From Roseinatronobacter sp. S2 (GTDB lineage Bacteria; Pseudomonadota; Alphaproteobacteria; Rhodobacterales; Rhodobacteraceae): a DNA stretch of 64,000 bases. Made by a program: the position numbers and the translations under genes. This document shows, in pieces, positions 1 to 64,000 of this stretch; position 1 is the first letter of the stretch; each line of letters begins with the position of its first letter. The notes beneath the pieces are model-generated. The model was not told where the DNA came from, made no database searches, and saw only the letters and a list, made by a program, of their open reading frames with translations. The DNA is taken from the NCBI RefSeq assembly GCF_029581395.1, contig NZ_CP121113.1, forward strand, positions 924,501 to 988,500. The letters run 5' to 3'.

Positions 1-400
1 GCAGGTCGCGCAGGTTGCCGCAACGGGGGCGCGGCTGGTTGTGTCGCCCGATTGCAATGTCGATGTGATTTCAGCCACCCGCCTTGCAGGGATGGACAGC
101 TATCCCGGTGTGTTGACCCCGACAGAAGCTTTTGCTGCCATTCGTGCGGGTGCGACAGGGCTGAAGCTGTTTCCCGCCAGTCTGGTTGGCCCACAGGGAC
201 TGCATGCCATGCGCGCTGTGCTGGGGGATGTGCCCGTCTATGCCGTGGGGGGCGTCGGGCCTGCGAATTTCAGGGACTGGCTGGCGGCAGGGGCCACAGG
301 GTTCGGCCTTGGGACCGCACTTTACACGCCCGGCATGACGGCCACACAGGTCGGCGCGCGCGCGCGCGATATCGTCACGGCATGGAAGGACGCCCAATGA
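1..400 (+). CDS. dgoA: 2-dehydro-3-deoxy-6-phosphogalactonate aldolase, C-terminal part
   Basis: The gene enters from outside the window; the open frame runs from base 2 to a TGA at 398-400. It is a KDPGal aldolase of the KDPG/KHG class I aldolase family, splitting 2-keto-3-deoxy-6-phosphogalactonate into pyruvate and glyceraldehyde-3-phosphate (De Ley-Doudoroff galactose pathway). Visible family features are the VVSPDCN strand, the GLKLFPAS segment that carries the Schiff-base lysine, and the late VYAVGGVGPANF phosphate-binding loop. It overlaps the following lactonase by ATGA. The alternative KDPG aldolase (eda) is less likely because the neighbours are a sugar lactonase and a beta-galactosidase. 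Confidence 0.85.
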   Translation, partial: QVAQVAATGARLVVSPDCNVDVISATRLAGMDSYPGVLTPTEAFAAIRAGATGLKLFPASLVGPQGLHAMRAVLGDVPVYAVGGVGPANFRDWLAAGATGFGLGTALYTPGMTATQVGARARDIVTAWKDAQ

Positions 401-1233
401 CCCCGATCAACGACATTCGCTGCACCTTGGGCGAAGGGCCGCTTTGGCACCCCGAACGCGCGGAATTCTTCTGGTTTGATATTCTCGGGGGCAAGCTGCA
501 CAGCCTGAACCGATCATGGACATTTGACGAATATGTCTCCGCCGCTGGCTGGGTGGATCGCAATACGCTGCTGGTTGCCTCTGAAACGCGGCTGTTCGTG
601 TTTGATCTGGAAACGGGCGGACAGCGCGACCTGTGCCCGCTAGAGGCCGACAACAGGATAACACGGTCAAATGACGGGCGCGCGGACCCCCAAGGCGGTT
701 TCTGGATCGGCACCATGGGCAAACACGCGGAACACGGGGCGGGCGCGATCTGGCGTTGGTATCGGGGTGAATTGCGCAAGCTGTTCGGGGATATCAGCAT
801 TCCAAATGCAATCTGCTTTGCGCCGGACGGGCGGTCTGCGTGTTTTACCGATACGCCCACACGCCGGATCATGCGGGTGGGGCTGGACGCGCAGGGCTGG
901 CCTGCGGGCACGCCCGAATGCTGGCTGGATCTGAACGCGGACGGGTATAACCCCGATGGGGCCGTATTTGATGCAGCGGGAAATTTCTGGCTGGCGCAAT
1001 GGGGGGCAGGGCGTGTTGCATGCTACGGGCCGGATGGCGCGTTCCTGCGGGCAGTGTCGTTTCCTGCGTCGCACACATCCTGCCCTGCATTTGGCGGGCC
1101 TGATCTGACAGACCTGTATTGCACAACCGCCCGCGAAGGACATGCCACCCCCGCGCCATTGGACGGGGCCACGTTTTGTGTGCCGGATGTGGGCAAGGGC
1201 CTGCAAGAACATCGTGTGGTGCTGGACGCATGA
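397..1233 (+). CDS. SMP-30/gluconolactonase/LRE-like sugar lactonase
   Basis: Predicted 278-residue six-bladed beta-propeller lactonase, probably hydrolysing an aldonolactone such as galactono- or arabinono-lactone. Family marks are the N-terminal CTLGEGPLWHP with the metal-binding Glu, the central NDGRADPQGGFWIGTM, the IPNAICFAPDG blade and the YNPDGAVFDAAGNFWLAQW blade with its Asp ligand. The start ATG at 397 overlaps the dgoA stop as ATGA, giving the family's normal N-terminus; a longer frame reaching back to 52 would overlap dgoA and add a non-family extension. The end overlaps the next start by 4 bases. The substrate is inferred from context only. Confidence 0.87.
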   Translation: MTPINDIRCTLGEGPLWHPERAEFFWFDILGGKLHSLNRSWTFDEYVSAAGWVDRNTLLVASETRLFVFDLETGGQRDLCPLEADNRITRSNDGRADPQGGFWIGTMGKHAEHGAGAIWRWYRGELRKLFGDISIPNAICFAPDGRSACFTDTPTRRIMRVGLDAQGWPAGTPECWLDLNADGYNPDGAVFDAAGNFWLAQWGAGRVACYGPDGAFLRAVSFPASHTSCPAFGGPDLTDLYCTTAREGHATPAPLDGATFCVPDVGKGLQEHRVVLDA

Positions 1234-3128
1234 TGAAACGCGGCCTTGGCGTTTGCTATTACCCCGAACACTGGCGTGAGGATATCTGGCCTGATGACGC
1301 GCGCCGTATGGCGGCGGCCGGTCTGACATGGGTGCGCATTGGCGAATTCGCATGGTCAAGGCTGGAGCCGGAACCCGGCGTGCTGGAATTTGACTGGCTG
1401 GACCGCGCTATCGACATTCTGGGGCAGGCCGGTCTGAAGGTGGTTCTGGGCACGCCCACGGCCACGCCACCCCGCTGGATGCTGGCGCGCCATCCCGATA
1501 TGCTGGCGGTGGATGCCCACGGCCGCCCGCGCAACTTCGGGTCGCGGCGCCATTATTGTTTCAACCATCAGGGGTATCTGGGGGAATGCAAACGCATCGT
1601 CACGGCGCTGGCCGAACGCTATGGCAAGAACCCCCATGTTGCTGCATGGCAGACCGATAATGAATATGGCTGCCACGATACAACCCTAAGCTATTCTGGC
1701 GCGGCAAAAGCGGCGTTTCGGGACTGGCTGGGGCAGAAATACCAAAGCCCGCAGGCATTGAACCAAGCATGGGGCAATATCTTCTGGTCGATGGACTACG
1801 CCAGTTTCGATGAAATTGATCTGCCCAATCTGACGGTGACGGAACCCAACCCCGCACATGTCATGGATTTCCGGCGCTTTAGCAGTGATCAGGTGGTGGC
1901 GTTCAACCGCGCGCAAACCGATATTCTGCGCCGCCACAGCGCGGCCCCCATTGCGCATAACTACATGGGCCGCGTGACCGAATTTGACCATTTCGCTGTT
2001 GGCGCTGATCTGGATATTGCCAGTTGGGACAGCTACCCCATAGGCTTTCTGTCCGACAGGCTGGAAGCCACGCCCGCGCATAAGGCCGCGTTCCTGCGTC
2101 AGGGTGATCCTGATTTTCAGGCGTTTCACCATGATCTGTATCGCGCCGTTGGCCGTGGCCGCTGGTGGGTGATGGAGCAACAACCCGGTCCGGTAAACTG
2201 GGCACCCTACAACCCCGCGCCCCTGCCCGGCATGGTGCGCCTGTGGACATGGGAAGCATTTGCCCATGGGGCAGAGGCCGTGTGTTATTTCCGCTGGCGT
2301 CAGGCCCCGTTTGCGCAAGAACAGATGCATGCCGGTCTGTTGCGTCCTGACAGCGCCCCCGCACCGGGGCTGGCGGAGGCTGCGCAGGTCGCACAGGAAC
2401 TGCGCGATATGCCAGATGCGGCGTGCGGCAAGGGCGATGTGGCGCTGATCTTTGACTATGCCAGTGCTTGGGCGTGGGATATCCAACCCCAAGGCGCGGA
2501 TTTCGATTATTTCAGGCTGGTTTTCGCATGGTATCGCGCGCTGCGGCGCTTGGGGTTGAATGTCGATATTCTGCCTGCCGATGCAGATGATCTGTCAGAC
2601 TGGAAGCTGGTTCTGGCGCCGGGGCTATTCACCCTGTCCGACACGTTGCGCGCGGCCCTGCCAAATTGTGGCGGCACGGTCGTGTTCGGCCCGCGCGCAA
2701 ATGCCAAGACGGCGAATTTCGCCATTCCCGTGCCGCTGCCGCCTGCGTTGCCGGGGCTGGATATGCGTGTTGCGCGCGTTGAAAGCCTGCCGCCGGGGGC
2801 CGGAATTGCGCTGGAAGGTGGCGGGACATTCATTCATTGGGCCGAGGAGGTAGAGGGTGCAGCCACCGTTGCCTTGCGCCGCGCCGACGGGATGGCGGCC
2901 TTGGTGGGCACTGGCCCCCTGCGCTATCTGGCCGGTTGGCCCGATGATGATACCTTGCGCGCCATCCTGCGCCATTTATGCGCAGGGCAAGGAATTGAAA
3001 CGCTGGATCTGCCGGATGCACTGCGCACGCGGCAGGCAGGCGCGCAGCGCTTCTGGTTCAATCACGGCACAACGCCGCTGTCGTGGAATGGCCGCACCAT
3101 ACCGCCCGCGGGCGTGATATGGGAATGA
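1230..3128 (+). CDS. Beta-galactosidase, glycoside hydrolase family 42
   Basis: A 632-residue GH42 enzyme that hydrolyses terminal beta-D-galactosides. The N-terminus GVCYYPEHW and GLTWVRIGEFAWSRLEP is typical of the TIM barrel. The acid/base Glu is in WQTDNEYG (about residue 145) and the nucleophile in WVMEQQPGPVNW (about residue 316). A trimerisation domain and a C-terminal beta domain follow to normal length. ATG 1230 (or the adjacent ATG 1233) overlaps the lactonase stop. No signal peptide is seen, so it is cytoplasmic and needs an importer outside the window. It ends directly against the convergent uvrB stop. Confidence 0.93.
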   Translation: MMKRGLGVCYYPEHWREDIWPDDARRMAAAGLTWVRIGEFAWSRLEPEPGVLEFDWLDRAIDILGQAGLKVVLGTPTATPPRWMLARHPDMLAVDAHGRPRNFGSRRHYCFNHQGYLGECKRIVTALAERYGKNPHVAAWQTDNEYGCHDTTLSYSGAAKAAFRDWLGQKYQSPQALNQAWGNIFWSMDYASFDEIDLPNLTVTEPNPAHVMDFRRFSSDQVVAFNRAQTDILRRHSAAPIAHNYMGRVTEFDHFAVGADLDIASWDSYPIGFLSDRLEATPAHKAAFLRQGDPDFQAFHHDLYRAVGRGRWWVMEQQPGPVNWAPYNPAPLPGMVRLWTWEAFAHGAEAVCYFRWRQAPFAQEQMHAGLLRPDSAPAPGLAEAAQVAQELRDMPDAACGKGDVALIFDYASAWAWDIQPQGADFDYFRLVFAWYRALRRLGLNVDILPADADDLSDWKLVLAPGLFTLSDTLRAALPNCGGTVVFGPRANAKTANFAIPVPLPPALPGLDMRVARVESLPPGAGIALEGGGTFIHWAEEVEGAATVALRRADGMAALVGTGPLRYLAGWPDDDTLRAILRHLCAGQGIETLDLPDALRTRQAGAQRFWFNHGTTPLSWNGRTIPPAGVIWE

Positions 3129-5309
<2,181 letters not shown>

Positions 5310-5427
5310 GGGACCATATGTTTCCTGTCTGTCCCATACTTGGCCTTTTGGCCCCGTCATTCAAGACGCATTCGCGCCCTTATGGCCAATAGACCGCAAG
5401 CGTGGGCCTGCTATAGTCCGTGCCAAG

Positions 5428-7239
5428 ATGAAAACCCTTATCCAGCAGCATTCCACAGCCCTGCGCCTTGCCCTGATTCTGGGGCTGTTGATGCTGGCTT
5501 TCGCAGTGAGCACGGATTTCCAGCGCATTGCCGCCGGTGTGGCCGTGTTTTTGCTGGGCATGATGATGCTGGAGGACGGGTTCAAGGCATTGGCCGGCAG
5601 TGTGCTGGAACGGCTGCTGGCGCGCGCGACGGGCACATTGCCCCGCGCCATGGGGTTTGGCGTCGCGGCCACGGCCATTACGCAATCCAGTTCGCTTGTG
5701 TCGGTGATTTCAATTTCCTTCCTAAGCGCGGGGCTGATTACGCTACAGGCTGGAATTGGCATCATATTCGGGGCAAATCTGGGAACAACGACAGGGGCGT
5801 GGCTGATTGCGGGGGTGGGGGTCAAGGTTGATATTGCGGCCTATGCGCTGCCCTTGCTGGCCCTTGGGACCGTGCTGATGTTCCAGCGCAATCCCCGCAG
5901 TCACGGGGCAGGGCAGGTGCTGACGGGCATCGGGCTGTTGTTTCTGGGCATTGCCTTTATCAAGGACGGGTTCGACGCGTTCAGCGCCGGTTTTGACCTG
6001 ACGCGCCTTGCGCTGGCGGGTGTTGTCGGGCTGGCGGTCTATACTGGCCTTGGGGCCTTGGCCACGGTTGTCATGCAGTCCAGCCATGCCACCATGCTGC
6101 TTGTCATCACGGCGCTGGCCACCGGGCAGATCGGCTACGATAACGCGCTGGCCGTGGCCATTGGCGCAAATATCGGCACCACAGTCACGGCCCTGATTGG
6201 CGCAGGGTCGGCCAATTTTCAGGGCAAGCGGCTGGCACTGGCGCATTTGATATTCAACACCATGACGGCCTTTGTCGCGCTGGTGCTGATTGTGCCGTTG
6301 CGGTTCGCGGTGGATGGCATCAGCGATGCGCTGGGCATTGGCGCAGATGATTTTGCCCTGCGTCTGGCGGTATTTCACACGCTGTTCAATGTTCTGGGGA
6401 TCGGGCTGATGATTCCCCTGATCCCACGGCTGATAAAGCTGTTGGAACGCCGTATTGCCACCCCGTCGCCCAGCATCAGCCGCCCGCATTTCATTGCTGC
6501 GCAGCTGGGGGATTTTCCCGCGCCGATTGTGGCGGCCCTGCAAAATGAACTATGGCACCTGTATCGCAATGCCGCCGCGCTGATCTGCGAAGGGCTGAAC
6601 ATGCGGCTGGACGATCTGCGCGCGTCGCGCGATGTGGCTACCACAGTGTCGCGCAGCCGCGAGGTGATAGGCGTCGATTTCGACAGCAGGTATCACGACA
6701 AGGTCAAATCGCTGCATGCGGCCATTCTGGATTTCACGGCCAGCAAGGGCAGTCTGGCCCTGCCCAAGGATGCGCAGGCACGTTTGCAGGAATTGCGCGA
6801 CGGGGCGAATGCGCTGGTGCGCGCGGTCAAGGCCGCCAAGCATATGCGCGCGAATGTGCAGCGGTTCACGCAGGGCGAACATGGTGCAATCACCAGTCTT
6901 TATGACGGGCTGCGCAGTGAAATCGGGGAATTGTTCGCGGAAATCGCGCAGTTGGAAGCCCTGCCTGACGATCAGCGCAGTGTGCTGACGCTGCTGGAAG
7001 ATCGCGCGGTTCTGGCCCAGACCTACGCCACCCATGCACAGCGCGCCGAACGGTTGTTGCAGGCCCGCCAGATTTCGGCAGGCAATGCGGCTTCGTTCCT
7101 GAATGACGCGCGCTACACAGAGGAATTGCTGTTGTCCATTCTGGAGGCGGCGCAGGCTTATTTCCGCGAACCCGACAGCGCCCTTGCCGAGATAGAGCGC
7201 ATTCTGGAAAATCCCGAAGACAAGGCAGGAATGTCATGA
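5428..7239 (+). CDS. Na/Pi cotransporter family protein with C-terminal PhoU-like domain
   Basis: 603 residues. Residues 1-310 form a hydrophobic NptA/PNaS-type transporter with the two inverted Na_Pi_cotrans repeats. Characteristic QSSS-type motifs occur twice (AITQSSSLVSVISISF and TVVMQSSHATMLLVITAL), each followed by a GAN.GTT motif (FGANLGTTTG, IGANIGTTVT). The C-terminal 230 residues are an alpha-helical PhoU-like regulatory domain. It likely imports or exports phosphate with sodium across the inner membrane. ATG 5428 (MKTLIQQHS) sits just before the first membrane helix; the longer frame from 5188 overlaps uvrB antisense and lacks family similarity. Confidence 0.88.
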   Translation: MKTLIQQHSTALRLALILGLLMLAFAVSTDFQRIAAGVAVFLLGMMMLEDGFKALAGSVLERLLARATGTLPRAMGFGVAATAITQSSSLVSVISISFLSAGLITLQAGIGIIFGANLGTTTGAWLIAGVGVKVDIAAYALPLLALGTVLMFQRNPRSHGAGQVLTGIGLLFLGIAFIKDGFDAFSAGFDLTRLALAGVVGLAVYTGLGALATVVMQSSHATMLLVITALATGQIGYDNALAVAIGANIGTTVTALIGAGSANFQGKRLALAHLIFNTMTAFVALVLIVPLRFAVDGISDALGIGADDFALRLAVFHTLFNVLGIGLMIPLIPRLIKLLERRIATPSPSISRPHFIAAQLGDFPAPIVAALQNELWHLYRNAAALICEGLNMRLDDLRASRDVATTVSRSREVIGVDFDSRYHDKVKSLHAAILDFTASKGSLALPKDAQARLQELRDGANALVRAVKAAKHMRANVQRFTQGEHGAITSLYDGLRSEIGELFAEIAQLEALPDDQRSVLTLLEDRAVLAQTYATHAQRAERLLQARQISAGNAASFLNDARYTEELLLSILEAAQAYFREPDSALAEIERILENPEDKAGMS

Positions 7240-7296
7240 AACAATCGCGATTGTGGTGTAATGTGTCCCTGCTACCGCTGCGTGAAAAGGTGCCCT

Positions 7297-7575
7297 ATGT
7301 CCACGGATGATCTGGTCAAGAAACTGGGTGCGGTCTTTTCCCATTTCGGCAAGGGCAAGGACCAGAAAATCAAGCCCGCCGATGTGCAAAAGATCATTGC
7401 CAAATTGCGCATGCGCCGCGACGAATTGCAAAAGGAAGCGAACGCCGCCACCGGCACGCAGAAAGCCGCGCGCCTGAACCAGAAGCTGGCCAGTGCAGAA
7501 CAGTTGCTGGCCCGTGCTGAATGGCTTCTGGCGGAAATCCAGCCGGATGCGACCAATCCCCCCGCAGTGGATTGA
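7297..7575 (+). CDS. Conserved small hypothetical protein
   Basis: 92 residues, charged and almost entirely alpha-helical by eye (FSHFGKGKDQKIKPADVQKII... then a Lys/Glu/Gln-rich stretch with heptad-like leucines). It suggests a short coiled coil. There is no signal peptide or membrane segment. ATG 7297 is preceded by AAAAGGTG. It lies 57 bases after the Na/Pi transporter and 54 bases before argE, so it could be cotranscribed. I do not recognise a characterised family. Confidence 0.6.
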   Translation: MSTDDLVKKLGAVFSHFGKGKDQKIKPADVQKIIAKLRMRRDELQKEANAATGTQKAARLNQKLASAEQLLARAEWLLAEIQPDATNPPAVD

Positions 7576-7629
7576 CCGCCCGACCCTTGCCCGATAGCCA
7601 TGTATCTGGCAGGCAGTAGGGCGCGCGAT

Positions 7630-8811
7630 ATGATCAAGGCGGAAACGACAGACCGGTTGACCCGTTGCAAGGAAATTCTGGCCGATCTGGTGGCGTTCCC
7701 GTCTGTTTCGGCGGATGGCAACCGCGCAGTGACCGACTATCTGGCGCGGCTTTTGCAAGCGGCGGGCGCGAGGGTCGAGATCATGCCGGATGCGACAGGC
7801 TTGCAGGCCAATCTTTTTGCCACCATCGGCCCCGATGCGGATGACGGTGTTATCCTGTCCGGTCATACGGATGTGGTGCCTGTCGTTGACCAGCCATGGA
7901 CATTTGATCCGTTTACCATGACCGAAGCGGACGGGCGGCTATACGGGCGCGGCACCTGCGACATGAAAGGATTTGTTGCAGCTTGCGCCACGATGGCCGG
8001 TGAATTCGCGCAGCGCGATCTGAAGCGCCCTGTGCATTTTGCCTTCACCCATGACGAAGAAACAGGCTGTTTTGGTGCGCAGCGCCTGACTGCGCAATTG
8101 CAGGCCCGCGGGTTTCGTGCGCAAGCCGCCATCATCGGCGAGCCATCCTTGATGCAGGTCATCGACGGGCATAAGGGGTGTTATGAATACACCACCCATG
8201 TCATCGGTCTTGAAGGGCACGGATCAAGCCCTGATCTGGGCGTGAATGCGGTGGAATATGCCGCACATCTTGCCCTGAAACTGGCCTGTTTGCGTGAAGA
8301 TCTGAAGGCGCGCGCCCCTGCGGGTTGCCCGTTCGACCCACCGCACAGCACCCTGAACATTGGGGCATTGCGCGGCGGGCAGGTGCACAACATCATTGCG
8401 GGAACCGCGCGCATTGACTGGGAAATGCGGCCCATCGACCCCGATGATGCCTATTTCGTCAAGGCGGAATTGGCGGAATTCGCAGACGGGTTGCGCAGCC
8501 GGATGCAGGCAGTGCACCCCGATGCGGATATCAGAACCGACATTGTCGCCGAGGTTGTGGCCCTGATACCCGAAACCATAAACCCCGCCCGCACGCTGGC
8601 AATGGCGCTGACCGGTGCGAATGGCGCAGGGCTGGTGCCCTTTGGCACCGAAGCGGGCCTGTTTCAGACCATCGGTATTGCATCGGTGATTTGCGGGCCG
8701 GGGTCGATTGCGCAGGCGCATAAGCCCGACGAATATATCGAGATTGCACAACTTGGCCGCTGTCTGGACATGCTGCACAGGTTGGGCGAATCCCTCGAAC
8801 ACACCCGGTAG
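7630..8811 (+). CDS. argE: Acetylornithine deacetylase (M20 family)
   Basis: 393-residue M20A zinc hydrolase removing the acetyl group from N-acetylornithine in arginine synthesis. Metal and catalytic motifs are visible: LSGHTDVVPVVDQPWTFDPF (His and Asp), GRGTCDMKGF (bridging Asp) and THDEETGCFGAQ (catalytic Glu with adjacent metal Glu). The dimerisation domain contains IGLEGHGSSPDLGVNAVEYAA, and the last metal His is near AQAHKPDEYI. ATG 7630 (MIKAETTDRL) is the likely start; ATG 7600 would add 10 residues. Close M20 relatives such as succinyl-diaminopimelate desuccinylase cannot be excluded by eye, but the overall pattern is ArgE. Confidence 0.88.
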   Translation: MIKAETTDRLTRCKEILADLVAFPSVSADGNRAVTDYLARLLQAAGARVEIMPDATGLQANLFATIGPDADDGVILSGHTDVVPVVDQPWTFDPFTMTEADGRLYGRGTCDMKGFVAACATMAGEFAQRDLKRPVHFAFTHDEETGCFGAQRLTAQLQARGFRAQAAIIGEPSLMQVIDGHKGCYEYTTHVIGLEGHGSSPDLGVNAVEYAAHLALKLACLREDLKARAPAGCPFDPPHSTLNIGALRGGQVHNIIAGTARIDWEMRPIDPDDAYFVKAELAEFADGLRSRMQAVHPDADIRTDIVAEVVALIPETINPARTLAMALTGANGAGLVPFGTEAGLFQTIGIASVICGPGSIAQAHKPDEYIEIAQLGRCLDMLHRLGESLEHTR

Positions 8812-8948
8812 AATTAAGACCTATTTTCGTCTGAAACCGCAAAAACAGTCAATCAACGAAGGTCTGTTAACCCATTGGTGGGGGAATTCGTTAATATTGG
8901 GTCGCAAGCTTCAATTGACTGAACGCGTTTGGACAGCAACACTCGGTT

Positions 8949-11900
8949 ATGACTGACGAACACAGAATGCGAGCATTTACTGGTAAGCCCGCCAAGGCGC
9001 GCAGTTTGGAACGGCTGGCGATTGACCTGTTGAATCGGCTTGCGCGGGTCAGCACATCGCAGGCGGACACGGCGACAAATGCAGTTCTTGCCGAATTGGG
9101 GGGCGCGGCCGGACTGGACAGAACCTACCTGTTCTGGATGCGTGACGGGGCGTTCTGGACGTGCACCCATGAATGGGTCGCGCCCGGTATCGTGCCAATG
9201 AAGGACGAACTGCAATATGTGCCGCATGAAATTATTGCGCAATGGTATGACTGTTTTCTGAAAGACGAGTCGGTCTATGTCGCCCGCGTCGACGATCTGC
9301 CCGATGACCGTGCCGGTGAACGCGAAACCTTGCAGATGCAGGGTGTCGTTTCGCTATTGGTGGTTCCGGTCGTCGAAAACGGTTTGCCGGTGGCGTTCGT
9401 TGGGTATGACGCGGTGAACGGCCCGCGTGATTTCAGCGAAGATGACATGTTCTTGCTGCGCGCGGTTGCGAACGGAATTGGCGCGCTGAACCTGCGGCTG
9501 AAGGCAGAACAGGCCTTGCGCGAAAGCCGCGACCAGTTGGCCGCCACGCTGGCTGCGATGCCGGATCTGATTATAGAGGTGGATCGCAAAGGGATCATTC
9601 GCACGGTGCATCCATCCACGGATCAGGTCGAGATTATGCCACCTGAAAAGCTCTTGGGCCGGTCACTGATTGATTCCCTTCCGCCGGATGTCGCCCAGAT
9701 TGCAGCCCAGCTGATGAAGGCTGTTGATGAAGGCAAAGTCACCGCGCCGCGCAGGTATCCACTGCCCGTCCGCGATCAGGAAAGGTGGTTCGAGGCCCGC
9801 GCGGTGCAGTGGCAGAACATGGCCGGCGGGTATGTGTTCATCATTCGTGACATAACCAGTGAACAGCACGCCGCCCGCCGCGAGGAAATTCGGACAAAGC
9901 AGCTACAGCAGATATTCGACTCCTCGCCGATCGGAATTGCGCAAAGCGATCTGTATAGCGGGCTGTTTCTGGATGCCAATCCAGCGTTCTTACGCGATTC
10001 CGGGTATGAACGTGCGCATTTCCGAAAAATGAATATGGCCCAGATCACCACGCCGGACAGTATGCAGGACGCGCTGCATCAACTTGATGTGGTTTTGAAA
10101 ACCGGCCGCTATGGCCCCATAGACCAACGGTATTTCCGTGCCGACGGGTCGGTTGCGCACATAAAACTTAGCGGGGTTCTGGCGACAGATACTGCGGAGC
10201 GCCCGGCGATCTGGCATTTTGTCGATGACCAGACCGACCGCCGCGCCCATGAGGCGGAAATTGAACAACGCAAACAGGAAGCCGAAGCCGCACGGCAACG
10301 CCTGACCGCCGCAGTTGAAGCGCTGGTGGATGGATTCGCGATTTACGACCCGGATGACAGGCTTGTGCTGTGCAATCAGACCTACAGGGATCATTTTCCG
10401 AAGTCAGGAAAGTTGCTGAAAACGGGCATGCCGTATGAAGAGATCATACGCCTGCGCCTGAAACATCGCGAATACAAGAACTTGGCCGAGAAAGACGAAG
10501 CCTGGCTTGTCCAGAGACTGGCGCAACGTCATCGCACAATATTTGAAGCTGAAGAAGAAATGTCTGACGGGCGCTGGATGCGCATTCATGAGAAGGGCAC
10601 GCCGGACGGGGGGCGGGTGACCCTGCGCCTTGATGTGACAGAACTGCGCAAGGCCCAGCAACGGCTGGAGCTGGTCATCGAAGGTGCGCGCGTGGGCACC
10701 TGGGAATGGGATCTTGAAACCCGCGTCACCCTTGTCAACAAGGTGTGGGGTGAAATGCTGGGTCGCAAATTCGACGACGCCATGCTGGGCATAGAACAAT
10801 TCAGACGACTTGTTCACCCCGATGACAGGTCTGGTGTGGACGCGGATTTCAACGCAATTCTGTCCGGGGATGCAAACCGGCTGGACAAGAAAATGCGCCT
10901 TCAGCATGCCAATGGTGATTGGATGTGGGTTCATCTGCGGGGGAATGTTGTTCGGCAGGCGTCAGACGGGCACGCGTTACAGATGTCAGGCATTGCGCTG
11001 GATGTGACTGAGCAAGTGGAACGTGAACAGGCCATTCTGTCGGCCCGCGATGCACTGGAACACGCCCTGAGTGCGCGCGATATGGCTGAAAAGCGCCTGA
11101 TCGACATTACCGAAAGCAGTTCGGACTGGTTTTGGGAACAAGATGCGGGGCAGCGTTTTACCTATGTGTCTGGCGGGTATTTACGCACAGTCGGCGAATC
11201 CCCCAGCCATATCGGCAAGACCCGCGCCGAATTGAATGCAGATAATCCCGATCCCAAAATTCAGGCGGATCTGGCCGCGCTGTCTGCCACCATGAGTGCC
11301 CAAACGCCCTTCAGCAATTTCGTCTACTGGATACGCAAGACATCTGGCGAAAAGGTATGGCTGCGCGCCAGTGGCATGCCGTTTTATGATGGCAACGGGG
11401 TTTTTCAGGGGTATCGCGGTGTTGGGTCCGATATCACGCCGCTGATTGCCGCACAGGAACAGGCCCATGCGGCAGAACAGGCGGCCCTTGCCGCAAGGGC
11501 GCAGCTTTATTCCGCGGTCGAGGCGCTTCAGGACGGGTTTGTCCTGTTTGACGCGCAAGACCGGCTTGTTCTGGCCAATTCGCGTTTTCGTGAAATCTAT
11601 TCATTGACCGCCCATGCCATGAAAGAGGGTGCGAAGTTCAAGGATCTGCTGCGCGTATCCCTTGCGGCAGGTGAAATTGCCGACGCCCTTGGATGCGAGG
11701 AAGACTGGCTGCAACAAAGGATGGCTTATGACCGCACCACGGAACGGGTTTATGAACAGCGGCTGACATGCGGGAAAATTTTGCGCATTTGTGATATGCC
11801 GACACGCGACGGGGGCCATGTAAGCCTGCATACCGACGTGACCGAACTGCACATGGCAAGAGAGTCCGCAGAAGCTGCCAACCGTGCAAAATCGACATTT

Positions 11901-13013
11901 CTTGCGAATATGAGCCATGAAATCCGCACCCCGATGAATGGCATTCTGGGCATGGCAGAATTGCTGTCCGATACCGAACTGACGCGACAGCAAGCCCATA
12001 TGCTGGACACAATCCGCACGTCCGGTGATGCGCTATTGACGATCCTGAACGACATTCTGGACCTTGCCCGTATTGAGGTGGGCAAGCTGGCGCTTGATCC
12101 GGTGCCCTTCGTACCGGAAAATCTGCTACACCGCATGCAATCGCTACATGGTGTGAATGCCTATGCCAAGGGATTGAAAATAATTCTGGATCTTGGGCCG
12201 GGACTGGACAAGGCCCGTATAGGGGATGAACACCGGCTGGGGCAAATTCTGGGTAATATTCTGGGCAACGCAGTCAAGTTCACCGAAAAAGGGTCCATAC
12301 AACTGGTGGCGCGCGTTGGCACCGATCAGGACATAGTGTGCTCGATCACCGATACGGGCATCGGGATGACCAAGGACCAGCTGGCCCGCGTATTTGACGA
12401 ATTTGAACAGGCCGACAATTCGGTAACGCGCCGGTTCGGTGGCTCCGGTCTGGGGCTGTCCATCGTGCGCAAGCTGGTGCAGATCATGAATGGCCAGATC
12501 GAGATTGCCAGCGCAGCGGGGCAGGGCACGCGTATTGATCTGCGCCTGCCATTACCTTTGGCCGGTGACACGGTCAGGGTGCCCGAAGTTGCGCCAGTGA
12601 CCGCGCCTGCACTGCCAACAGGCTTGCGGGTGTTGGTTGCCGAAGACAACAAGACCAATGCAACCATCCTTAGATCGATGCTTCGCAAGGTCGGTGTTCA
12701 GGCGGATTTCAGTGAAAACGGGAAGGAAGCCTGTGATAACTGGCAAGCGGGAAAATACGACATTTTGCTGCTGGACATTTCAATGCCGGTGATGGACGGG
12801 TTTGATGCGCTGACCTGCATTCGGGAACGTGCATTGCAGCAAGGCGCCGCCCCGCCGCTTGCCATCGCAGCCACAGCCAACATCATGCAAGACCAGATCA
12901 AGACCTATTACGACAAAGGGTTTGTTGCCGTTCTAGGCAAGCCCTACAAGATTGCAGAACTGACCCGCGCGCTGGCGCAGGCCTTGCAGCATCAGGGCCG
13001 CAAGGCGCACTGA
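8949..13013 (+). CDS. Hybrid sensor histidine kinase/response regulator with GAF and multiple PAS domains
   Basis: 1354 residues, no membrane segment, so a cytoplasmic sensor. Order: GAF-like domain (about 25-185); a series of PAS/PAC domains to about 960 (I count five or six, several ending in DVTE or DIT PAC signatures); HisKA with phospho-acceptor His990 in NMSHEIRTPMNG; HATPase_c with the N box (ILGNAVKFTEKG) and G boxes (DTGIGM, RFGGSGLGLSIV); and a C-terminal receiver with acidic pair EDN and phospho-acceptor Asp1276 in LLLDISMPVMDG. The output partner is unknown; no Hpt or regulator gene is adjacent. Its N-terminus resembles that of the kinase at 62262. Confidence 0.93.
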   Translation: MTDEHRMRAFTGKPAKARSLERLAIDLLNRLARVSTSQADTATNAVLAELGGAAGLDRTYLFWMRDGAFWTCTHEWVAPGIVPMKDELQYVPHEIIAQWYDCFLKDESVYVARVDDLPDDRAGERETLQMQGVVSLLVVPVVENGLPVAFVGYDAVNGPRDFSEDDMFLLRAVANGIGALNLRLKAEQALRESRDQLAATLAAMPDLIIEVDRKGIIRTVHPSTDQVEIMPPEKLLGRSLIDSLPPDVAQIAAQLMKAVDEGKVTAPRRYPLPVRDQERWFEARAVQWQNMAGGYVFIIRDITSEQHAARREEIRTKQLQQIFDSSPIGIAQSDLYSGLFLDANPAFLRDSGYERAHFRKMNMAQITTPDSMQDALHQLDVVLKTGRYGPIDQRYFRADGSVAHIKLSGVLATDTAERPAIWHFVDDQTDRRAHEAEIEQRKQEAEAARQRLTAAVEALVDGFAIYDPDDRLVLCNQTYRDHFPKSGKLLKTGMPYEEIIRLRLKHREYKNLAEKDEAWLVQRLAQRHRTIFEAEEEMSDGRWMRIHEKGTPDGGRVTLRLDVTELRKAQQRLELVIEGARVGTWEWDLETRVTLVNKVWGEMLGRKFDDAMLGIEQFRRLVHPDDRSGVDADFNAILSGDANRLDKKMRLQHANGDWMWVHLRGNVVRQASDGHALQMSGIALDVTEQVEREQAILSARDALEHALSARDMAEKRLIDITESSSDWFWEQDAGQRFTYVSGGYLRTVGESPSHIGKTRAELNADNPDPKIQADLAALSATMSAQTPFSNFVYWIRKTSGEKVWLRASGMPFYDGNGVFQGYRGVGSDITPLIAAQEQAHAAEQAALAARAQLYSAVEALQDGFVLFDAQDRLVLANSRFREIYSLTAHAMKEGAKFKDLLRVSLAAGEIADALGCEEDWLQQRMAYDRTTERVYEQRLTCGKILRICDMPTRDGGHVSLHTDVTELHMARESAEAANRAKSTFLANMSHEIRTPMNGILGMAELLSDTELTRQQAHMLDTIRTSGDALLTILNDILDLARIEVGKLALDPVPFVPENLLHRMQSLHGVNAYAKGLKIILDLGPGLDKARIGDEHRLGQILGNILGNAVKFTEKGSIQLVARVGTDQDIVCSITDTGIGMTKDQLARVFDEFEQADNSVTRRFGGSGLGLSIVRKLVQIMNGQIEIASAAGQGTRIDLRLPLPLAGDTVRVPEVAPVTAPALPTGLRVLVAEDNKTNATILRSMLRKVGVQADFSENGKEACDNWQAGKYDILLLDISMPVMDGFDALTCIRERALQQGAAPPLAIAATANIMQDQIKTYYDKGFVAVLGKPYKIAELTRALAQALQHQGRKAH

Positions 13014-13121
13014 CACAGCTTTGCCGCGCAGTTGCGGGGAAATCACCGTGGCCTGCATTGCAAGCCAGAGCACAAGGCGCTAACAGGGCTGCGGTTTTCA
13101 TCTACAGGCGGAGCACAGCTT

Positions 13122-14408
13122 ATGACATCCCCATTGCGACTTGGTATTGCAGGGCTTGGCACCGTCGGGGTCGGTCTGGTGCGGATAATCCAGCGGAACG
13201 CGGATTTGCTGACACTGCGCACAGGCCGCGAGATCGTGATTTCTGCGGTCAGCGCCAAATCCCGCACCCGCAATCGCGGTGTCGACATTTCCGCCTATGA
13301 CTGGGAGGATGATCCCGTAGCCCTTGCGCGCCGCGATGATGTGGATGTTGTGATCGAATTGATGGGTGGTGAAAACGGCCCCGCCAAGGCCCTGACCGAA
13401 GCCGCGATTGATGCTGGCAAGGATGTTGTCACCGCAAACAAGGCAATGCTGGCGCTGCACGGGCAGGAACTGGCCGAACGCGCAGAAGCGGCCGGCGTTG
13501 CACTGCGTTTTGAGGCGGCGGTCGCTGGCGGGATTCCGGTTATCAAAGCGCTGTGCGAAGGGTTGGCGGGGAACCGTATCACCCGTGTCAAAGGGGTGAT
13601 GAACGGCACCTGCAACTATATTCTGACCCGCATGGAAGATGCGGGCCTGCCTTATGAAACCGTGTTCGAGGAAGCAAACCAGCTGGGCTATCTGGAAGCG
13701 GACCCGACATTGGATGTGGGCGGCATAGATGCGGCGCATAAGCTGACATTGCTTTCGGCCATTGCCTTCGGGGTGAAGCCGGATTTTGACGCCATCCAGA
13801 CATCCGGGATCGAGCGTATCTCGATCGAGGATATTCGCGCGGCGGGGGATCTGGGCCTGCGCATCAAGTTGCTGGGCGTGGCGCGTGTGACGGGCCGCGG
13901 GCTGGAGCAGTCCATGTCGCCGTGTCTGGTGCCCGCCGACAGCCCGCTGGGGCAGTTGAAGGGTGGCACGAATATGATTGTCATCGAAGGTGACGCCGTC
14001 GAGCAGGTCATTCTGCGTGGTCCCGGCGCGGGCGAAGGGCCGACAGCAAGTGCCGTGATCGGGGATGTGGTTGATATTGCGCGCGGCATGCGGCTGCCGG
14101 TCTTTGGCCAGCCTGCAACCACGCTGCAAACCGCCATATCGGCCAAGGCGACGGCGGCGAAACCGTGGTATCTGCGTATGTCGTTGCTGGACAAACCCGG
14201 CGCGCTGGCCAAAGTGGCCGAAGCGCTGGGCAGTGCGGGTGTGTCCATCAATCGCATGCGCCAGTATGGTCATCAGGACACCCGCGCGCCTGTGGTGATC
14301 ATCACGCATAAAACGACCCGCGATGCGATTGACCATGCCTGCACGCTGGCTGCCGGAACCGGCGTCCTTGTCGGAGAGCCGGTTGCAATGGCGATTGAGG
14401 AAGATTGA
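13122..14408 (+). CDS. hom: Homoserine dehydrogenase
   Basis: 428 residues. It reduces aspartate semialdehyde to homoserine, the branch point to threonine and methionine. The N-terminal Rossmann motif GIAGLGTVGVGLV binds NAD(P). The catalytic/substrate domain has ANKAMLALHG, AAVAGGIPVIK, GVMNGTCNYILTRM and EADPTLDVGGIDAAHKL with the active-site Asp and Lys. A C-terminal ACT domain (LRMSLLDKPGALAKVAEALG) points to feedback control by an amino acid, normally threonine. ATG 13122 is used because it begins immediately before the Rossmann strand. It is followed at 116 bases by glpX. Confidence 0.96.
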   Translation: MTSPLRLGIAGLGTVGVGLVRIIQRNADLLTLRTGREIVISAVSAKSRTRNRGVDISAYDWEDDPVALARRDDVDVVIELMGGENGPAKALTEAAIDAGKDVVTANKAMLALHGQELAERAEAAGVALRFEAAVAGGIPVIKALCEGLAGNRITRVKGVMNGTCNYILTRMEDAGLPYETVFEEANQLGYLEADPTLDVGGIDAAHKLTLLSAIAFGVKPDFDAIQTSGIERISIEDIRAAGDLGLRIKLLGVARVTGRGLEQSMSPCLVPADSPLGQLKGGTNMIVIEGDAVEQVILRGPGAGEGPTASAVIGDVVDIARGMRLPVFGQPATTLQTAISAKATAAKPWYLRMSLLDKPGALAKVAEALGSAGVSINRMRQYGHQDTRAPVVIITHKTTRDAIDHACTLAAGTGVLVGEPVAMAIEED

Positions 14409-14524
14409 GTCGTTTTCGTCCCATTCATCCCCGGAGTTGGCGCAACCACGCCAGTCAAGGCTTGTGTCGGGCAAGCGGCGGGGTCTAGATAGCGTGAAAG
14501 CGCATCTCGCAAAGGAACCCCGCA

Positions 14525-15487
14525 ATGACCACATCCCCCGAATTTCATGATCGCATGCTCTCGCTTGGCCTTGCCCGCGTGTCAGAGGCGGCAGCGCTTG
14601 CTTCTGCGAAACTTGTCGGGCGTGGCGACGAAAAGGCGGCGGATCAGGCCGCTGTGGATGCGATGCGCACACAGTTGAACATGCTCGACATTGCGGGACG
14701 TGTTGTCATTGGCGAAGGCGAACGTGACGAAGCGCCCATGCTGTATATCGGCGAAGAAGTGGGCAACGGGAATGGTCCCGAAGTGGACATTGCGCTGGAC
14801 CCGCTGGAAGGCACGACCCTGACGGCCAAGGATTTCCCGAACGCGCTGACCGTTATCGCCATGGCCCCGCGCGGCACCATGCTGCATGCGCCCGATGTCT
14901 ATATGGACAAACTGGCCATCGGCCCCGGCTATGCGCCCGACACTGTGACCATGGACATGTCCCCGTCAGAACGTGTGCGCGCATTGGCCAAGGCCAAAGG
15001 CTGCGCACCGTCGGATATTTCCGTTTGCGTGCTGGAACGCCCGCGCCATGAAGACATGATTGCCGATCTGCGGTCTACGGGCGCGGCGATCCGGCTGATC
15101 ATGGATGGTGATGTGGCCGGTGTGATCCATTGCGCGGAAACAGACATTACCGGCATCGACATGTATATGGGGTCCGGTGGCGCGCCCGAAGGGGTTCTGG
15201 CGGCGGCTGCGTTGAAATGCATGGGCGGGCAGATCTATGGCAAGCTGCTGTTTCGCAATGATGATGAAATCGCGCGCGCGCGCCGCGCGGGAATCGAGGA
15301 TCTGGACAAGGTTTATACCCGCGATGAAATGGTGACGGGCGATGTTATCTTTGCCGCGACCGGCGTGACCGACGGGTCCATCGTCAAGGGCATCCGCACC
15401 GAACCGGGTTGGGTGACCACGGACACGCTGCTGATGCGTTCGAAAACCGGATCGGTGCGGCGCATGACTTACCGCACGCCTATCTGA
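14525..15487 (+). CDS. glpX: Class II fructose-1,6-bisphosphatase
   Basis: 320-residue GlpX-type phosphatase converting fructose-1,6-bisphosphate to fructose-6-phosphate in gluconeogenesis; in autotrophic relatives GlpX-like enzymes can also act on sedoheptulose-1,7-bisphosphate. Family motifs are GRGDEKAADQAAVDAMR, VIGEGERDEAPMLYIGEEVG, the metal-binding DPLEGTTL and GSGGAPEGVLAAAALKCMGGQ. The start has a good ribosome site (AAAGGAA, 8 bases upstream). It sits between hom and recJ, an order I associate with Rhodobacteraceae. Confidence 0.95.
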   Translation: MTTSPEFHDRMLSLGLARVSEAAALASAKLVGRGDEKAADQAAVDAMRTQLNMLDIAGRVVIGEGERDEAPMLYIGEEVGNGNGPEVDIALDPLEGTTLTAKDFPNALTVIAMAPRGTMLHAPDVYMDKLAIGPGYAPDTVTMDMSPSERVRALAKAKGCAPSDISVCVLERPRHEDMIADLRSTGAAIRLIMDGDVAGVIHCAETDITGIDMYMGSGGAPEGVLAAAALKCMGGQIYGKLLFRNDDEIARARRAGIEDLDKVYTRDEMVTGDVIFAATGVTDGSIVKGIRTEPGWVTTDTLLMRSKTGSVRRMTYRTPI

Positions 15488-15493
15488 GGAACC

Positions 15494-15547
15494 AAACGGG
15501 GGGCGCCGCCCCCCCAACCCCCCCCGGAGTATTTTGGGCAAGATGAA
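15494..15547 (+). repeat. REP-like intergenic element with GC-rich hairpin
   Basis: The intergenic run contains GGGGGGCGCCGCCCCCC, which folds into a very stable hairpin. It is followed by a C-tract and CCCCGGAGTATTTTGGGCAAGATGAA. This hairpin-plus-GGAGTATTTT arrangement is a recurring non-coding element in Rhodobacteraceae genomes as I know them; a degenerate second copy (CCTCCGAAGTATTTTTGTTTGCCAATGA) follows the tRNA-Glu at about 18033. Here it may terminate glpX and also supplies the ATG of the next gene. Confidence 0.6.
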
Positions 15548-16109
15548 ACCGGATCAGAACACGGCCTTGCTGCTGATCGATTTCCAGAAAGGGTTTTCTG
15601 CGCCCCTATGGGGGGCGCGGAACAACCCTGATGCGGAAGCAAATGCCATGCGCTTGCTGGCGGCGTGGCGCACGGCGGGCGCGCCGGTTGTCCATGTGCG
15701 CCATCTAAGCCGCGAACCTGACAGCCCGCTTGGCCGTACGGGGGCTGCGTGGATTGACGGTCTTGCCCCGCAAGCGGATGAGGTGGTGTTTGAAAAGCAT
15801 GTCAATTCGGCTTTCATCGGGACGGGCCTGCACGACTGGCTGTGCAGTCGTGATCTGGGCGCGCTGGTTATCGCGGGGCTGACGACGCCGCATTGCGTGT
15901 CTACAAGCTGCCGTATGGCGGCCAATCTTGGGTTTCAGGTCACCTTGGCGCATGATGCCTGCGCCGCATTCGCAAGCAATGCCGATACCAGTTGGTCCCC
16001 TGATGCGCCCCCTGTCACCCCGCAGCAGATCCATGACATGGCTATTTCGCAGTTGCATGGCGAGTTTGTGACAGCCCGATCTGCGGCTGCGATTTTATGC
16101 CATGAGTGA
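15543..16109 (+). CDS. Isochorismatase-family cysteine hydrolase
   Basis: 188 residues with the isochorismatase-like Rossmann fold. The expected catalytic triad is visible: Asp in LLLIDFQKGF, Lys in VVFEKHVNSAF, and Cys in GLTTPHCVSTSCR after a cis-peptide-type loop. Family members hydrolyse amides or isochorismate; the substrate cannot be told here and nicotinamidase-like activity is only a possibility. ATG 15543 is chosen over the in-frame TTG at 15534. The stop overlaps the recJ start by 8 bases, suggesting cotranslation with recJ. Confidence 0.82.
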   Translation: MKPDQNTALLLIDFQKGFSAPLWGARNNPDAEANAMRLLAAWRTAGAPVVHVRHLSREPDSPLGRTGAAWIDGLAPQADEVVFEKHVNSAFIGTGLHDWLCSRDLGALVIAGLTTPHCVSTSCRMAANLGFQVTLAHDACAAFASNADTSWSPDAPPVTPQQIHDMAISQLHGEFVTARSAAAILCHE

Positions 16110-17868
16110 TGCGCCGCTATTTCTGGGTGTCGGGCATTCCGCGACAGGGCGACGGTGGGTCGGCCCTGATGCGGCATCGGACCGGCTGGCCGAAACCATC
16201 GCCCAAGGCAGTTCGCTGCCGCGTGCGGTATGTGCGGTGCTTGCGCGCGCCGGTGTTATGCCCGATCAGGCCGAAGGCTACCTTATGCCGACACTGCGCG
16301 AGCATTTGCCGGACCCGCGCACCCTGCTGGACATGGAACCTGCCGCTGCACGTTTTTTGCAGGCCGTTGCGCGGCGTGAACGCATTGCCATTTTTGCCGA
16401 TTACGATGTTGATGGTGGCGCATCAGCGGCACTGCTGATCTGCTGGCTGCGCGATATGGGGTGCCGTGCCACCTTGTATATCCCCGACCGCATTGACGAA
16501 GGTTATGGGCCGAATGAACCCGCTATGGCCGCGCTGGCAGACACGCATGAGCTGATTATCTGTGTTGATTGTGGCACCCTTAGCCATGGCCCTATCGCGG
16601 CTGCGAAAGGTGCTGATGTTATTGTGCTGGACCACCATCTGGGGGGTGAAACCCTGCCGGATGCAGTGGCGGTCGTGAACCCCAACCGGCAGGATGAAAC
16701 CACCGATCTGGGCCATCTATGTGCGGCCGCCGTGGTGTTTCTGATGCTGGTCGAGTGCAACCGCCAACTGCGCGAGGGGGGCAAGACCGGCCCGGACCTG
16801 ATGGGAATGCTGGATCTGGTCGCGCTGGCAACGGTGGCGGATGTTGCGCCCTTGATTGGTGTAAACCGCGCCTTCGTGCGGCAGGGGTTGCGTGTCATGG
16901 CCGAACGCAAGCGCGTCGGGCTGCGGGCGTTGGCGGATATCGCGCGGCTGGATACCGCCCCAAAGGCCTATCATTTGGGCTTTGTTCTGGGGCCGCGCGT
17001 GAATGCGGGCGGGCGGATTGGTGCGGCCGATCTGGGCGCAAGACTTCTGGCCACGGATGACCCGCATGAGGCCAGCGCACTGGCCGAGAAGCTGGAAACC
17101 CTGAATGCCGAACGGCGCGAGATCGAAGCGCATGTGCGCCTTGAGGCCCTTGCGCAGGCACAAGCGCGCGGTCTGGACGGACCACTTGTCTGGGCCGCCG
17201 CAGAAGGCTGGCACCCGGGCGTCATAGGGATTGCCGCAGCGCGCCTGAAAGAAGCCACAGACCGCCCCGCGATTGTAATTGCGCTGGAAGGGGACCTTGG
17301 CAAAGGGTCCGGCCGGTCCGTGCCCGGGGTCGATCTGGGGGCGGCAATCCAGCGGCTTGCGCATGAGGGGCTGTTGATCAAGGGCGGCGGGCATAAAATG
17401 GCCGCTGGCCTGACGGTGGCGCGCGCGCAGATGGAAGACGCGATGGCGCGCCTGGGCGATCTGCTGGCGCGACAGGGTGCCGCAGACAGGCCGGCGGCCG
17501 GTCTGAAGCTGGATGGCATGCTGATGCCAGGGGCGGTCACACCCGAACTGATTGACCAGCTTGACAGGGCAGGGCCGTTTGGTGCCAGCATGCGCGCGCC
17601 GCGTTTCGCCTTTGCCGATATGGCTGTCCGGTCCACGCGCCCCATGGGCGAATCGCATTTGCGGCTGCGCTTTGGCGGCGATCATGGCCCGACACTGGAT
17701 GCTGTGGCATTTCGTGCGTTTGAAACGGACCTTGGGTCCTTTCTCATGACATCCCAAGGGCGCAGGATACACTTGGCGGGGCAAATCGAGATCAACCACT
17801 GGGGCGGGCGTCAGACCCCGCAACTGCGACTGGAGGACGCTGCCGCACCCGATGCAGGGCCGGAATGA
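16102..17868 (+). CDS. recJ: Single-stranded-DNA-specific exonuclease RecJ
   Basis: 588-residue DHH-family 5'-3' ssDNA exonuclease used in RecF-pathway recombination and mismatch repair. The phosphoesterase motifs are present: FADYDVDGGASAALL (motif I), CVDCGT, and VLDHHLGGE with the DHH at about residue 177. The DHHA1 domain ends in GGHKMAAGLTV, and an OB-like C-terminal domain follows (GPFGASMRAPRFAF). Length is normal. It is the last core gene before the tRNA-Glu and island. Confidence 0.95.
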   Translation: MSDAPLFLGVGHSATGRRWVGPDAASDRLAETIAQGSSLPRAVCAVLARAGVMPDQAEGYLMPTLREHLPDPRTLLDMEPAAARFLQAVARRERIAIFADYDVDGGASAALLICWLRDMGCRATLYIPDRIDEGYGPNEPAMAALADTHELIICVDCGTLSHGPIAAAKGADVIVLDHHLGGETLPDAVAVVNPNRQDETTDLGHLCAAAVVFLMLVECNRQLREGGKTGPDLMGMLDLVALATVADVAPLIGVNRAFVRQGLRVMAERKRVGLRALADIARLDTAPKAYHLGFVLGPRVNAGGRIGAADLGARLLATDDPHEASALAEKLETLNAERREIEAHVRLEALAQAQARGLDGPLVWAAAEGWHPGVIGIAAARLKEATDRPAIVIALEGDLGKGSGRSVPGVDLGAAIQRLAHEGLLIKGGGHKMAAGLTVARAQMEDAMARLGDLLARQGAADRPAAGLKLDGMLMPGAVTPELIDQLDRAGPFGASMRAPRFAFADMAVRSTRPMGESHLRLRFGGDHGPTLDAVAFRAFETDLGSFLMTSQGRRIHLAGQIEINHWGGRQTPQLRLEDAAAPDAGPE

Positions 17869-17955
17869 AAAACTGATCATTTCATCTGACATTCTGCACG
17901 AAAACCACTTGCGCTGCCCGCGCGCTTTGCCTAAACAGCGCCTCACCACCAGCGT

Positions 17956-18030
17956 GGCCCGTTCGTCTATCGGTTAGGACGCCAGGTTTTCAACCTGGAA
18001 AGAGGGGTTCGATTCCCCTACGGGCTGCCA
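17956..18030 (+). tRNA. tRNA-Glu (anticodon UUC)
   Basis: 75 bases including an encoded CCA. Acceptor GGCCCGT pairs with ACGGGCT (first pair G-U), the D-arm contains GGTTAGGAC, the anticodon stem CCAGG/CCTGG encloses TTTTCAA (anticodon TTC at 17989-17991), and the T-arm is AGGGG-TTCGATT-CCCCT. Its 3' end forms one half of a 17-bp direct repeat with 36836-36852, so it is the integration target of the island that follows; the island restores an intact tRNA end here. Confidence 0.97.
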
Positions 18031-18031
18031 C
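18015..18031 (+). repeat. Left attachment site (attL) in tRNA-Glu
   Basis: The 17 bases CCCCTACGGGCTGCCAC (3' half of the T-stem, acceptor strand, CCA and one more base) recur perfectly at 36836-36852 in the same orientation. Together with the adjacent tyrosine integrase this is the classical att signature of tRNA-targeted islands. Confidence 0.9.
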
Positions 18032-18062
18032 CACCTCCGAAGTATTTTTGTTTGCCAATGAG

Positions 18063-19148
18063 TTATGGCTCTAATCTGCTAACCTTAGCAGTGTGGTTAG
18101 CAGAATTGGGATCATCTCTCGAGCTGACCAGTCTGGCCATGGCTTTTTGAGCCATCAGTTTCTGATCAGCAGCTTTCGTGTATCGCGTGACTTCTGCTTC
18201 GGTTTCATGGCCAGTGATGGCCTTGACTTCTTGGTTGCTACAGCCTGCTTCTGCCAAGCGCCTTGCACAAGCTTTTCGTAACCCGTGAGACGAGCATGCT
18301 GGAAGCCCCGCTGCGTCACACATCTTTCGCATCCAGTTACCAAACCCAGCCGGGGAGAAAGGCTTGCCATATTCGGTCAGCACGAATGTGAGGTTCGTTC
18401 GGGGGGTTTGAGCCAGCACAACCTCGAGATCGGGGTGGATCGGTATTTGAAGCGACGCGTGCGTCTTCTGCTGTCGGACGGAAATCAGTTTGCCCTTAAC
18501 ATGCTGCCACCCCATTCGGACAGCATCAGAGCGGCGTTGACCTGTGCAAAGCATAAGTGTCATGGCGAGACGCGCTTTGCTTTCGATCGGATGGTGTGCT
18601 TCGAACGCAGCGATTTCGTCTTCAGTCCAAGTATGATAGCCGTCTCCGTGGCTTTTGAACCCCTTTAACCCTGTCAGGGGGTTAGCCTCTATCAGCTCCA
18701 GTTCCAAAGCATAACCCATCAACACCTTCAGTCGTTTAAGTAGCGAGTTGGCAGCTTCTGGCCTATCTGCCATCTCTTCAAGGATACGCTTGGCATGCCT
18801 GCGCTTGAAGCCAGCAACTGGGTTGTCGCCATACGCTTCCCTGAATTTGTCGAACTGAGCGCGATACGTCCGGCGAGTAGACTCGGCGAGGTTCTTGTAG
18901 TTGGGCGACCTGTAGTATGCATCGACCAAAGCCGAGATTGTGTTACGGCTTACAAATGTCGGTTGAACCTCCAGCTGGGCTTCACCCCTTATCGCCTTGT
19001 TGTAGGCTGCCCAGAACGGCTTGCTTAGCAGCGGTCCGGGAAGCCGAGCATTTGGCAGGCCGGGCTTCTTGAGATATATCCGCTCCTTCCCGTGGCGGTC
19101 ACGATAGATATGGACAAAGGGCGGTCTTTCGTCATTTCGTCTGCGCAT
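18063..19148 (-). CDS. Tyrosine-type site-specific integrase of the island
   Basis: 361 residues. The SAM-like N-terminal core-binding domain is at about 70-170 (STRRTYRAQFDKFREAYGDNPV) and the catalytic domain at about 180-340. All catalytic residues are visible: Arg in CTGQRRSDAVRM, Lys in RQQKTHASL, His and Arg in SSHGLRKACARR, His in TGHETEAEV, and the nucleophile Tyr in TRYTKAADQK. Its 3' end faces the tRNA-Glu att site 32 bases away. The start overlaps the upstream 78-residue gene by 17 bases, so expression is coupled to the small operon behind it. Confidence 0.94.
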   Translation of the reverse strand: MRRRNDERPPFVHIYRDRHGKERIYLKKPGLPNARLPGPLLSKPFWAAYNKAIRGEAQLEVQPTFVSRNTISALVDAYYRSPNYKNLAESTRRTYRAQFDKFREAYGDNPVAGFKRRHAKRILEEMADRPEAANSLLKRLKVLMGYALELELIEANPLTGLKGFKSHGDGYHTWTEDEIAAFEAHHPIESKARLAMTLMLCTGQRRSDAVRMGWQHVKGKLISVRQQKTHASLQIPIHPDLEVVLAQTPRTNLTFVLTEYGKPFSPAGFGNWMRKMCDAAGLPACSSHGLRKACARRLAEAGCSNQEVKAITGHETEAEVTRYTKAADQKLMAQKAMARLVSSRDDPNSANHTAKVSRLEP

Positions 19149-19368
19149 CGAACATCCTGTCCCAAGAGTTTTCTTCTGAAATCGCTTCCGCAGGGGTCGC
19201 TTTGCCTGATGCGATCACGACAAAGCCTCCATCCGGGAACATCCGAATTGCTGCTATTGATTTGCCAAGACCCCTTAACAGCGAGATGGCTTTCTTCGCC
19301 TCCACAACTGGAAACCTTGGACTGCGCTTCGCAGACGGCTTGTCTGCAATTGATGATGGTTTATCCAT
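19132..19368 (-). CDS. Small protein between RHH gene and integrase
   Basis: 78 residues, beginning with a basic Ser/Lys-rich stretch followed by a compact alpha/beta segment (AKKAISLLRGLGKSIAAIRMFPDGGFVVIASGKA). Similar tiny proteins occur upstream of integrases in alphaproteobacterial islands. A role as excision or directionality factor is possible from position alone; there is no recognisable excisionase HTH. Start ATG overlaps the upstream gene's TAA stop (ATGGATAA), and its end overlaps the integrase start. Confidence 0.65.
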   Translation of the reverse strand: MDKPSSIADKPSAKRSPRFPVVEAKKAISLLRGLGKSIAAIRMFPDGGFVVIASGKATPAEAISEENSWDRMFDAQTK

Positions 19369-19531
19369 TGTTGCCTCGCTCGGCCGGTGGCGCGCTTTGC
19401 TGTGTGGCTTTCAGGATGGCTTTGACTTCGGCAGTCATCGATCGATCATTCCCGCTCGCCCTTTCACGGAGCCACTCTTTCAGTGTTTCGGGCAGCCGAA
19501 GTAACAGGGCAGCGGTTGTAGCGTCGGACAT
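19361..19531 (-). CDS. Arc-type ribbon-helix-helix protein
   Basis: A 56-residue protein. The N-terminal strand TTAALLLRLPETLKEWLRERA followed by GNDRSMTAEVKAIL is the ribbon-helix-helix fold of Arc/CopG regulators. It heads an overlapping three-gene run (this gene, the 78-residue gene, the integrase), so it probably controls integrase expression. It is divergent from a second RHH gene at 19626, and two identical inverted repeats lie between them. An antitoxin role is an alternative, but the partner is not toxin-like. Confidence 0.75.
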   Translation of the reverse strand: MSDATTAALLLRLPETLKEWLRERASGNDRSMTAEVKAILKATQQSAPPAERGNNG

Positions 19532-19558
19532 AATGTTCCCCTTTGCGCTTCTAGTGTG

Positions 19559-19609
19559 ATATCTCAGGGATATACGCCGACTCGGTCGCCGTCAATATCC
19601 ATATGATAT
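19559..19609. promoter_or_regulatory. Twin operator candidates between divergent RHH genes
   Basis: Two copies of the palindrome ATATC-N5-GATAT lie at 19559-19573 and 19595-19609, 36 bases centre to centre, within the 94-base divergent promoter region. RHH dimers bind short paired half-sites in tandem, so these are the natural candidates for autorepression of both genes. They sit between the two start codons (19531 minus, 19626 plus). Seen directly in the sequence; binding is inferred. Confidence 0.6.
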
Positions 19610-19625
19610 ATAAGGGATAGAAAAT

Positions 19626-19910
19626 ATGGCTGTAAGAAAGCGGGAAGGGCAGCAGCTTCTGCTCCGATTTGCGGAGGGATCAGACCTGCGAGACAGGCTT
19701 CAGGAGGTCGCGAAGGCGAACAACCGAACGATGACCCAAGAAATTCTGTTTCGGTTGGAAGCTTCGTTGTCCGAAGAGCGCGCGACAAATCCCGTGACGT
19801 CAGAAAGTGGCCTCAAGTTTCTGGCGGCGACGAAAGGCCAGTCAATCGCCAAACTGGACGCGCGCCTGAATGAGCTTGAGCAGCGCGTCAAGGCCCTAGA
19901 GGGTCGGTAG
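19626..19910 (+). CDS. Arc family ribbon-helix-helix DNA-binding protein with C-terminal coiled coil
   Basis: 94 residues. QLLLRFAEGSDLRDRLQEVAKANNRTMTQEILFRLEASL matches the RHH strand-helix-helix layout, followed by a linker and a short heptad-bearing helix (LDARLNELEQRVKAL). It has a good start (ATG 19626 after AAGGGATAG). Transcribed away from the integrase operon. It likely binds the twin operators and controls itself or the integrase arm. Which of the two RHH proteins is the repressor cannot be told. Confidence 0.75.
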   Translation: MAVRKREGQQLLLRFAEGSDLRDRLQEVAKANNRTMTQEILFRLEASLSEERATNPVTSESGLKFLAATKGQSIAKLDARLNELEQRVKALEGR

Positions 19911-19992
19911 CCGTTATCCGCTGCCTGAGCATTATGTGAGCGCATCCAATGCGCGTGCAGCGCGTAGCGGCGCTGAATTCGTCAGGACGCGA

Positions 19993-20097
19993 TCAGGCGC
20001 TGGTCTTCCGTCTGCCACGTTTTGGCTTCGGCGCGGCGGTGGGTGCTTCGCGGATGCGGGCCAGCAGGGTTTCGGCGGGTTCGTCGTTGGGGTCGCC
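19993..20097 (-). pseudogene. Remnant of type I restriction specificity subunit (HsdS) C-terminus
   Basis: Reading the minus strand gives DPNDEPAETLLARIREA, then an Ala/Pro/Lys-rich tail PKPKRGRRKTSA and a TGA at 19993. This matches the typical end of HsdS proteins (DP.DEPAS.LL.RI.AE followed by a basic tail). No upstream HsdS reading frame is present; the frame joins unrelated sequence at about 20097. It is therefore a decayed fragment, suggesting an earlier type I restriction locus was replaced by the mrr/methyltransferase pair. Confidence 0.55.
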
Positions 20098-20163
20098 TAT
20101 ATTCCTGAAGCAACACCCGACTCATCACGGTGAAGATATTCAAACGTTGGTCAAGATAGCCCT

Positions 20164-21186
20164 TCAGGGATTAGACAAGTCGGGAACGTATATCTGCTTT
20201 AGCGGAATCAGCGACCGATACCTCGGCGCGAGCATGGCATAGTTCTCTAGCAGCATCTCGACAAACTGTTCCCCGTCGATCAGGCGCAACTTGGCACGGT
20301 TCCGCTCCAACTCGACTGCCCCGCGTGCGTAGGAGCCGAGGTTGACGTATAGACCATACTCACCTTCGCCCAGCGTGCCGAGCAATTGGTCAACGTCCGG
20401 GCGCGGCGTCTGTTCGGTCCTGCGCTTGCATTGCACCTTCACGATAGGCGGCTGAAACCCCAGCGCATCCATATGCGCGATCACGTCAACGCCACCGTCA
20501 CCCGATTTCGTCGTCACCCGGGTCGTGTAGCCCATACATTCGAGGATATGGGCCACGAAGTGCTCGAACTCGTGCCCGGTCATCCCAGCCATGATTCTGC
20601 GGATAACGAAATCGCTTGTGGTTCCCTCGGCCTGTCTGGCCACGGCCTCGGTTGCCGTGTCGTCGTCGGCTGCGTCTTCCTGTGTCTCGGGTCTGGCCTC
20701 GATCTGGTTCAGGGCGGGGCCGAGGTTGACCTTTGCCAGGAACTCAGCGGCGTGCACCCGCACCCTGAATAGCGTGATGAACGAACCGATTTCGTTAAGC
20801 GCGCTTTGGGTGAAATCTGTTCGAGGGAAATGGCCCAGCCACTCGACCACACGTCGGTTGGGGTATTCGTCGGGGTCGTCGGGCACATGGGAAGCCTCGC
20901 CCGTAAAGCGACCGATATTTACCATGCGATCATGCTTCGACGGATAAACCACAATATCACCCGCCTGAATCTCGTGAACGAACCGGAATAGAAGCCCGGC
21001 ATATACCGGAACCGCACCTTCCTTCACATCGCGGATTGACTCACGCAGCGCCACCTTGAAGGCTTCGCGGTCGGCAGGGATCGTGCGCAGGTCGCCGAGC
21101 TCCCGCCAGCCAATAGCAACATAGCCGCCCTCGGTCGGTCGGTCGGAAACGTGCCCGCCCATATGGACGCCCCAGACTGTCGGCAT
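20164..21186 (-). CDS. Mrr-type restriction endonuclease
   Basis: 340 residues. The C-terminal domain (about 195-310) is an Mrr-like PD-(D/E)XK nuclease: GMTGHEFEHFVAHILECMGY, then SGDGGVDVIAH (Asp), IVKVQCKRR (Gln-x-Lys form of the motif) and GLYVNLGSYARGA. The N-terminal 170 residues (MPTVWGVHMGG...AGDIVVYPSKHDRMVNIGRF) are a PUA/EVE-like or DNA-reader type domain seen before Mrr nucleases. It would cleave modified or unmodified foreign DNA. It starts 3 bases after the methyltransferase gene ends, so the two form an operon. Confidence 0.85.
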   Translation of the reverse strand: MPTVWGVHMGGHVSDRPTEGGYVAIGWRELGDLRTIPADREAFKVALRESIRDVKEGAVPVYAGLLFRFVHEIQAGDIVVYPSKHDRMVNIGRFTGEASHVPDDPDEYPNRRVVEWLGHFPRTDFTQSALNEIGSFITLFRVRVHAAEFLAKVNLGPALNQIEARPETQEDAADDDTATEAVARQAEGTTSDFVIRRIMAGMTGHEFEHFVAHILECMGYTTRVTTKSGDGGVDVIAHMDALGFQPPIVKVQCKRRTEQTPRPDVDQLLGTLGEGEYGLYVNLGSYARGAVELERNRAKLRLIDGEQFVEMLLENYAMLAPRYRSLIPLKQIYVPDLSNP

Positions 21187-21189
21187 TGT

Positions 21190-24100
21190 TCAGTCCTCTT
21201 CCCCGTTATCGTCGTCATCGTCGCCAAACAGACCAAGTTGCTTGTCCGAGGTATCCGCCGAATGCTTCGGTGCCTTGCGTTCGGCCTCGGACGGGCTGGG
21301 CAACTCGGCGGCCGTGAAGCAGGGACCGGCCACAACCTTGTCGAGCGTCTTCTCAAGCTCCGGTTCCATTGCAAGGGTTGCGTCCAGAACCCACAGAAGT
21401 TCCAGAAGCTCATCGCTCATGCGGGCAGTCCAGCGTTCGGGGCGAATGTCATCAAGGGGCGAGGATTTCTTGCCCGCCCGCTTCTTCATCCGGTAGCCCA
21501 GCCATGACTGCACGACCTTGAGGCCAGACACCTCGAACTCCCAGACTTCCGGCGCAACGGGGCCGAAGCGGCCATCCCCCACGGTGATTTCGCGGGTGGC
21601 AGGGTCATAGGAATATGCCTCGGGATAGTTCGCCGGGTTGTCGGAAACGCCCTTGATGATCTTGGCCGCGCCGGGCGGGATTTCGTCACCGCGCCCTTCG
21701 CCTTGAAATCGCTCGGCATAAGTGTGCAGCCAGATCAGCTTGCGCCCCAGCGCTGCCGCCTCGGCAAAGGTCGCGCCATCCTTGGTCACGGGGACACGCG
21801 GGCCGGGCGTCTCAAGCTCGTTCCAGAAGCGTCGAGTATAGGACTGCCCGCCAAGAACGGCATAGACATAGGAGGCAAGGTCCTCTGCGTCCGGCGTGGT
21901 GCCGTATTCCGCGCCAAGGGCATCGAGCATTCCGGCTGTCACGTTCGGTTCCGTTCCGGCTTCGTCCCGATAAAGGGGGATTACGTCCTTGCCGCCGAAA
22001 GAACCCCGGAAATGGTGCAAGTCGGGAATTGCAGCACTCACACTCACGGCCTGTCCGAAACCAAGCGCGGTCGATAGCAGTGTCGAGAAATACACTTGTG
22101 TTGCACCGTTCATACGCCAAAGCGGGGGCCGCAAACGGTCGCCCAAGCGGAAATCATACAGTGCGAAATGCCTATCAAACGAACGATAAGAAAACGGGAT
22201 TGCCTGTGGCCGCGCCGAACTCTCAGTCAGCGAAATAATCGGCGGCTGGCCTTCTCCCGGTAAGTCGTCGCGCACTGTTTTCGTTATCTTCCACCCGCCT
22301 GTTTCACGAAACAACTTCTTACGCTCTGGCACCTTAGATTTCACCAAGCGATCCCACCGAGCATTTAGAACAGCAACAGTTTCTCCAATTGGCCAGTGCC
22401 TCTTAAATTGGGCTCCATTCAAGCTAACTGGGAAAATATCGACAATCTCTGGCCAAGCCGAATAATCGCCCTTTCCAATTGGCAGGAACGGCTTATGCCA
22501 GTCATCGGGGCAATCTCGCCAGACTAGCCCGCCAAAATCCGCAACGACTTCGAGTTGCGTCAACTTGCTTTCGCGGTCTGTTCCTTCGATCTTCGCATAT
22601 CTAACCTTCGCGGGTTTGTCGGGCGACGGTTTCGCCGCCCGAACTCCGATAGCAATGGCCACCGGGGTCTGAATGCTAAACACGTTCGGCGTTTTTCGAG
22701 TGCCGAGATTGTCGCCGCCAAGGTCGATTATCCAAAGCTCGTCGAAGGTGCGCCGCATCACCTCTCGCACGCCGATAAAGCCCGGCCCCGCCAGATAGCT
22801 CGATGCAGTGATGAACGTAACAACCCCGCCGCAGTTCTGTTGCTCGAACAATCGCCACAGCGCCCAGCGCCAGAAATAAACGTAGTCGTTATAGAGGTTC
22901 TTGAGGTGAACGCCCGCACCCGCGTTCGAGGCTGGTTCCGTGAAATCTCTGAAGATTGGGCGTTCGGTCCTGTCGCCGCCTTCAACAACGGCCGTTGCAA
23001 TATCCATTTTGCCTTGGCCTTTATCACCAAAGCGCACCCAACCGCCCTTGCGCTGCGTGTCCGTGTCGCCCTCCTCGATGGTCTGGCGATCATAGGGAGG
23101 GTTACCCAGACACACGAGAATATCGCCGCCCTGCTTCACCTTGCGGGCGGCCTCGTGCTCTTGCGTCAAGGCTTTATGTGTGAGGTCCAGTCCACCCGGC
23201 GGGGCTTTGTTCGGGCTTGATAGTGTGTCTGCCAAATAGATATTCAATCGCTTGGCAAGCTTTTCCTCGGGTTCACCGGCCGCCGCCTTGGCATCGTTCA
23301 TCGCCCCTTCAAGCGCCTGTGTCAGCCGCAGATGCGCAACGGCATAGGGGCCAACCAGCACCTCGAACCCATGCATGTTCTCGGCCATCTGGCGGGCTCG
23401 GGCAGGCACCGCGCCGGGGCCAGATCGCGCGCGCACCTTTTCCAACCCGTGCTTCACTGCCGCAACGGGATAGGTGCCGGTGCCCACCGCCGGATCAAGG
23501 AACACCACGCCATCATCGGCAAAGCCCAGCTTTTTGCTGAACCGCTTTTCCAGCAGTTCCGAGGCAAGGCGCACCTGCAATTCAACCACCTCACGCGGGG
23601 TATAGTAGACGCCATAATCCTTGCGCAGCTTGGGGTCATATGCGGCAAGGAAGTCCTCATAGAAATACAGCCACAGGTCGGGCTTCGATTTCAGGAAGTC
23701 GTGGGGGTCCAGTGCTTCGAGGGATCGGCGCAACATCTCGAACCCGACCGCCAGTTCATCGCGCGCGGCCTTCTGGCCCAGCAGTTCGAGGGTCCGGGCC
23801 AGCAGGCCGTTGTTCTTGTCGAGGGTCTTCGCGGCCTCGGTCGGGTCGAGCTTGGCCGCACCGGAGAGGCGCGCCAGCAACATCGCATATGTCACCGTCT
23901 GGGCGTAGGCATCTGCGAATTTGGCATCATCGGAATCGGGGAAGAAAAATTGCCGCCATTCACCTGCGAGAAGCCCAACGGCGGAGCCGGGCTGGGCCAG
24001 CGCGGTTTCAACCTCAGACCGCAGGAATCGGCAGAGAGGGGCGAGATAAACCGCGAGCGGTGTCGGCTGATGCGGCACGTTCGGCTGCCAGCCTAGAAAG

Positions 24101-24579
24101 TCGCGGAACAGCCGCTCAAGCGCCTCGGCATCGTCGTTGGTGGTCGCAGCCTTGCCTTTTTCGGTCGGGTCGTCGTGCATGCGAACAATCGGCTGGCCAT
24201 CCGGCCGTTCGCCACCACGATAGAGCGCCCATTCCCGCCCGTCTGAGTAGATCAGATTCGGTAGTCCCTTGAGCTTTTCCCATTGCTTCTTGTTATGCTC
24301 GCCCCTGAGTTTTGGCGCATCGGCACCGAGGCCCGGTGCCTTCAACTCGATATAGCCGCAGATCAGACCGCCGACATAAATTGCGATGTCGGGCCGGACC
24401 TTGTGTTCCGACAAATGCGTTTCGGTGCGGGTTTCAATGGTCAGGCCGTAGGTGTCCCCTGCAAACTTGAACAGGTCAGCGACCAGCGGTTTCAGTTGGT
24501 CTTCTGGTGAGGCCGCGCCGGGAAGTGAAAATTTTGCCTTGAGGGCCTCTGAAAATTCTTCGAGGTCGGATAGCTTCAT
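21190..24579 (-). CDS. Type ISP-like restriction-modification enzyme: nuclease plus N6-adenine methyltransferase
   Basis: 1129 residues. N-terminus: PD-(D/E)XK-type segment RPDIAIYVGGLICGYIELKAPG with Asp64, Glu78 and Lys80. Middle: helical region then an N6 methyltransferase with motif I DPAVGTGTY at about 362-370 and motif IV NPPY at 493-496. C-terminus: long target-recognition region like the LlaBIII/LlaGI specificity domain (FDRHFALYDFRLGDRLRPPLWRM, WNELETPGPRVPVTKD). There is no SF2 helicase between nuclease and methylase, unlike classical type ISP enzymes, so it resembles a type IIG layout. It probably modifies host DNA and cuts unmodified DNA. Confidence 0.87.
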   Translation of the reverse strand: MKLSDLEEFSEALKAKFSLPGAASPEDQLKPLVADLFKFAGDTYGLTIETRTETHLSEHKVRPDIAIYVGGLICGYIELKAPGLGADAPKLRGEHNKKQWEKLKGLPNLIYSDGREWALYRGGERPDGQPIVRMHDDPTEKGKAATTNDDAEALERLFRDFLGWQPNVPHQPTPLAVYLAPLCRFLRSEVETALAQPGSAVGLLAGEWRQFFFPDSDDAKFADAYAQTVTYAMLLARLSGAAKLDPTEAAKTLDKNNGLLARTLELLGQKAARDELAVGFEMLRRSLEALDPHDFLKSKPDLWLYFYEDFLAAYDPKLRKDYGVYYTPREVVELQVRLASELLEKRFSKKLGFADDGVVFLDPAVGTGTYPVAAVKHGLEKVRARSGPGAVPARARQMAENMHGFEVLVGPYAVAHLRLTQALEGAMNDAKAAAGEPEEKLAKRLNIYLADTLSSPNKAPPGGLDLTHKALTQEHEAARKVKQGGDILVCLGNPPYDRQTIEEGDTDTQRKGGWVRFGDKGQGKMDIATAVVEGGDRTERPIFRDFTEPASNAGAGVHLKNLYNDYVYFWRWALWRLFEQQNCGGVVTFITASSYLAGPGFIGVREVMRRTFDELWIIDLGGDNLGTRKTPNVFSIQTPVAIAIGVRAAKPSPDKPAKVRYAKIEGTDRESKLTQLEVVADFGGLVWRDCPDDWHKPFLPIGKGDYSAWPEIVDIFPVSLNGAQFKRHWPIGETVAVLNARWDRLVKSKVPERKKLFRETGGWKITKTVRDDLPGEGQPPIISLTESSARPQAIPFSYRSFDRHFALYDFRLGDRLRPPLWRMNGATQVYFSTLLSTALGFGQAVSVSAAIPDLHHFRGSFGGKDVIPLYRDEAGTEPNVTAGMLDALGAEYGTTPDAEDLASYVYAVLGGQSYTRRFWNELETPGPRVPVTKDGATFAEAAALGRKLIWLHTYAERFQGEGRGDEIPPGAAKIIKGVSDNPANYPEAYSYDPATREITVGDGRFGPVAPEVWEFEVSGLKVVQSWLGYRMKKRAGKKSSPLDDIRPERWTARMSDELLELLWVLDATLAMEPELEKTLDKVVAGPCFTAAELPSPSEAERKAPKHSADTSDKQLGLFGDDDDDNGEED

Positions 24580-24759
24580 TCAATCGCCCACTTCAACTTG
24601 AAATCGCATCTCGGTCTTTCTCGCTACCCACCTTGAGAACCGAGGGATGCCTCAGGACAACGCACAGGACGCTTCCTGAAGCGGTCGAGGATGACTTAAG
24701 CACTGCGAAGCCCCTCACGTCAAACACTTACGGACTCAGTGCGGCGTGATGCAACCCAA

Positions 24760-24993
24760 TCACAGACGCTCTGTCAGGTTTTGATCACGGGTATTGGGGG
24801 CGGACAGACGGACAACCTTCGGCATTTTGAACCGGTTGATCACTTCCTTCATCGCGCCAAGCCCGGAAAGGTACGCCCGATCCGACTTGGCAGGATACCC
24901 GCAGAGATACTTGGCGCTGGGTTGCCGTAAACCCGGTTCTATTGCTTGCGCAATTGATTGCGGAAAGTGAGCATGCTGAAAAACCTGCCACAC
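24760..24993 (-). CDS. Short open frame of unknown nature
   Basis: 77-codon frame (GTG start) in the 465-base gap between the methyltransferase and the 471-residue gene. The translation (IEPGLRQPSAKYLCGYPAKSDRAYLSGLGAMKEVINRF) looks protein-like in its second half but matches no family I know. It overlaps the repeat at 24946-24961. It could be a remnant of a lost gene. The rest of the gap holds nothing I can identify. Confidence 0.25.
   Translation of the reverse strand: MWQVFQHAHFPQSIAQAIEPGLRQPSAKYLCGYPAKSDRAYLSGLGAMKEVINRFKMPKVVRLSAPNTRDQNLTERL
24946..24961 (+). repeat. Left copy of 16-bp direct repeat TTGCGCAATTGATTGC
   Basis: Identical to 33777-33792, same orientation, 8.8 kb apart. 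The interval contains the NERD-kinase-helicase operon, the second tyrosine recombinase and the DUF488 gene. The core GCAATTGATTGC is a near-palindrome and belongs to a family of similar sites elsewhere in the island. Confidence 0.65.
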
Positions 24994-25044
24994 GAGCCGA
25001 TTGTGACCCGTGATAATGGGGTGTTATCGGATGCAAGAACGCGG

Positions 25045-26460
25045 CTAGCGGTCGTAGCGTTGAAGAAAGTAACCATACGCCCGGTCGACAACTAGCGGGT
25101 CAAAAGAGGCCAGTCCCAGCGGCACTGGATTTCCCGTGGATGCACCAAGCGGCGCGTGAACGATCGCCGCCACCATAACATCAGGAACCAGCAGGAGCTC
25201 TAAAGATTTGGGAAAGTCCCCGACACGGACCTCCTGAATTTCATCAAACGTCTTTTCAGTGTACTTTGCAGGCCGGCCCCATGCATACAAACATAAAGAT
25301 TTCATTTCAGACTTTTCCCCAGGCAAAGTGCGTGCTGTAGTTTCCTGTATCAAAGTCAGAAGGTCCCGCTGCTGGGTCGTTGCGCCCCATCCTTGAGTTT
25401 GGGGGGCTACCGCGTATATATTCTCGGGTGCCTCAGTTACGTTACGCAGGCCGTAAGCCAGTACCGCCTGTACACGCTCGATATTGCCAGGCAAGAGTAA
25501 CGAGCCAACGATAGGAATAGTTTTTCTATCGCTTCTCGGTTCACCAGCGCGACTTACTGCTTCCCTCCAGTAACGGACTACTGAAAGACCATTTCGCGTC
25601 GCAAACTCCTTGAGAAACTCTGGTGCCAGGTCGATTAGAGTTTGATAAGCAGAGGCAGCATCGAGCTGAGCGGTTGAAGTCTGCTGATCCTTCACAAACA
25701 GAGCTACCGCGCGCTCAATCTCGGGTCGGTCAGCGATCTCGTGATCCATCCGCCATGCTGACAAATCAATTTCAGCTGCACTGGGATTGGATGCTTGAGC
25801 AAATGTGACGACTCGAAGAGGCATCTGAAACCTTGTGCCCGGGGTGACTAATGGATCAATCGAATAGATATCACGGCGCTCGGTCTTGCCACGATCCGCC
25901 TGATCTGCGAGTTCTCTGAAAAATTGTTTAAAACGAGCGGGCACACGCTCCGCGACTCGGCCTGTCTCGGCGGGGTCCTCGGAAGGAAGTTCGGGCAAAA
26001 CTCGCTCAAGCTCATCTAGAGTGCTTCTGATCTGAGGGGCTATCGACATGAGATCGAAGCCAAATGAACGTCGACGCGCTTCAACGGTGTAGATCGATGG
26101 TTGTTCATCGTCTTCTTGAAAGAGACTTTCACCTGAAATCGTCAGCCACAGCTTCCCGGCTCTCCGCTCCAAATAACCAGGAGCAATAGCCTCCTCCAGA
26201 ACATATTCGATGTCGGTCGGGCTGTAGCCAAAAAATATAGCCGCATCTTCTTCGTCAATTCCAGGGGCCGCTTTGACAAGGCGGAGCAAAAATTCGAGCG
26301 TTGGACTTACCTGCCCCAATGATGCCACCTTGTAATTCACTTCAAAAAACCGGCAAGGCAACAAAACATCGAATATATCGAGTTCTACACGCCGGTCTTC
26401 CTCCAGTGGCACAAGCTCATGCCCTCTTAATCGCAAGAGTGGTCTATTAAGCTTTGCCAT
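25045..26460 (-). CDS. Unrecognised partner protein of the NERD-kinase-helicase
   Basis: 471 residues, soluble, no signal peptide. Residues about 50-115 look like a winged helix (TLEFLLRLVKAAPGIDEEDAAIFFGYSPTDIEYVLEEAIAPGYLERRAGKLWLTISG). The middle is helical and acidic; the C-terminal half has mixed alpha/beta structure with no catalytic motif I recognise. The start overlaps the upstream gene's end by 14 bases, so the two are translationally coupled and very likely act together. It could be a DNA-recognition or regulatory subunit; that is inference from the wHTH-like segment and position. Confidence 0.8.
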   Translation of the reverse strand: MAKLNRPLLRLRGHELVPLEEDRRVELDIFDVLLPCRFFEVNYKVASLGQVSPTLEFLLRLVKAAPGIDEEDAAIFFGYSPTDIEYVLEEAIAPGYLERRAGKLWLTISGESLFQEDDEQPSIYTVEARRRSFGFDLMSIAPQIRSTLDELERVLPELPSEDPAETGRVAERVPARFKQFFRELADQADRGKTERRDIYSIDPLVTPGTRFQMPLRVVTFAQASNPSAAEIDLSAWRMDHEIADRPEIERAVALFVKDQQTSTAQLDAASAYQTLIDLAPEFLKEFATRNGLSVVRYWREAVSRAGEPRSDRKTIPIVGSLLLPGNIERVQAVLAYGLRNVTEAPENIYAVAPQTQGWGATTQQRDLLTLIQETTARTLPGEKSEMKSLCLYAWGRPAKYTEKTFDEIQEVRVGDFPKSLELLLVPDVMVAAIVHAPLGASTGNPVPLGLASFDPLVVDRAYGYFLQRYDR

Positions 26461-29400
26461 ATTCTTCTTGCCTCTCTATTGAGTCATCCCGAGATGAACC
26501 TTCGCATTTCAGCCCTTCTTGAATTCCTAACAAATCTTCCACGGCGATAGCCGAGGCGACGCCGTCATCGATCCGTCTTTCAAAGCCTGCCGACAGTCGA
26601 CCCATTGGAGAGTTAGGTCTCCACCGATTGCGTGACCCGACAATTACAAGCCTGTCCATCGCGCGACTGACAGCGACGTTGATCCGGTTGGGTGTAACAA
26701 GAAAGCCGTCTTTAATGGTCTTGCTGCCTGCCTCGACAGGTCCATACTGGTTGTTTCTAACGAGCGACAAGATCACTATTGGGTTCTCCTTCCCTTGATA
26801 GCTGTCTACTGTGCCAACCTTTACGTTCCGCTCCAAAAGAGTAGCCAGTGAGGACTGCCTTAGTTTTCGTTCAATCAAATTGCGCTGTGCTGCGTACATG
26901 CAGATCACTCCGATACCTATCGGATGACTTTGCTGCGTAAGCAGCCAATCGCGAAACTTGTCATCCGCATACCACCGGTCGAGGAGACGGATGATCGCGT
27001 CTGCTTCCGCAGGATTACTCTTACTTTTGGCGTCATTGCGCTCGTAACCCGCCTGCCCAAGGCCATCGGTCTCCACCCATGTCAGTGGATATTTCAGGTC
27101 GCTAGGGAACACGTGGGGATCAACAACAGGGTCCCGGCGCCCGGCAAGGAGCGTGAGGTCTGGGTAAAATGTTTCAGATACGAGTTGGCCTATGGGAGAA
27201 AGCATCCGATACTGTGTTTTCAGCTGCGAGCCAGCAGCGCGGCCATAGTTCGTCATAAAAATGCGTTCAAAATCGCTTCGCTTGATTTCCTTCTTGGCAA
27301 TCGAGGTCCGCTCTGCAACGAGGTTGACGATTTCAGGCTTATGCTGAGGTTGCAACTGTGCGTGGTCGCCGACAAGGACAGCCCAACGAGCAGCCTGAAG
27401 CGGGACGAGCAATTCGCCGGAAGTGCAACGGGCGGCCTCGTCAATAATCACCAAATCGAAAGCCGTAGCCGTGAGACCGAGCGATGATCTGCCAAGTCCA
27501 ACGCATGTTCCAGCAACAATCTGGCGAGTGCCCGCGAGGAAGGTATCGAAGCTGCGCTCAGCTCGGGAAACACTGCCGATAAAATCGCGACCCAATCCTG
27601 CTATGGACCTCAGTCGTTCAATTCTATCTGCGCCAACTCCGTACTGCCGCGCTGCGCGTCGCGCGATTGCGGCAGCGATCTCGTCAAGAACACAATTCCA
27701 ATCTTCTTCGAAGCTGGAATCAGGAAGCGGGATCTCGACATCGAGCACGCTCAAATGCTCCTGCAGTGTATCAACAAGGCTGTTTATTCGCTTAATCTGC
27801 GTTTCAGAATCACGGGCTAGCTCGCAAATCCTATTAACGACCGGTCTTACCGTTGTTTCTAGAAAAACGACTTGCGAGATAATTTCGTGTGGAAGCCCTA
27901 ATACCTTACCGACCACAGCCATACGTTCGCCGAACGTGGCGCTAAACTGATCTTTATAGGACTGCTCGACCCGGGACGTATGATAGGGGCGCAGTGGTGG
28001 TGATACCTGTGCGCCATCCATCCCCACACGCAATAGGCTGGGCAACTCACCGGTCTTACGGAAAAGCGTGAGAACCGCTTCGGCGGCATTGTTTACCGCC
28101 TCATGCGATTGACTAGAAAGAAGAACGTTCCGTACAAGTCCGTTGGTAATTGTGTAGTGTGCAAGAGCTGCAATGAACTTCGTTTTTCCCGTACCAGGCG
28201 GCCCTTGGAGCAACCCCACCGGACGCGAGTTTATGATGTTTCGAAAGGCTTGTGTTTGGTCATCGTTGAGCCCGTAGAGTTCTAACGATTCTTCGCTCGC
28301 GTGATGGTCGGTTATTTCGGGGGATGCGTTGGAGCGGGAATCGAAAACTGACATGAGGTCATTCGCGCGTCCGTTGCCAGCCAGAATTCGATCGACTGCG
28401 TCGCTACGGCGTTTGAGGCTGGTACCCTCGAAGTGGCTGAGAAAACGTAGCCGCTGTCCTGCTTCAACAAGTCTTGAACTCAAAGACCAACCGCCCTGTG
28501 CATCGATTACAGCAAGATCCGGCTTGGAGTGATTTATATCAAGGTCACCAATGCGCCGCCAGTTTCCTTTCTTGTCCTGCTTCTGAACAGCCACAGTATC
28601 ATTTCGAGAAAAACCAAACTCGCCGCTTTCCAACTCAATGACGACCTTGTGGCGTTTAATTCCGCGATCATAATCGCTGTCAAGCTGCACAACAGCTTCG
28701 GTCGTGAGCTCGTTCTCAACCTCCATAAGAACGCGCCATAACTCCGGTACGTCTATATCGGTTGACAGCGCGTCGCTTTCGGCAATCTCTTCGGCGAGTG
28801 CGTCTTCCGCCTCGTCTTCCAGCGGGACGGCATCGGCGCTTTCAGGCGTTTCAGAGATCGCTGGCAACGCGTCTCCCGAGACTTCTTTGGCTATTTTTTC
28901 TTTGACCACAGGATCGTTTAAGATTGGCTCAAGCTCCGACAAGTCTGTAACGTCAGAGCGCGTGACAGTCAGAGTGGCACTTAAACGGTAAAACTCCTGT
29001 TTTGCCGCAAGGGTCAGAAGCCACTGTTCAAGCTTTCGCCGTTTTGCGCCTATTGCTCGACCATCTTCGTCAAGGCGCACTTCGAGTTCCTCAAATGCGC
29101 CGCGAATGTGAAGCGATAGGTGGTGATAGTGCGGATGACGCCGAACACGAACAAAAAAGAAACCTTCATCGGAAGCGACTGGACCTGTCTGTTGACCTAC
29201 TAACGAAACAGAGATTGATTTCTTTTCCTCTGTTTTCTTCGGCTCTGTCGACTGAAGGCGCGCGATAGTCGACATCAGTGCCTCCTGTAACGGTAGGAGG
29301 GTCGTGAGAACAGGTGGCTTCTCACGGCATTCTCGAATTGCCGACGCAATTATCGTTGCATCTGGAGGAGCAAGATCAGATGCTGTGAGAATTTCCTCGG

Positions 29401-31450
29401 TAATTTTGGTGAGTGCGAAGCGATCTCGCTCCATACGATTCCCACTATCAGGCGCATACTCTGAACTTACGATTTCACCATCGGCACGCGGCGAATAGTC
29501 AAGCACATCAATGAGTAGGGTTTGACCTTCAGAGTCAACAACTATATTGGCTGGCTTCAAATCACCATGCCCTATGCCCTGCTCGTGAAGGCTATCTACT
29601 ATCGTGACGAGATTACTACACAGTTCCAGGGCGTCCGTAGCGACCTTATATTCATTATTATCGCGAATAATGACATCGAGTGGAACGCCTTCGATCCAGG
29701 CCTGAACAAGGACAATGCTATCACCCAGCCAGTGCGCGCCACGAACCGGCGCAACTCCCAATGGCTTGTCAGCCTTCATGTTGGCAGCACGACGTAAGAA
29801 GGAAAGAATGCTGCCCCCCTCTTTCTTCAGGTCCCCCCATGCTGGCTGTTTCCACTGCTTGACCAAGACCGGAACACCGCCGTCTATACTGCGCCATACA
29901 TCCACCCGATCACTTTCAACGATCATTTCCCCATCAACAGGAAATATAGTGAATAACTGTCTTTGTGACCGTATGGTCTCTCTGAACGATTCAAGTTTCG
30001 AAATTATTTCATCCGATGTTGGCCTCGAAGCAGTTGCTCTATTGTAAGACTCAAGAGCGATAGTCGCGTCCGCAAATCTTTGCTCAGGGATAATTTCCAA
30101 AGCCTCCGCAAACCAGTCATGCAAAACGGAATAATCATTGGCTGCATCAATTTCAGCGTCCCATTCCGCCGGTTCACCCGTTGGTGATTGTCCAAAAAGT
30201 AGCGTGTGTACCGCAACCCCGAGCAGAAAAACATCTCGCCGCTTCGGGCCGCCATCTACTTCCAGCACGTCTTCGGGCACCGTTACCCCAGATAGGAATT
30301 GGTAACGTGAAGTACCGAGAGATTTTCCTTCCGGAAAGCGCGATGCCAGTAGATGAGATAGCCTGACGGACGTTGGAAGTTCTAGCCATATGCTGTGTCC
30401 ACCAAGGTCGAGGTGTGATGCATTCTGGCGATGCAGCGCCGCAACAGCAGATATTACCTGCCGCGCCAATTCTATCTTCTGATTGGGAAGAATAGTAGAA
30501 GCTTCACTGATAGCAAACTCATTGAGGCGTCGCATACGACGGCGGCGATCGTAAATCTCCCAATAATTGACACTACGGTCTGGATCATCCAGTCGCGGAG
30601 TCAGAAGTGTTCGCTCTAGTTCCTGATCCCGGTCACGGAGCCAATGGTATACCTGCTGCTCACGCCCGGCGATCTCCAGTCGCCCCTCTTCGGTCTGGAA
30701 GCGGCCATCCTTACACTTGGTGAAGTCCCATAACCTCAAGATTCCTAGGCTGTTCTTATTGCCCTCTTCGGTCGCTTCATATTCTCGATAAACGTCACTC
30801 GGATGAGCGTAACTAGATATATCCTCTGCAAGATACCTTTGGAAACGACGCCGTCCTGGCTTAAAGGGCGAATTCGGGCCGACATTAAAAAAGCGGCTTA
30901 GTTTATCCTTCCAAAAACCGTCTGTGAGAGGTCGGTGTAAGAATTTAGCGAGCGGTTCGCCGAATGTCTCGTTCAGTTCTCGTGTATTTCCGGCCAACTT
31001 GATGAAGTCAGCGGCGGAGAGAACTTTACGCTTTTCCAAACCATCAAGATTAGCATTTGTTGCCGAGCCTGTAAGGACAACGAGACTGGCGATAAACGGG
31101 ACGGGCTCTTGGCGGGTCTCGGGCCGACTTTTTAGCTGGTTTCTTAGGGGTGTCAAAACCTCCCGGCCAATATCCCCAATCTTCTGTACAGGGGAGGGGC
31201 CGTAATCTCTGCCATTGTTGAACCAGCGACCCTCTCTATTCTCGAGGTTTCCGTTCCAGTCCTTTATATCGACAAAGAAAATACGGTGATCCGATACAAT
31301 GATGAGGTCAATTTCACGCGATTTTCCTAGACCGAGCGCGAGATCAAGATTTGTGAAGGCATACCAGTTTGACGGCAGCTCTTTTTTCAGTAGCTCAAGG
31401 CCCTTGACCTCACGTGCATGAACACCGCGGCCGCAGTTTGTGACCTGCAT
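26447..31450 (-). CDS. NERD nuclease-like / tandem kinase-like / SF1 helicase giant protein
   Basis: 1667 residues. NERD domain at about 15-150 (KSREIDLIIVSDHRIFFVDIKDWNG, with Glu46, Asp48, Asp61 and Lys63). First kinase-like domain at about 300-470 with a degenerate loop HLDLGGHSIWL (Asp348 kept, Lys and Asn lost), probably a pseudokinase. Second kinase domain at about 500-720 with candidate Lys531, HGDLKPANI (628-636) and LIDVLDY in place of DFG. Acidic linker at about 860-900. Upf1/Dna2-type SF1 helicase: GPPGTGKT 1083-1090, DEAA 1337-1340, GDHAQLQP, TQYRM, GTVDSYQGKE, VAVSRA. It recalls PglW (NERD-kinase) of Pgl/BREX-2 fused to a helicase. Likely antiphage; the exact system is not known to me. 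Confidence 0.9.
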   Translation of the reverse strand: MQVTNCGRGVHAREVKGLELLKKELPSNWYAFTNLDLALGLGKSREIDLIIVSDHRIFFVDIKDWNGNLENREGRWFNNGRDYGPSPVQKIGDIGREVLTPLRNQLKSRPETRQEPVPFIASLVVLTGSATNANLDGLEKRKVLSAADFIKLAGNTRELNETFGEPLAKFLHRPLTDGFWKDKLSRFFNVGPNSPFKPGRRRFQRYLAEDISSYAHPSDVYREYEATEEGNKNSLGILRLWDFTKCKDGRFQTEEGRLEIAGREQQVYHWLRDRDQELERTLLTPRLDDPDRSVNYWEIYDRRRRMRRLNEFAISEASTILPNQKIELARQVISAVAALHRQNASHLDLGGHSIWLELPTSVRLSHLLASRFPEGKSLGTSRYQFLSGVTVPEDVLEVDGGPKRRDVFLLGVAVHTLLFGQSPTGEPAEWDAEIDAANDYSVLHDWFAEALEIIPEQRFADATIALESYNRATASRPTSDEIISKLESFRETIRSQRQLFTIFPVDGEMIVESDRVDVWRSIDGGVPVLVKQWKQPAWGDLKKEGGSILSFLRRAANMKADKPLGVAPVRGAHWLGDSIVLVQAWIEGVPLDVIIRDNNEYKVATDALELCSNLVTIVDSLHEQGIGHGDLKPANIVVDSEGQTLLIDVLDYSPRADGEIVSSEYAPDSGNRMERDRFALTKITEEILTASDLAPPDATIIASAIRECREKPPVLTTLLPLQEALMSTIARLQSTEPKKTEEKKSISVSLVGQQTGPVASDEGFFFVRVRRHPHYHHLSLHIRGAFEELEVRLDEDGRAIGAKRRKLEQWLLTLAAKQEFYRLSATLTVTRSDVTDLSELEPILNDPVVKEKIAKEVSGDALPAISETPESADAVPLEDEAEDALAEEIAESDALSTDIDVPELWRVLMEVENELTTEAVVQLDSDYDRGIKRHKVVIELESGEFGFSRNDTVAVQKQDKKGNWRRIGDLDINHSKPDLAVIDAQGGWSLSSRLVEAGQRLRFLSHFEGTSLKRRSDAVDRILAGNGRANDLMSVFDSRSNASPEITDHHASEESLELYGLNDDQTQAFRNIINSRPVGLLQGPPGTGKTKFIAALAHYTITNGLVRNVLLSSQSHEAVNNAAEAVLTLFRKTGELPSLLRVGMDGAQVSPPLRPYHTSRVEQSYKDQFSATFGERMAVVGKVLGLPHEIISQVVFLETTVRPVVNRICELARDSETQIKRINSLVDTLQEHLSVLDVEIPLPDSSFEEDWNCVLDEIAAAIARRAARQYGVGADRIERLRSIAGLGRDFIGSVSRAERSFDTFLAGTRQIVAGTCVGLGRSSLGLTATAFDLVIIDEAARCTSGELLVPLQAARWAVLVGDHAQLQPQHKPEIVNLVAERTSIAKKEIKRSDFERIFMTNYGRAAGSQLKTQYRMLSPIGQLVSETFYPDLTLLAGRRDPVVDPHVFPSDLKYPLTWVETDGLGQAGYERNDAKSKSNPAEADAIIRLLDRWYADDKFRDWLLTQQSHPIGIGVICMYAAQRNLIERKLRQSSLATLLERNVKVGTVDSYQGKENPIVILSLVRNNQYGPVEAGSKTIKDGFLVTPNRINVAVSRAMDRLVIVGSRNRWRPNSPMGRLSAGFERRIDDGVASAIAVEDLLGIQEGLKCEGSSRDDSIERQEEYGKA

Positions 31451-31658
31451 ATCCCCCCCTTGATTAAGCTAAGGTTCAAGAGTAGCGGGTTTTTTTTGAT
31501 TTCGGAAGCGCTTTTACGAACCTACTTGGGGGTGGGCAGCGGTGCGGCATTTTCGAAACCAAGACTTAACGATACTACGGTTAGATGAACGCCCTCGACA
31601 GCCGGTGCCACCTCAATACGCATCGCCTTTGGGCCGCAAGTAACCGAGCGATTCGGGC

Positions 31659-32642
31659 TTACAGTATCGCTCCTGCCGCGTTCCCGGTGAACATGTCCCC
31701 ATCGCGTACATACCGGGCCAACATCGCGTCTGAGGCATGGCCTGTCTGAGCTCGGATTTTCAGAGTTGATACACCCGCCTGCGCCGCACTGGTCGCAAAA
31801 CCTGCCCGCAGGCTATGACCGGAATAGCCTTCAGGTTCGATCCCTGCTGCTGCCAGTCGCTCGCGGATCACAACAGACACGGCCTCCCCCGTCAGCGCAC
31901 TTGTCGCAACATGACCATGACGGTTGACCGGGCGGAACAGCGGGCCTTGTTCAATTCCTGCGATTGCACGCCATGCTTCCAGCGCACCCACTGGGCAATG
32001 GCGGGTCCTACCATGGGGAATGCCCAGTCGCCGCCCTGCACCCTCCTGATCGGTTTTACTGCGCCGGATGGTCACGATCAGCCCTTGGCGCGCGGCCTCA
32101 ACATCAGCGCAATTCAACCCGACCAGCTCGGAACGGCGAAAGCCCCCGGCAAAACCAAGCAGGAGCAGCGCCCGGTCGCGATGATCGCGGATCGTGCTGC
32201 CCAAACTGTCGAGGACCAACAGTAGGTCATCCCGCAAGAGGGGTTTGGCCTGCCGCTGAGCCGTGCCATGTGCGCGCCGCAAGCCGCGTAGTGTGGCTTT
32301 CACGATTTCGGCCCGGCAGGGGTTCGGCATACCTGCCATTTCATGGGCTTTGGAGATCGAGGCAATCCGGCGCTGGATGGTCGCAACGGCATGTTGCCCC
32401 GCGTGATCGCCAATGTATGCGCAGATCATATGCGGGCTGGCTGGAATGGTGCCGCCCCATTCATGGAACTGGGCAAGATCGCTGCGAAGGGCGCGTTCGC
32501 TGGCGGGGGCAACGCTGCGTCGTAACAGGTCCGCCACTTGATCGGAAAGTCCACCCTCTGCTGTAGGACCAGTCTGGAATGTTCCGCAGTTAATTGCATT
32601 TTGATCCTTCCCATCACCATCGGCATGACCGGAAAATGGCAT
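31659..32642 (-). CDS. Second tyrosine recombinase of the island
   Basis: About 327 residues from ATG 32642. N-terminal core-binding domain (PASERALRSDLAQFHEWGGTIPASPHMICAYI) and catalytic domain with all key residues: Arg in GGFRRSELVGL, Lys in IRRSKTDQEG, His and Arg in SGHSLRAGFAT, His in TGHASDAML, Tyr in ARYVRDGDMF. An upstream ATG at 32873 overlaps the DUF488 stop as ATGA and would give 404 residues, but the extra N-terminus is low-quality and encodes two of the GCAATTAATTGC-type sites, so I prefer the internal start. It may act on those sites. Confidence 0.82.
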   Translation of the reverse strand: MPFSGHADGDGKDQNAINCGTFQTGPTAEGGLSDQVADLLRRSVAPASERALRSDLAQFHEWGGTIPASPHMICAYIGDHAGQHAVATIQRRIASISKAHEMAGMPNPCRAEIVKATLRGLRRAHGTAQRQAKPLLRDDLLLVLDSLGSTIRDHRDRALLLLGFAGGFRRSELVGLNCADVEAARQGLIVTIRRSKTDQEGAGRRLGIPHGRTRHCPVGALEAWRAIAGIEQGPLFRPVNRHGHVATSALTGEAVSVVIRERLAAAGIEPEGYSGHSLRAGFATSAAQAGVSTLKIRAQTGHASDAMLARYVRDGDMFTGNAAGAIL

Positions 32643-32679
32643 CATCGACCGATTTCCGCTCCAGCAATTAATTGCAATT
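32582..32679 (+). repeat. Two GCARTTAATTGC sites near the recombinase start
   Basis: TTCCGCAGTTAATTGCA at 32582-32598 recurs exactly at 34991-35007. GCAATTAATTGC, a perfect palindrome, lies at 32664-32675. Both are in or just upstream of the second recombinase gene. They fit the same pattern as 24946-24961, 33777-33792 and 37779-37787. Tyrosine recombinases act on short inverted repeats, so these may be its core or accessory sites; that is inferred. Confidence 0.5.
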
Positions 32680-32869
32680 CCTTGAGCTGCTAAAGCCGAT
32701 TGATCCGCCGCGTTGGAAAGCTGTAGACGGGCTGTCTGGTCCGCGTGAGGGATTGGTGGGCCGAGGCGTGGGACGGCGCTGAGGGACTCTGGTATCACGC
32801 GGAAATGGCGCGTGCAGACATGTGATTGGGCCGGGATCATCTGGCGCTGCTTATGGTGTCGTGTGAAGC

Positions 32870-33427
32870 TCATGGCCGCAGCCCCATTCTGACCAGCTTC
32901 GCCGCATATGCCTTGTCGAGGCGTTCGGCCCTGTCACTGAACAAATCGGCAGCCAGCCTCATGCGCTGTAACAGACGATCTTCTGTCTGGGCGTGTGGCT
33001 CAACCGATCCGCTCCGCAAGATATGCGCGATCTCGACATCGTGGCGGTCGACCAGATAGCGGGATATGATGAAGAAGCGATGGCAGTCCAGAACTTCCCC
33101 TTCTGCGCAAAGTAATGCTGGACGGCAGCGCGTGGCAATGTCCATGACCTGTTCGATCCCGTCCAGAAACCGGGGCAGTGTGCAGCGCCGCGCATAGCTG
33201 GCTTCTTCATCCGTGACGTGCCCACCGAGCTGCGTGCCAAGATGCAGATAGCCGATGCCGCGCTTGTTCAGCCCAGCCTTGAGCGGGGCTTGATTGAAGA
33301 ACGGTTGGCGGGATCGCGGGAATGACCGAACGTCGATCAGGCAGCCGATCTCGCACTGCTGAATGCGTTGGGTGAACTCTGCCCATGATAGGGTTGATGA
33401 CCCCAGCGTCAAAATTGTATTTGGCAT
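32870..33427 (-). CDS. DUF488 family protein
   Basis: 185 residues. DUF488 marks are TLGSSTLSWAEFTQRI at the start, LIDVRSFPRSRQPFFN, RGIGYLHLGTQLGG, and the Cys-containing LLCAEGEVLDCHRFFIISRYL near the end. Biochemical function of the family is not established; it often sits beside DNA-modification or defence genes. ATG 33427 follows TTATGGAGAAATC with a good ribosome site. Its stop overlaps an in-frame ATG of the recombinase as ATGA. Confidence 0.8.
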   Translation of the reverse strand: MPNTILTLGSSTLSWAEFTQRIQQCEIGCLIDVRSFPRSRQPFFNQAPLKAGLNKRGIGYLHLGTQLGGHVTDEEASYARRCTLPRFLDGIEQVMDIATRCRPALLCAEGEVLDCHRFFIISRYLVDRHDVEIAHILRSGSVEPHAQTEDRLLQRMRLAADLFSDRAERLDKAYAAKLVRMGLRP

Positions 33428-33732
33428 GATTTCTCCATAAGTTACTGTAAAAACAATAACTTTTAGAGACTCGGTGGTACATGCTGGAACCCTGCGAAAA
33501 TCATGTTTACCGGAGCAATGGCGTCCAATAGCGCAAGACAAAGTGCGTTCACGCGGCCTCTCGACGCTCTCAACCCGTTGATTTTGAGTCGAATGTACTC
33601 AGCCGCTCCCACAGGTTGGCACACAGGGGATATTCGGCCATTTGGGCCATTGCAGGTCAGCGGCGGGCCACCTCTGGTAAGACCCCTGACCTGCCATGGA
33701 ACACTGACCGCTCTGCATGGGGCTTGAGCACG

Positions 33733-33879
33733 CCGGGTGCGCAACCTTTGGGCGGGTCATCTGGCTCCAACTACTTTTGCGCAATTGATTGCAATTATTG
33801 GATAGCTGTCTCCAGAATTTTTCTTGTGCGGCGTGTTCTATTCGCTGACAAATTGCTCTCATCGCTGGCAGGCATCGTG
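33733..33879 (+). repeat. 147-bp module, copy A
   Basis: Aligns with 34946-35093 over its whole length with a single one-base gap, about two thirds identical by eye. Shared blocks: GCAACCTT-GG-CGGGT, TGGCTCCA, the GCAATTRATTGCAA core (here including the right copy of the 16-bp repeat, 33777-33792), then CTAT-C and ATTGCTCT followed by GGCAT-GTG. The two copies flank the GIY-YIG gene. On the minus strand the outer part can be read as a conserved peptide end (CLPAMRAICQRIEHA). The rest of 33428-34081 shows no gene I can support. Confidence 0.55.
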
Positions 33880-34081
33880 GTGGCTGATCACAATTTCCAT
33901 GCTGTGGCATCGGTCAGTTTGAGTTCTGCCAGCACATTCGACCAGCCAGACCAGATCAATTCAGGCATCCACCGAGGGCACAGGTTGCAGTCGTGGCGAT
34001 TTTGAAATCAGTAATGTCGGCCACACAGAGCAGATCGCGTCCGATTGACGCGTGGCTTCGTGGGTTGCTGCTTACTCGACT

Positions 34082-34903
34082 TCAGGTTTCGGGTAGATAA
34101 CGCAGTGACTGCTGTCTGCCGAGCGTGGACAAGATAACGGTTCCGGTCTCTGAATTGTCATCATGCAGAGATCGCCTTTCCCACTTGATTGCAAGTTCTG
34201 GGGCAGGTTCCCCCTCAAAACGGCACCGGCGTTTCTTGTGCTTTTCGCGTGTCGCTTCGTTCGTTATCCTGAAAATTGCATTGCCTTCTGAGTCCTTCTT
34301 CGTCCTGAAAAAAGACACCATCAGGCCCTGATGCAAGCCGATGATCAGGTCAACTCGTTTCGCTGCGACCGGGGCAATGGTCCAGTCACCCAAAGTTTGC
34401 TCTGCGAGTGAAGCAGGATCAGCTTTGGCGTCAGGGTAAGAATTATTCATGCCAACCAGCAAGACTGTGCCGGGGATTTCACTCCGCATGACAGGTTGGC
34501 CATGCTGTTCTTCCAGTTCGTTCACATTGCGCCAGTATTGATTTGAGTTGTGCCCGGAATGCTTGTTGCTCAGGTTCAGTACGCTGATCAGGATCGTCTC
34601 CAGCGCAAAGGCGCGGGCATCATCCAAGCCGTATGCTACCACTTTGATTTCCGGCTTTTGCCCAAGCTGCAAGATTTCCTTGATCGTGTCTGACTTGAGG
34701 TCTGCACCCCGCTCAGACAACGAAAAGACACCAGATTTCGCCACAAGCGCAGCATGGTGAAAGCAACGCTGCCCTGTGCCTTTACCAATGTAAAAAATGC
34801 CACCCTGCGGATCGTCCTGTCGCCTTGGATCGATAAGGGCGTAAACATACTGCCCAAGCTGGCTCATGGTCTGAATTGAAAATCCTGAAATCTGATCCGT
34901 CAT
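34082..34903 (-). CDS. GIY-YIG (LEM-3-like) nuclease-domain protein
   Basis: 273 residues. GIY-YIG core: QYVYALIDPRRQDDPQGGIFYIGKGTGQRCFHHA gives the paired Y-x-Y and YIGKG strands plus Arg and His; the metal-binding Glu is likely in AFALETILI. The remainder (EQHGQPVMR..., LVGMNNSYPDAKADPASLAEQTLGDW) resembles bacterial LEM-3-like GIY-YIG proteins of unknown role. ATG 34903 is chosen because of the ribosome site AAAGGTAGGA just upstream; the long frame from 35125 would run through repeat copy B. It stands alone between two repeat modules like a cassette. Confidence 0.75.
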   Translation of the reverse strand: MTDQISGFSIQTMSQLGQYVYALIDPRRQDDPQGGIFYIGKGTGQRCFHHAALVAKSGVFSLSERGADLKSDTIKEILQLGQKPEIKVVAYGLDDARAFALETILISVLNLSNKHSGHNSNQYWRNVNELEEQHGQPVMRSEIPGTVLLVGMNNSYPDAKADPASLAEQTLGDWTIAPVAAKRVDLIIGLHQGLMVSFFRTKKDSEGNAIFRITNEATREKHKKRRCRFEGEPAPELAIKWERRSLHDDNSETGTVILSTLGRQQSLRYLPET

Positions 34904-34945
34904 GTAAATCCTACCTTTCCCCTTTGGCACCTGACCACGCCTGTT

Positions 34946-35093
34946 CCGGGCTTGCAACCTTCGGACGGGTAGGTTGGCTCCACGGTGCGCTTCCGCAGTT
35001 AATTGCAAACATGAGACAGCAGCCCTTCTGATCGCTCTTACTTGGCTTGCTCTATCCAGTGGTAGATTGCTCTTGTTGAGGGCGGGCATTGTG
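34946..35093 (+). repeat. 148-bp module, copy B
   Basis: Partner of 33733-33879. Contains TTCCGCAGTTAATTGCAA at the position where copy A has TTGCGCAATTGATTGCAA. On the minus strand the outer part reads CPPSTRAIYHWIEQAK then stop, similar to copy A's CLPAMRAICQRIEHA, so the copies may descend from the end of a coding region. The remaining bases of 34904-35374 hold no recognisable gene. Confidence 0.55.
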
Positions 35094-35374
35094 CCGACTG
35101 GTTGGCAGACACGGTGACAGAGCAACGGATCATCGACCCATGATTTACGTCGTTGGCTCTAGTTATTTGCAGTACGCTGGGATCGGATTGGAGGTAGTGG
35201 TGCCCGCAGAATGCCCTGAGAGGCAATATGCGGGCCAGTGAGTGCCCAAGTTCCGCTTTGATGGGGAATTTGGGTGTGGCTCGGGGTTCGATGGCGCTGA
35301 GAGCGCGGAAATTCAGTTCCCGAAATTAGGTCACCCCACTCCCTGTATTGTCAGTGGCAAAAGTTTTTTCAGGC

Positions 35375-36184
35375 TCATGATGACTTTTTTCCAGCCTTCG
35401 AAATCAGGCGAAGCTTCTTGGGGGTCGGAGCATTGGCGGGCGGTTCGGATTTGCCATGCTTCATCTTTGGCGGCGCAAGCAACTCAGCCATGTCCTTGAT
35501 CGGGGGATCATAGGGTACTGGCTTCTTCGGGTGTGTTTTGGGGGGCAGGGTGCTGACAATGGCCTTGGGCGGTTCCGGCTTATATTCGGGCTCCGGTGTT
35601 GCAAAGGCGATGGCCACGTTGACGTGCACGAGGATGAAGCCAATGCTCGGATCGCCGGGGGTGGTCTTGACCCCGGCAGAGAATTTGACCTCACTGGTGA
35701 ACTCGGCCCACTCGGCAAGCACCTTGGCAAATATCTCGGACCCCTTACCCGGTGGGCACTTTTTCAGGAACTGGCTCAACTGTCCGACCTGCTTCTGGGT
35801 CACACTCACCATCACGTGGCCGTACTCTTCGGCCATGGCCTGCTTGTACTGGAACACGAGGTCCTTCACCGTGTTCGGCTTCGTGGCAAGGTTCTTCTGG
35901 CTCAAGGCCAGCAATGCGTCCTGTGCATTCACATGGTCACCTCCCTCCGAAAAGCCTTCCGGCGAATTGATTTTGTCCTTCGCACGGGACGCCGTGCAAA
36001 GACTCGTATCGTTAACACTTATTTTATCACCTACCTTACCTCCCTTACTTACCTCTATATTATTGGTCGGAGGGACGTCCTCCATTCCGGCAGGAGGGGC
36101 GCTCACCATCCCAGTCGGAGAGACGTCATCCATGCCGGTCTGAGGGGTGTCCCCTAATTCCGGTTTTGTGAATTGCCGCTTCAC
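35375..36184 (-). CDS. Hypothetical protein, probably C-terminal part of a replication-type island gene
   Basis: 269 residues from GTG 36184. Starts with degenerate nine-residue repeats (QTGMDDVSP, PTGMVSAPP, AGMEDVPPT), then a low-complexity stretch, a helical domain at about 85-190 (LLALSQKNLATKPNTVKDLVFQYKQAMAEEYG) and a proline/lysine-rich tail. It lies in the same frame as the N-terminal piece starting at 36451, which has a winged-helix continuation in another frame, so one broken gene is plausible. Such wHTH-plus-repeat proteins are common next to integrases in alphaproteobacterial islands; function unproven. Confidence 0.5.
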   Translation of the reverse strand: MKRQFTKPELGDTPQTGMDDVSPTGMVSAPPAGMEDVPPTNNIEVSKGGKVGDKISVNDTSLCTASRAKDKINSPEGFSEGGDHVNAQDALLALSQKNLATKPNTVKDLVFQYKQAMAEEYGHVMVSVTQKQVGQLSQFLKKCPPGKGSEIFAKVLAEWAEFTSEVKFSAGVKTTPGDPSIGFILVHVNVAIAFATPEPEYKPEPPKAIVSTLPPKTHPKKPVPYDPPIKDMAELLAPPKMKHGKSEPPANAPTPKKLRLISKAGKKSS

Positions 36185-36451
36185 GGACCCTTATGAAGGC
36201 TGTAGTGACATTCCCGAACAAGTGGACCTCAGACTCTATTATGTTGCGTTCTTTCAACAATTTCAGGCCGCAACGGACTCGCCATTCGCTCAGCCCGGTT
36301 TCCTGAGCCCAGCGTGCCCGAGAGAACGCAACCCAAGTTTTTCCGTCACGTTCATTTTGGACTTCGGCTGCCAGTAGAACAGCCTTTGCAGGATCAGGGC
36401 AGCAGCAGGGTCTTTGGCAAGGTTCATAGCTTTCGCAACGTAGTTTGTCAT
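36126..36451 (-). pseudogene. Frameshifted winged-helix N-terminal region
   Basis: From ATG 36451 the frame reads MTNYVAKAMNLAKDPAAALILQRLFYWQPK and then loses sense. Shifting by -1 at the AAAA run gives NERDGKTWVAFSRARWAQETG, then LSEWRVRCGLKLLKERNII, the expected continuation of a winged-helix domain found in phage- and island-borne replication-like proteins. That frame ends at 36126, overlapping the start of the 269-residue frame. One missing A would restore it; a second shift would fuse it to the next frame. Either a decayed gene or a sequence error. Confidence 0.45.
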
Positions 36452-36835
36452 TTCACACCCCTGCCTTCACACTGAGCGGCAAAGTCGAGAGGAGCTTCTG
36501 AATGCCTTGTAGGCTTCGATGATTTCGATGACATCGCTTTTCCTTGCATTGTGAGCACGGATCAGCGATCTCTCACTGGTCCATGCGGGTTTCGAGGTGG
36601 TTTCCTGCGGGATATCTCGGGGGCGATGCTGTTGACGCAGCTTCGCCTCCTTGCGTTTTATCTGATTGTCAGATCAGTTGTGTCGGTTGGATTGAATTTG
36701 TTGTAGTGGCCGGATACCGTGCGTCGGTGAGCCTATTTAGGTTGGACAGACGCGAATTTATCTCAATGGTTCCAATGGCCATAAGTTGTTGGGTTGGACT
36801 AGCTAAGCCCATTGTTTTCAATTGATTATGTCTTG
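36452..36835. other. Island end without a confident gene
   Basis: No start-to-stop gene is supported. A minus-strand open stretch ending near 36465 (PAWTSERSLIRAHNARKSDV, then VIEIIEAYKAF) looks protein-like but has no start codon before an upstream stop, so it may be another fragment. The region ends at the right att site. GC is lower than in the core genes. Confidence 0.4.
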
Positions 36836-36852
36836 CCCCTACGGGCTGCCAC
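36836..36852 (+). repeat. Right attachment site (attR)
   Basis: CCCCTACGGGCTGCCAC, identical to 18015-18031 in tRNA-Glu. The base on each side differs, so the identity is exactly 17 bp. The rest of a tRNA is absent here, as expected for the displaced copy created by integration. Confidence 0.9.
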
Positions 36853-36861
36853 TTACTCATT

Positions 36862-37263
36862 TTATTCGTTACCTCTCAATATGTTGCGGTTGAATTCTTC
36901 CGACCCTTCGCCAAGGTTGGACGAGTTTTGTTCTGGATTTGCTCCAGACAGCCGGGATAGGCCACTAGCAGCGAGCAGCCCGCGATCAGTTTTGCGCGTG
37001 TAGGTTGCTGCCTCTTTCGGCGTTGTGTTCGCAAAGAATGCCATCACTTCAAATTCTGCGCCGCCCTGATCCGCGGTTGCAGTTGCCTGCCCCTTGCGGA
37101 TGCCGTGCAGGGAACAGTGGGCAAGTCCAGCCGCCCTGCACTGACGCTTAAACCTGTTGCCCAGCGTTTCGCGCTTGTAGGGCAGGCCTTTGCCGTGATG
37201 GATCAGAACCGCATTGTTGTAGAACTCAAGCCTGAGGCGTGACTTTCCCTTTCCCCCTTGAAC
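36862..37263 (-). pseudogene. C-terminal remnant of another tyrosine integrase
   Basis: The frame reads LEFYNNAVLIHHGKGLPYKR, then TLGNRFKRQCRAAGLAHCS, LHGIRKGQATATADQGGAE and AATYTRKTDRGLLAASGLSR, and stops at 36862. HGIRKG (catalytic His and Arg) and ATYTRKT (nucleophile Tyr) identify the end of a tyrosine integrase. The catalytic Arg region is missing: the 5' part is cut where the IS5 remnant begins. Its 3' end lies 10 bases from the right att copy, just as the intact integrase lies next to the tRNA, so it belonged to an older island in the same site. Confidence 0.7.
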
Positions 37264-37681
37264 TCAGGCTACGCAGACGATCTCGGCCGTTCCGAGGGCT
37301 GAGACGCGGTTCATCAGGGCGATGCGGATTTCGGCAGTTCGGCGGTCTGGGTGTCTTGCAGCGATACGCTCTCCGACGGCTTTGAGACTTCGCACGTTGC
37401 GCCACTGGCGTCGGCCCTGAACGCCATGCTCACGGGCCTGCCATTCGCGTTCATCGGGCGGACGAGGCCCCATTTGGGTCAGGACCCTCTCATTCCAGAA
37501 ACTTGAGGCAGGTGCTGTCAACCAGCAGGTTCAGCGAACCGCCGACGCGCCGGTACCGTTGCTTGCTATGACGATTGTGAACATCTGTCCGGCATCGGTC
37601 GATCAGGTCGGCTACCTTATCCAGTGTGCGTTGCATGATTTTCGCAGCTGGCCAAAACGAAGGCGAAACCGAAAGCGGCAA
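37264..37681 (-). pseudogene. Broken IS5-family transposase
   Basis: Two frames carry pieces of one transposase. Upstream piece: HSKQRYRRVGGSLNLLVDST. Downstream piece: DEREWQAREHGVQGRRQWR directly joined to the usual C-terminus SLKAVGERIAARHPDRRTAE...LMNRVSALG. The frameshift is near 37490-37520, and the central DDE region between the Trp-Arg block and the C-terminus is deleted. The element cannot be active. It truncates the neighbouring integrase fragment. Terminal inverted repeats were not identified. Confidence 0.65.
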
Positions 37682-38417
37682 ATTCCTATTAACTTTCGTG
37701 TGACAGATCCTGAAATTCTTGGCTGCTACCGTGGATTTTCTGTTGCGGCCTGCAGTTCCAAAATTTGCAACATTTGCGCCATTAATTGCAATTTTTTACT
37801 GACTTTATTGCTGATAGAATCGCCAGGTAGAGGTTGATCAGGCGCTGCAATAGGGGGGAGCTATAAGGAAAGTCATGACGCTGCTCTTGGACCCTGCCGT
37901 GCTTTCGCCATGTCTGACTTTGGGCAATGGTGCCGTCGCAGACCCTTAGAACAACAGGCTGCGCGCTGCCCTGTTCACCGAGATACCGAAATCCGGTGTC
38001 GAACCGGATATTCTACCTGCCGGTCGATGTGGCCCTTAGTCGGGGCATCGCCAAAGTGAAGGACGACATGACGGAAGATATTGTGAATTTCAATCCAGAG
38101 TATCCTAAGTCGCGAACGCAGTTCGTCAGGTTTGCGTGAAGCGCTGAAAAACGTTGTTCCCTTGCTGCGAAAAAGCGAGTTCGCAACTTGATCTGCCAGG
38201 ATTACGGCGTGCCCGTGTACACGGATGTCCTGTATGATCAGGCAACACAACCTTCATGCCGCTGGCCCACGCCGTAGACGGGATAGTGCGTATACTCTTT
38301 CTCTTTGGTTCACGCACGGAGCAATGCTCGTAGCCCGTAGTCCATGGGACGAATGTTATATTTTCAAAGGAAAATGATCCGGACGGGAGGGATCATTACA
38401 AAACGGAGGACGACAAG
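37682..38417. other. Degenerate intergenic region after the insertion remnants
   Basis: No gene is supported on either strand. The stretch includes one more member of the ATTAATTGC site family (GCGCCATTAATTGCAATT at 37776-37793) and several short antisense frames with no family likeness. The last 60 bases before 38418 contain the ribosome site ACGGAGGACG of the SGNH hydrolase gene. Confidence 0.4.
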
Positions 38418-39212
38418 ATGAATACAGGAACACACGCGCTCGCTGGTCTCTCAGCGCTGTTACTTGCAAGTGCGGGTCATGCTCAAGATGTTACCGGTCA
38501 ATCCGGCGCTGCCGATCTGGGAGTGGATTCCCCGCGGCAGGTCCTTTTTGTTGGAAACAGTTACCTTTACTATAATGACAGTCTTCACAACCATACCAGC
38601 CGCATGGTTGCCGAAGGTGAAGGTATCGATGATCTGGCATACCGTTCGGTTACCATATCGGGTGGGTCACTTAATTTTCAACCGATCGATCATTACCTGA
38701 CCCAAGGGGCGATTGGCTATGATGGGCCATTTGATGTGGTGATCTTGCAGGGCCACAGCGCAGCCGCCAACACCGAGACCCGTCGCGAGCGGTTTCGCGG
38801 TGCAGTGCTGAGTGCCCATGAAATGATCGAGGCGCATGGTGCGACGACTGCACTTTACATGACCCATGCCTATGCCGAGGGTCACAACAACTACGACCCC
38901 GAAATGACGGGTAATCTGGCCGCGCTTTATACCGAAATAGGCAACGAGATAGGTGCACTGGTGATTCCTGTAGGCCTTGCATTCGAGCGGGCACGTGCAG
39001 AACGCCCTGAGTTGGATTTGCATGTGGAGTTCGACCATAGCCACCCAAACCTTGAGGGAAGCTACCTTGCTGCGGCCACCGTATATGCCACGCTCTACGG
39101 TGCGCCATCGGTCGGGTTGGAATATGACTATTTCGGCCGTCTTGATGCAGAAACGGTCAGATTTCTGCAAGAGGTGGCGATAGACACAGTCAGTAGCTTC
39201 CAAGGCAACTGA
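38418..39212 (+). CDS. Secreted SGNH/GDSL-type hydrolase
   Basis: 264 residues with a signal peptide (short N-region, hydrophobic ALAGLSALLLASAGHAQ, cleavage after the Ala-x-Ala-like end near residue 22). SGNH blocks: LFVGNSYLYYND (nucleophile Ser in GNS), a Gly block near ISGGSLN, VVILQGHS in place of the Asn block, and FDHSHPNLEGSYLAA (catalytic Asp/His block). It probably deacylates or hydrolyses an ester in the periplasm; the substrate is unknown. It stands alone between island debris and a tandem repeat. A distant relative with similar blocks is at 56312-57313. Confidence 0.78.
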   Translation: MNTGTHALAGLSALLLASAGHAQDVTGQSGAADLGVDSPRQVLFVGNSYLYYNDSLHNHTSRMVAEGEGIDDLAYRSVTISGGSLNFQPIDHYLTQGAIGYDGPFDVVILQGHSAAANTETRRERFRGAVLSAHEMIEAHGATTALYMTHAYAEGHNNYDPEMTGNLAALYTEIGNEIGALVIPVGLAFERARAERPELDLHVEFDHSHPNLEGSYLAAATVYATLYGAPSVGLEYDYFGRLDAETVRFLQEVAIDTVSSFQGN

Positions 39213-39392
39213 TCCAAGCAAAACCGTTCAAGGACAACACCACGGTAGTGTGATCTATGCTTCTGAGGTGTTGTCCAGTCTTGCACTATGGCTTTGCCGC
39301 GGCTGTCGGCGGACAGCGACACTTACTTTGAATAAATTCATTGTTGGCACCCGATCAATGAGTTGCCACTGCTGTATCGCCCGAAACGGATT

Positions 39393-39434
39393 CAGCGCCA
39401 GCGCCAGCGCCAGCGCCAGCGCCAGCGTCAGCGT
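39393..39434 (+). repeat. Hexanucleotide tandem repeat (CAGCGC)5(CAGCGT)2
   Basis: Seven consecutive 6-base units, five CAGCGC then two CAGCGT, in the 566-base gap between the SGNH hydrolase and the LysR gene. A six-base unit preserves reading frame, but no supported gene runs through it. The remaining bases of 39213-39778 contain nothing I can identify. Confidence 0.85.
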
Positions 39435-39778
39435 CACCTTCAACGTGAACTCTGATGTCTGAACCGCAACTACACAGAAATTACGCGCCCATACTGAACT
39501 GTGCAAAGGTGACGAACGTGGTTAAATCAAGAGAAAACAAGAACCGCACAACCTGAGCAGTTGCGAAACACTGCGCTGGACGAAGCATATGGGTAGCGGC
39601 GCCGATTCACAGCTGATATTTTGATCAGTGTGTACTGATGCTTGTCCATTGAAAAAAGGGATGGAATTGTAATGGCACAGAGGATCGATCAGAATATCCC
39701 GGACACGGGATCTTCGCGCAGGCTGTCGTGTCGCGTGGTCATCGTCGCGCCAAGTATCCCTTCGTTGATGTGGCTGGC

Positions 39779-40711
39779 ATGAACCTGCGCGCCTTGCGTC
39801 TGTTTCGTGAAATCGTGCTTACCGGGTCGTTGAAAAACGCTGCGCGGCGAATGAACGCGTCCACATCCGCCGCAAGCAGACTGATTGTAAATCTGGAACA
39901 GGAACTGAATCTAACGCTTTTCTCTCGCAACCTTCGGCGGTTGGAATTGACCGAGGATGGCGATCTCTTCTATCGCCAGATCATGCATACGCTGGATGGG
40001 CTGGACGAAATTCCCACGCTGGCAAAAGATATCGGGCGCCGTGCGCGCTCGTGGCTGTCGGTTGTAACCGCAGCACCTGTTGCAAGCGGACTAGTTGCGC
40101 CCGCGCTTGAACAAATGATGCGTGATGGCGCAGAATTTCGCTGCAGCGTCAGTGTCGAAACCCGCTTCGATATTGAAAGCAAGGTTGCCGCAAGGGGCTA
40201 TAACCTTGGATTGATTTCCCTGCCGGTCGAGAATTCGATCATCGCACTGGATACTGTGCCGATCCTGCGTGCGCGTATGGGGGCCATCCTGCCGCGCAAC
40301 CATCCGTTGGCTGCGCATGAAGTTGTTTCACTGGAATACCTGGCCAATGAACCCGTCATAGGGTTGCGCGCCGGGCAGCGCTGGCGTGATCGTGCGGATG
40401 AATTATTTGGCCGCACCGGCCTGCACCCGAAATTCTGGATAGAAACGAACGCGACCCCGCTTGTCGTCAGTATGGTGCGTGCTGGTCTAGGTGTTTCGCT
40501 GATTGATCGCGTTTGTGCCGGGCTGCTGGAGCATGGTGATACAGCGGTGTTCCGTCCATTGGAAGAACCGCATTGGGTCACATATGCCAGCCTGCATCCG
40601 CAGGGCAAGCGGCTTGCACTTGCCGAAAGGTTTCTGGATGCGCTGACAGCCTCTATAGAGGTGCGCTGCGCTACTGACCCGGAATATGCGCGTGACATCG
40701 AACTGCTATAG
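39779..40711 (+). CDS. LysR-type transcriptional regulator
   Basis: 310 residues from ATG 39779. Winged HTH at 1-60 (MNLRALRLFREIVLTGSLKN, then AARRMNASTSAASRLIVNLE), linker helix, and a periplasmic-binding-protein-like effector domain (residues about 90-300). The ATG begins exactly at the family's N-terminus; an earlier start at 39728 would add 17 unlikely residues. Target genes are not evident: it is convergent with the lyase/ABC operon, and the upstream neighbour is the secreted hydrolase. The effector is unknown. Confidence 0.88.
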   Translation: MNLRALRLFREIVLTGSLKNAARRMNASTSAASRLIVNLEQELNLTLFSRNLRRLELTEDGDLFYRQIMHTLDGLDEIPTLAKDIGRRARSWLSVVTAAPVASGLVAPALEQMMRDGAEFRCSVSVETRFDIESKVAARGYNLGLISLPVENSIIALDTVPILRARMGAILPRNHPLAAHEVVSLEYLANEPVIGLRAGQRWRDRADELFGRTGLHPKFWIETNATPLVVSMVRAGLGVSLIDRVCAGLLEHGDTAVFRPLEEPHWVTYASLHPQGKRLALAERFLDALTASIEVRCATDPEYARDIELL

Positions 40712-40773
40712 GCATCCGTGCGAGCCGGACATCACAATGCCTGATGGCGCAGCTGCCACTACACCATCGCGGG

Positions 40774-42135
40774 CTAATCCACCGGATCAGCCCTGTCCCG
40801 CAAACGTTTTGCAAGCTTGTGACCCATCATGGCCGCGTCTTGCGCAATGCGGGAACTTTCGCCCAGATAGGTTCTTGAATCGAGTGCTGCGCGCGCGACA
40901 TCAACGCTGATACTTCCTTTCAGCTGGTGCAGTGCAGCAACCTTGGTCGCGACCATATCGGGGTCCGGTCCTGCGGTGGTCAAGACGTCGTGCAACAGGT
41001 CATGGGCCTGCAAATGGCCCAGCAATGGTGCCATCAGCATCATCAGCCGCTCTGACGCTGAATTTGCCCCTGAAGCATCAAGGTTTGCAGCCATTTGCAC
41101 AGGTCGTGCAGTTATCAGCCCGCAAAGTTCATCAAAGGCCTGTGCAAGCTTCCATGCCAGCGGGCAAGCCCGGTCCAGCGTCCGCACAACAAGATGGTTG
41201 GCTGCGGCATCGCCTTCATTGGCTGTCAGTGCACCTTCCATCGCAGGTATAACGGCGGAACGTAAATCAGCTGCCATGGCAATCACATGCACGACCCGTT
41301 TGGGATTGATTTTGTGGGGCATGGTCGATGATCCGACCACGCCGGGTTCAAGCGTTTCTGCCACCTCGTTTATTTCTTCGGACATAAGCGCGTATAATTC
41401 GCGCGCGATACGTTCGGCCGTGGTTGCCCAAAGTGCAAGCTGCGCAACATAATCGGCAAAAATGTCGTTCACCGCGCGCCCCGGAACCAGCATTTGCGAC
41501 AACCCAAGGCGTTCGGCCATCAGACGATTCACCGCCTGCCCCTGCCCGTCAAAGGCGTGCATCGCGCCGACTGCGCCGCCGAAAGGCAGCACGAAAACCC
41601 GTTGTTCCATCGATTCCAAACGCGCAACAGTGCGGCTTAATTCTTCGATCCAGCTTGCAACCTTGAAACCGAAGCTGATGGGCAAGGCATGCTGGCGGTT
41701 GGTGCGCCCGATCATGGGGGTTTCGGCATGGTGGCGGGCCAGTGCGGCAAGCTGGTCCACCGCACTGGCAAGATGGCGATACAGCCGCTCTTGCGCGCGC
41801 CGCATCAACAGCAGCCGCCCGGTCTGCATCACGTTCTGGGTCGTCGCACCCCAATGGACGTATCGGCCTGCCTGCCCCGCACGATCAGACAGCACTTTGG
41901 TCAGCGCATGGATCGGGGCATGCGTGCGCCTTGCTTCATCTTCCAGCGTTTCAAGGCCAAGTGTTCCGACTTGTGCAACTGCGGCGATCCCTTCCGCCGC
42001 CGAGGGGGGGATGATCCCTAGATCGGCCTGTGCGTGAGCCAACGCTACTTCTACGTCCAACCAGGATTGCCAGATATTTGTTGGTGAAAACAACGTTTCA
42101 GGCGTGATCTGCGTCATGTCTGCATTATCCTTCAT
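40774..42135 (-). CDS. Fumarase/aspartase-superfamily lyase (adenylosuccinate lyase / carboxymuconate cycloisomerase type)
   Basis: 453 residues. Superfamily regions are C1 (VHWGATTQNVMQT), C2 (MIGRTNRQHALPISFG) and the signature C3 loop GSSTMPHKINPKR with the catalytic Ser. It removes fumarate-like groups or cycloisomerises a related substrate. It is the last gene of the peptide-type ABC operon, with a 4-base ATGA overlap with the ATPase gene, so its substrate is probably what the importer brings in rather than a purine intermediate. A housekeeping PurB role is unlikely from this context. The exact reaction is unresolved. Confidence 0.8.
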   Translation of the reverse strand: MKDNADMTQITPETLFSPTNIWQSWLDVEVALAHAQADLGIIPPSAAEGIAAVAQVGTLGLETLEDEARRTHAPIHALTKVLSDRAGQAGRYVHWGATTQNVMQTGRLLLMRRAQERLYRHLASAVDQLAALARHHAETPMIGRTNRQHALPISFGFKVASWIEELSRTVARLESMEQRVFVLPFGGAVGAMHAFDGQGQAVNRLMAERLGLSQMLVPGRAVNDIFADYVAQLALWATTAERIARELYALMSEEINEVAETLEPGVVGSSTMPHKINPKRVVHVIAMAADLRSAVIPAMEGALTANEGDAAANHLVVRTLDRACPLAWKLAQAFDELCGLITARPVQMAANLDASGANSASERLMMLMAPLLGHLQAHDLLHDVLTTAGPDPDMVATKVAALHQLKGSISVDVARAALDSRTYLGESSRIAQDAAMMGHKLAKRLRDRADPVD

Positions 42136-43955
42136 GCGCCTGCCCCCGCAGCGAGGGCGGCAGAGTCAAACCTTGGCGCTGCTTGCAGCAATGCCTGCGT
42201 ATACGCATCTTCGGGTGCGCAAAGGACGCGTGACGCAGGGCCTTGTTCAACAAGGCGGCCCTGCAACAGCACTGCAACGCGGCTTGCCAGTTGGTGAACA
42301 ACGGCCATGTCGTGGGTGATGATCAGCGTGGTCAGGCCGAACTCTGCCTGAAGATCCGACAAAAGGTTCAGGATCTGCGCTTGAACGGAAACGTCCAGTG
42401 CCGAAGTTGGTTCATCACAGATCAGCACTTCGGGGTTGTTAATCATCGCGCGGGCGATGGCAATGCGCTGGCGCTGTCCGCCTGACAGATTCAGCGGATA
42501 GCTGTGCAACAGACGCGATGGCAAGCCTACCAGTTCCATCATTTCGCGCGCCCGACGCAGTCGCTCACTTGCGCCAACACCGCGCAGATGCAGGGGGCGT
42601 GCGATGATTTCAGCAACCGTGCGCCGCGGATTAAGCGAGGAATAGGGGTCCTGGAAAATTGGCTGGACCAAGCGCGCGCGCGTGGTATCCGGCATTCCGG
42701 TGATATCTTGCCCCTGAAGCGAAACCGAACCGCTGCTGGGATCGACCAGCCCCAACATGATGCGTGCCAAAGTCGACTTTCCCGATCCGCTTTCGCCCAC
42801 AAGCGCCAGCGTTTCGCCACGTCGCACCATCAACGACACGTCATCAACGGCGCGAATTTCCTTTTTCGGGCTGAAGAAACCGGCATTCAGGTGGTAAATC
42901 TTGGTGATATTGCGTGCCTCTATCATCGGCGCATCATTTGATGTTGCAGGGTCCGGTTGGAGCAAGGCGCGCGCGGGCGTTTCGGTGGGCGGGCTTGGCT
43001 GTATCACGACGCAGCGCGCCCAATGATCGGAAGATCCTTGTAACGGAGGGCGCGCACGGGTGCAGGCGGGCATGGCTTCGGCGCAACGTGGCGCAAAAAC
43101 ACAGGCTTCAGGCGGGGCAAACTGTGCTTCGACAGTGCCTGGAATTGCGGCCAACCTGCGGCGTGCCCCGTCAATAGTCGGGATCGCCCGCAGCAATGCG
43201 CCAGTATACGGATGTCGCGCTTGCGCCAGCACATCTGGTGTGCGGCCCTGTTCCAGAAGTTCGCCGCAATACATGACAGCCGCGCGCTCAGTGGTTTGTG
43301 AAACCACTGCAAGATCATGCGATATCAGGATCATAGCCATTCCGGTTTCGCGGCGCAGTTCTGCCAGAAGTGCCATGATCTGCGCCTGAACTGTCACGTC
43401 CAGCGCCGTCGTGGGTTCATCCGCGATCAGTAATTCGGGTTCGAGCATGAGCGCCATAGCGATCATCACGCGTTGGCGTTGCCCCCCCGACATCTGATGC
43501 GGGTATTGTCCCATCCGCGCGCCGGGTTCAGGAATTCCCACCCTGTCAAGCAGCGAAACGGCCCGCCTATGCGCAGCCCGCGTATCCATGCGCCCCAATC
43601 GGACCGCAGCTTCCGTCATTTGTCGACCGATTGTATAAACCGGATTTAATGATGTCATCGGTTCCTGAAAGATCATCCCGATGCGCCCGCCCTGAACACG
43701 GTCGGCAAATTGCGCATCGGGCATGGAAAGCAAATCATCGTCCCCCATCCGCAAAGTATCAGCTGTCAGTTGCGCGTTGCGCGGTAGCAGCCGCATAAGC
43801 GAAAGTGCCGTCATTGACTTTCCCGACCCGCTTTCACCGACAATCGCCAGCGCTTCGCCCTGATCAAGCTGGAAGGATATTTCATGCACCGCATGCAGCC
43901 AACCTGATGGGACAGGCAAGCGCACTGACAGGTTTTCAACTTCGAGCAAGGGCAT
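42132..43955 (-). CDS. Fused dual ABC transporter ATPase (DppD-DppF type)
   Basis: 607 residues with two nucleotide-binding domains. First: [15 protein letters not shown]alker A, LSGGQ-like [15 protein letters not shown], Walker [15 protein letters not shown]. Second: [43 protein letters not shown]. Each half ends with the oligopeptide-type C-terminal extension; the first shows CVFAPRC, the cysteine motif of these proteins. It powers the adjacent permeases. ATG 43955 shares one base with the upstream permease stop (TGATG). The fused GsiA-like layout is normal for this family. Confidence 0.93.
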
Positions 43956-44869
43956 CAGCTTTTCTCCTCGGGTGAGGTGATGTCGCGCAGGCCGTCGCCC
44001 ATCAGGTTGGCGCCGATTACCAGAACAAACAGGAATATACCGGGCAGCACGACCAGCCAGGGGCGGTAGAAGATCGCCTCTTTGCCTTCGGCGATCATCA
44101 AGCCCCAACTGGGTGTCGGCGCCTGAATGCCAACCCCCAGAAAACTGAGAGCGGACTCGGCCAGAATTGCGATACCCAGTTCAAATGTGAAGATAACGAT
44201 GATCTTGGAACTCAGGTTTGGCAGGATCTCATGCCAGATGATCTGGCGTGAACTTGCACCGGACGCCCGCGCCGCCGCCACAAAATCCAGACTGCGGATA
44301 TGCTGTGTGGCAGATCGCGTGACGACTAGAAAATAGGTCCAGTGCAAAACACCGATAATGCAGATCACCACGATCAGAGAGGGGCCGATGAAAAAGACAA
44401 GCGCCATGGCCAGAAGCAGCCCCGGCAACGCAAGTTGGGTCGTCAGCACAAAATTGACGGCGTGATCGACCCAACCACCAAAATAGCCCGCCAGCACGCC
44501 AAGCGTGACCCCGATGAGCAGCCCGATGGTGGCGGCGCTAAGTCCGATGGTGATGGATATGCGTGTTCCATAGATCAGCCGGCTTAGATAGTCCCGCCCG
44601 ACCTGGTCGGTTCCCAGTGGATAAGTCCAGTTGCCACCCTCGACCCAGACAGGGGGCAGCAGGCGGTTGGGCAGGGATTGCTGGAATGGGTGATGCGGGG
44701 CCAGATAGGGAGCAAAGACTGCAACCAGTATCAACACGATCAGGATACCGGCCCCAATCTGGAACCCGCGGTGGTTCCATGCGCGTGTGCGGACCAACTG
44801 GCCGGGGCTGGGCGGCAGCTGTTCAACAGTGTCCGTGGGGTGCGCGGGGTGTTTCAATATACGGCTCAT
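43955..44869 (-). CDS. Peptide-type ABC transporter permease (DppC-like)
   Basis: 304 residues. Cytoplasmic N-terminus, first membrane helix GILIVLILVAVFAPYLAP, periplasmic loop with LGTDQVGRDYLSRLIYGTRISITIG, and then four or more membrane helices. The EAA loop is DFVAAARASGASSRQIIWHEILPNL. GIQAPTPSWGLMI near the end is typical of DppC/OppC. It pairs with the DppB-like permease, whose stop overlaps its start by 4 bases. Confidence 0.93.
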   Translation of the reverse strand: MSRILKHPAHPTDTVEQLPPSPGQLVRTRAWNHRGFQIGAGILIVLILVAVFAPYLAPHHPFQQSLPNRLLPPVWVEGGNWTYPLGTDQVGRDYLSRLIYGTRISITIGLSAATIGLLIGVTLGVLAGYFGGWVDHAVNFVLTTQLALPGLLLAMALVFFIGPSLIVVICIIGVLHWTYFLVVTRSATQHIRSLDFVAAARASGASSRQIIWHEILPNLSSKIIVIFTFELGIAILAESALSFLGVGIQAPTPSWGLMIAEGKEAIFYRPWLVVLPGIFLFVLVIGANLMGDGLRDITSPEEKS

Positions 44870-45783
44870 CTGATACGTATCCTTGGATCAAGGGCTGCAT
44901 TCAGGATGTCGGCCAGCAAGTTCATTGCCACGAATACCAGTGCGAACAGAAAGATCAGGATCTGCACGGTGGGAATGTCGGCACCAAGGATTGACTGCAA
45001 TGCCAAGCGCCCCAGACCATTGATTGCGAAAATACTTTCGGTAATCACGGACCCGCCAACTTTCTGCCCCAACTGGACGGCCAGAACTGAAACCACTGGC
45101 AAAAGTGCGTTGCGCAGCGCATGCCGAAGCAGCAGTGTCGGGCCACGATAGCCCTTGGCGCGGGCCGTGCGGATGTAATCCGAACCCATGACTTCTATCA
45201 GGCCGGTGCGCATCAGTCGCATGACCGGCGGCACCGAGGACGCCCCCAAAACAAAGGCGGGCAGGACAAAGTGCAGCCAAGTATGATCTCCCGATACGGG
45301 AAAGATAGGTATCATCACTGCAAACAGAATAATCAGGATCAGCCCCAGCCAGAAATTCGGAACCGCTTGCGCCGATACGGCCAGCCACAACGCCAGACTG
45401 TCGATCCAGGTGTTGCGGTTCAGCGCCGCAGCGGCGCCCAGCGGGATGGCAATTGCAATGGTCACGAAAAGTGCGGAAAAGGCCAGCGTCAGCGTGGTGC
45501 CAACGCGTTCGCCAACAAGTGTCGCTACCGGCTTGTTCCAATAATAGCTGACGCCGAAATCACCACGCAAAACACCCGTCAACCAATCCAGATAACGCAC
45601 CCAAAGCGGCCGGTCCAAACCATAGCGAACGCGTATCTGTTCGATCACTTCAGGGTCTGCCTCTTCGCCTGCTATGGCATATGCAGGGTCGGTGGCGATG
45701 TTCAGCAACAGGAACGCAGCTAGGGAAACAGTGAACGCCACTGCAATGGCAAGGCCCACGCGTTGCAATATATAATTTATCAT
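44866..45783 (-). CDS. Peptide-type ABC transporter permease (DppB-like)
   Basis: 305 residues. Starts with the typical MINYILQRVGLAIAVAFTVSLAAFLLLN helix, followed by YGLDRPLWVRYLDWLTGVLRGDFGVSY, and ends after the EAA loop SDYIRTARAKGYRGPTLLLRHALRNALLP and VITESIFAINGLGRLALQSI. Six membrane helices are expected. It lies 84 bases after the binding-protein gene with a hairpin in between. Confidence 0.93.
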   Translation of the reverse strand: MINYILQRVGLAIAVAFTVSLAAFLLLNIATDPAYAIAGEEADPEVIEQIRVRYGLDRPLWVRYLDWLTGVLRGDFGVSYYWNKPVATLVGERVGTTLTLAFSALFVTIAIAIPLGAAAALNRNTWIDSLALWLAVSAQAVPNFWLGLILIILFAVMIPIFPVSGDHTWLHFVLPAFVLGASSVPPVMRLMRTGLIEVMGSDYIRTARAKGYRGPTLLLRHALRNALLPVVSVLAVQLGQKVGGSVITESIFAINGLGRLALQSILGADIPTVQILIFLFALVFVAMNLLADILNAALDPRIRIR

Positions 45784-45814
45784 CTGTTGTTCTTCCCGAA
45801 AGCGGGTATGAATA

Positions 45815-45845
45815 GGGCCAGATTTGCAGCGAAACCATCTGGCCC
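45815..45845 (-). promoter_or_regulatory. Intercistronic stem-loop between binding protein and permease genes
   Basis: GGGCCAGAT and ATCTGGCCC form a perfect 9-bp stem with a 13-base loop in the 84-base gap. Such hairpins after ABC binding-protein genes usually protect the upstream mRNA or attenuate read-through, giving more binding protein than permease. There is no U-run, so it is not a strong terminator. Function is inferred. Confidence 0.6.
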
Positions 45846-45867
45846 ATTGTCTTCTTTGCGGATTTGT

Positions 45868-47400
45868 TTACTTCCAGCGCGCGTTCTGCAACCGGGGCAC
45901 ACCGTCATCATCCAGCGGGAATTCAAGGTCGGACGTCACAAGGTAATCTGCCGAATAGCTTACCAGCGGCACCCAATACGCCTGTTCGGCGATGCGGGTG
46001 ATGGCCTGTTGGTAGTAACCAAAGCGCAAGTCCTGATCGGCGGTCTGTTCGGCCGCTAAAACCCATTCAACCACCTGATCGTCGCCCGAAAGATGTCGGT
46101 CGCTGGTGTCAGAGAAATGGACCCGCGCGATAAGCGCTGTATCTGCAACCCCACTTGACCCCCAGGTGCCGATATAGGCCGCGATATCTTGTGATGCGCG
46201 CGCCTGATTAAGGGTTTCAAGCTGGACATAACGCAGGTTGATGTCGATGCCGACCGCTTCGAGATCAGCCATGATCGCCTCGGCATTGGGTCGTTCGCGA
46301 TAGGCCCATAAATCAAGACTGAACCCATCAGGATAGCCCGCTTCGGCCAGCAACGCGCGCGCGCGGTCCGGGTCGTATTCATAACGCGGGACATCCTGGG
46401 TGCATCCGAACTGTACCGGATGACAGGCGGAATAAATCGGCTCTGACGCGCCGCCGCCCATCAGGAATTCGGCAATTTCCGGCTTGTTGATCGCGTGGTT
46501 CATAGCCTGCCGCACGCGCAGGTCCGTCAGCGGACCGTCTGGCTGCGCGACCCCTGCCGCATCCAGCACAATGAAGGACACCCGCAGGTCCGGTCCGGCC
46601 AGATGGTCGATTTCAGGGCGTGCATCAAGGCTTCGGGCCACGTCAAGCGGAACGTTGAACATCCAGTTAATCCCCCCGGACATTAGTTCGGCCTGCTGTG
46701 TGCCCATGTCGGGAATGTTCCGCACGACGATGTTTTCGATTTCAGGTGCATCGCCGAAATAATCATCGAACCGTTCGAGCACCAGTTCGACACCCGGATT
46801 GAACCGGGTCACGCGGTAGGGACCAGCGCCAATCAGATTCAGGGCCATGGCGTCATGATCAACCTGATCGCCCTGATGATAGGCCCCGTCTTTGCGTAGC
46901 ATGACCCGTTGCGCCATATCGCGAATAATCAGCGGGTTAATGGCTGCCAGATGGAAACGCACTGTATGATCGTCCAGCACTTCAGCGCGATCAAGCCAAC
47001 GGCTGATCAGGGCCTGCGCGTGGGATTCAGAGCCTGGGTCAATGATCCAGTTATAGGTGTAGGCCACATCTGCGGCGTTAAGTGCGCTTCCATCGTGAAA
47101 CCGCACATCGTCGCGCAACTGCACATCGATCGTCATGTCGTTCACAAATTCATAAGACGACGCCACGCCCGGTTCGATTTGCTGGTTCGCGGGATTCATG
47201 GTGAACAGTGTCGCGTCCGTCATCTGTGCCAGAATGATGTATTCCCGGCGCGTGGTGTAAAGGTAATCAAGATTCAAAATCTCGCCGGACATCGCCGCGC
47301 GCAGCGTGTCATCTTGTGGTCCGGCGAATGCGGTGTGTCCAAATGCAAGGCCAGAGGCAAGCACGGCCGAGCCGAGTGTTCTTGTGAGTCTGTTGTTCAT
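45868..47400 (-). CDS. ABC transporter periplasmic substrate-binding protein (SBP_bac_5 family)
   Basis: 510 residues with a Sec signal peptide (MNNRLTRTLGSAVLASGLAF, cut near AFAG). DppA/OppA-type features: IEPGVASSYEFVNDMTIDVQLRDDVRFHDGSALNAADVAYTYN, the ALNLIGAGPYRVTRFNPG block, LRVRQAMNHAINKPEIAEFLMGG and YDPDRARALLAEAGYPDGF. The ligand could be a peptide or another amine/carboxylate compound; the coupled lyase suggests a substrate that can be cleaved to fumarate or a similar product. First gene of a five-gene minus-strand operon. Confidence 0.92.
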   Translation of the reverse strand: MNNRLTRTLGSAVLASGLAFGHTAFAGPQDDTLRAAMSGEILNLDYLYTTRREYIILAQMTDATLFTMNPANQQIEPGVASSYEFVNDMTIDVQLRDDVRFHDGSALNAADVAYTYNWIIDPGSESHAQALISRWLDRAEVLDDHTVRFHLAAINPLIIRDMAQRVMLRKDGAYHQGDQVDHDAMALNLIGAGPYRVTRFNPGVELVLERFDDYFGDAPEIENIVVRNIPDMGTQQAELMSGGINWMFNVPLDVARSLDARPEIDHLAGPDLRVSFIVLDAAGVAQPDGPLTDLRVRQAMNHAINKPEIAEFLMGGGASEPIYSACHPVQFGCTQDVPRYEYDPDRARALLAEAGYPDGFSLDLWAYRERPNAEAIMADLEAVGIDINLRYVQLETLNQARASQDIAAYIGTWGSSGVADTALIARVHFSDTSDRHLSGDDQVVEWVLAAEQTADQDLRFGYYQQAITRIAEQAYWVPLVSYSADYLVTSDLEFPLDDDGVPRLQNARWK

Positions 47401-47724
47401 CTTATTCCTCCCGATACTCCTGTCGTCAGCGTATCAGCGCAAGGAAAGTCGGAAAATCAGAATTGTTCGTACATCAGTTGCAAAAACCGGGACTGTTGGC
47501 CGCGTGAACCATGCTTGTCATGGGCTGGTTTCCCTGTTGATGATTGCCACCCGGAAATCACTTACCTTGCGCAGATAGACTTCTATCATTGCGCCCTTGT
47601 TTTCTGGGGACGCGCCCTTTTTCGTTTTGCTGATCTCCGCCTTGCACATCCAACCGGTCGCGCGTGTTTTCGTCCTTTCAGACCTTGTCGCGTTGGATGT
47701 TTTGAACTAGCTTCCCCTTCAACA

Positions 47725-47811
47725 ACCGTTGGGGTGCCCTGTCATCAGGGCTGAGAGGCTTAGCGCCAACCCATCGAACCTGATCCGGATCATACCGGCG
47801 TAGGGAACGGT
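47725..47811 (+). ncRNA. TPP riboswitch (THI element)
   Basis: All conserved TPP-aptamer blocks are present: P1 ACCGTT (47725-47730) pairs with AACGGT (47806-47811); GGGGTGCC; the helix CCCTGTCATCAGGG; CTGAGAGG; then ACCCATCGAACCTGATCCGGATCATACCGGCGTAGGGA. It lies 70 bases before thiD on the same strand and should repress the whole thi operon when thiamin pyrophosphate is plentiful. The expression platform probably sequesters the GGAGG of thiD, since no clear terminator follows. The 320 bases before it (47401-47724) hold no gene. Confidence 0.97.
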
Positions 47812-47881
47812 GCGCATATGGGCCATGACCGGCCCGCATTCCGTCCTCTGACGTTGGTATCCACAACGAACGGAGGCGCGC

Positions 47882-48685
47882 TTGATCCCTATAGCCCTGA
47901 CCATAGCCGGTTCGGATTCCGGTGGCGGTGCCGGTATTCAGGCCGATCTGAAGGCATTTTCCGCGCTGGGCGTTTATGGCGCATCGGTCATCACGGCATT
48001 GACGGCGCAGAACACGCGCGCGGTCACCATGGTCGAACCCGTAAGCCCTGCGATGATTGCCGCACAAATGCATGCGGTGTTTGATGATCTGGCAATTCGT
48101 GCGGTCAAACTGGGTATGTTGGGCGATGCCGTAGCAATCGCGACGGTGGCGGCAGGGCTGCGCGGGCATGATATGCCGGTGGTGCTGGACCCCGTGATGG
48201 TCGCAAAATCCGGCGACAGGTTGCTGCCATCCGATGCGCTGGCGGCGTTGCGTTCTGAATTGTTGCCGCGCGCCACGGTGCTCACGCCGAACCTGCCTGA
48301 AGCTGCGGATTTGCTGGGCACTGTGCCTGCGCGCAGTGACGCCGAAATGCTGGAACAGGGGCAGGCATTGCGCGCGTTGGGTGCGCAGGCGGTGCTGATG
48401 AAAGGCGGGCACGGGGACGGGCCGGACTGTGTGGACCTGTTGATTGACGCGCAAGGTGTGACCCGCCTGACCGCTCCGCGGCGCGCAACGCAAAACACCC
48501 ATGGCACCGGCTGCACATTGTCGGCTGCAATCGCGGCGGGGCTGGCGCAGGGTATGGATCTGACAGTGGCCGTGACGCGCGCGCATACCTATTTGCAGGG
48601 CGCGATTGCCCATGCGGACGGGCTGGGCGTGGGGTCCGGGCATGGGCCGGTGCATCATTTTCACGGGGTCTGGCCCAATGGCTGA
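47882..48685 (+). CDS. thiD: Hydroxymethylpyrimidine/phosphomethylpyrimidine kinase
   Basis: 267 residues. Phosphorylates HMP and HMP-P to HMP-PP. Ribokinase-fold motifs are ALTIAGSDSGGGAGIQADLKAF at the start and QNTHGTGCTLSAAIAAGLAQG (anion hole and catalytic Cys/Asp region). The start is a TTG at 47882, preceded by ACGGAGGCGCGC; no in-frame ATG fits the conserved N-terminus. It overlaps thiO by 8 bases. Salvaged pyrimidine from TenA and ThiXYZ downstream would feed into this kinase. Confidence 0.94.
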   Translation: MIPIALTIAGSDSGGGAGIQADLKAFSALGVYGASVITALTAQNTRAVTMVEPVSPAMIAAQMHAVFDDLAIRAVKLGMLGDAVAIATVAAGLRGHDMPVVLDPVMVAKSGDRLLPSDALAALRSELLPRATVLTPNLPEAADLLGTVPARSDAEMLEQGQALRALGAQAVLMKGGHGDGPDCVDLLIDAQGVTRLTAPRRATQNTHGTGCTLSAAIAAGLAQGMDLTVAVTRAHTYLQGAIAHADGLGVGSGHGPVHHFHGVWPNG

Positions 48686-49646
48686 TGTTACCATCATCGG
48701 GGCCGGTGTGGCAGGGCTTTGGGCCGCTTGGGCATTGTGCAAGGCCGGTGCGGGCGTGCGCCTGATTGACCGCAACGGCGCGCCCGGCCCGCATGGGTGT
48801 TCATGGTGGGCAGGGGGCATGCTGGCCCCGTTTTGCGAAGGGGCGGTCGCCGAAGCCCCCGTTGTCGCGCATGGCCAGCAGGCTGCCGCCGCCTGGGCAA
48901 ATGTCACAACCGTGACCTATCGCGGATCGCTTGTCGTGGCACTGGAACGCGATCGGGCCGAGCTGGCGCGCTTTGCCCGCCGCACCAGCGGGCATGAGCT
49001 GATCACCGATGAACTGCACCTGCTGGAGCCTGACCTGCCGACCCCGTCGCAAGCGCTGTTCTTCAGCGCCGAGGCCCATCTGGACCCGCGCGATGCGCTT
49101 GCTGATCTGGTGGCCGCGCTGAAGGGGCGGGGCGTCAGCATTGAACAAGGGGATGTCACGCCTGATGACATCACCGGCCCGGTAATCGATGCGCGCGGCA
49201 TGGCAAGCCCTGTGCCGGGCCTGCGCGGTGTGCGGGGCGAAATGGTGGTTTTGCGTGCGCCCGATATTGCGCTGACCCGCCCTGTGCGCCTGCTGCATCC
49301 GCGCCATCCGCTGTATATCGTGCCGCGCGCGAATGGCGTCTATATGCTGGGCGCGACCCAGATCGAAAGCACGGACCGGCGCGGAATTTCGGCGCGATCC
49401 ACGCTTGAACTGCTGTCTGCGGCCTATGCCCTTGACCCGCGCTTTGCCGAGGCCGAGGTGCTGGAAACCGGTGCGGATTTGCGCCCAGCCTTTGCCGATA
49501 ATGTGCCGCGCGTGGTCCGGCAGGGGCGAGTTTTGCACCTGAACGGCTTGTTCCGGCACGGCTATCTGATGGCGCCTGCACTGGCGCAGCAGGCGGCGGA
49601 TTTCCTGACCCACGGCATCAAGGGGGATTTGTTCCATGAAGATTGA
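48678..49646 (+). CDS. thiO: Glycine oxidase ThiO (FAD-dependent)
   Basis: 322 residues. Oxidises glycine to iminoglycine for the thiazole ring. N-terminal dinucleotide-binding motif VTIIGAGVAGLWAAWALCKAG; CSWWAGGMLAPFCEG is the DAO-family active-site region; GLFRHGYLMAPALAQQAADFL is the C-terminal FAD contact. ATG 48678 overlaps thiD. The stop overlaps the thiS start by 11 bases, so the thiazole genes are coupled. Confidence 0.92.
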   Translation: MADVTIIGAGVAGLWAAWALCKAGAGVRLIDRNGAPGPHGCSWWAGGMLAPFCEGAVAEAPVVAHGQQAAAAWANVTTVTYRGSLVVALERDRAELARFARRTSGHELITDELHLLEPDLPTPSQALFFSAEAHLDPRDALADLVAALKGRGVSIEQGDVTPDDITGPVIDARGMASPVPGLRGVRGEMVVLRAPDIALTRPVRLLHPRHPLYIVPRANGVYMLGATQIESTDRRGISARSTLELLSAAYALDPRFAEAEVLETGADLRPAFADNVPRVVRQGRVLHLNGLFRHGYLMAPALAQQAADFLTHGIKGDLFHED

Positions 49647-49833
49647 AGTGAACGGCGACGCACAGAATGTGCTTGCTACAAATGTCGAAGACGCGTTGCG
49701 CGAACTGGGCTGGCAGGGCGCGCGCGTGGCCACCGCCCTGAACGGGGAATTCCTGCCAAAAGCCGCCCGCGCCACAACAGATCTGTCTGACGGGGACCGG
49801 CTGGAAGTGCTGGCCCCCATGCAAGGCGGCTAG
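49636..49833 (+). CDS. thiS: Sulfur carrier protein ThiS
   Basis: 65 residues, beta-grasp fold, ending in the required Gly-Gly (LAPMQGG) that is adenylated by ThiF and converted to thiocarboxylate. MKIEVNGDAQNVLATNVEDAL and ATALNGEFLPKAA fit the family. It overlaps the thiO end. Confidence 0.95.
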   Translation: MKIEVNGDAQNVLATNVEDALRELGWQGARVATALNGEFLPKAARATTDLSDGDRLEVLAPMQGG

Positions 49834-49874
49834 GCGTATGGGGCAGACACAGATGCACTGTTTGAAGGAATGCG

Positions 49875-50639
49875 ATGATGCGTGAATTCTATGGCGTAAC
49901 ACTGAACAGCCCCTTGATGCTGGGCACCGCGCAATACCCGTCGCCCGCAGTGATGGAAGCCGCGTTCCGCGCGTCAGGCGCATCGGTCGCCACAGTGTCG
50001 CTGCGCCGCGAAAGCGGGCAGGGGCAGGCGTTCTGGGACATTATCCGGGGGCTGGGGGTGCATGTGCTGCCAAATACGGCCGGATGCCACAGCGCGCGCG
50101 AAGCCGTCACCACCGCCCAAATGGCGCGCGAGGTGTTTGAGACAAACTGGATCAAACTGGAAGTCATCGGCAATGCCGACACGTTGCAGCCCGACCCGTT
50201 CGGATTGCTGGACGCTGCCGAAACCCTTGCCGCAGACGGGTTCGACGTGTTCCCCTACATGACCGAAGATCAGGTTCTGGCGCAGCGTCTGGTTGATGCG
50301 GGCTGCAAAGTTCTGATGCCATGGGGTGCGCCCATCGGGTCAGGTCTGGGGCTGAACAACCGCTACGGGCTGAAAACCCTGCGCGCGGCCTTTCCCGATA
50401 TTCCCATGGTTATTGACGCGGGCCTTGGCCTGCCCAGCCATGCAGCCGCCGCGATGGAATTAGGGTTTGATGCGGTCTTGCTGAACACCGCTGTGGCGCA
50501 GGCGGAGGACCCGGTTGCCATGGCGCGCGCCTTTGGCATGGCGGCCAGCGCAGGTGCCCTGGCCCGCACCGCCGACCCGATGGAACCGCGCGACATGGCC
50601 GCCCCTTCCACCCCGCTGATCGGAAAGGCATGGCTATGA
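49875..50639 (+). CDS. thiG: Thiazole synthase
   Basis: 254 residues, TIM barrel. Combines DXP, iminoglycine and ThiS thiocarboxylate into thiazole phosphate. Motifs: [42 protein letters not shown], the Schiff-base Lys in [10 protein letters not shown], and [15 protein letters not shown]. Starts at ATG 49875 (a second ATG follows directly) after AAGGAATGCG. The stop overlaps the thiE start. Confidence 0.95.
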
Positions 50640-51232
50640 CATTGCCGCGTTTTTATCCTGTATTCGACACTGTGGACTGGATGGCCCGCGCCCTGCCGCT
50701 GGGGGTGAAGCTGGTGCAACTGCGCATCAAGGAACGCGACTCCGATGCCTTGCGGCTGGACATTCGCGCAGGGCTGGCCCTTGCGCGCCAGCATGGTGCC
50801 GCGATGGTGGTGAATGACTACTGGCAACTGGCGATAGACGAAGGCGCGGACTGGCTGCATCTGGGGCAGGAAGATCTGGACGAGGCCGATTTGCCAGCCA
50901 TCAGGCGCGCGGGGGTGCGGCTGGGCATTTCGACCCATGACCATGCCGAACTTGAGCGCGCACTGGCGCTTGCGCCCGACTATATCGCGCTTGGTCCGGT
51001 CTATCCGACGATATTGAAGCAGATGAAATGGCACCAGCAAGGGTTGGAACGGGTTGCCGAATGGAAGCGGCTGCTGGGCGATATCCCGCTTTGCGCGATT
51101 GGCGGCATGTCCGTGGAACGCGCGGCGGGCGCGTTTGCGGCGGGCGCGGATATTGTCGCGGCTGTCACCGACATTACCCTGAACCCAGACCCCGAAGCGC
51201 GCATGCGCGACTGGCTGGCGGTGTGCGCATGA
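50630..51232 (+). CDS. thiE: Thiamine phosphate synthase
   Basis: 200 residues, TIM barrel. Joins HMP-PP with thiazole phosphate to give thiamin phosphate. Motifs: [63 protein letters not shown] and [14 protein letters not shown]. Start ATG 50630 overlaps thiG by 10 bases; ATG 50636 is the alternative. The stop overlaps thiF by ATGA. Confidence 0.93.
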
Positions 51233-52182
51233 CCCGCTATGCCCGCCAGATGGTGCTGCCCGACATTGGCGCGCATGGGCAGGCACGGCTGGCGCGGTCG
51301 CATGTGCTGGTCGTGGGGGCAGGGGGGCTGGGCGTGCCGTTGCTGCAATACCTTGCGGGTGCGGGCGTGGGGCACATCACGCTGGTTGATGGTGACCGCG
51401 TCGAGATTGGCAATCTGCACCGCCAGCCCATCTACCGCACGGACCAGTTGGGCCAGCCGAAAGCGCAGGCCGCAGCCGCTGCCATATCAATGCTGAATCC
51501 CGATGTGGCGCTGAGTGCGCATGTCGCATGGCTGGACCCCGCGACGGCGCCCGAATGGGTGGCGGGTGCTGATCTGGTGCTGGATTGCGCCGACACATTT
51601 GCGGCCAGCCTGACATTGTCCGACATCTGCCGCGACATGGGCAAGCCCCTGATCACCGCAAGCGCGCTTGCGCGGTCGGGCTATGTGGCGGGGTGTTGCG
51701 GTGGTGCGCCCAGCCTGCGCACCATCTTTCCCGATCTGCCCGAACGTGGCGCCACCTGCGCCACAGCGGGCGTCATGGGGCCGGTTGTGGGCGCGATTGG
51801 CGCTATACAGGCGCAAATGGCGCTGTCTGTGCTATTGGCCCTGACGCCCAGCCCCTTGGGCCAGCTTATAAGCCTTGATGCGGCGCGCTGGCGTATGGGG
51901 GGCTTCCGGTTTGACCGCGCGCGCGAACCTGATGCGCCCTTGCCCTTCATCGCGCGCAGCCAGACCCGTGCGGATGACCTGCTGATTGACCTGCGCGCGG
52001 AATCCGCGCCCTTCAGCCCTGATGCGCGCCATATCCTGCCCGAAAACATTACCACCCTTGCCCCGCCTGCGGACCGCCGTGTGGTGCTGGCCTGCGCCAC
52101 GGGGTTGCGCGCGCATAATGCGGGGCAGGCGCTGCAAACATGCTGGCCGGGGCACATCGCGCTTCTGGCCCTGACCGACTGA
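51229..52182 (+). CDS. thiF: ThiF-type adenylyltransferase with C-terminal rhodanese-like domain
   Basis: 317 residues. E1-like N-terminus: YARQMVLPDIGAHGQARLARSHVLVVGAGGLG binds ATP, followed by LVDGDRVEIGNLHRQ and DCADTF. It adenylates ThiS. Residues about 245-317 (RADDLLIDLRAESAPF then VVLACATGLRAHNAGQAL) form a short rhodanese-like domain with the active Cys in ACATGLRA, suggesting it also passes sulfur to ThiS; this fusion replaces the separate ThiI rhodanese. MoeB is an alternative name, but the operon places it in thiamin synthesis. Confidence 0.9.
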   Translation: MTRYARQMVLPDIGAHGQARLARSHVLVVGAGGLGVPLLQYLAGAGVGHITLVDGDRVEIGNLHRQPIYRTDQLGQPKAQAAAAAISMLNPDVALSAHVAWLDPATAPEWVAGADLVLDCADTFAASLTLSDICRDMGKPLITASALARSGYVAGCCGGAPSLRTIFPDLPERGATCATAGVMGPVVGAIGAIQAQMALSVLLALTPSPLGQLISLDAARWRMGGFRFDRAREPDAPLPFIARSQTRADDLLIDLRAESAPFSPDARHILPENITTLAPPADRRVVLACATGLRAHNAGQALQTCWPGHIALLALTD

Positions 52183-52201
52183 CCATAGAAAAGGACATTC
52201 C

Positions 52202-53152
52202 ATGAAATACCCGATTGCCGCGCTGGCCCTCGCCGCAATGACAGCGCTGCCCGCCACAGCGCAGGACCGCCTTAGCGTGATGCTGGACTGGTTTGTGAAC
52301 CCCGACCACGCACCGATTATCCTTGCGCAGGAACTGGGCTACTTCGCAGATGCGGGCTTAGATGTGGAAACCGTCACCCCGTCCGACCCCAATGACCCGC
52401 CGCGCATGGTGGCGGCCGGGCGTGTGGATCTGGCGATTTCCTATCAGCCGCAACTGCATCTTAGCCGGCATAATGACTTGCCCTTGCGCCGCGTGGGCAC
52501 GCTGATTTCCACACCGCTGACCTGTCTTGTGGTGCTGGCCGACGGGCCGGTGCAGGATATGTCCGACCTGAAGGGTGGCAAGGTGGGGTTTGCCGTGGCG
52601 GGCGTGCAGGAAGTGATGCTGGACGCAATGCTGGCTCATCACGACATGGAACCCGGTGATGTAGAGCAGATCAATATAGGCTGGTCCATCTCGCCCGCGC
52701 TGATGTCGGGGCAGGTGGATGGCGTGATCGGCGCATTCCGCAATTTCGAATTGAACCAGCTTCAGATCGAAGGAACCGAGGGGCGCTGCTTCTACCCCGA
52801 AGCCGAAGGTGTGCCCGCCTATGACGAACTGATCTATGTCGCCAATCCCGACCGCATGGATGCGCAGGTCATCGCACGTTTTCTGGATGCGACAGAACGC
52901 GCAACAGGGTTCATCCTGAACCACCCCGAACAGGCGTGGGATATTTTTGCGGCGACAGCCAGCGAATTGCAGACCGAACTGAACATCCGCGCATGGGGCG
53001 ACACATGGCCACGCTTTGCCACCCGCCCCGCCGCCCTTGATGCAGGCCGCTATGCGCGCTTTGAAGCGTTCCTTGCGCAGCGTGGTGCCACATCGGGCGG
53101 GTTGTCTGTCAGTGATCTGGCCGTTGATGTCACAGCAGGCGGTGGGCAATGA
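52202..53152 (+). CDS. thiY: ABC transporter substrate-binding protein for thiamin pyrimidine precursor
   Basis: 316 residues, NMT1/THI5-like. Signal peptide KYPIAALALAAMTALPATAQ. The mature start LSVMLDWFVNPDHAPIILAQELGYF is the classic ThiY/THI5 pattern; GRVDLAISYQPQLHL and VDGVIGAFRNFEL follow. It likely binds formylaminopyrimidine or HMP. It acts with ThiX and ThiZ and delivers substrate to TenA. The stop overlaps tenA by 4 bases. Confidence 0.9.
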   Translation: MKYPIAALALAAMTALPATAQDRLSVMLDWFVNPDHAPIILAQELGYFADAGLDVETVTPSDPNDPPRMVAAGRVDLAISYQPQLHLSRHNDLPLRRVGTLISTPLTCLVVLADGPVQDMSDLKGGKVGFAVAGVQEVMLDAMLAHHDMEPGDVEQINIGWSISPALMSGQVDGVIGAFRNFELNQLQIEGTEGRCFYPEAEGVPAYDELIYVANPDRMDAQVIARFLDATERATGFILNHPEQAWDIFAATASELQTELNIRAWGDTWPRFATRPAALDAGRYARFEAFLAQRGATSGGLSVSDLAVDVTAGGGQ

Positions 53153-53823
53153 GTGCGCCTGACTATGGCCATGCCTTCGCCCTGTGGCGCGATCACGCGC
53201 CACAATGGCGGGCCTATACCCATCACGATTTTGTCGAAGGGCTGCGTCAGGGCACCTTGCCGAAGGAAAATTTCCTGCATTACCTGCGACAGGATTATGT
53301 GTTCCTGATCCATTTTTCCCGCGCATGGGCGTTGGCGGCTGTCAAGGCGGGCAACGTGTCGGAAATGCGTGCAGCATCAAGCACCGTTCATGCGCTGGTG
53401 CATCATGAAATGCCGCTGCATCTGGATATCTGCGCGCGCGAGGGGATTGACGCCGCCGCATTGGAAGCGACAGTCGAAGCGCCCGCCAATCTGGCCTATA
53501 CACGCTATGTGCTTGAAGCGGGCTACTCGGGTGATTTTCTGGACCTGATGGCGGCATTGGCGCCTTGCGTGCTGGGATATGGCGAAATTGGTGCCCGCCT
53601 TGCAGGCAGTGGCGGGCCGTATTCGGACTGGATCGAAACCTATGGTGGGGCCGAATATCAGGGCCTGTGCCGTGATGTAGGCGCGCTGATTGATGATGCG
53701 CTGGTCTGCCGGCTGGGGGCACAATGGCACAGCCTGCCCTGTGCCGCGCGTCTGTCGCAACGGTTTGTCACCGCCACGGCGCTGGAAGTGGGCTTTTGGG
53801 ACATGGGGTTTGCGGGGCCATGA
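53149..53823 (+). CDS. tenA: Aminopyrimidine aminohydrolase / thiaminase II
   Basis: 224 residues, all-helical TenA. It hydrolyses aminomethyl-pyrimidine breakdown products of thiamin to HMP. Family blocks: FVEGLRQGTLPKENFLHYLRQDYVFLIHFSRAWALA, HHEMPLHLDI and ALAPCVLGYGEIG with the nucleophile Cys, and the late Glu region EVGFWDMG. Coupled to thiY upstream and thiZ downstream by 4-base overlaps, consistent with a salvage module. Confidence 0.93.
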   Translation: MSAPDYGHAFALWRDHAPQWRAYTHHDFVEGLRQGTLPKENFLHYLRQDYVFLIHFSRAWALAAVKAGNVSEMRAASSTVHALVHHEMPLHLDICAREGIDAAALEATVEAPANLAYTRYVLEAGYSGDFLDLMAALAPCVLGYGEIGARLAGSGGPYSDWIETYGGAEYQGLCRDVGALIDDALVCRLGAQWHSLPCAARLSQRFVTATALEVGFWDMGFAGP

Positions 53824-54548
53824 CCGCACCGGGCCTGCAAGTGCAGGGCGAATTGTGGCTGGACAGGGCACCGCTGATCCGCAACCTGCGCTTGGATTTC
53901 CCCGCCGGGCAGTGGTCCTGCCTGCTGGGGCCGTCCGGTGTGGGTAAATCCACGCTGGGGCGGCTGATCGCGGGGCTGGCGGGGCCGTTTCAGTTGCAAG
54001 GGCACTGCCGCGCCAGTGATGCGGTGCCTTTGAGCGGGCGGGTGGCCATGATGGCGCAGGACGGGCAGCTTTTGCCATGGGCCAGTGTGCTGCATAATGT
54101 CACCATTGGCGCACGCCTGCGCGGGCAGGTGCCGGATATGGCCCGTGCGCGCAGTTTGCTTGCCGAACTGGGGCTGGACGCAATGGCGCATCGTCGCCCC
54201 GGCACCTTGTCGGGCGGGCAGCGCCAGCGTGTCGCATTGGCGCGCACCCTGATCGAGGATTGCCCGATTGTGGTGCTGGATGAACCGTTTTCGGCGCTGG
54301 ATGCGGCCACCAGACTGGCCATGCAGGATCTGGCCGCGCGCATGCTTGCCACGCGCACAGTGGTGCTGATCACGCATGACCCGCTGGAAGCCGTGCGGCT
54401 GGCGGACAAGGCATGGCTGCTGTCGCCCGACGGGGCCTGCGCGCTGGATCTGCCCGAAACCGTCCCCCCCCGCAGCTACCGCGATGATGCGACGCTGGCC
54501 ATGCAGGCCCGCCTGCTGGCGCGGCTGCACGGGATGCAACCCGCATGA
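53820..54548 (+). CDS. thiZ: Thiamin-precursor ABC transporter ATPase
   Basis: 242 residues. Walker A LGPSGVGKSTLGRLIAG, Q-loop MMAQDGQLLPW, signature [18 protein letters not shown] and Walker B IVVLDEPFSALDA, plus the switch His in VLITHDPLEA. Short NitT/TauT-type ATPase. ATG 53820 overlaps the tenA stop as ATGA; earlier in-frame starts would lie inside tenA. It overlaps thiX by 4 bases. Confidence 0.92.
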   Translation: MTAPGLQVQGELWLDRAPLIRNLRLDFPAGQWSCLLGPSGVGKSTLGRLIAGLAGPFQLQGHCRASDAVPLSGRVAMMAQDGQLLPWASVLHNVTIGARLRGQVPDMARARSLLAELGLDAMAHRRPGTLSGGQRQRVALARTLIEDCPIVVLDEPFSALDAATRLAMQDLAARMLATRTVVLITHDPLEAVRLADKAWLLSPDGACALDLPETVPPRSYRDDATLAMQARLLARLHGMQPA

Positions 54549-55303
54549 ATGGCAGTCTGGCGGCGATTGCGCGCGGTATACTGGCGCTGGGCTTCGGGCT
54601 GGCGCTGTGGCAGGGCGTGGTCTGGGCCAGTGGTGTGCCAGCGTTCATTCTGCCCGGTCCTGTGCGCGTGGCCGAAAGCCTGTGGAACAATGCGGGCATG
54701 CTTGTGCAGAATGCGCGCTTTACAGTGGTCAATCTGCTGACGGGCCTTGCGGCAGGTGTGGCCCTTGGGGTGGCAACAGCCCTGAACCTTGCCCTGTCGC
54801 CCGGTGCGCGACTGTTGCTGCGCCCGATGCTGATTTTTGCCCAGGCCGTGCCGGTCTTTGCGCTGGCCCCCGTCGTCACGTTATGGCTGGGCTATGGTGC
54901 CCCGTCCAAGATTGTGATGGTCATGCTGGTGATTTATTTCCCTGTCACATCGGCCTTTTTTGACGGGTTGATGCGGTTGCCCGCGCCCCTGACAGATATG
55001 GCGCAGCTTATGCGCGCGACCCCCTTGCGCCGTCTGATCTGGTTGCAGGTGCCGCATGCGCTGCCATCGCTTGCATCGGGGTTGCGGCTTGCGCTGGTTT
55101 ATGCGCCTTTCGCGGTCGTGATCGGTGAATGGGTGGGGTCGTCGCGCGGATTGGGCTACCTGATGCTGATGGCCAATGGTCGCGGGCAGACTGACCTGAT
55201 GTTTGCGTCCCTGCTGGTGCTGGCAGGGTTAAGCCTGACGCTGTTTTTCATCTTCGAGGCTGTTATTCGAAGATTAACGCGACCGGATCAGGATAAGAAA
55301 TAG
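54545..55303 (+). CDS. thiX: Thiamin-precursor ABC transporter permease
   Basis: 252 residues, about six membrane helices. The N-terminal helix GILALGFGLALWQGVVWASG is followed by PAFILPGPVRVAESLW, typical of SsuC/TauC-like permeases. The EAA loop is MAQLMRATPLRRLIWLQVPHALPSLASGLRLAL, and GEWVGSSRGLGYLM follows. Last gene of the thi operon. Confidence 0.92.
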   Translation: MNGSLAAIARGILALGFGLALWQGVVWASGVPAFILPGPVRVAESLWNNAGMLVQNARFTVVNLLTGLAAGVALGVATALNLALSPGARLLLRPMLIFAQAVPVFALAPVVTLWLGYGAPSKIVMVMLVIYFPVTSAFFDGLMRLPAPLTDMAQLMRATPLRRLIWLQVPHALPSLASGLRLALVYAPFAVVIGEWVGSSRGLGYLMLMANGRGQTDLMFASLLVLAGLSLTLFFIFEAVIRRLTRPDQDKK

Positions 55304-55352
55304 GGTGCAGATGTATTGGCCTTTTACGGTCATTCGCGCTTGGACAAAGCCC

Positions 55353-55391
55353 GCGCCATCGGCAGGCCGCGGGACGGCCCACCGATGGCGC
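55353..55391 (+). terminator. Candidate hairpin at end of thi operon
   Basis: GCGCCATCGG (55353-55362) and CCGATGGCGC (55382-55391) are perfectly complementary, with a GC-rich 19-base loop that can itself pair. It lies 50 bases after thiX and before the convergent glycosyltransferase gene. There is no U-run, so it may be a Rho-assisted or protective structure rather than a classical terminator. Confidence 0.45.
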
Positions 55392-55481
55392 GGCGGCCTT
55401 CGGCCTTGGTTCTGCGCCTTGGGAAAGTCCAACGGCAGCAAAACGCCACTATTTGCCCTGCCATGCAGCCCCAACCCACCT

Positions 55482-56315
55482 TCAGCGTCCGCGCGCCCAA
55501 CCGGTGCGGTCACGACTGCGGGTCAGGCGCACAAGTGCTGAAATGACGGCATAGACGCCAAACCCGACAGGGTCGGCCTTCAGCAAGGCCCAGACATCCG
55601 GTCGCGGCTTGTCGTCGTTCTGCATCAGATCAGGGAACAGCGCGGCAAGCTGCGCAAGTCCCTGATCCTGCCTGCGCCGCACGCGGACCAGGCGCGCCAG
55701 ACCTTCGGCCATTGGCCATTCATAGGTCGCGCCGACTTGCACACGTTCGTGCGGGGCAAACTGTAACCGGACAAAGGTGTCATCAGAAATAATGTCGGGA
55801 AACTGGTCCCAGCGCTGTCGCCCTGCCGCGTTTACTGCAAAAAGGCCAAACCCTGCGGCCTTGGACCTGGCAAATGGCAGGCGTTGCCAAAAGCGGGCAT
55901 ATTGTGTGGTCAGCCAACTTGCGGGGGCTGGAATGCGCGGTGTGCCAGAACCATATAGCGGCTTGCCGGACGCCAGCGCATCAGTCAGGTCCGCCAGCAC
56001 ATCCGGGCTGACGATCACATCGGCATCCAGATAGACGCGGATATACCCGGTCGCGCAGTGATCGCCCGCGTTCAGCGCCTTGATCTTGTTTCCCGCAGGC
56101 AGGTCCAGAACATGCAAAGACCAGCCGCGTTGTTCTGCCGCGTCGGTGAACCTATGGGCCACCGCAACAGTGTCATCGTTGCAGCCATTCGCCACAACCA
56201 GCACTTCCATTGTGTGGCGCGGCAGCGGGCTGGACGCCAGAACAGCCTTCAGGCAGGCCCCGATATACTGCCCTTCATTGCTGGCTGGAATGATCACCGA
56301 AACAACCTGTGTCAT
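55482..56315 (-). CDS. Family 2 glycosyltransferase
   Basis: 277 residues. GT-A fold: VVSVIIPASNEGQYIGACLKAV at the start, VLVVANGCNDDT, and the metal-binding VYLDADVIVSPDVL. The later ISDDTFVRLQFAP supplies the acceptor-site acidic residues. No membrane helix is strongly predicted except possibly near the C-terminus (VGFGVYAVISALVRL). ATG 56315 overlaps the upstream gene's stop as ATGA, and the family N-terminus begins right there. Last of three polysaccharide-type genes. Confidence 0.85.
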   Translation of the reverse strand: MTQVVSVIIPASNEGQYIGACLKAVLASSPLPRHTMEVLVVANGCNDDTVAVAHRFTDAAEQRGWSLHVLDLPAGNKIKALNAGDHCATGYIRVYLDADVIVSPDVLADLTDALASGKPLYGSGTPRIPAPASWLTTQYARFWQRLPFARSKAAGFGLFAVNAAGRQRWDQFPDIISDDTFVRLQFAPHERVQVGATYEWPMAEGLARLVRVRRRQDQGLAQLAALFPDLMQNDDKPRPDVWALLKADPVGFGVYAVISALVRLTRSRDRTGWARGR

Positions 56316-57313
56316 TGCAAGGCTGCGCCTGAATCCGAGTGCGACATGCCCAACCCCGTGACCGGCAAGGCGCGCGTGACCGACCACACGGTTTCCTGCA
56401 TCAGTTCTGCCAGCTCAGGGGGCGGGGCTTGTGCCATGCTGCCATCGGCGCGCAGCAACTCATGCGGTATCCCGCGCGGGTCCTGATGATACAACACCGC
56501 AAAATGTGTAAGCGCGACCAGATAATTCCCCACATCATTCAGATGGATAGGATCCAGATCGCTAGTCGGGGTGCGGGCAAACAGATCGGTATGATCGGCC
56601 ATACCCGCGACCCCGCCCTGCGCTGCGGCTGCGCGCGTCAGGGCGGCCATGACGCGACCCACCGGAATGACATGGATAACGCCGGTACCCGACTGCGCCA
56701 TTGCCTGCGCCAGAATGGTCCCTTCCCATAATGCGTCTGGGTCGGTGTCCAGCCGGTGCAACCAGTCATCCAGTGTGGTCAGATGCGGCCATGATTCATA
56801 CATGTAGACGCGTATATCGGGCCTGCCCGCGCGGGCTTTTGCCGCCCATAGCGTGGCATAGCGCGCGGAATCGTGCCAGCGAATGGCGTCTTTCAACTCC
56901 ACCATCTCTGTCATGATGAAGCTGTCATAATCGCCCGAGTCCAGCGCCTCATGCGGGTCGCGCCAGGCTTGTGTTGTGTTCATGTCGTCAAACCCGTTGA
57001 CCGGATGCGCGGGGTCCCAATGCTCGCGCAGGCTGGTGCCCCAACCAAGCTGGCTGTTGTAGCGATGGTCCGGAAAACCCGCACTTGCGGCCAGTTGCTC
57101 AATAAAGGCAGGTATGTCGTGACCAACAAGGCTATGACCAAGTTGATAAACCGTCTGGCTGGAATCCGGTTGTGGCAAAGCGGATTTATACAGCGCGGCC
57201 CGATCCTGCGCCGATAACGGGCGCGGTTCGTCCATGGCCCGCCAGAGCGCCAGCGCCAGCGCCGCAAAAAACGCAAAAACCAGAATTGCCCTGTGTCTGT
57301 AAATGGGGATCAT
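56312..57313 (-). CDS. Membrane-anchored SGNH-like protein
   Basis: 333 residues. A single N-terminal membrane helix (HRAILVFAFFAALALALW) anchors a periplasmic domain. SGNH-like blocks: YQLGHSLVGHDIPAFIEQLA (Ser), an internal GWGTSLREHWD, MYESWPHL, and SDLDPIHLNDVGNYLVAL (Asp and His). It probably edits acyl or ester groups on a glycan, given the glycosyltransferases on both sides; that is inference. Coupled by 4 bases to the downstream GT2 gene. Confidence 0.72.
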   Translation of the reverse strand: MIPIYRHRAILVFAFFAALALALWRAMDEPRPLSAQDRAALYKSALPQPDSSQTVYQLGHSLVGHDIPAFIEQLAASAGFPDHRYNSQLGWGTSLREHWDPAHPVNGFDDMNTTQAWRDPHEALDSGDYDSFIMTEMVELKDAIRWHDSARYATLWAAKARAGRPDIRVYMYESWPHLTTLDDWLHRLDTDPDALWEGTILAQAMAQSGTGVIHVIPVGRVMAALTRAAAAQGGVAGMADHTDLFARTPTSDLDPIHLNDVGNYLVALTHFAVLYHQDPRGIPHELLRADGSMAQAPPPELAELMQETVWSVTRALPVTGLGMSHSDSGAALQ

Positions 57314-57412
57314 GGCGATGGGGTGCTTTCCAAGTGAAGCGTTGTCGGCAGCGCGATGATCTCCGCTAGGGCAGGGCTTTGCAAGACATCTGCCAAGGGG
57401 ACTTGGTTATTT

Positions 57413-58297
57413 TCAGCGACGGGCACTGCGCGATTTCGCGGCAAGCACAGAAAGTCGGGGCAAGATCATGGCACATTTCATATATCGCCATGCCAGTCGC
57501 CTTGGGCTTCCAGCCAGACGCCAAAGCCATTCCATCGCGATCATGCGTATGATGCGGGGGGCGCGAATCTGTGTTCTGGCCAGAAAGTCCAGACCCGCAC
57601 CGATGGATATGAAGCCCATATCCGGCAGGGTCGTGCGGCCATAGATGGCAAAGCGTTCCTGTTTGGGGGCGCCCAATGCCAGCAGGCACAGCTGTGCCCC
57701 TGCGTCATGGGCCTGTTGCAGCACATGTCTGGCAAGGGGGCTGTCCGGATCAAACCCCATTGGCGGCGCAAGTCTGGCGACGACCTTTAATGCAGGAAAA
57801 CGCGCCGTCAGCCTGTCAGTGGCTTTGTCCAGCACATCCTGTGTCGATCCGATGAAGGCGATGGGAACCCCGAGCTCCGCTGCAATCGCGCAGACAGGTT
57901 CAATCAGGTCCGATCCCGGCATGTGGGCGACGGGGCACCCGGCAAGGCGTGAGAGCCACACAATAGGGTTGCCGTCCGCCAAAATGATATCATGCGCATT
58001 ATAGGCCGAACGGAATACCGGATCTTCGTGAAGTTTCACCAGATGATCCAGGTTCAAGGTTGCGATTGCAAATCCTGTCCGGGTGCCCAGCATTTCGCGA
58101 AACAGATCGAAAAACTCCTCGCGTGACGCAGATGAGACATTTACCTTATGACCCGCAACCTCAAAGGTCATGTCACGCATGTGTCCAAGCGGTGCTGGTA
58201 CGTTCCAATTGGTAGCGTTCTTTGGGTGTTGTCCTGACTTGCTTGAACTCAGGTCACTCATTTCGAACGTGTCCATGCCAACGCTGATTTTACCCAT
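57413..58297 (-). CDS. WecG/TagA/CpsF family glycosyltransferase
   Basis: 294 residues. Family GT26 marks: FAIATLNLDHLVKLHEDPVFRSAYNAHDIILADGNPIVWLSRLAG, then PGSDLIEPVCAIAAELGVPIAFIGS and CLLALGAPKQERFA. ISIGAGLDFLARTQIRAPRI... and EWLWRLAGSPRRLAWRY complete the C-terminus. It adds a sugar (often ManNAc-type) to an undecaprenyl-linked intermediate in exopolysaccharide synthesis. The first 45 residues are not family-like, so the start might be internal. First gene of a three-gene operon. Confidence 0.87.
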   Translation of the reverse strand: MGKISVGMDTFEMSDLSSSKSGQHPKNATNWNVPAPLGHMRDMTFEVAGHKVNVSSASREEFFDLFREMLGTRTGFAIATLNLDHLVKLHEDPVFRSAYNAHDIILADGNPIVWLSRLAGCPVAHMPGSDLIEPVCAIAAELGVPIAFIGSTQDVLDKATDRLTARFPALKVVARLAPPMGFDPDSPLARHVLQQAHDAGAQLCLLALGAPKQERFAIYGRTTLPDMGFISIGAGLDFLARTQIRAPRIIRMIAMEWLWRLAGSPRRLAWRYMKCAMILPRLSVLAAKSRSARR

Positions 58298-58587
58298 TAC
58301 ATTTCCGCCTGTTGATACACACTTAAAGCACTACACAGACTCACTCTCAAAATGTGTCCAGAATTGGGTTAAACAAACTCAATTGTTTGGTATTTTTGTG
58401 GTAATGGTGGCATCTCGCATGAATTTATGCCTGTATAGCGTGTTTTCGATCGGGGCGTTTGGCCCACGCCGGACAAACACCAGAACTTCTGGACGCGGGC
58501 GACATGTTGCCCGCGCGTGATTGCGGCAAACCCACAGCAATCCTGATTTTGTTTGCGGGTCAGACACCGCAGACGCCGTGTCGCATT

Positions 58588-58625
58588 CCTGCCCTGCACG
58601 CCGGCAAGGCCGCGTGCAGGGCAGG
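58588..58625 (-). terminator. Strong 14-bp hairpin after carB
   Basis: CCTGCCCTGCACGC and GCGTGCAGGGCAGG form a perfect 14-bp stem around a 10-base loop, ending 9 bases from the carB stop. No U-run follows on the minus strand, so it may protect the carB 3' end or act with Rho. The rest of 58298-58587 is the AT-rich upstream region of the WecG-type gene, with no extra gene. Confidence 0.6.
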
Positions 58626-58634
58626 TCGTGGATA

Positions 58635-61600
58635 TCAGTGTTGCAAGGCGCGCACGCCAATCTCGCCTTCTTCACGGGCCCTGATGGCCAGAACAGCGGC
58701 ATGGCTGCCGGCTGCTGTCGTGAAATACGGGATCTTGTTATACAGCGCCACAGAGCGAATTTCGCGGCTGTCCTCGACCGCTTGTGCGCCTTCGGTGGTA
58801 TTCAGCAGCATGACGATTTCGCCGCTTTTCAGCAGGTCAACGATATTGGGCCGCCCTTCATAGACTTTGTTGACAATGTCACAGGTGACACCGTGCTCGC
58901 GCAGCCAGTCGGCGGTGCCCCGCGTTGCAATGATCTGGAAGCCCAGTTCAATCAGCGATTGCGCGGTTTCCAGTATCATTGGCCCCTTGTCGTAATCCTT
59001 GATCGACACAAAGACCTTGCCGCTTTCGGGCAATGTCACGCCTGCGCCCAGCTGCGCTTTGTAGAAGGCGCGCGCGAAATTGCGTGCCCAGCCCATCACC
59101 TCGCCGGTTGAACGCATTTCGGGGCCAAGCAGTGTGTCCACACCCGGAAAACGTGCAAATGGCAACACCGCTTCCTTGACCGAAAACCACGGGGTCTGCG
59201 GGTCTGCCAGTGTCAGGGGATCCCCCATGGGCAGCGGCTCGGTGGGTTTGACATCGCCATCCAGCGGCGCGCGCAGCGGAAAGTTCGACAACGGTTCGCC
59301 CGCCATAAGGCGCGCGGCAATTGATGCGATTGCACTGTCCGTGGATTTGGCGACGAAGGGAACCGTGCGGCTGGCGCGCGGGTTCACTTCCAGCACATAG
59401 ATCACATCATCCTTGATGGCGAATTGCACATTCATCAGGCCCACGACATTCAGCCCGCGTGCCATCGCTTCGGTTTGTTTGTGCAATTCAGCGATGATCT
59501 CCTGCGACAAGGAATAAGGGGGAAGCGAACAGGCGCTGTCGCCCGAATGCACGCCCGCTTCCTCGATATGCTGCATGATGCCCGCAACATGCACGGCCTG
59601 ACCGTCGCACAGCGCGTCCACATCAACTTCGACCGCGCCAATAAGATAGCTGTCCAGCAAAACGGGGTTCTTGCCCGACACCTGCACCGCATCACGGATG
59701 TAGCGTTCCAGATGCGCATCGTCGCGCACGATTTCCATGGCGCGCCCGCCCAGAACATAGGACGGGCGGATCACCAGCGGGTAGCCCACCTTCTGCGCAA
59801 TCTCGAATGCCTGATCGCGACTGGACGCGATGCCGTTGACCGGCTGTTTCAGCCCCAGCTTGTTCAGAAGCGCCTGAAAACGCTCGCGGTCCTCGGCCAG
59901 ATCAATCGCGTCGGGGCTGGTTCCCAGGATGGGAATCCCTTCTTCTTGCAGCGCATTGGCCAGCTTCAGCGGGGTCTGTCCGCCGAACTGGACGATCACA
60001 CCGTGCAGCGTGCCGTTTTCCTGCTCAACCCGCAGGATTTCCAGCACATGCTCCAGCGTCAGCGGTTCAAAATACAGCCGGTCCGATGTGTCATAATCGG
60101 TGGACACTGTTTCAGGGTTGCAGTTGATCATGATGGTTTCATAGCCAACATCCGTTAGCGCGAAACAGGCGTGGCAGCAGCAGTAATCGAATTCGATCCC
60201 CTGCCCGATCCGGTTGGGTCCACCGCCCAGAATAACCACCTTCTTGCGGTCGGACGGGCGCGCTTCGCATTCCACATCGCCCATCACGGGGGTTTCATAG
60301 GTCGAATACATATACGGGGTCTGCGCCTCGAATTCGGCGGCGCAGGTGTCGATGCGCTTGAACACTGCGGTCACGCCCAGATTGCGGCGCGCGCGGCGCA
60401 CTTGCGCCTCGTCCCGGCCGGTCAGCGTTGCAAGGCGCGCATCGGTGAAACCCATCATCTTCAGATCGCGCAAGCCTTCGGCGGTGACGGGCAGCCCGTC
60501 GGCGCGTATTTGTGCTTCGGCATCGATGATTTCGCGGATACGGGCCAGAAACCAAGGATCAAACGATGTGGCGGCCTGAATTTCGTCATCTGACAACCCT
60601 TCGCGCATGGCCTGTGCGATCAGCCGGATGCGGTCGGGGGTCTGTGCGGAAATGGCCTTGATGACGGATGCCTTGTCGGGCGCGCCGGGAATGGCGATTT
60701 CGTCAAACCCGCTTAGTCCGGTTTCCATGCTGGCCAGCGCCTTTTGCATGGATTCGTGGAAGGTGCGGCCAATCGCCATCGCCTCGCCCACCGATTTCAT
60801 GGCGGTGGTTAGTTCAGGCTTGGAGCCGGGGAACTTTTCAAAAGCGAACCTTGGGATTTTCGTGACCACATAATCTATGGTCGGTTCAAACGAAGCGGGT
60901 GTCACTTTTGTGATGTCGTTGTCCAGCTCGTCCAGTGTGTAGCCTACTGCCAGCTTGGCCGCGATCTTGGCGATTGGAAAGCCTGTGGCCTTGGACGCCA
61001 GCGCGGATGACCGCGACACGCGGGGGTTCATTTCGATCACCACCATGCGCCCGTCTTCGGGGTTGATCGCCCATTGCACGTTCGACCCGCCGGTTTCGAC
61101 CCCGATTTCACGCAGCACAGCGATAGAGCCGTTGCGCATGATCTGGTATTCCTTGTCAGTCAGCGTCAGCGCGGGTGCCACGGTGATTGAATCGCCCGTG
61201 TGCACCCCCATCGGGTCCACATTTTCAATGGAACAAACGATGATGGCGTTGTCTGCGCGGTCGCGCACGACTTCCATTTCGAATTCTTTCCAGCCCAGCA
61301 GAGATTCATCGACCAGAATCTGCGCCATGGGGGATGCATCAAGCCCCGACCGGCAGATGCGTTCGTAATCATCGCGGTTATAGGCCACACCGCCGCCAGT
61401 GCCGCCAAGCGTGAAGGCAGGGCGGATAATCGCGGGCAGGCCGACATATTCAATGGCGGCCATGGCTTCGGCAACGCCTGCATTGATGTCATATTTGCCG
61501 TTGGGCAGTTTGGGCGCGGCAACGATGGTCGCGCGCGGGTTTTCAATGCCCAGCCTGTCCATGGCTTCGCGAAACAGCTTGCGGTCTTCGGCCATTTCAA

Positions 61601-61967
61601 TGGCCTCACGCTTGGCGCCGATCATTTCAACGCCGAATTTTTCCAGAACGCCCATATCCGCCAGCGCCAGCGACGTGTTCAGGCCGGTCTGCCCGCCCAT
61701 TGTGGGCAGCAGCGCGTCGGGGCGTTCCTTTTCGATGATCTTGGCGACAATTTCGGGCGTAATCGGTTCGATATATGTTGCATCGGCAAGGCCGGGGTCG
61801 GTCATGATCGTCGCCGGGTTCGAGTTGACCAGAATCACCCGGTACCCTTCCTCGCGCAGGGCCTTGCAGGCTTGTGTCCCGGAATAGTCGAATTCACAGG
61901 CCTGTCCGATGACGATAGGCCCCGCACCAATGATCATGATGGATTTGATATCGGTTCTTTTCGGCAT
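58635..61967 (-). CDS. carB: Carbamoyl phosphate synthase large subunit
   Basis: 1110 residues. Makes carbamoyl phosphate from bicarbonate, ATP and glutamine-derived ammonia (with CarA) for pyrimidines and arginine. Two homologous ATP-grasp halves are visible: [22 protein letters not shown] / [25 protein letters not shown], and the paired ATP-grasp signatures ([24 protein letters not shown]). An MGS-like allosteric domain forms the C-terminus. ATG 61967 ([10 protein letters not shown]) is the family start; an upstream ATG at 62003 would add 12 residues. carA is not in the window. Confidence 0.97.
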
Positions 61968-62261
61968 GATGGACCCCTGAATGGCGCGCGCAGCAGATAA
62001 CACAGCGCATTATTGCACCGTGTAAATTGCGCGCGTTATATCCAAGGCATGCGGCGGCGCAACCCCTGTTCGCACCTGACCATCGTTGTTCATGTAGCTG
62101 GTTTGCACTGTTGGATTTAAATCAAAAAATCAGTGTGGTATGCAAAAGGCCAGATTATGTTTACGACGATTATACTTAATGCATTGTGTTGGTGCGTAGA
62201 TGAAAGAATTTGTTAATGTAGAACAGGCAAAATGCCTGGGCACGGCGCGAAACAGGACGAA

Positions 62262-64000
62262 ATGACCGGCGACAGAAACCCCAACAGCAATGAAGCGCGC
62301 CTGACCGACATTCAGGGTCTGGTGGTGGAATTGATAAACCGCCTGCTTAGCACCAACATCGACGAAATTGACCACGCGATTGATGATGCGCTGGCCAAGA
62401 TTGGTGCCTTTACAGGCCGCGACCGTGCCTATGTGTTCGTACGCCATGAAGACACTGCCGACAATACACATGAATGGTGTGCCGCAGGGGTCGACCCCAT
62501 GAAAGAAGCCCTGCAGGGCATCTCGATGGAGGAGTTCCACACTGTCCGGGAGTTGCTGGACAAGGGGGAGGCTGCGAATATTTCAGATGTGCGGGATTAC
62601 CCCGAAACCTCTGATACGCGGCAGTTTCTGGATGCGCAGGGAATCCGTTCCATGCTGTTGGTGCCGATGGTGCCGGATGGTGAATTGTTCGGTGTGGTCG
62701 GATTTGACAGTGTGTCGGGCGTCGGGTTCTTTTCCCCAAGCGAGATTTACCTGCTGCGGTCATTTGCCGATGTGGTGACATCCGTTCTGTTGCGCCGCGA
62801 TTCGGTTCTGGCCGTTCGCGCAGCCCAGGAAGAACTGGCCCGCGAACGTGCGTTCCTTCAGGGAATTGTCAGCACCAGCGCCACGGGGTTTGTGGTTCTG
62901 TCCAGTGAGGGGCGCATCATTTACGCCAATGACGCCGCAGAATCCGTTCTGGGTGTGTCCCGCGACTTCATGATGGGCGAGATGTATAACAGCTCGAAAT
63001 GGGAAATGACCGATATTGATGGCAACCCCATCAAGGAAGAAGATGAACCCTTTGTAATTGTCCAGAAAACTGGGCGCATGGTTCAGAACCACCGTGTTGC
63101 GCTGCATTGCAATGACGGACTGCGGTATTCATCGTTCAACGCAGCACCCATTGCGGCCGCAGACGGGCAGGATGCGCGGGTCGTCTACGCCGTCACGGAT
63201 GTGACAGCCCTTGTCACCGCAGAGCAGGCGCGCGCTGTGGCGCTGGATGACGCGCGGCGCGCAAATGTGGCGAAATCGAACTTTCTGGCCAAGATGAGTC
63301 ATGAAATCCGGACCCCCCTGAACGGAATCTTGGGTATTTCCGATATTCTGGCAGAAACCATTGCGGACAAGACCAGCCTGCAAATGATCAATGTGCTGCG
63401 CAATTCCGGCACATTGCTTATGGGCATCATCAACGACCTTCTGGATATGAGCAAGATTGAAGCCGATGCACTGGAGCTGGAGGCCGTCCCCTTCCTGTTG
63501 TCGGATCTGGCGCGTCGCACCGAAGAAGTGCACACCCTGCGTGCTGCGGAGAAGGGATTTTCCTTCAGCGTTCGCATCGAAGACCCGATTGATGCGCCAC
63601 GCCTTGGGGACCCGCAGCGCCTGACGCAGATTTTGCATAACCTGATCAGCAATGCGGTGAAGTTCACGCAGCAGGGCTATGTCAATGTATGGCTGTCGGC
63701 CCTTGATTGCGGGATGATACAGATCCGCGTTGAGGACAGCGGCATCGGTATGACGCCGGCACAGCTGCAACGCGTTTTCGCGCCGTTTTCGCAGGCCGAC
63801 AGTTCTATCTCGCGGCGGTTCGGGGGCACAGGTCTGGGCATGTCCATCGTCAAGCGTCTGGTCGAGATGATGGATGGCACAATCGAGTTGGAGAGCACAG
63901 AAGGGCAGGGCACCACGATCACAATCAAGCTGCCGCTGCCGGTTTCCATGGAAAAAGATTCGGATGGTAAGCCCCAGCCCCCCAAAGACGGGGGAGAAAC
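62262..64000 (+). CDS. GAF-PAS sensor histidine kinase, truncated by window end
   Basis: At least 579 residues; no stop before the window ends. GAF domain (about 20-185: AFTGRDRAYVFVRHEDTADN, RSMLLVPMVPDGELFGVVGFD), PAS domain (about 200-320: GIVSTSATGFVVLSSEGRIIYANDAAESVLG), HisKA with His347 in KMSHEIRTPLNG, and HATPase_c (LISNAVKFTQQG, DSGIGM, RFGGTGLGMSIV). A receiver domain may follow. The N-terminal layout parallels the kinase at 8949. ATG 62262 is used; the in-frame ATG 62232 is possible. Confidence 0.9.
   Translation, partial: MTGDRNPNSNEARLTDIQGLVVELINRLLSTNIDEIDHAIDDALAKIGAFTGRDRAYVFVRHEDTADNTHEWCAAGVDPMKEALQGISMEEFHTVRELLDKGEAANISDVRDYPETSDTRQFLDAQGIRSMLLVPMVPDGELFGVVGFDSVSGVGFFSPSEIYLLRSFADVVTSVLLRRDSVLAVRAAQEELARERAFLQGIVSTSATGFVVLSSEGRIIYANDAAESVLGVSRDFMMGEMYNSSKWEMTDIDGNPIKEEDEPFVIVQKTGRMVQNHRVALHCNDGLRYSSFNAAPIAAADGQDARVVYAVTDVTALVTAEQARAVALDDARRANVAKSNFLAKMSHEIRTPLNGILGISDILAETIADKTSLQMINVLRNSGTLLMGIINDLLDMSKIEADALELEAVPFLLSDLARRTEEVHTLRAAEKGFSFSVRIEDPIDAPRLGDPQRLTQILHNLISNAVKFTQQGYVNVWLSALDCGMIQIRVEDSGIGMTPAQLQRVFAPFSQADSSISRRFGGTGLGMSIVKRLVEMMDGTIELESTEGQGTTITIKLPLPVSMEKDSDGKPQPPKDGGE

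Follow-up and report, generated by a model that had tools for sequence, protein, structure and literature searches.

A long, NERD-bearing form of the Mokosh type I anti-phage system predicted in Roseinatronobacter sp. S2

The stretch of DNA analysed here (the window, 64,000 nucleotides of Roseinatronobacter sp. S2) holds two adjoining genes. Judged by their sequences, they almost certainly encode the anti-phage system Mokosh type I, in the long form that bears a NERD domain (Table 1). The PADLOC 2.0.0 profiles separate a long form (PDLC03921 for MkoA, PDLC03923 for MkoB) from a short form (PDLC03920 and PDLC03922). MkoA of the window matches PDLC03921 with 1670 bits over residues 1-1640 and profile positions 1-1603 of 1607, and the product of the adjoining gene matches PDLC03923 with 348.6 bits over residues 20-467. 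The original prediction had taken the locus for a two-gene system of a new kind; that novelty is refuted by the match to an existing named model, and an unknown defence system is rejected, whereas its reading of the domains, the kinase contrast, the likeness to PglW, the pairing and the defence setting stood.

Table 1 Features of the mkoAB locus and the proposed island (window coordinates)
Feature	Position	Strand	Details
tRNA-Glu (ttc)	17956..18030	+	Proposed island insertion site; ARAGORN
Left 17-bp direct repeat	18015..18031	+	tRNA 3' end plus one base; exact repeat
Tyrosine integrase	18063..19148	-	Adjoins tRNA; Pfam Phage_integrase 72 bits
Mrr-type restriction nuclease	20164..21186	-	Pfam Mrr_cat 89 bits; PADLOC PDC-S02 440 bits
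Type IIG restriction-modification enzyme	21190..24579	-	PADLOC REase_MTase_IIG 1115 bits
mkoB, long form	25045..26460	-	471 aa; ORF and PADLOC MkoB PDLC03923
PLD-fold domain without complete HKD	25048..25533	-	MkoB residues 310-471; predicted fold
MarR-like winged helix-turn-helix (wHTH)	26101..26316	-	MkoB residues ~49-120
mkoA, long form	26447..31450	-	1667 aa; order NERD - pseudokinase - kinase - SF1 helicase; ORF and PADLOC
Upf1/Dna2-like SF1 helicase core	26630..28270	-	MkoA 1061-1607; Pfam AAA_11, AAA_12
Second kinase domain, intact	29231..29926	-	MkoA ~509-740, boundaries approximate; Pfam Pkinase, best stretch 577-648
First kinase domain, a pseudokinase	30131..30805	-	MkoA ~216-440, boundaries estimated
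NERD nuclease-related domain	31145..31411	-	MkoA residues 14-102; E46-x-D48, D61-x-K63; Pfam PF08378 50.6 bits
Second tyrosine recombinase	31659..32873	-	Directly upstream of mkoA; Pfam Phage_integrase 49 bits
DUF488 protein, candidate defence gene	32870..33541	-	Pfam DUF488 57 bits; PADLOC PDC-M45B 140 bits
GIY-YIG nuclease-like protein	34082..35125	-	Pfam LEM-3_GIY-YIG 33 bits; PADLOC PD-T4-3 62 bits
Right 17-bp direct repeat	36836..36852	+	Exact copy, E 4e-4 in window; proposed far island end

The four-domain reading of the larger frame was confirmed on the minus strand, and the ORF coordinates agree with the 14-base overlap claimed earlier, the start codon of mkoB lying inside the end of mkoA. 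Substitution analysis gives a third-position excess in mkoA. In the first kinase domain, R239 occupies the VAIK lysine site, followed by HLD348, S353 at the Asn site and H366 at the DFG Asp site; this region has a weak B-raf-like match (MkoA 324-436) and falls under the PglW profile match discussed below. In the second kinase K531, HGD630, N635 and D648 are all intact. The helicase core matches NAM7/Upf1, Dna2 and SMUBP-2 in the PDB. Conservation was counted in 136 long-form MkoA, made up of 117 of the best 120 of 336 homologues (three shorter than 1590 aa were removed before counting) and 19 locus proteins, which may duplicate listed homologues. The NERD motifs, acidic-x-D and acidic-x-K, are present in all of them (117/117 homologues and 19/19 locus proteins), as are the helicase Walker A Lys and Walker B Glu (136/136). 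The predicted difference between the two kinases, one degenerate and one intact, is equally constant: all 136 have Arg at the Lys site and no DFG-site Asp in the pseudokinase, and the Lys, Asp, Asn and Asp of the second kinase are invariant (136/136).

PMC11672841 describes Mokosh type I as helicase, PLD nuclease and kinase, with a COG1112-type RNA helicase that has an added Ser/Thr kinase domain and a PLD nuclease encoded by another gene, and PMC10952713 tabulates a NERD domain for type I. The Upf1-like helicase and Pkinase domain of MkoA agree with the former and its PF08378 match with the latter. On the textbook mechanism MkoB would be the PLD nuclease and NERD a scaffold, for which speak this published description, the predicted PLD fold of the C-terminal part (folded alone because the VIA matches of the whole protein were all taken by the wHTH) and His435, kept in 132/137 sequences reaching that position. 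The rest of the site does not fit such a nuclease. Searched over their whole length, 139/139 long-form MkoB sequences lack an HxKx4D string (best 120 of 187 homologues plus locus proteins, of which the MkoB of L033 duplicates a listed homologue; P0111 and P0117 have no C-terminal site). Lys occurs at the HKD site in 1/136, in a sequence without the His, and the two HxKx4E strings (in P0037 and L155) are both distant from the aligned site. Nor was a Pfam PLD family found in 23/23 (E up to 0.1) or 35/35 (E up to 0.5) long-form MkoB. We disfavour the textbook mechanism here and find it scarcely credible. Since the HKD is incomplete and Pfam PLD matches are absent, we assign the pair to the PADLOC long form and not to the PLD-armed definition.

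The two genes are regularly found together, as had been predicted. In 17/17 intact loci found through MkoA, a gene of 454-523 aa is next downstream at a spacing of -32 to +2 bases, and in 2/2 loci found through MkoB, MkoA lies upstream. HMM tests covered 17 of the 19 downstream genes, L185 having been found through MkoB and L186 lying outside the test. In Magnetospirillum (L195, found through MkoB) 539 aa of MkoA are left. A Sphingomonas locus (L153), whose annotation splits MkoA into three pieces and MkoB into two, is outside the 19; L039 is cut at a contig end, and L196, without annotation, was outside the analysis.

The system is patchily distributed. MkoB is present in 2/295 genomes of the family, one of them the window's own. 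Searching genome contigs with the single protein returned no close relative; an alignment-based search gave 80 loci, of which seven (L033-L039) match well past the helicase and 73 in the C-terminal half only. Across 385 genomes of the class, the PADLOC MkoA family has matches in 153, and in 13/14 control genomes as well, owing to similarity of a generic kind among kinases and helicases; among the matches listed, only the window's own genome has a full-length one. The MkoB profile matches 17/385, the one strong match being that of the window's own genome and the others scoring ~20 bits over the wHTH. MkoA matches were found in 168 plasmid records, 69 covering at least 80% of the query, and 11 of the 168 were examined, picked for diversity. 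Long-form matches also occur in a phage record and, in Polaromonas, inside a BREX operon. Helicases of the Upf1/Dna2 type also serve repair and RNA decay, and the PDB matches would suit an accessory DNA-repair or RNA-processing module. Against such a non-defence role stand the 2/295 family genomes and the occurrence on plasmids, in a phage, within a BREX operon and, here, beside restriction genes, and we judge it very unlikely; a housekeeping helicase was considered and rejected.

We propose that the pair sits in an island of 18.8 kb at the tRNA-Glu gene, in which defence genes are abundant. A same-genus genome (G755) is 100% identical to the window from 17800 to 18031 and divergent beyond. 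In relatives, an empty site with the right flank next to the tRNA was not found, and the right island end therefore rests on the 17-bp repeat. The Mrr nuclease and the type IIG enzyme, together with two more PADLOC matches within the island, bear out the earlier placing of the pair among defence genes.

For comparison we sampled 11 short-form loci, for which we examined 9 of the 47 plasmid records that carry short-form MkoB and checked the PDLC03920 match of MkoA for 2/11 only. Both forms are two-gene operons with a related SF1 helicase. After a motif filter, the helicase tree retained 15/16 long-form, 11/11 short-form and 30/73 other helicases; the long-form (support 1.0) and short-form (0.97) sequences are sister clades, and together they form one clade (0.95) with a single extra sequence. 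Short-form MkoA has one pseudokinase, with the HRD and DFG Asp lost in 11/11, and lacks the NERD motif in 11/11; NERD is not among 25 of the 26 Pfam families listed for it. Short-form MkoB has two HKD-type motifs in 11/11, and 20/22 motifs are complete HxKx4D. Its start has a wHTH-like match in some members (MarR_2 in 4/11, TrmB in 4/11). When the profiles of long and short MkoB were compared, no significant match emerged.

Taken as a whole, the long form of Mokosh with the following mechanism is probably the best explanation of the locus; the mechanism itself could about equally well be right or wrong. MkoB, with its winged helix joined to a PLD fold without a catalytic motif, would be a nucleic-acid-binding sensor or adaptor. 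MkoA would be motor and weapon in one, its Upf1-like helicase moving on the nucleic acid of the invader, its two kinase domains (pseudokinase and kinase) acting as a switch and the NERD domain as the cutter. What the sequences show is the gene pair, its profile matches, the conserved motifs and the predicted folds; we infer binding, phosphorylation, cleavage and an anti-phage effect of MkoAB, and the gating of nuclease or helicase by the kinase likewise. A rather unlikely alternative makes the kinase the main effector, which on infection would phosphorylate cellular or phage proteins and halt growth, with NERD as a back-up nuclease. It is in line with the invariant catalytic residues of the second kinase, and is close to the proposal for the PglW cassette in a BREX survey (PMC12839542), in which NERD would attack the cell's own DNA or the kinases its own proteins. 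The NERD site is, however, just as invariant, and since the short-form kinase is dead in 11/11 while MkoB retains its HKD motifs, the kinase is not a general Mokosh effector.

In the same survey (PMC12839542), the NERD - pseudokinase - active kinase cassette is described for PglW and a subset of DndF. MkoA carries it by profile match and motifs: the PglW profile gives 88 bits over residues 4-438, upholding the predicted PglW resemblance, and two PglW candidates (L166, L167) match the cassette in the same order. Membership in a BREX-2-like system, as a PglW relative, nevertheless has a probability close to negligible. After the cassette, PglW as described there has wHTH modules and an inactive STAND domain, to which the SF1 helicase half of MkoA is foreign, and it acts within the BREX-2 gene set; the 18 window proteins scanned with PADLOC include no strong match to PglX, PglZ or BrxC, and MkoA scores 1670 bits with its own profile. 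A BREX-2 fragment was also rejected. The MADS kinase MAD6 is similar to MkoA in its NERD and kinase part as well (133.8 bits with the NCBIfam profile, strongest over residues 3-481), but the match is far under the curated equivalog cut-off of 460 bits, and the profile, of 612 positions, is too short for the helicase half. Hints of MADS at 42132-44108 (mad3, mad8) were rejected as an ordinary oligopeptide ABC transporter. A viral structure library gave no match at E 0.001 or better.

Compared with the PADLOC long form, the window pair shows no difference, with near full-length matches in both genes and the same adjacency, and it adds one copy, from an alphaproteobacterium and within a proposed tRNA-Glu island, to an already known defence system. 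Set against the short form, in which the PLD of MkoB with its HKD motifs presumably does the cutting, the nuclease would therefore have been replaced and shifted to the other subunit, and its centre seems to have changed places from MkoB to MkoA. We found no description of such a swap in the part of the Mokosh literature searched, Millman et al. 2022 not among it. Whether the long form is a mechanistically separate subtype is evenly balanced in our view: MkoA may have gained a PglW/DndF-type cassette while the PLD of MkoB, deprived of its active site, turned into a binding domain like that of TrmB, the resemblance to the archaeal regulators TrmB/TrmBL2 being one of fold only. If true, a kinase-controlled, helicase-driven NERD nuclease replaces a PLD nuclease within a single system family. 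Statements that equate Mokosh with a PLD system may fail for one pair of PADLOC profiles out of the two treated here, and comparing the long and short forms opens the role of the invariant pseudokinase to test. Under a shared name, the two forms retain opposite active sites: HKD without NERD in the short form, NERD with HKD lost in the long form. This predicts the weapon residue in each.

Both genes of the pair fit PADLOC 2.0.0 profiles over nearly their whole length, the 1,667-residue product matching PDLC03921 at 1670 bits and the 471-residue product PDLC03923 at 349 bits. These matches identify them, at profile level, as components of Mokosh type I (MkoA and MkoB). The original suggestion that no characterised system is known with this two-gene make-up therefore falls: the pair fits a named model and is in itself nothing unusual. 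The discovery paper of Mokosh is reportedly Millman et al. 2022. According to PMC11672841, type I has its RNA helicase and its PLD nuclease encoded separately, together with a kinase domain, and type II is a fusion; a review table already enters NERD for type I (PMC10952713). Mokosh is cited as degrading viral transcripts in an Asgard defence survey (PMC11291487), its mechanism is given as unknown in PMC12926258, and it is also mentioned in PMC12278908 and PMC10013915.

Pfam places NERD, kinase and SF1 helicase domains along the MkoA frame, as had been read from the sequence; among solved structures the helicase comes closest to NAM7/Upf1, Dna2 and SMUBP-2. The end of mkoA and the start of mkoB share 14 bases. 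Compared with a plasmid homologue of the same length from Aminobacter, mkoA differs at 815 third codon positions versus 223 and 152 at the other two, an excess that marks it as coding for a protein under selection rather than being a chance frame.

Features of the gene pair and its surroundings (window positions unless residues are given)
Feature	Position	Strand	Basis or remark
MkoA gene (1667 aa)	26447-31450	-	ORF
MkoB gene (471 aa)	25045-26460	-	ORF
NERD	MkoA residues 14-102		Pfam
Earlier kinase domain	MkoA residues 324-436		weak B-raf-like match, E ~0.006
Protein kinase, best stretch	MkoA residues 577-648		Pfam
SF1 helicase, two halves	MkoA residues 1061-1607		Pfam
tRNA-Glu	17956-18030		integrase next
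Exact direct repeat	18015-18031 and 36836-36852		
Proposed tRNA-Glu island (~18.8 kb)	18032-36852		

Active sites were compared in 136 long-form (NERD-bearing) MkoA proteins, namely 117 of the best 120 of 336 homologues, the window included, and 19 locus proteins. All 136 carry the NERD pattern acidic-x-Asp plus acidic-x-Lys, which resembles a PD-(D/E)xK site, and all retain the helicase Walker A Lys and Walker B Glu. In the first kinase the ATP-binding Lys is replaced by Arg and the DFG site lacks its Asp throughout, while the HxD Asp is always present; the catalytic Asn site holds Ser in 131 proteins, Asn in two, and Thr, Cys and Ala once each. This domain is a conserved pseudokinase. The second kinase retains Lys531, Asp630, Asn635 and Asp648 in every protein. 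The contrast first noticed in this one gene, one kinase loop degenerate and the other preserved, thus holds and characterizes the whole family. From this established parts list we infer every action of the most likely mechanism: MkoB would bind and recognize, the MkoA helicase would move, its kinase pair would switch and its NERD domain would cut. The chief rival reading, with the kinase as effector and NERD as back-up, resembles a proposal made for PglW, and we consider it less likely.

A gene of 454-523 aa directly follows MkoA, at a spacing of -32 to +2 bases, in 17/17 intact loci found via MkoA, which bears out the expected linkage; at both loci found via MkoB (L163 and L185) the gene immediately upstream is an intact MkoA. 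MkoB identity was confirmed for 17 of 19 downstream genes (HMM, E <= 2.4e-19). Pairs from Aminobacter, Rhizobium leguminosarum and Rhizobium sp. BK313 likewise overlap by 14 bases. The exceptions, L153 and L195, have a broken MkoA; the latter locus (Magnetospirillum sp. XM-1 plasmid II, 5319-8467), where MkoB stands beside a 539-aa AAA-domain gene replacing MkoA, is decayed or changed.

Of 72,556 plasmid records, 168 contain an MkoA match at E 1e-30, and in 69 it covers at least 80% of the query. In the phage collection four records match and three reach 80%; in one of these, Pseudomonas phage vB_PaeS-D14H (2204-8711), a long-form MkoA and then a 518-aa gene adjoin the phage integrase, so long-form MkoA is also carried by phage genomes. 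In the window's family two of 295 genomes have MkoB, one of them being the genome of the window, and the second also has a complete pair. A BREX-1 operon on Polaromonas sp. JS666 plasmid 1 harbours a complete long-form pair (6001-12415), flanked by pglX on one side and pglZ/brxL on the other. Its MkoB has Lys and Asp at the HKD (PLD nuclease motif) site with Gln for His, the sole case among the long-form MkoB compared, which include the best 120 of 187 homologues and the locus proteins. On a Pseudomonas amygdali megaplasmid, a long MkoA with a NERD motif of its own is closely preceded by a separate small nuclease-related-domain gene (5259-5876).

We propose that the pair lies in a tRNA-Glu island. 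A same-genus genome (G755) is identical to the window over 17800-18031 and divergent beyond, and the left flank is present in 10/12 same-genus genomes. G+C is 0.549 inside versus 0.601 and 0.591 outside; an empty site was not found for the right boundary. The proposed island holds two tyrosine recombinases and five loci that match PADLOC models: an Mrr nuclease (PDC-S02), a type IIG enzyme, the Mokosh pair, a DUF488 protein (PDC-M45B) and a GIY-YIG protein (PD-T4-3).

The other PADLOC type I pair of profiles (PDLC03920 and PDLC03922), the short form, was sampled at 11 loci (L161, L162, L187-L194 and L197; two genome and nine plasmid loci). Its MkoA has 1095-1199 aa (annotated or ORF). A motif search finds NERD in the first 200 residues of 0/11, NERD is not among 25 of the 26 Pfam families listed for these proteins, and it is absent from both that were scanned individually with Pfam. 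The single kinase has lost the HRD and DFG Asp in 11/11, although PMC11672841 describes the system with a Ser/Thr kinase. Short-form MkoB (572-639 aa) matches PLDc_2 and PDLC03922 and has two HKD-type motifs in all 11, with a complete HxKx4D in 20/22 motifs (exceptions, one each in L161 and L188). In a helicase tree with 30 other SF1 helicases, long forms make one clade (support 1.0), short forms another (0.97), and both join with a single outside sequence (0.95). That sequence, from a Candidatus Poseidoniales archaeon contig (L076), may be an archaeal relative. Homology between long and short MkoB is backed by a PADLOC profile for the first ~230 residues only, and our own profile comparisons did not support it. 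Tree and motif contrast together argue for two forms with a common motor and complementary weapons, which we read as a nuclease probably swapped between subunits. This comparison is more interesting than the window system alone, because two forms under one Mokosh name retain opposite active sites.

Two proteins taken for PglW by length and architecture (L166, L167) match the N-terminal half of the window MkoA weakly from NERD through the first to the second kinase in the same order, and a third locus, L168, matches at NERD and the second kinase. The NCBIfam profiles MAD6 (residues 3-481) and PglW (11-437) cover it below their cut-offs. PMC12839542, whose main text does not contain the word Mokosh, describes the order NERD, pseudokinase, active kinase for BREX type 2 PglW and for some DndF proteins. 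Long-form MkoA has this same order, which makes long-form Mokosh one more user of a shared NERD-pseudokinase-kinase cassette.
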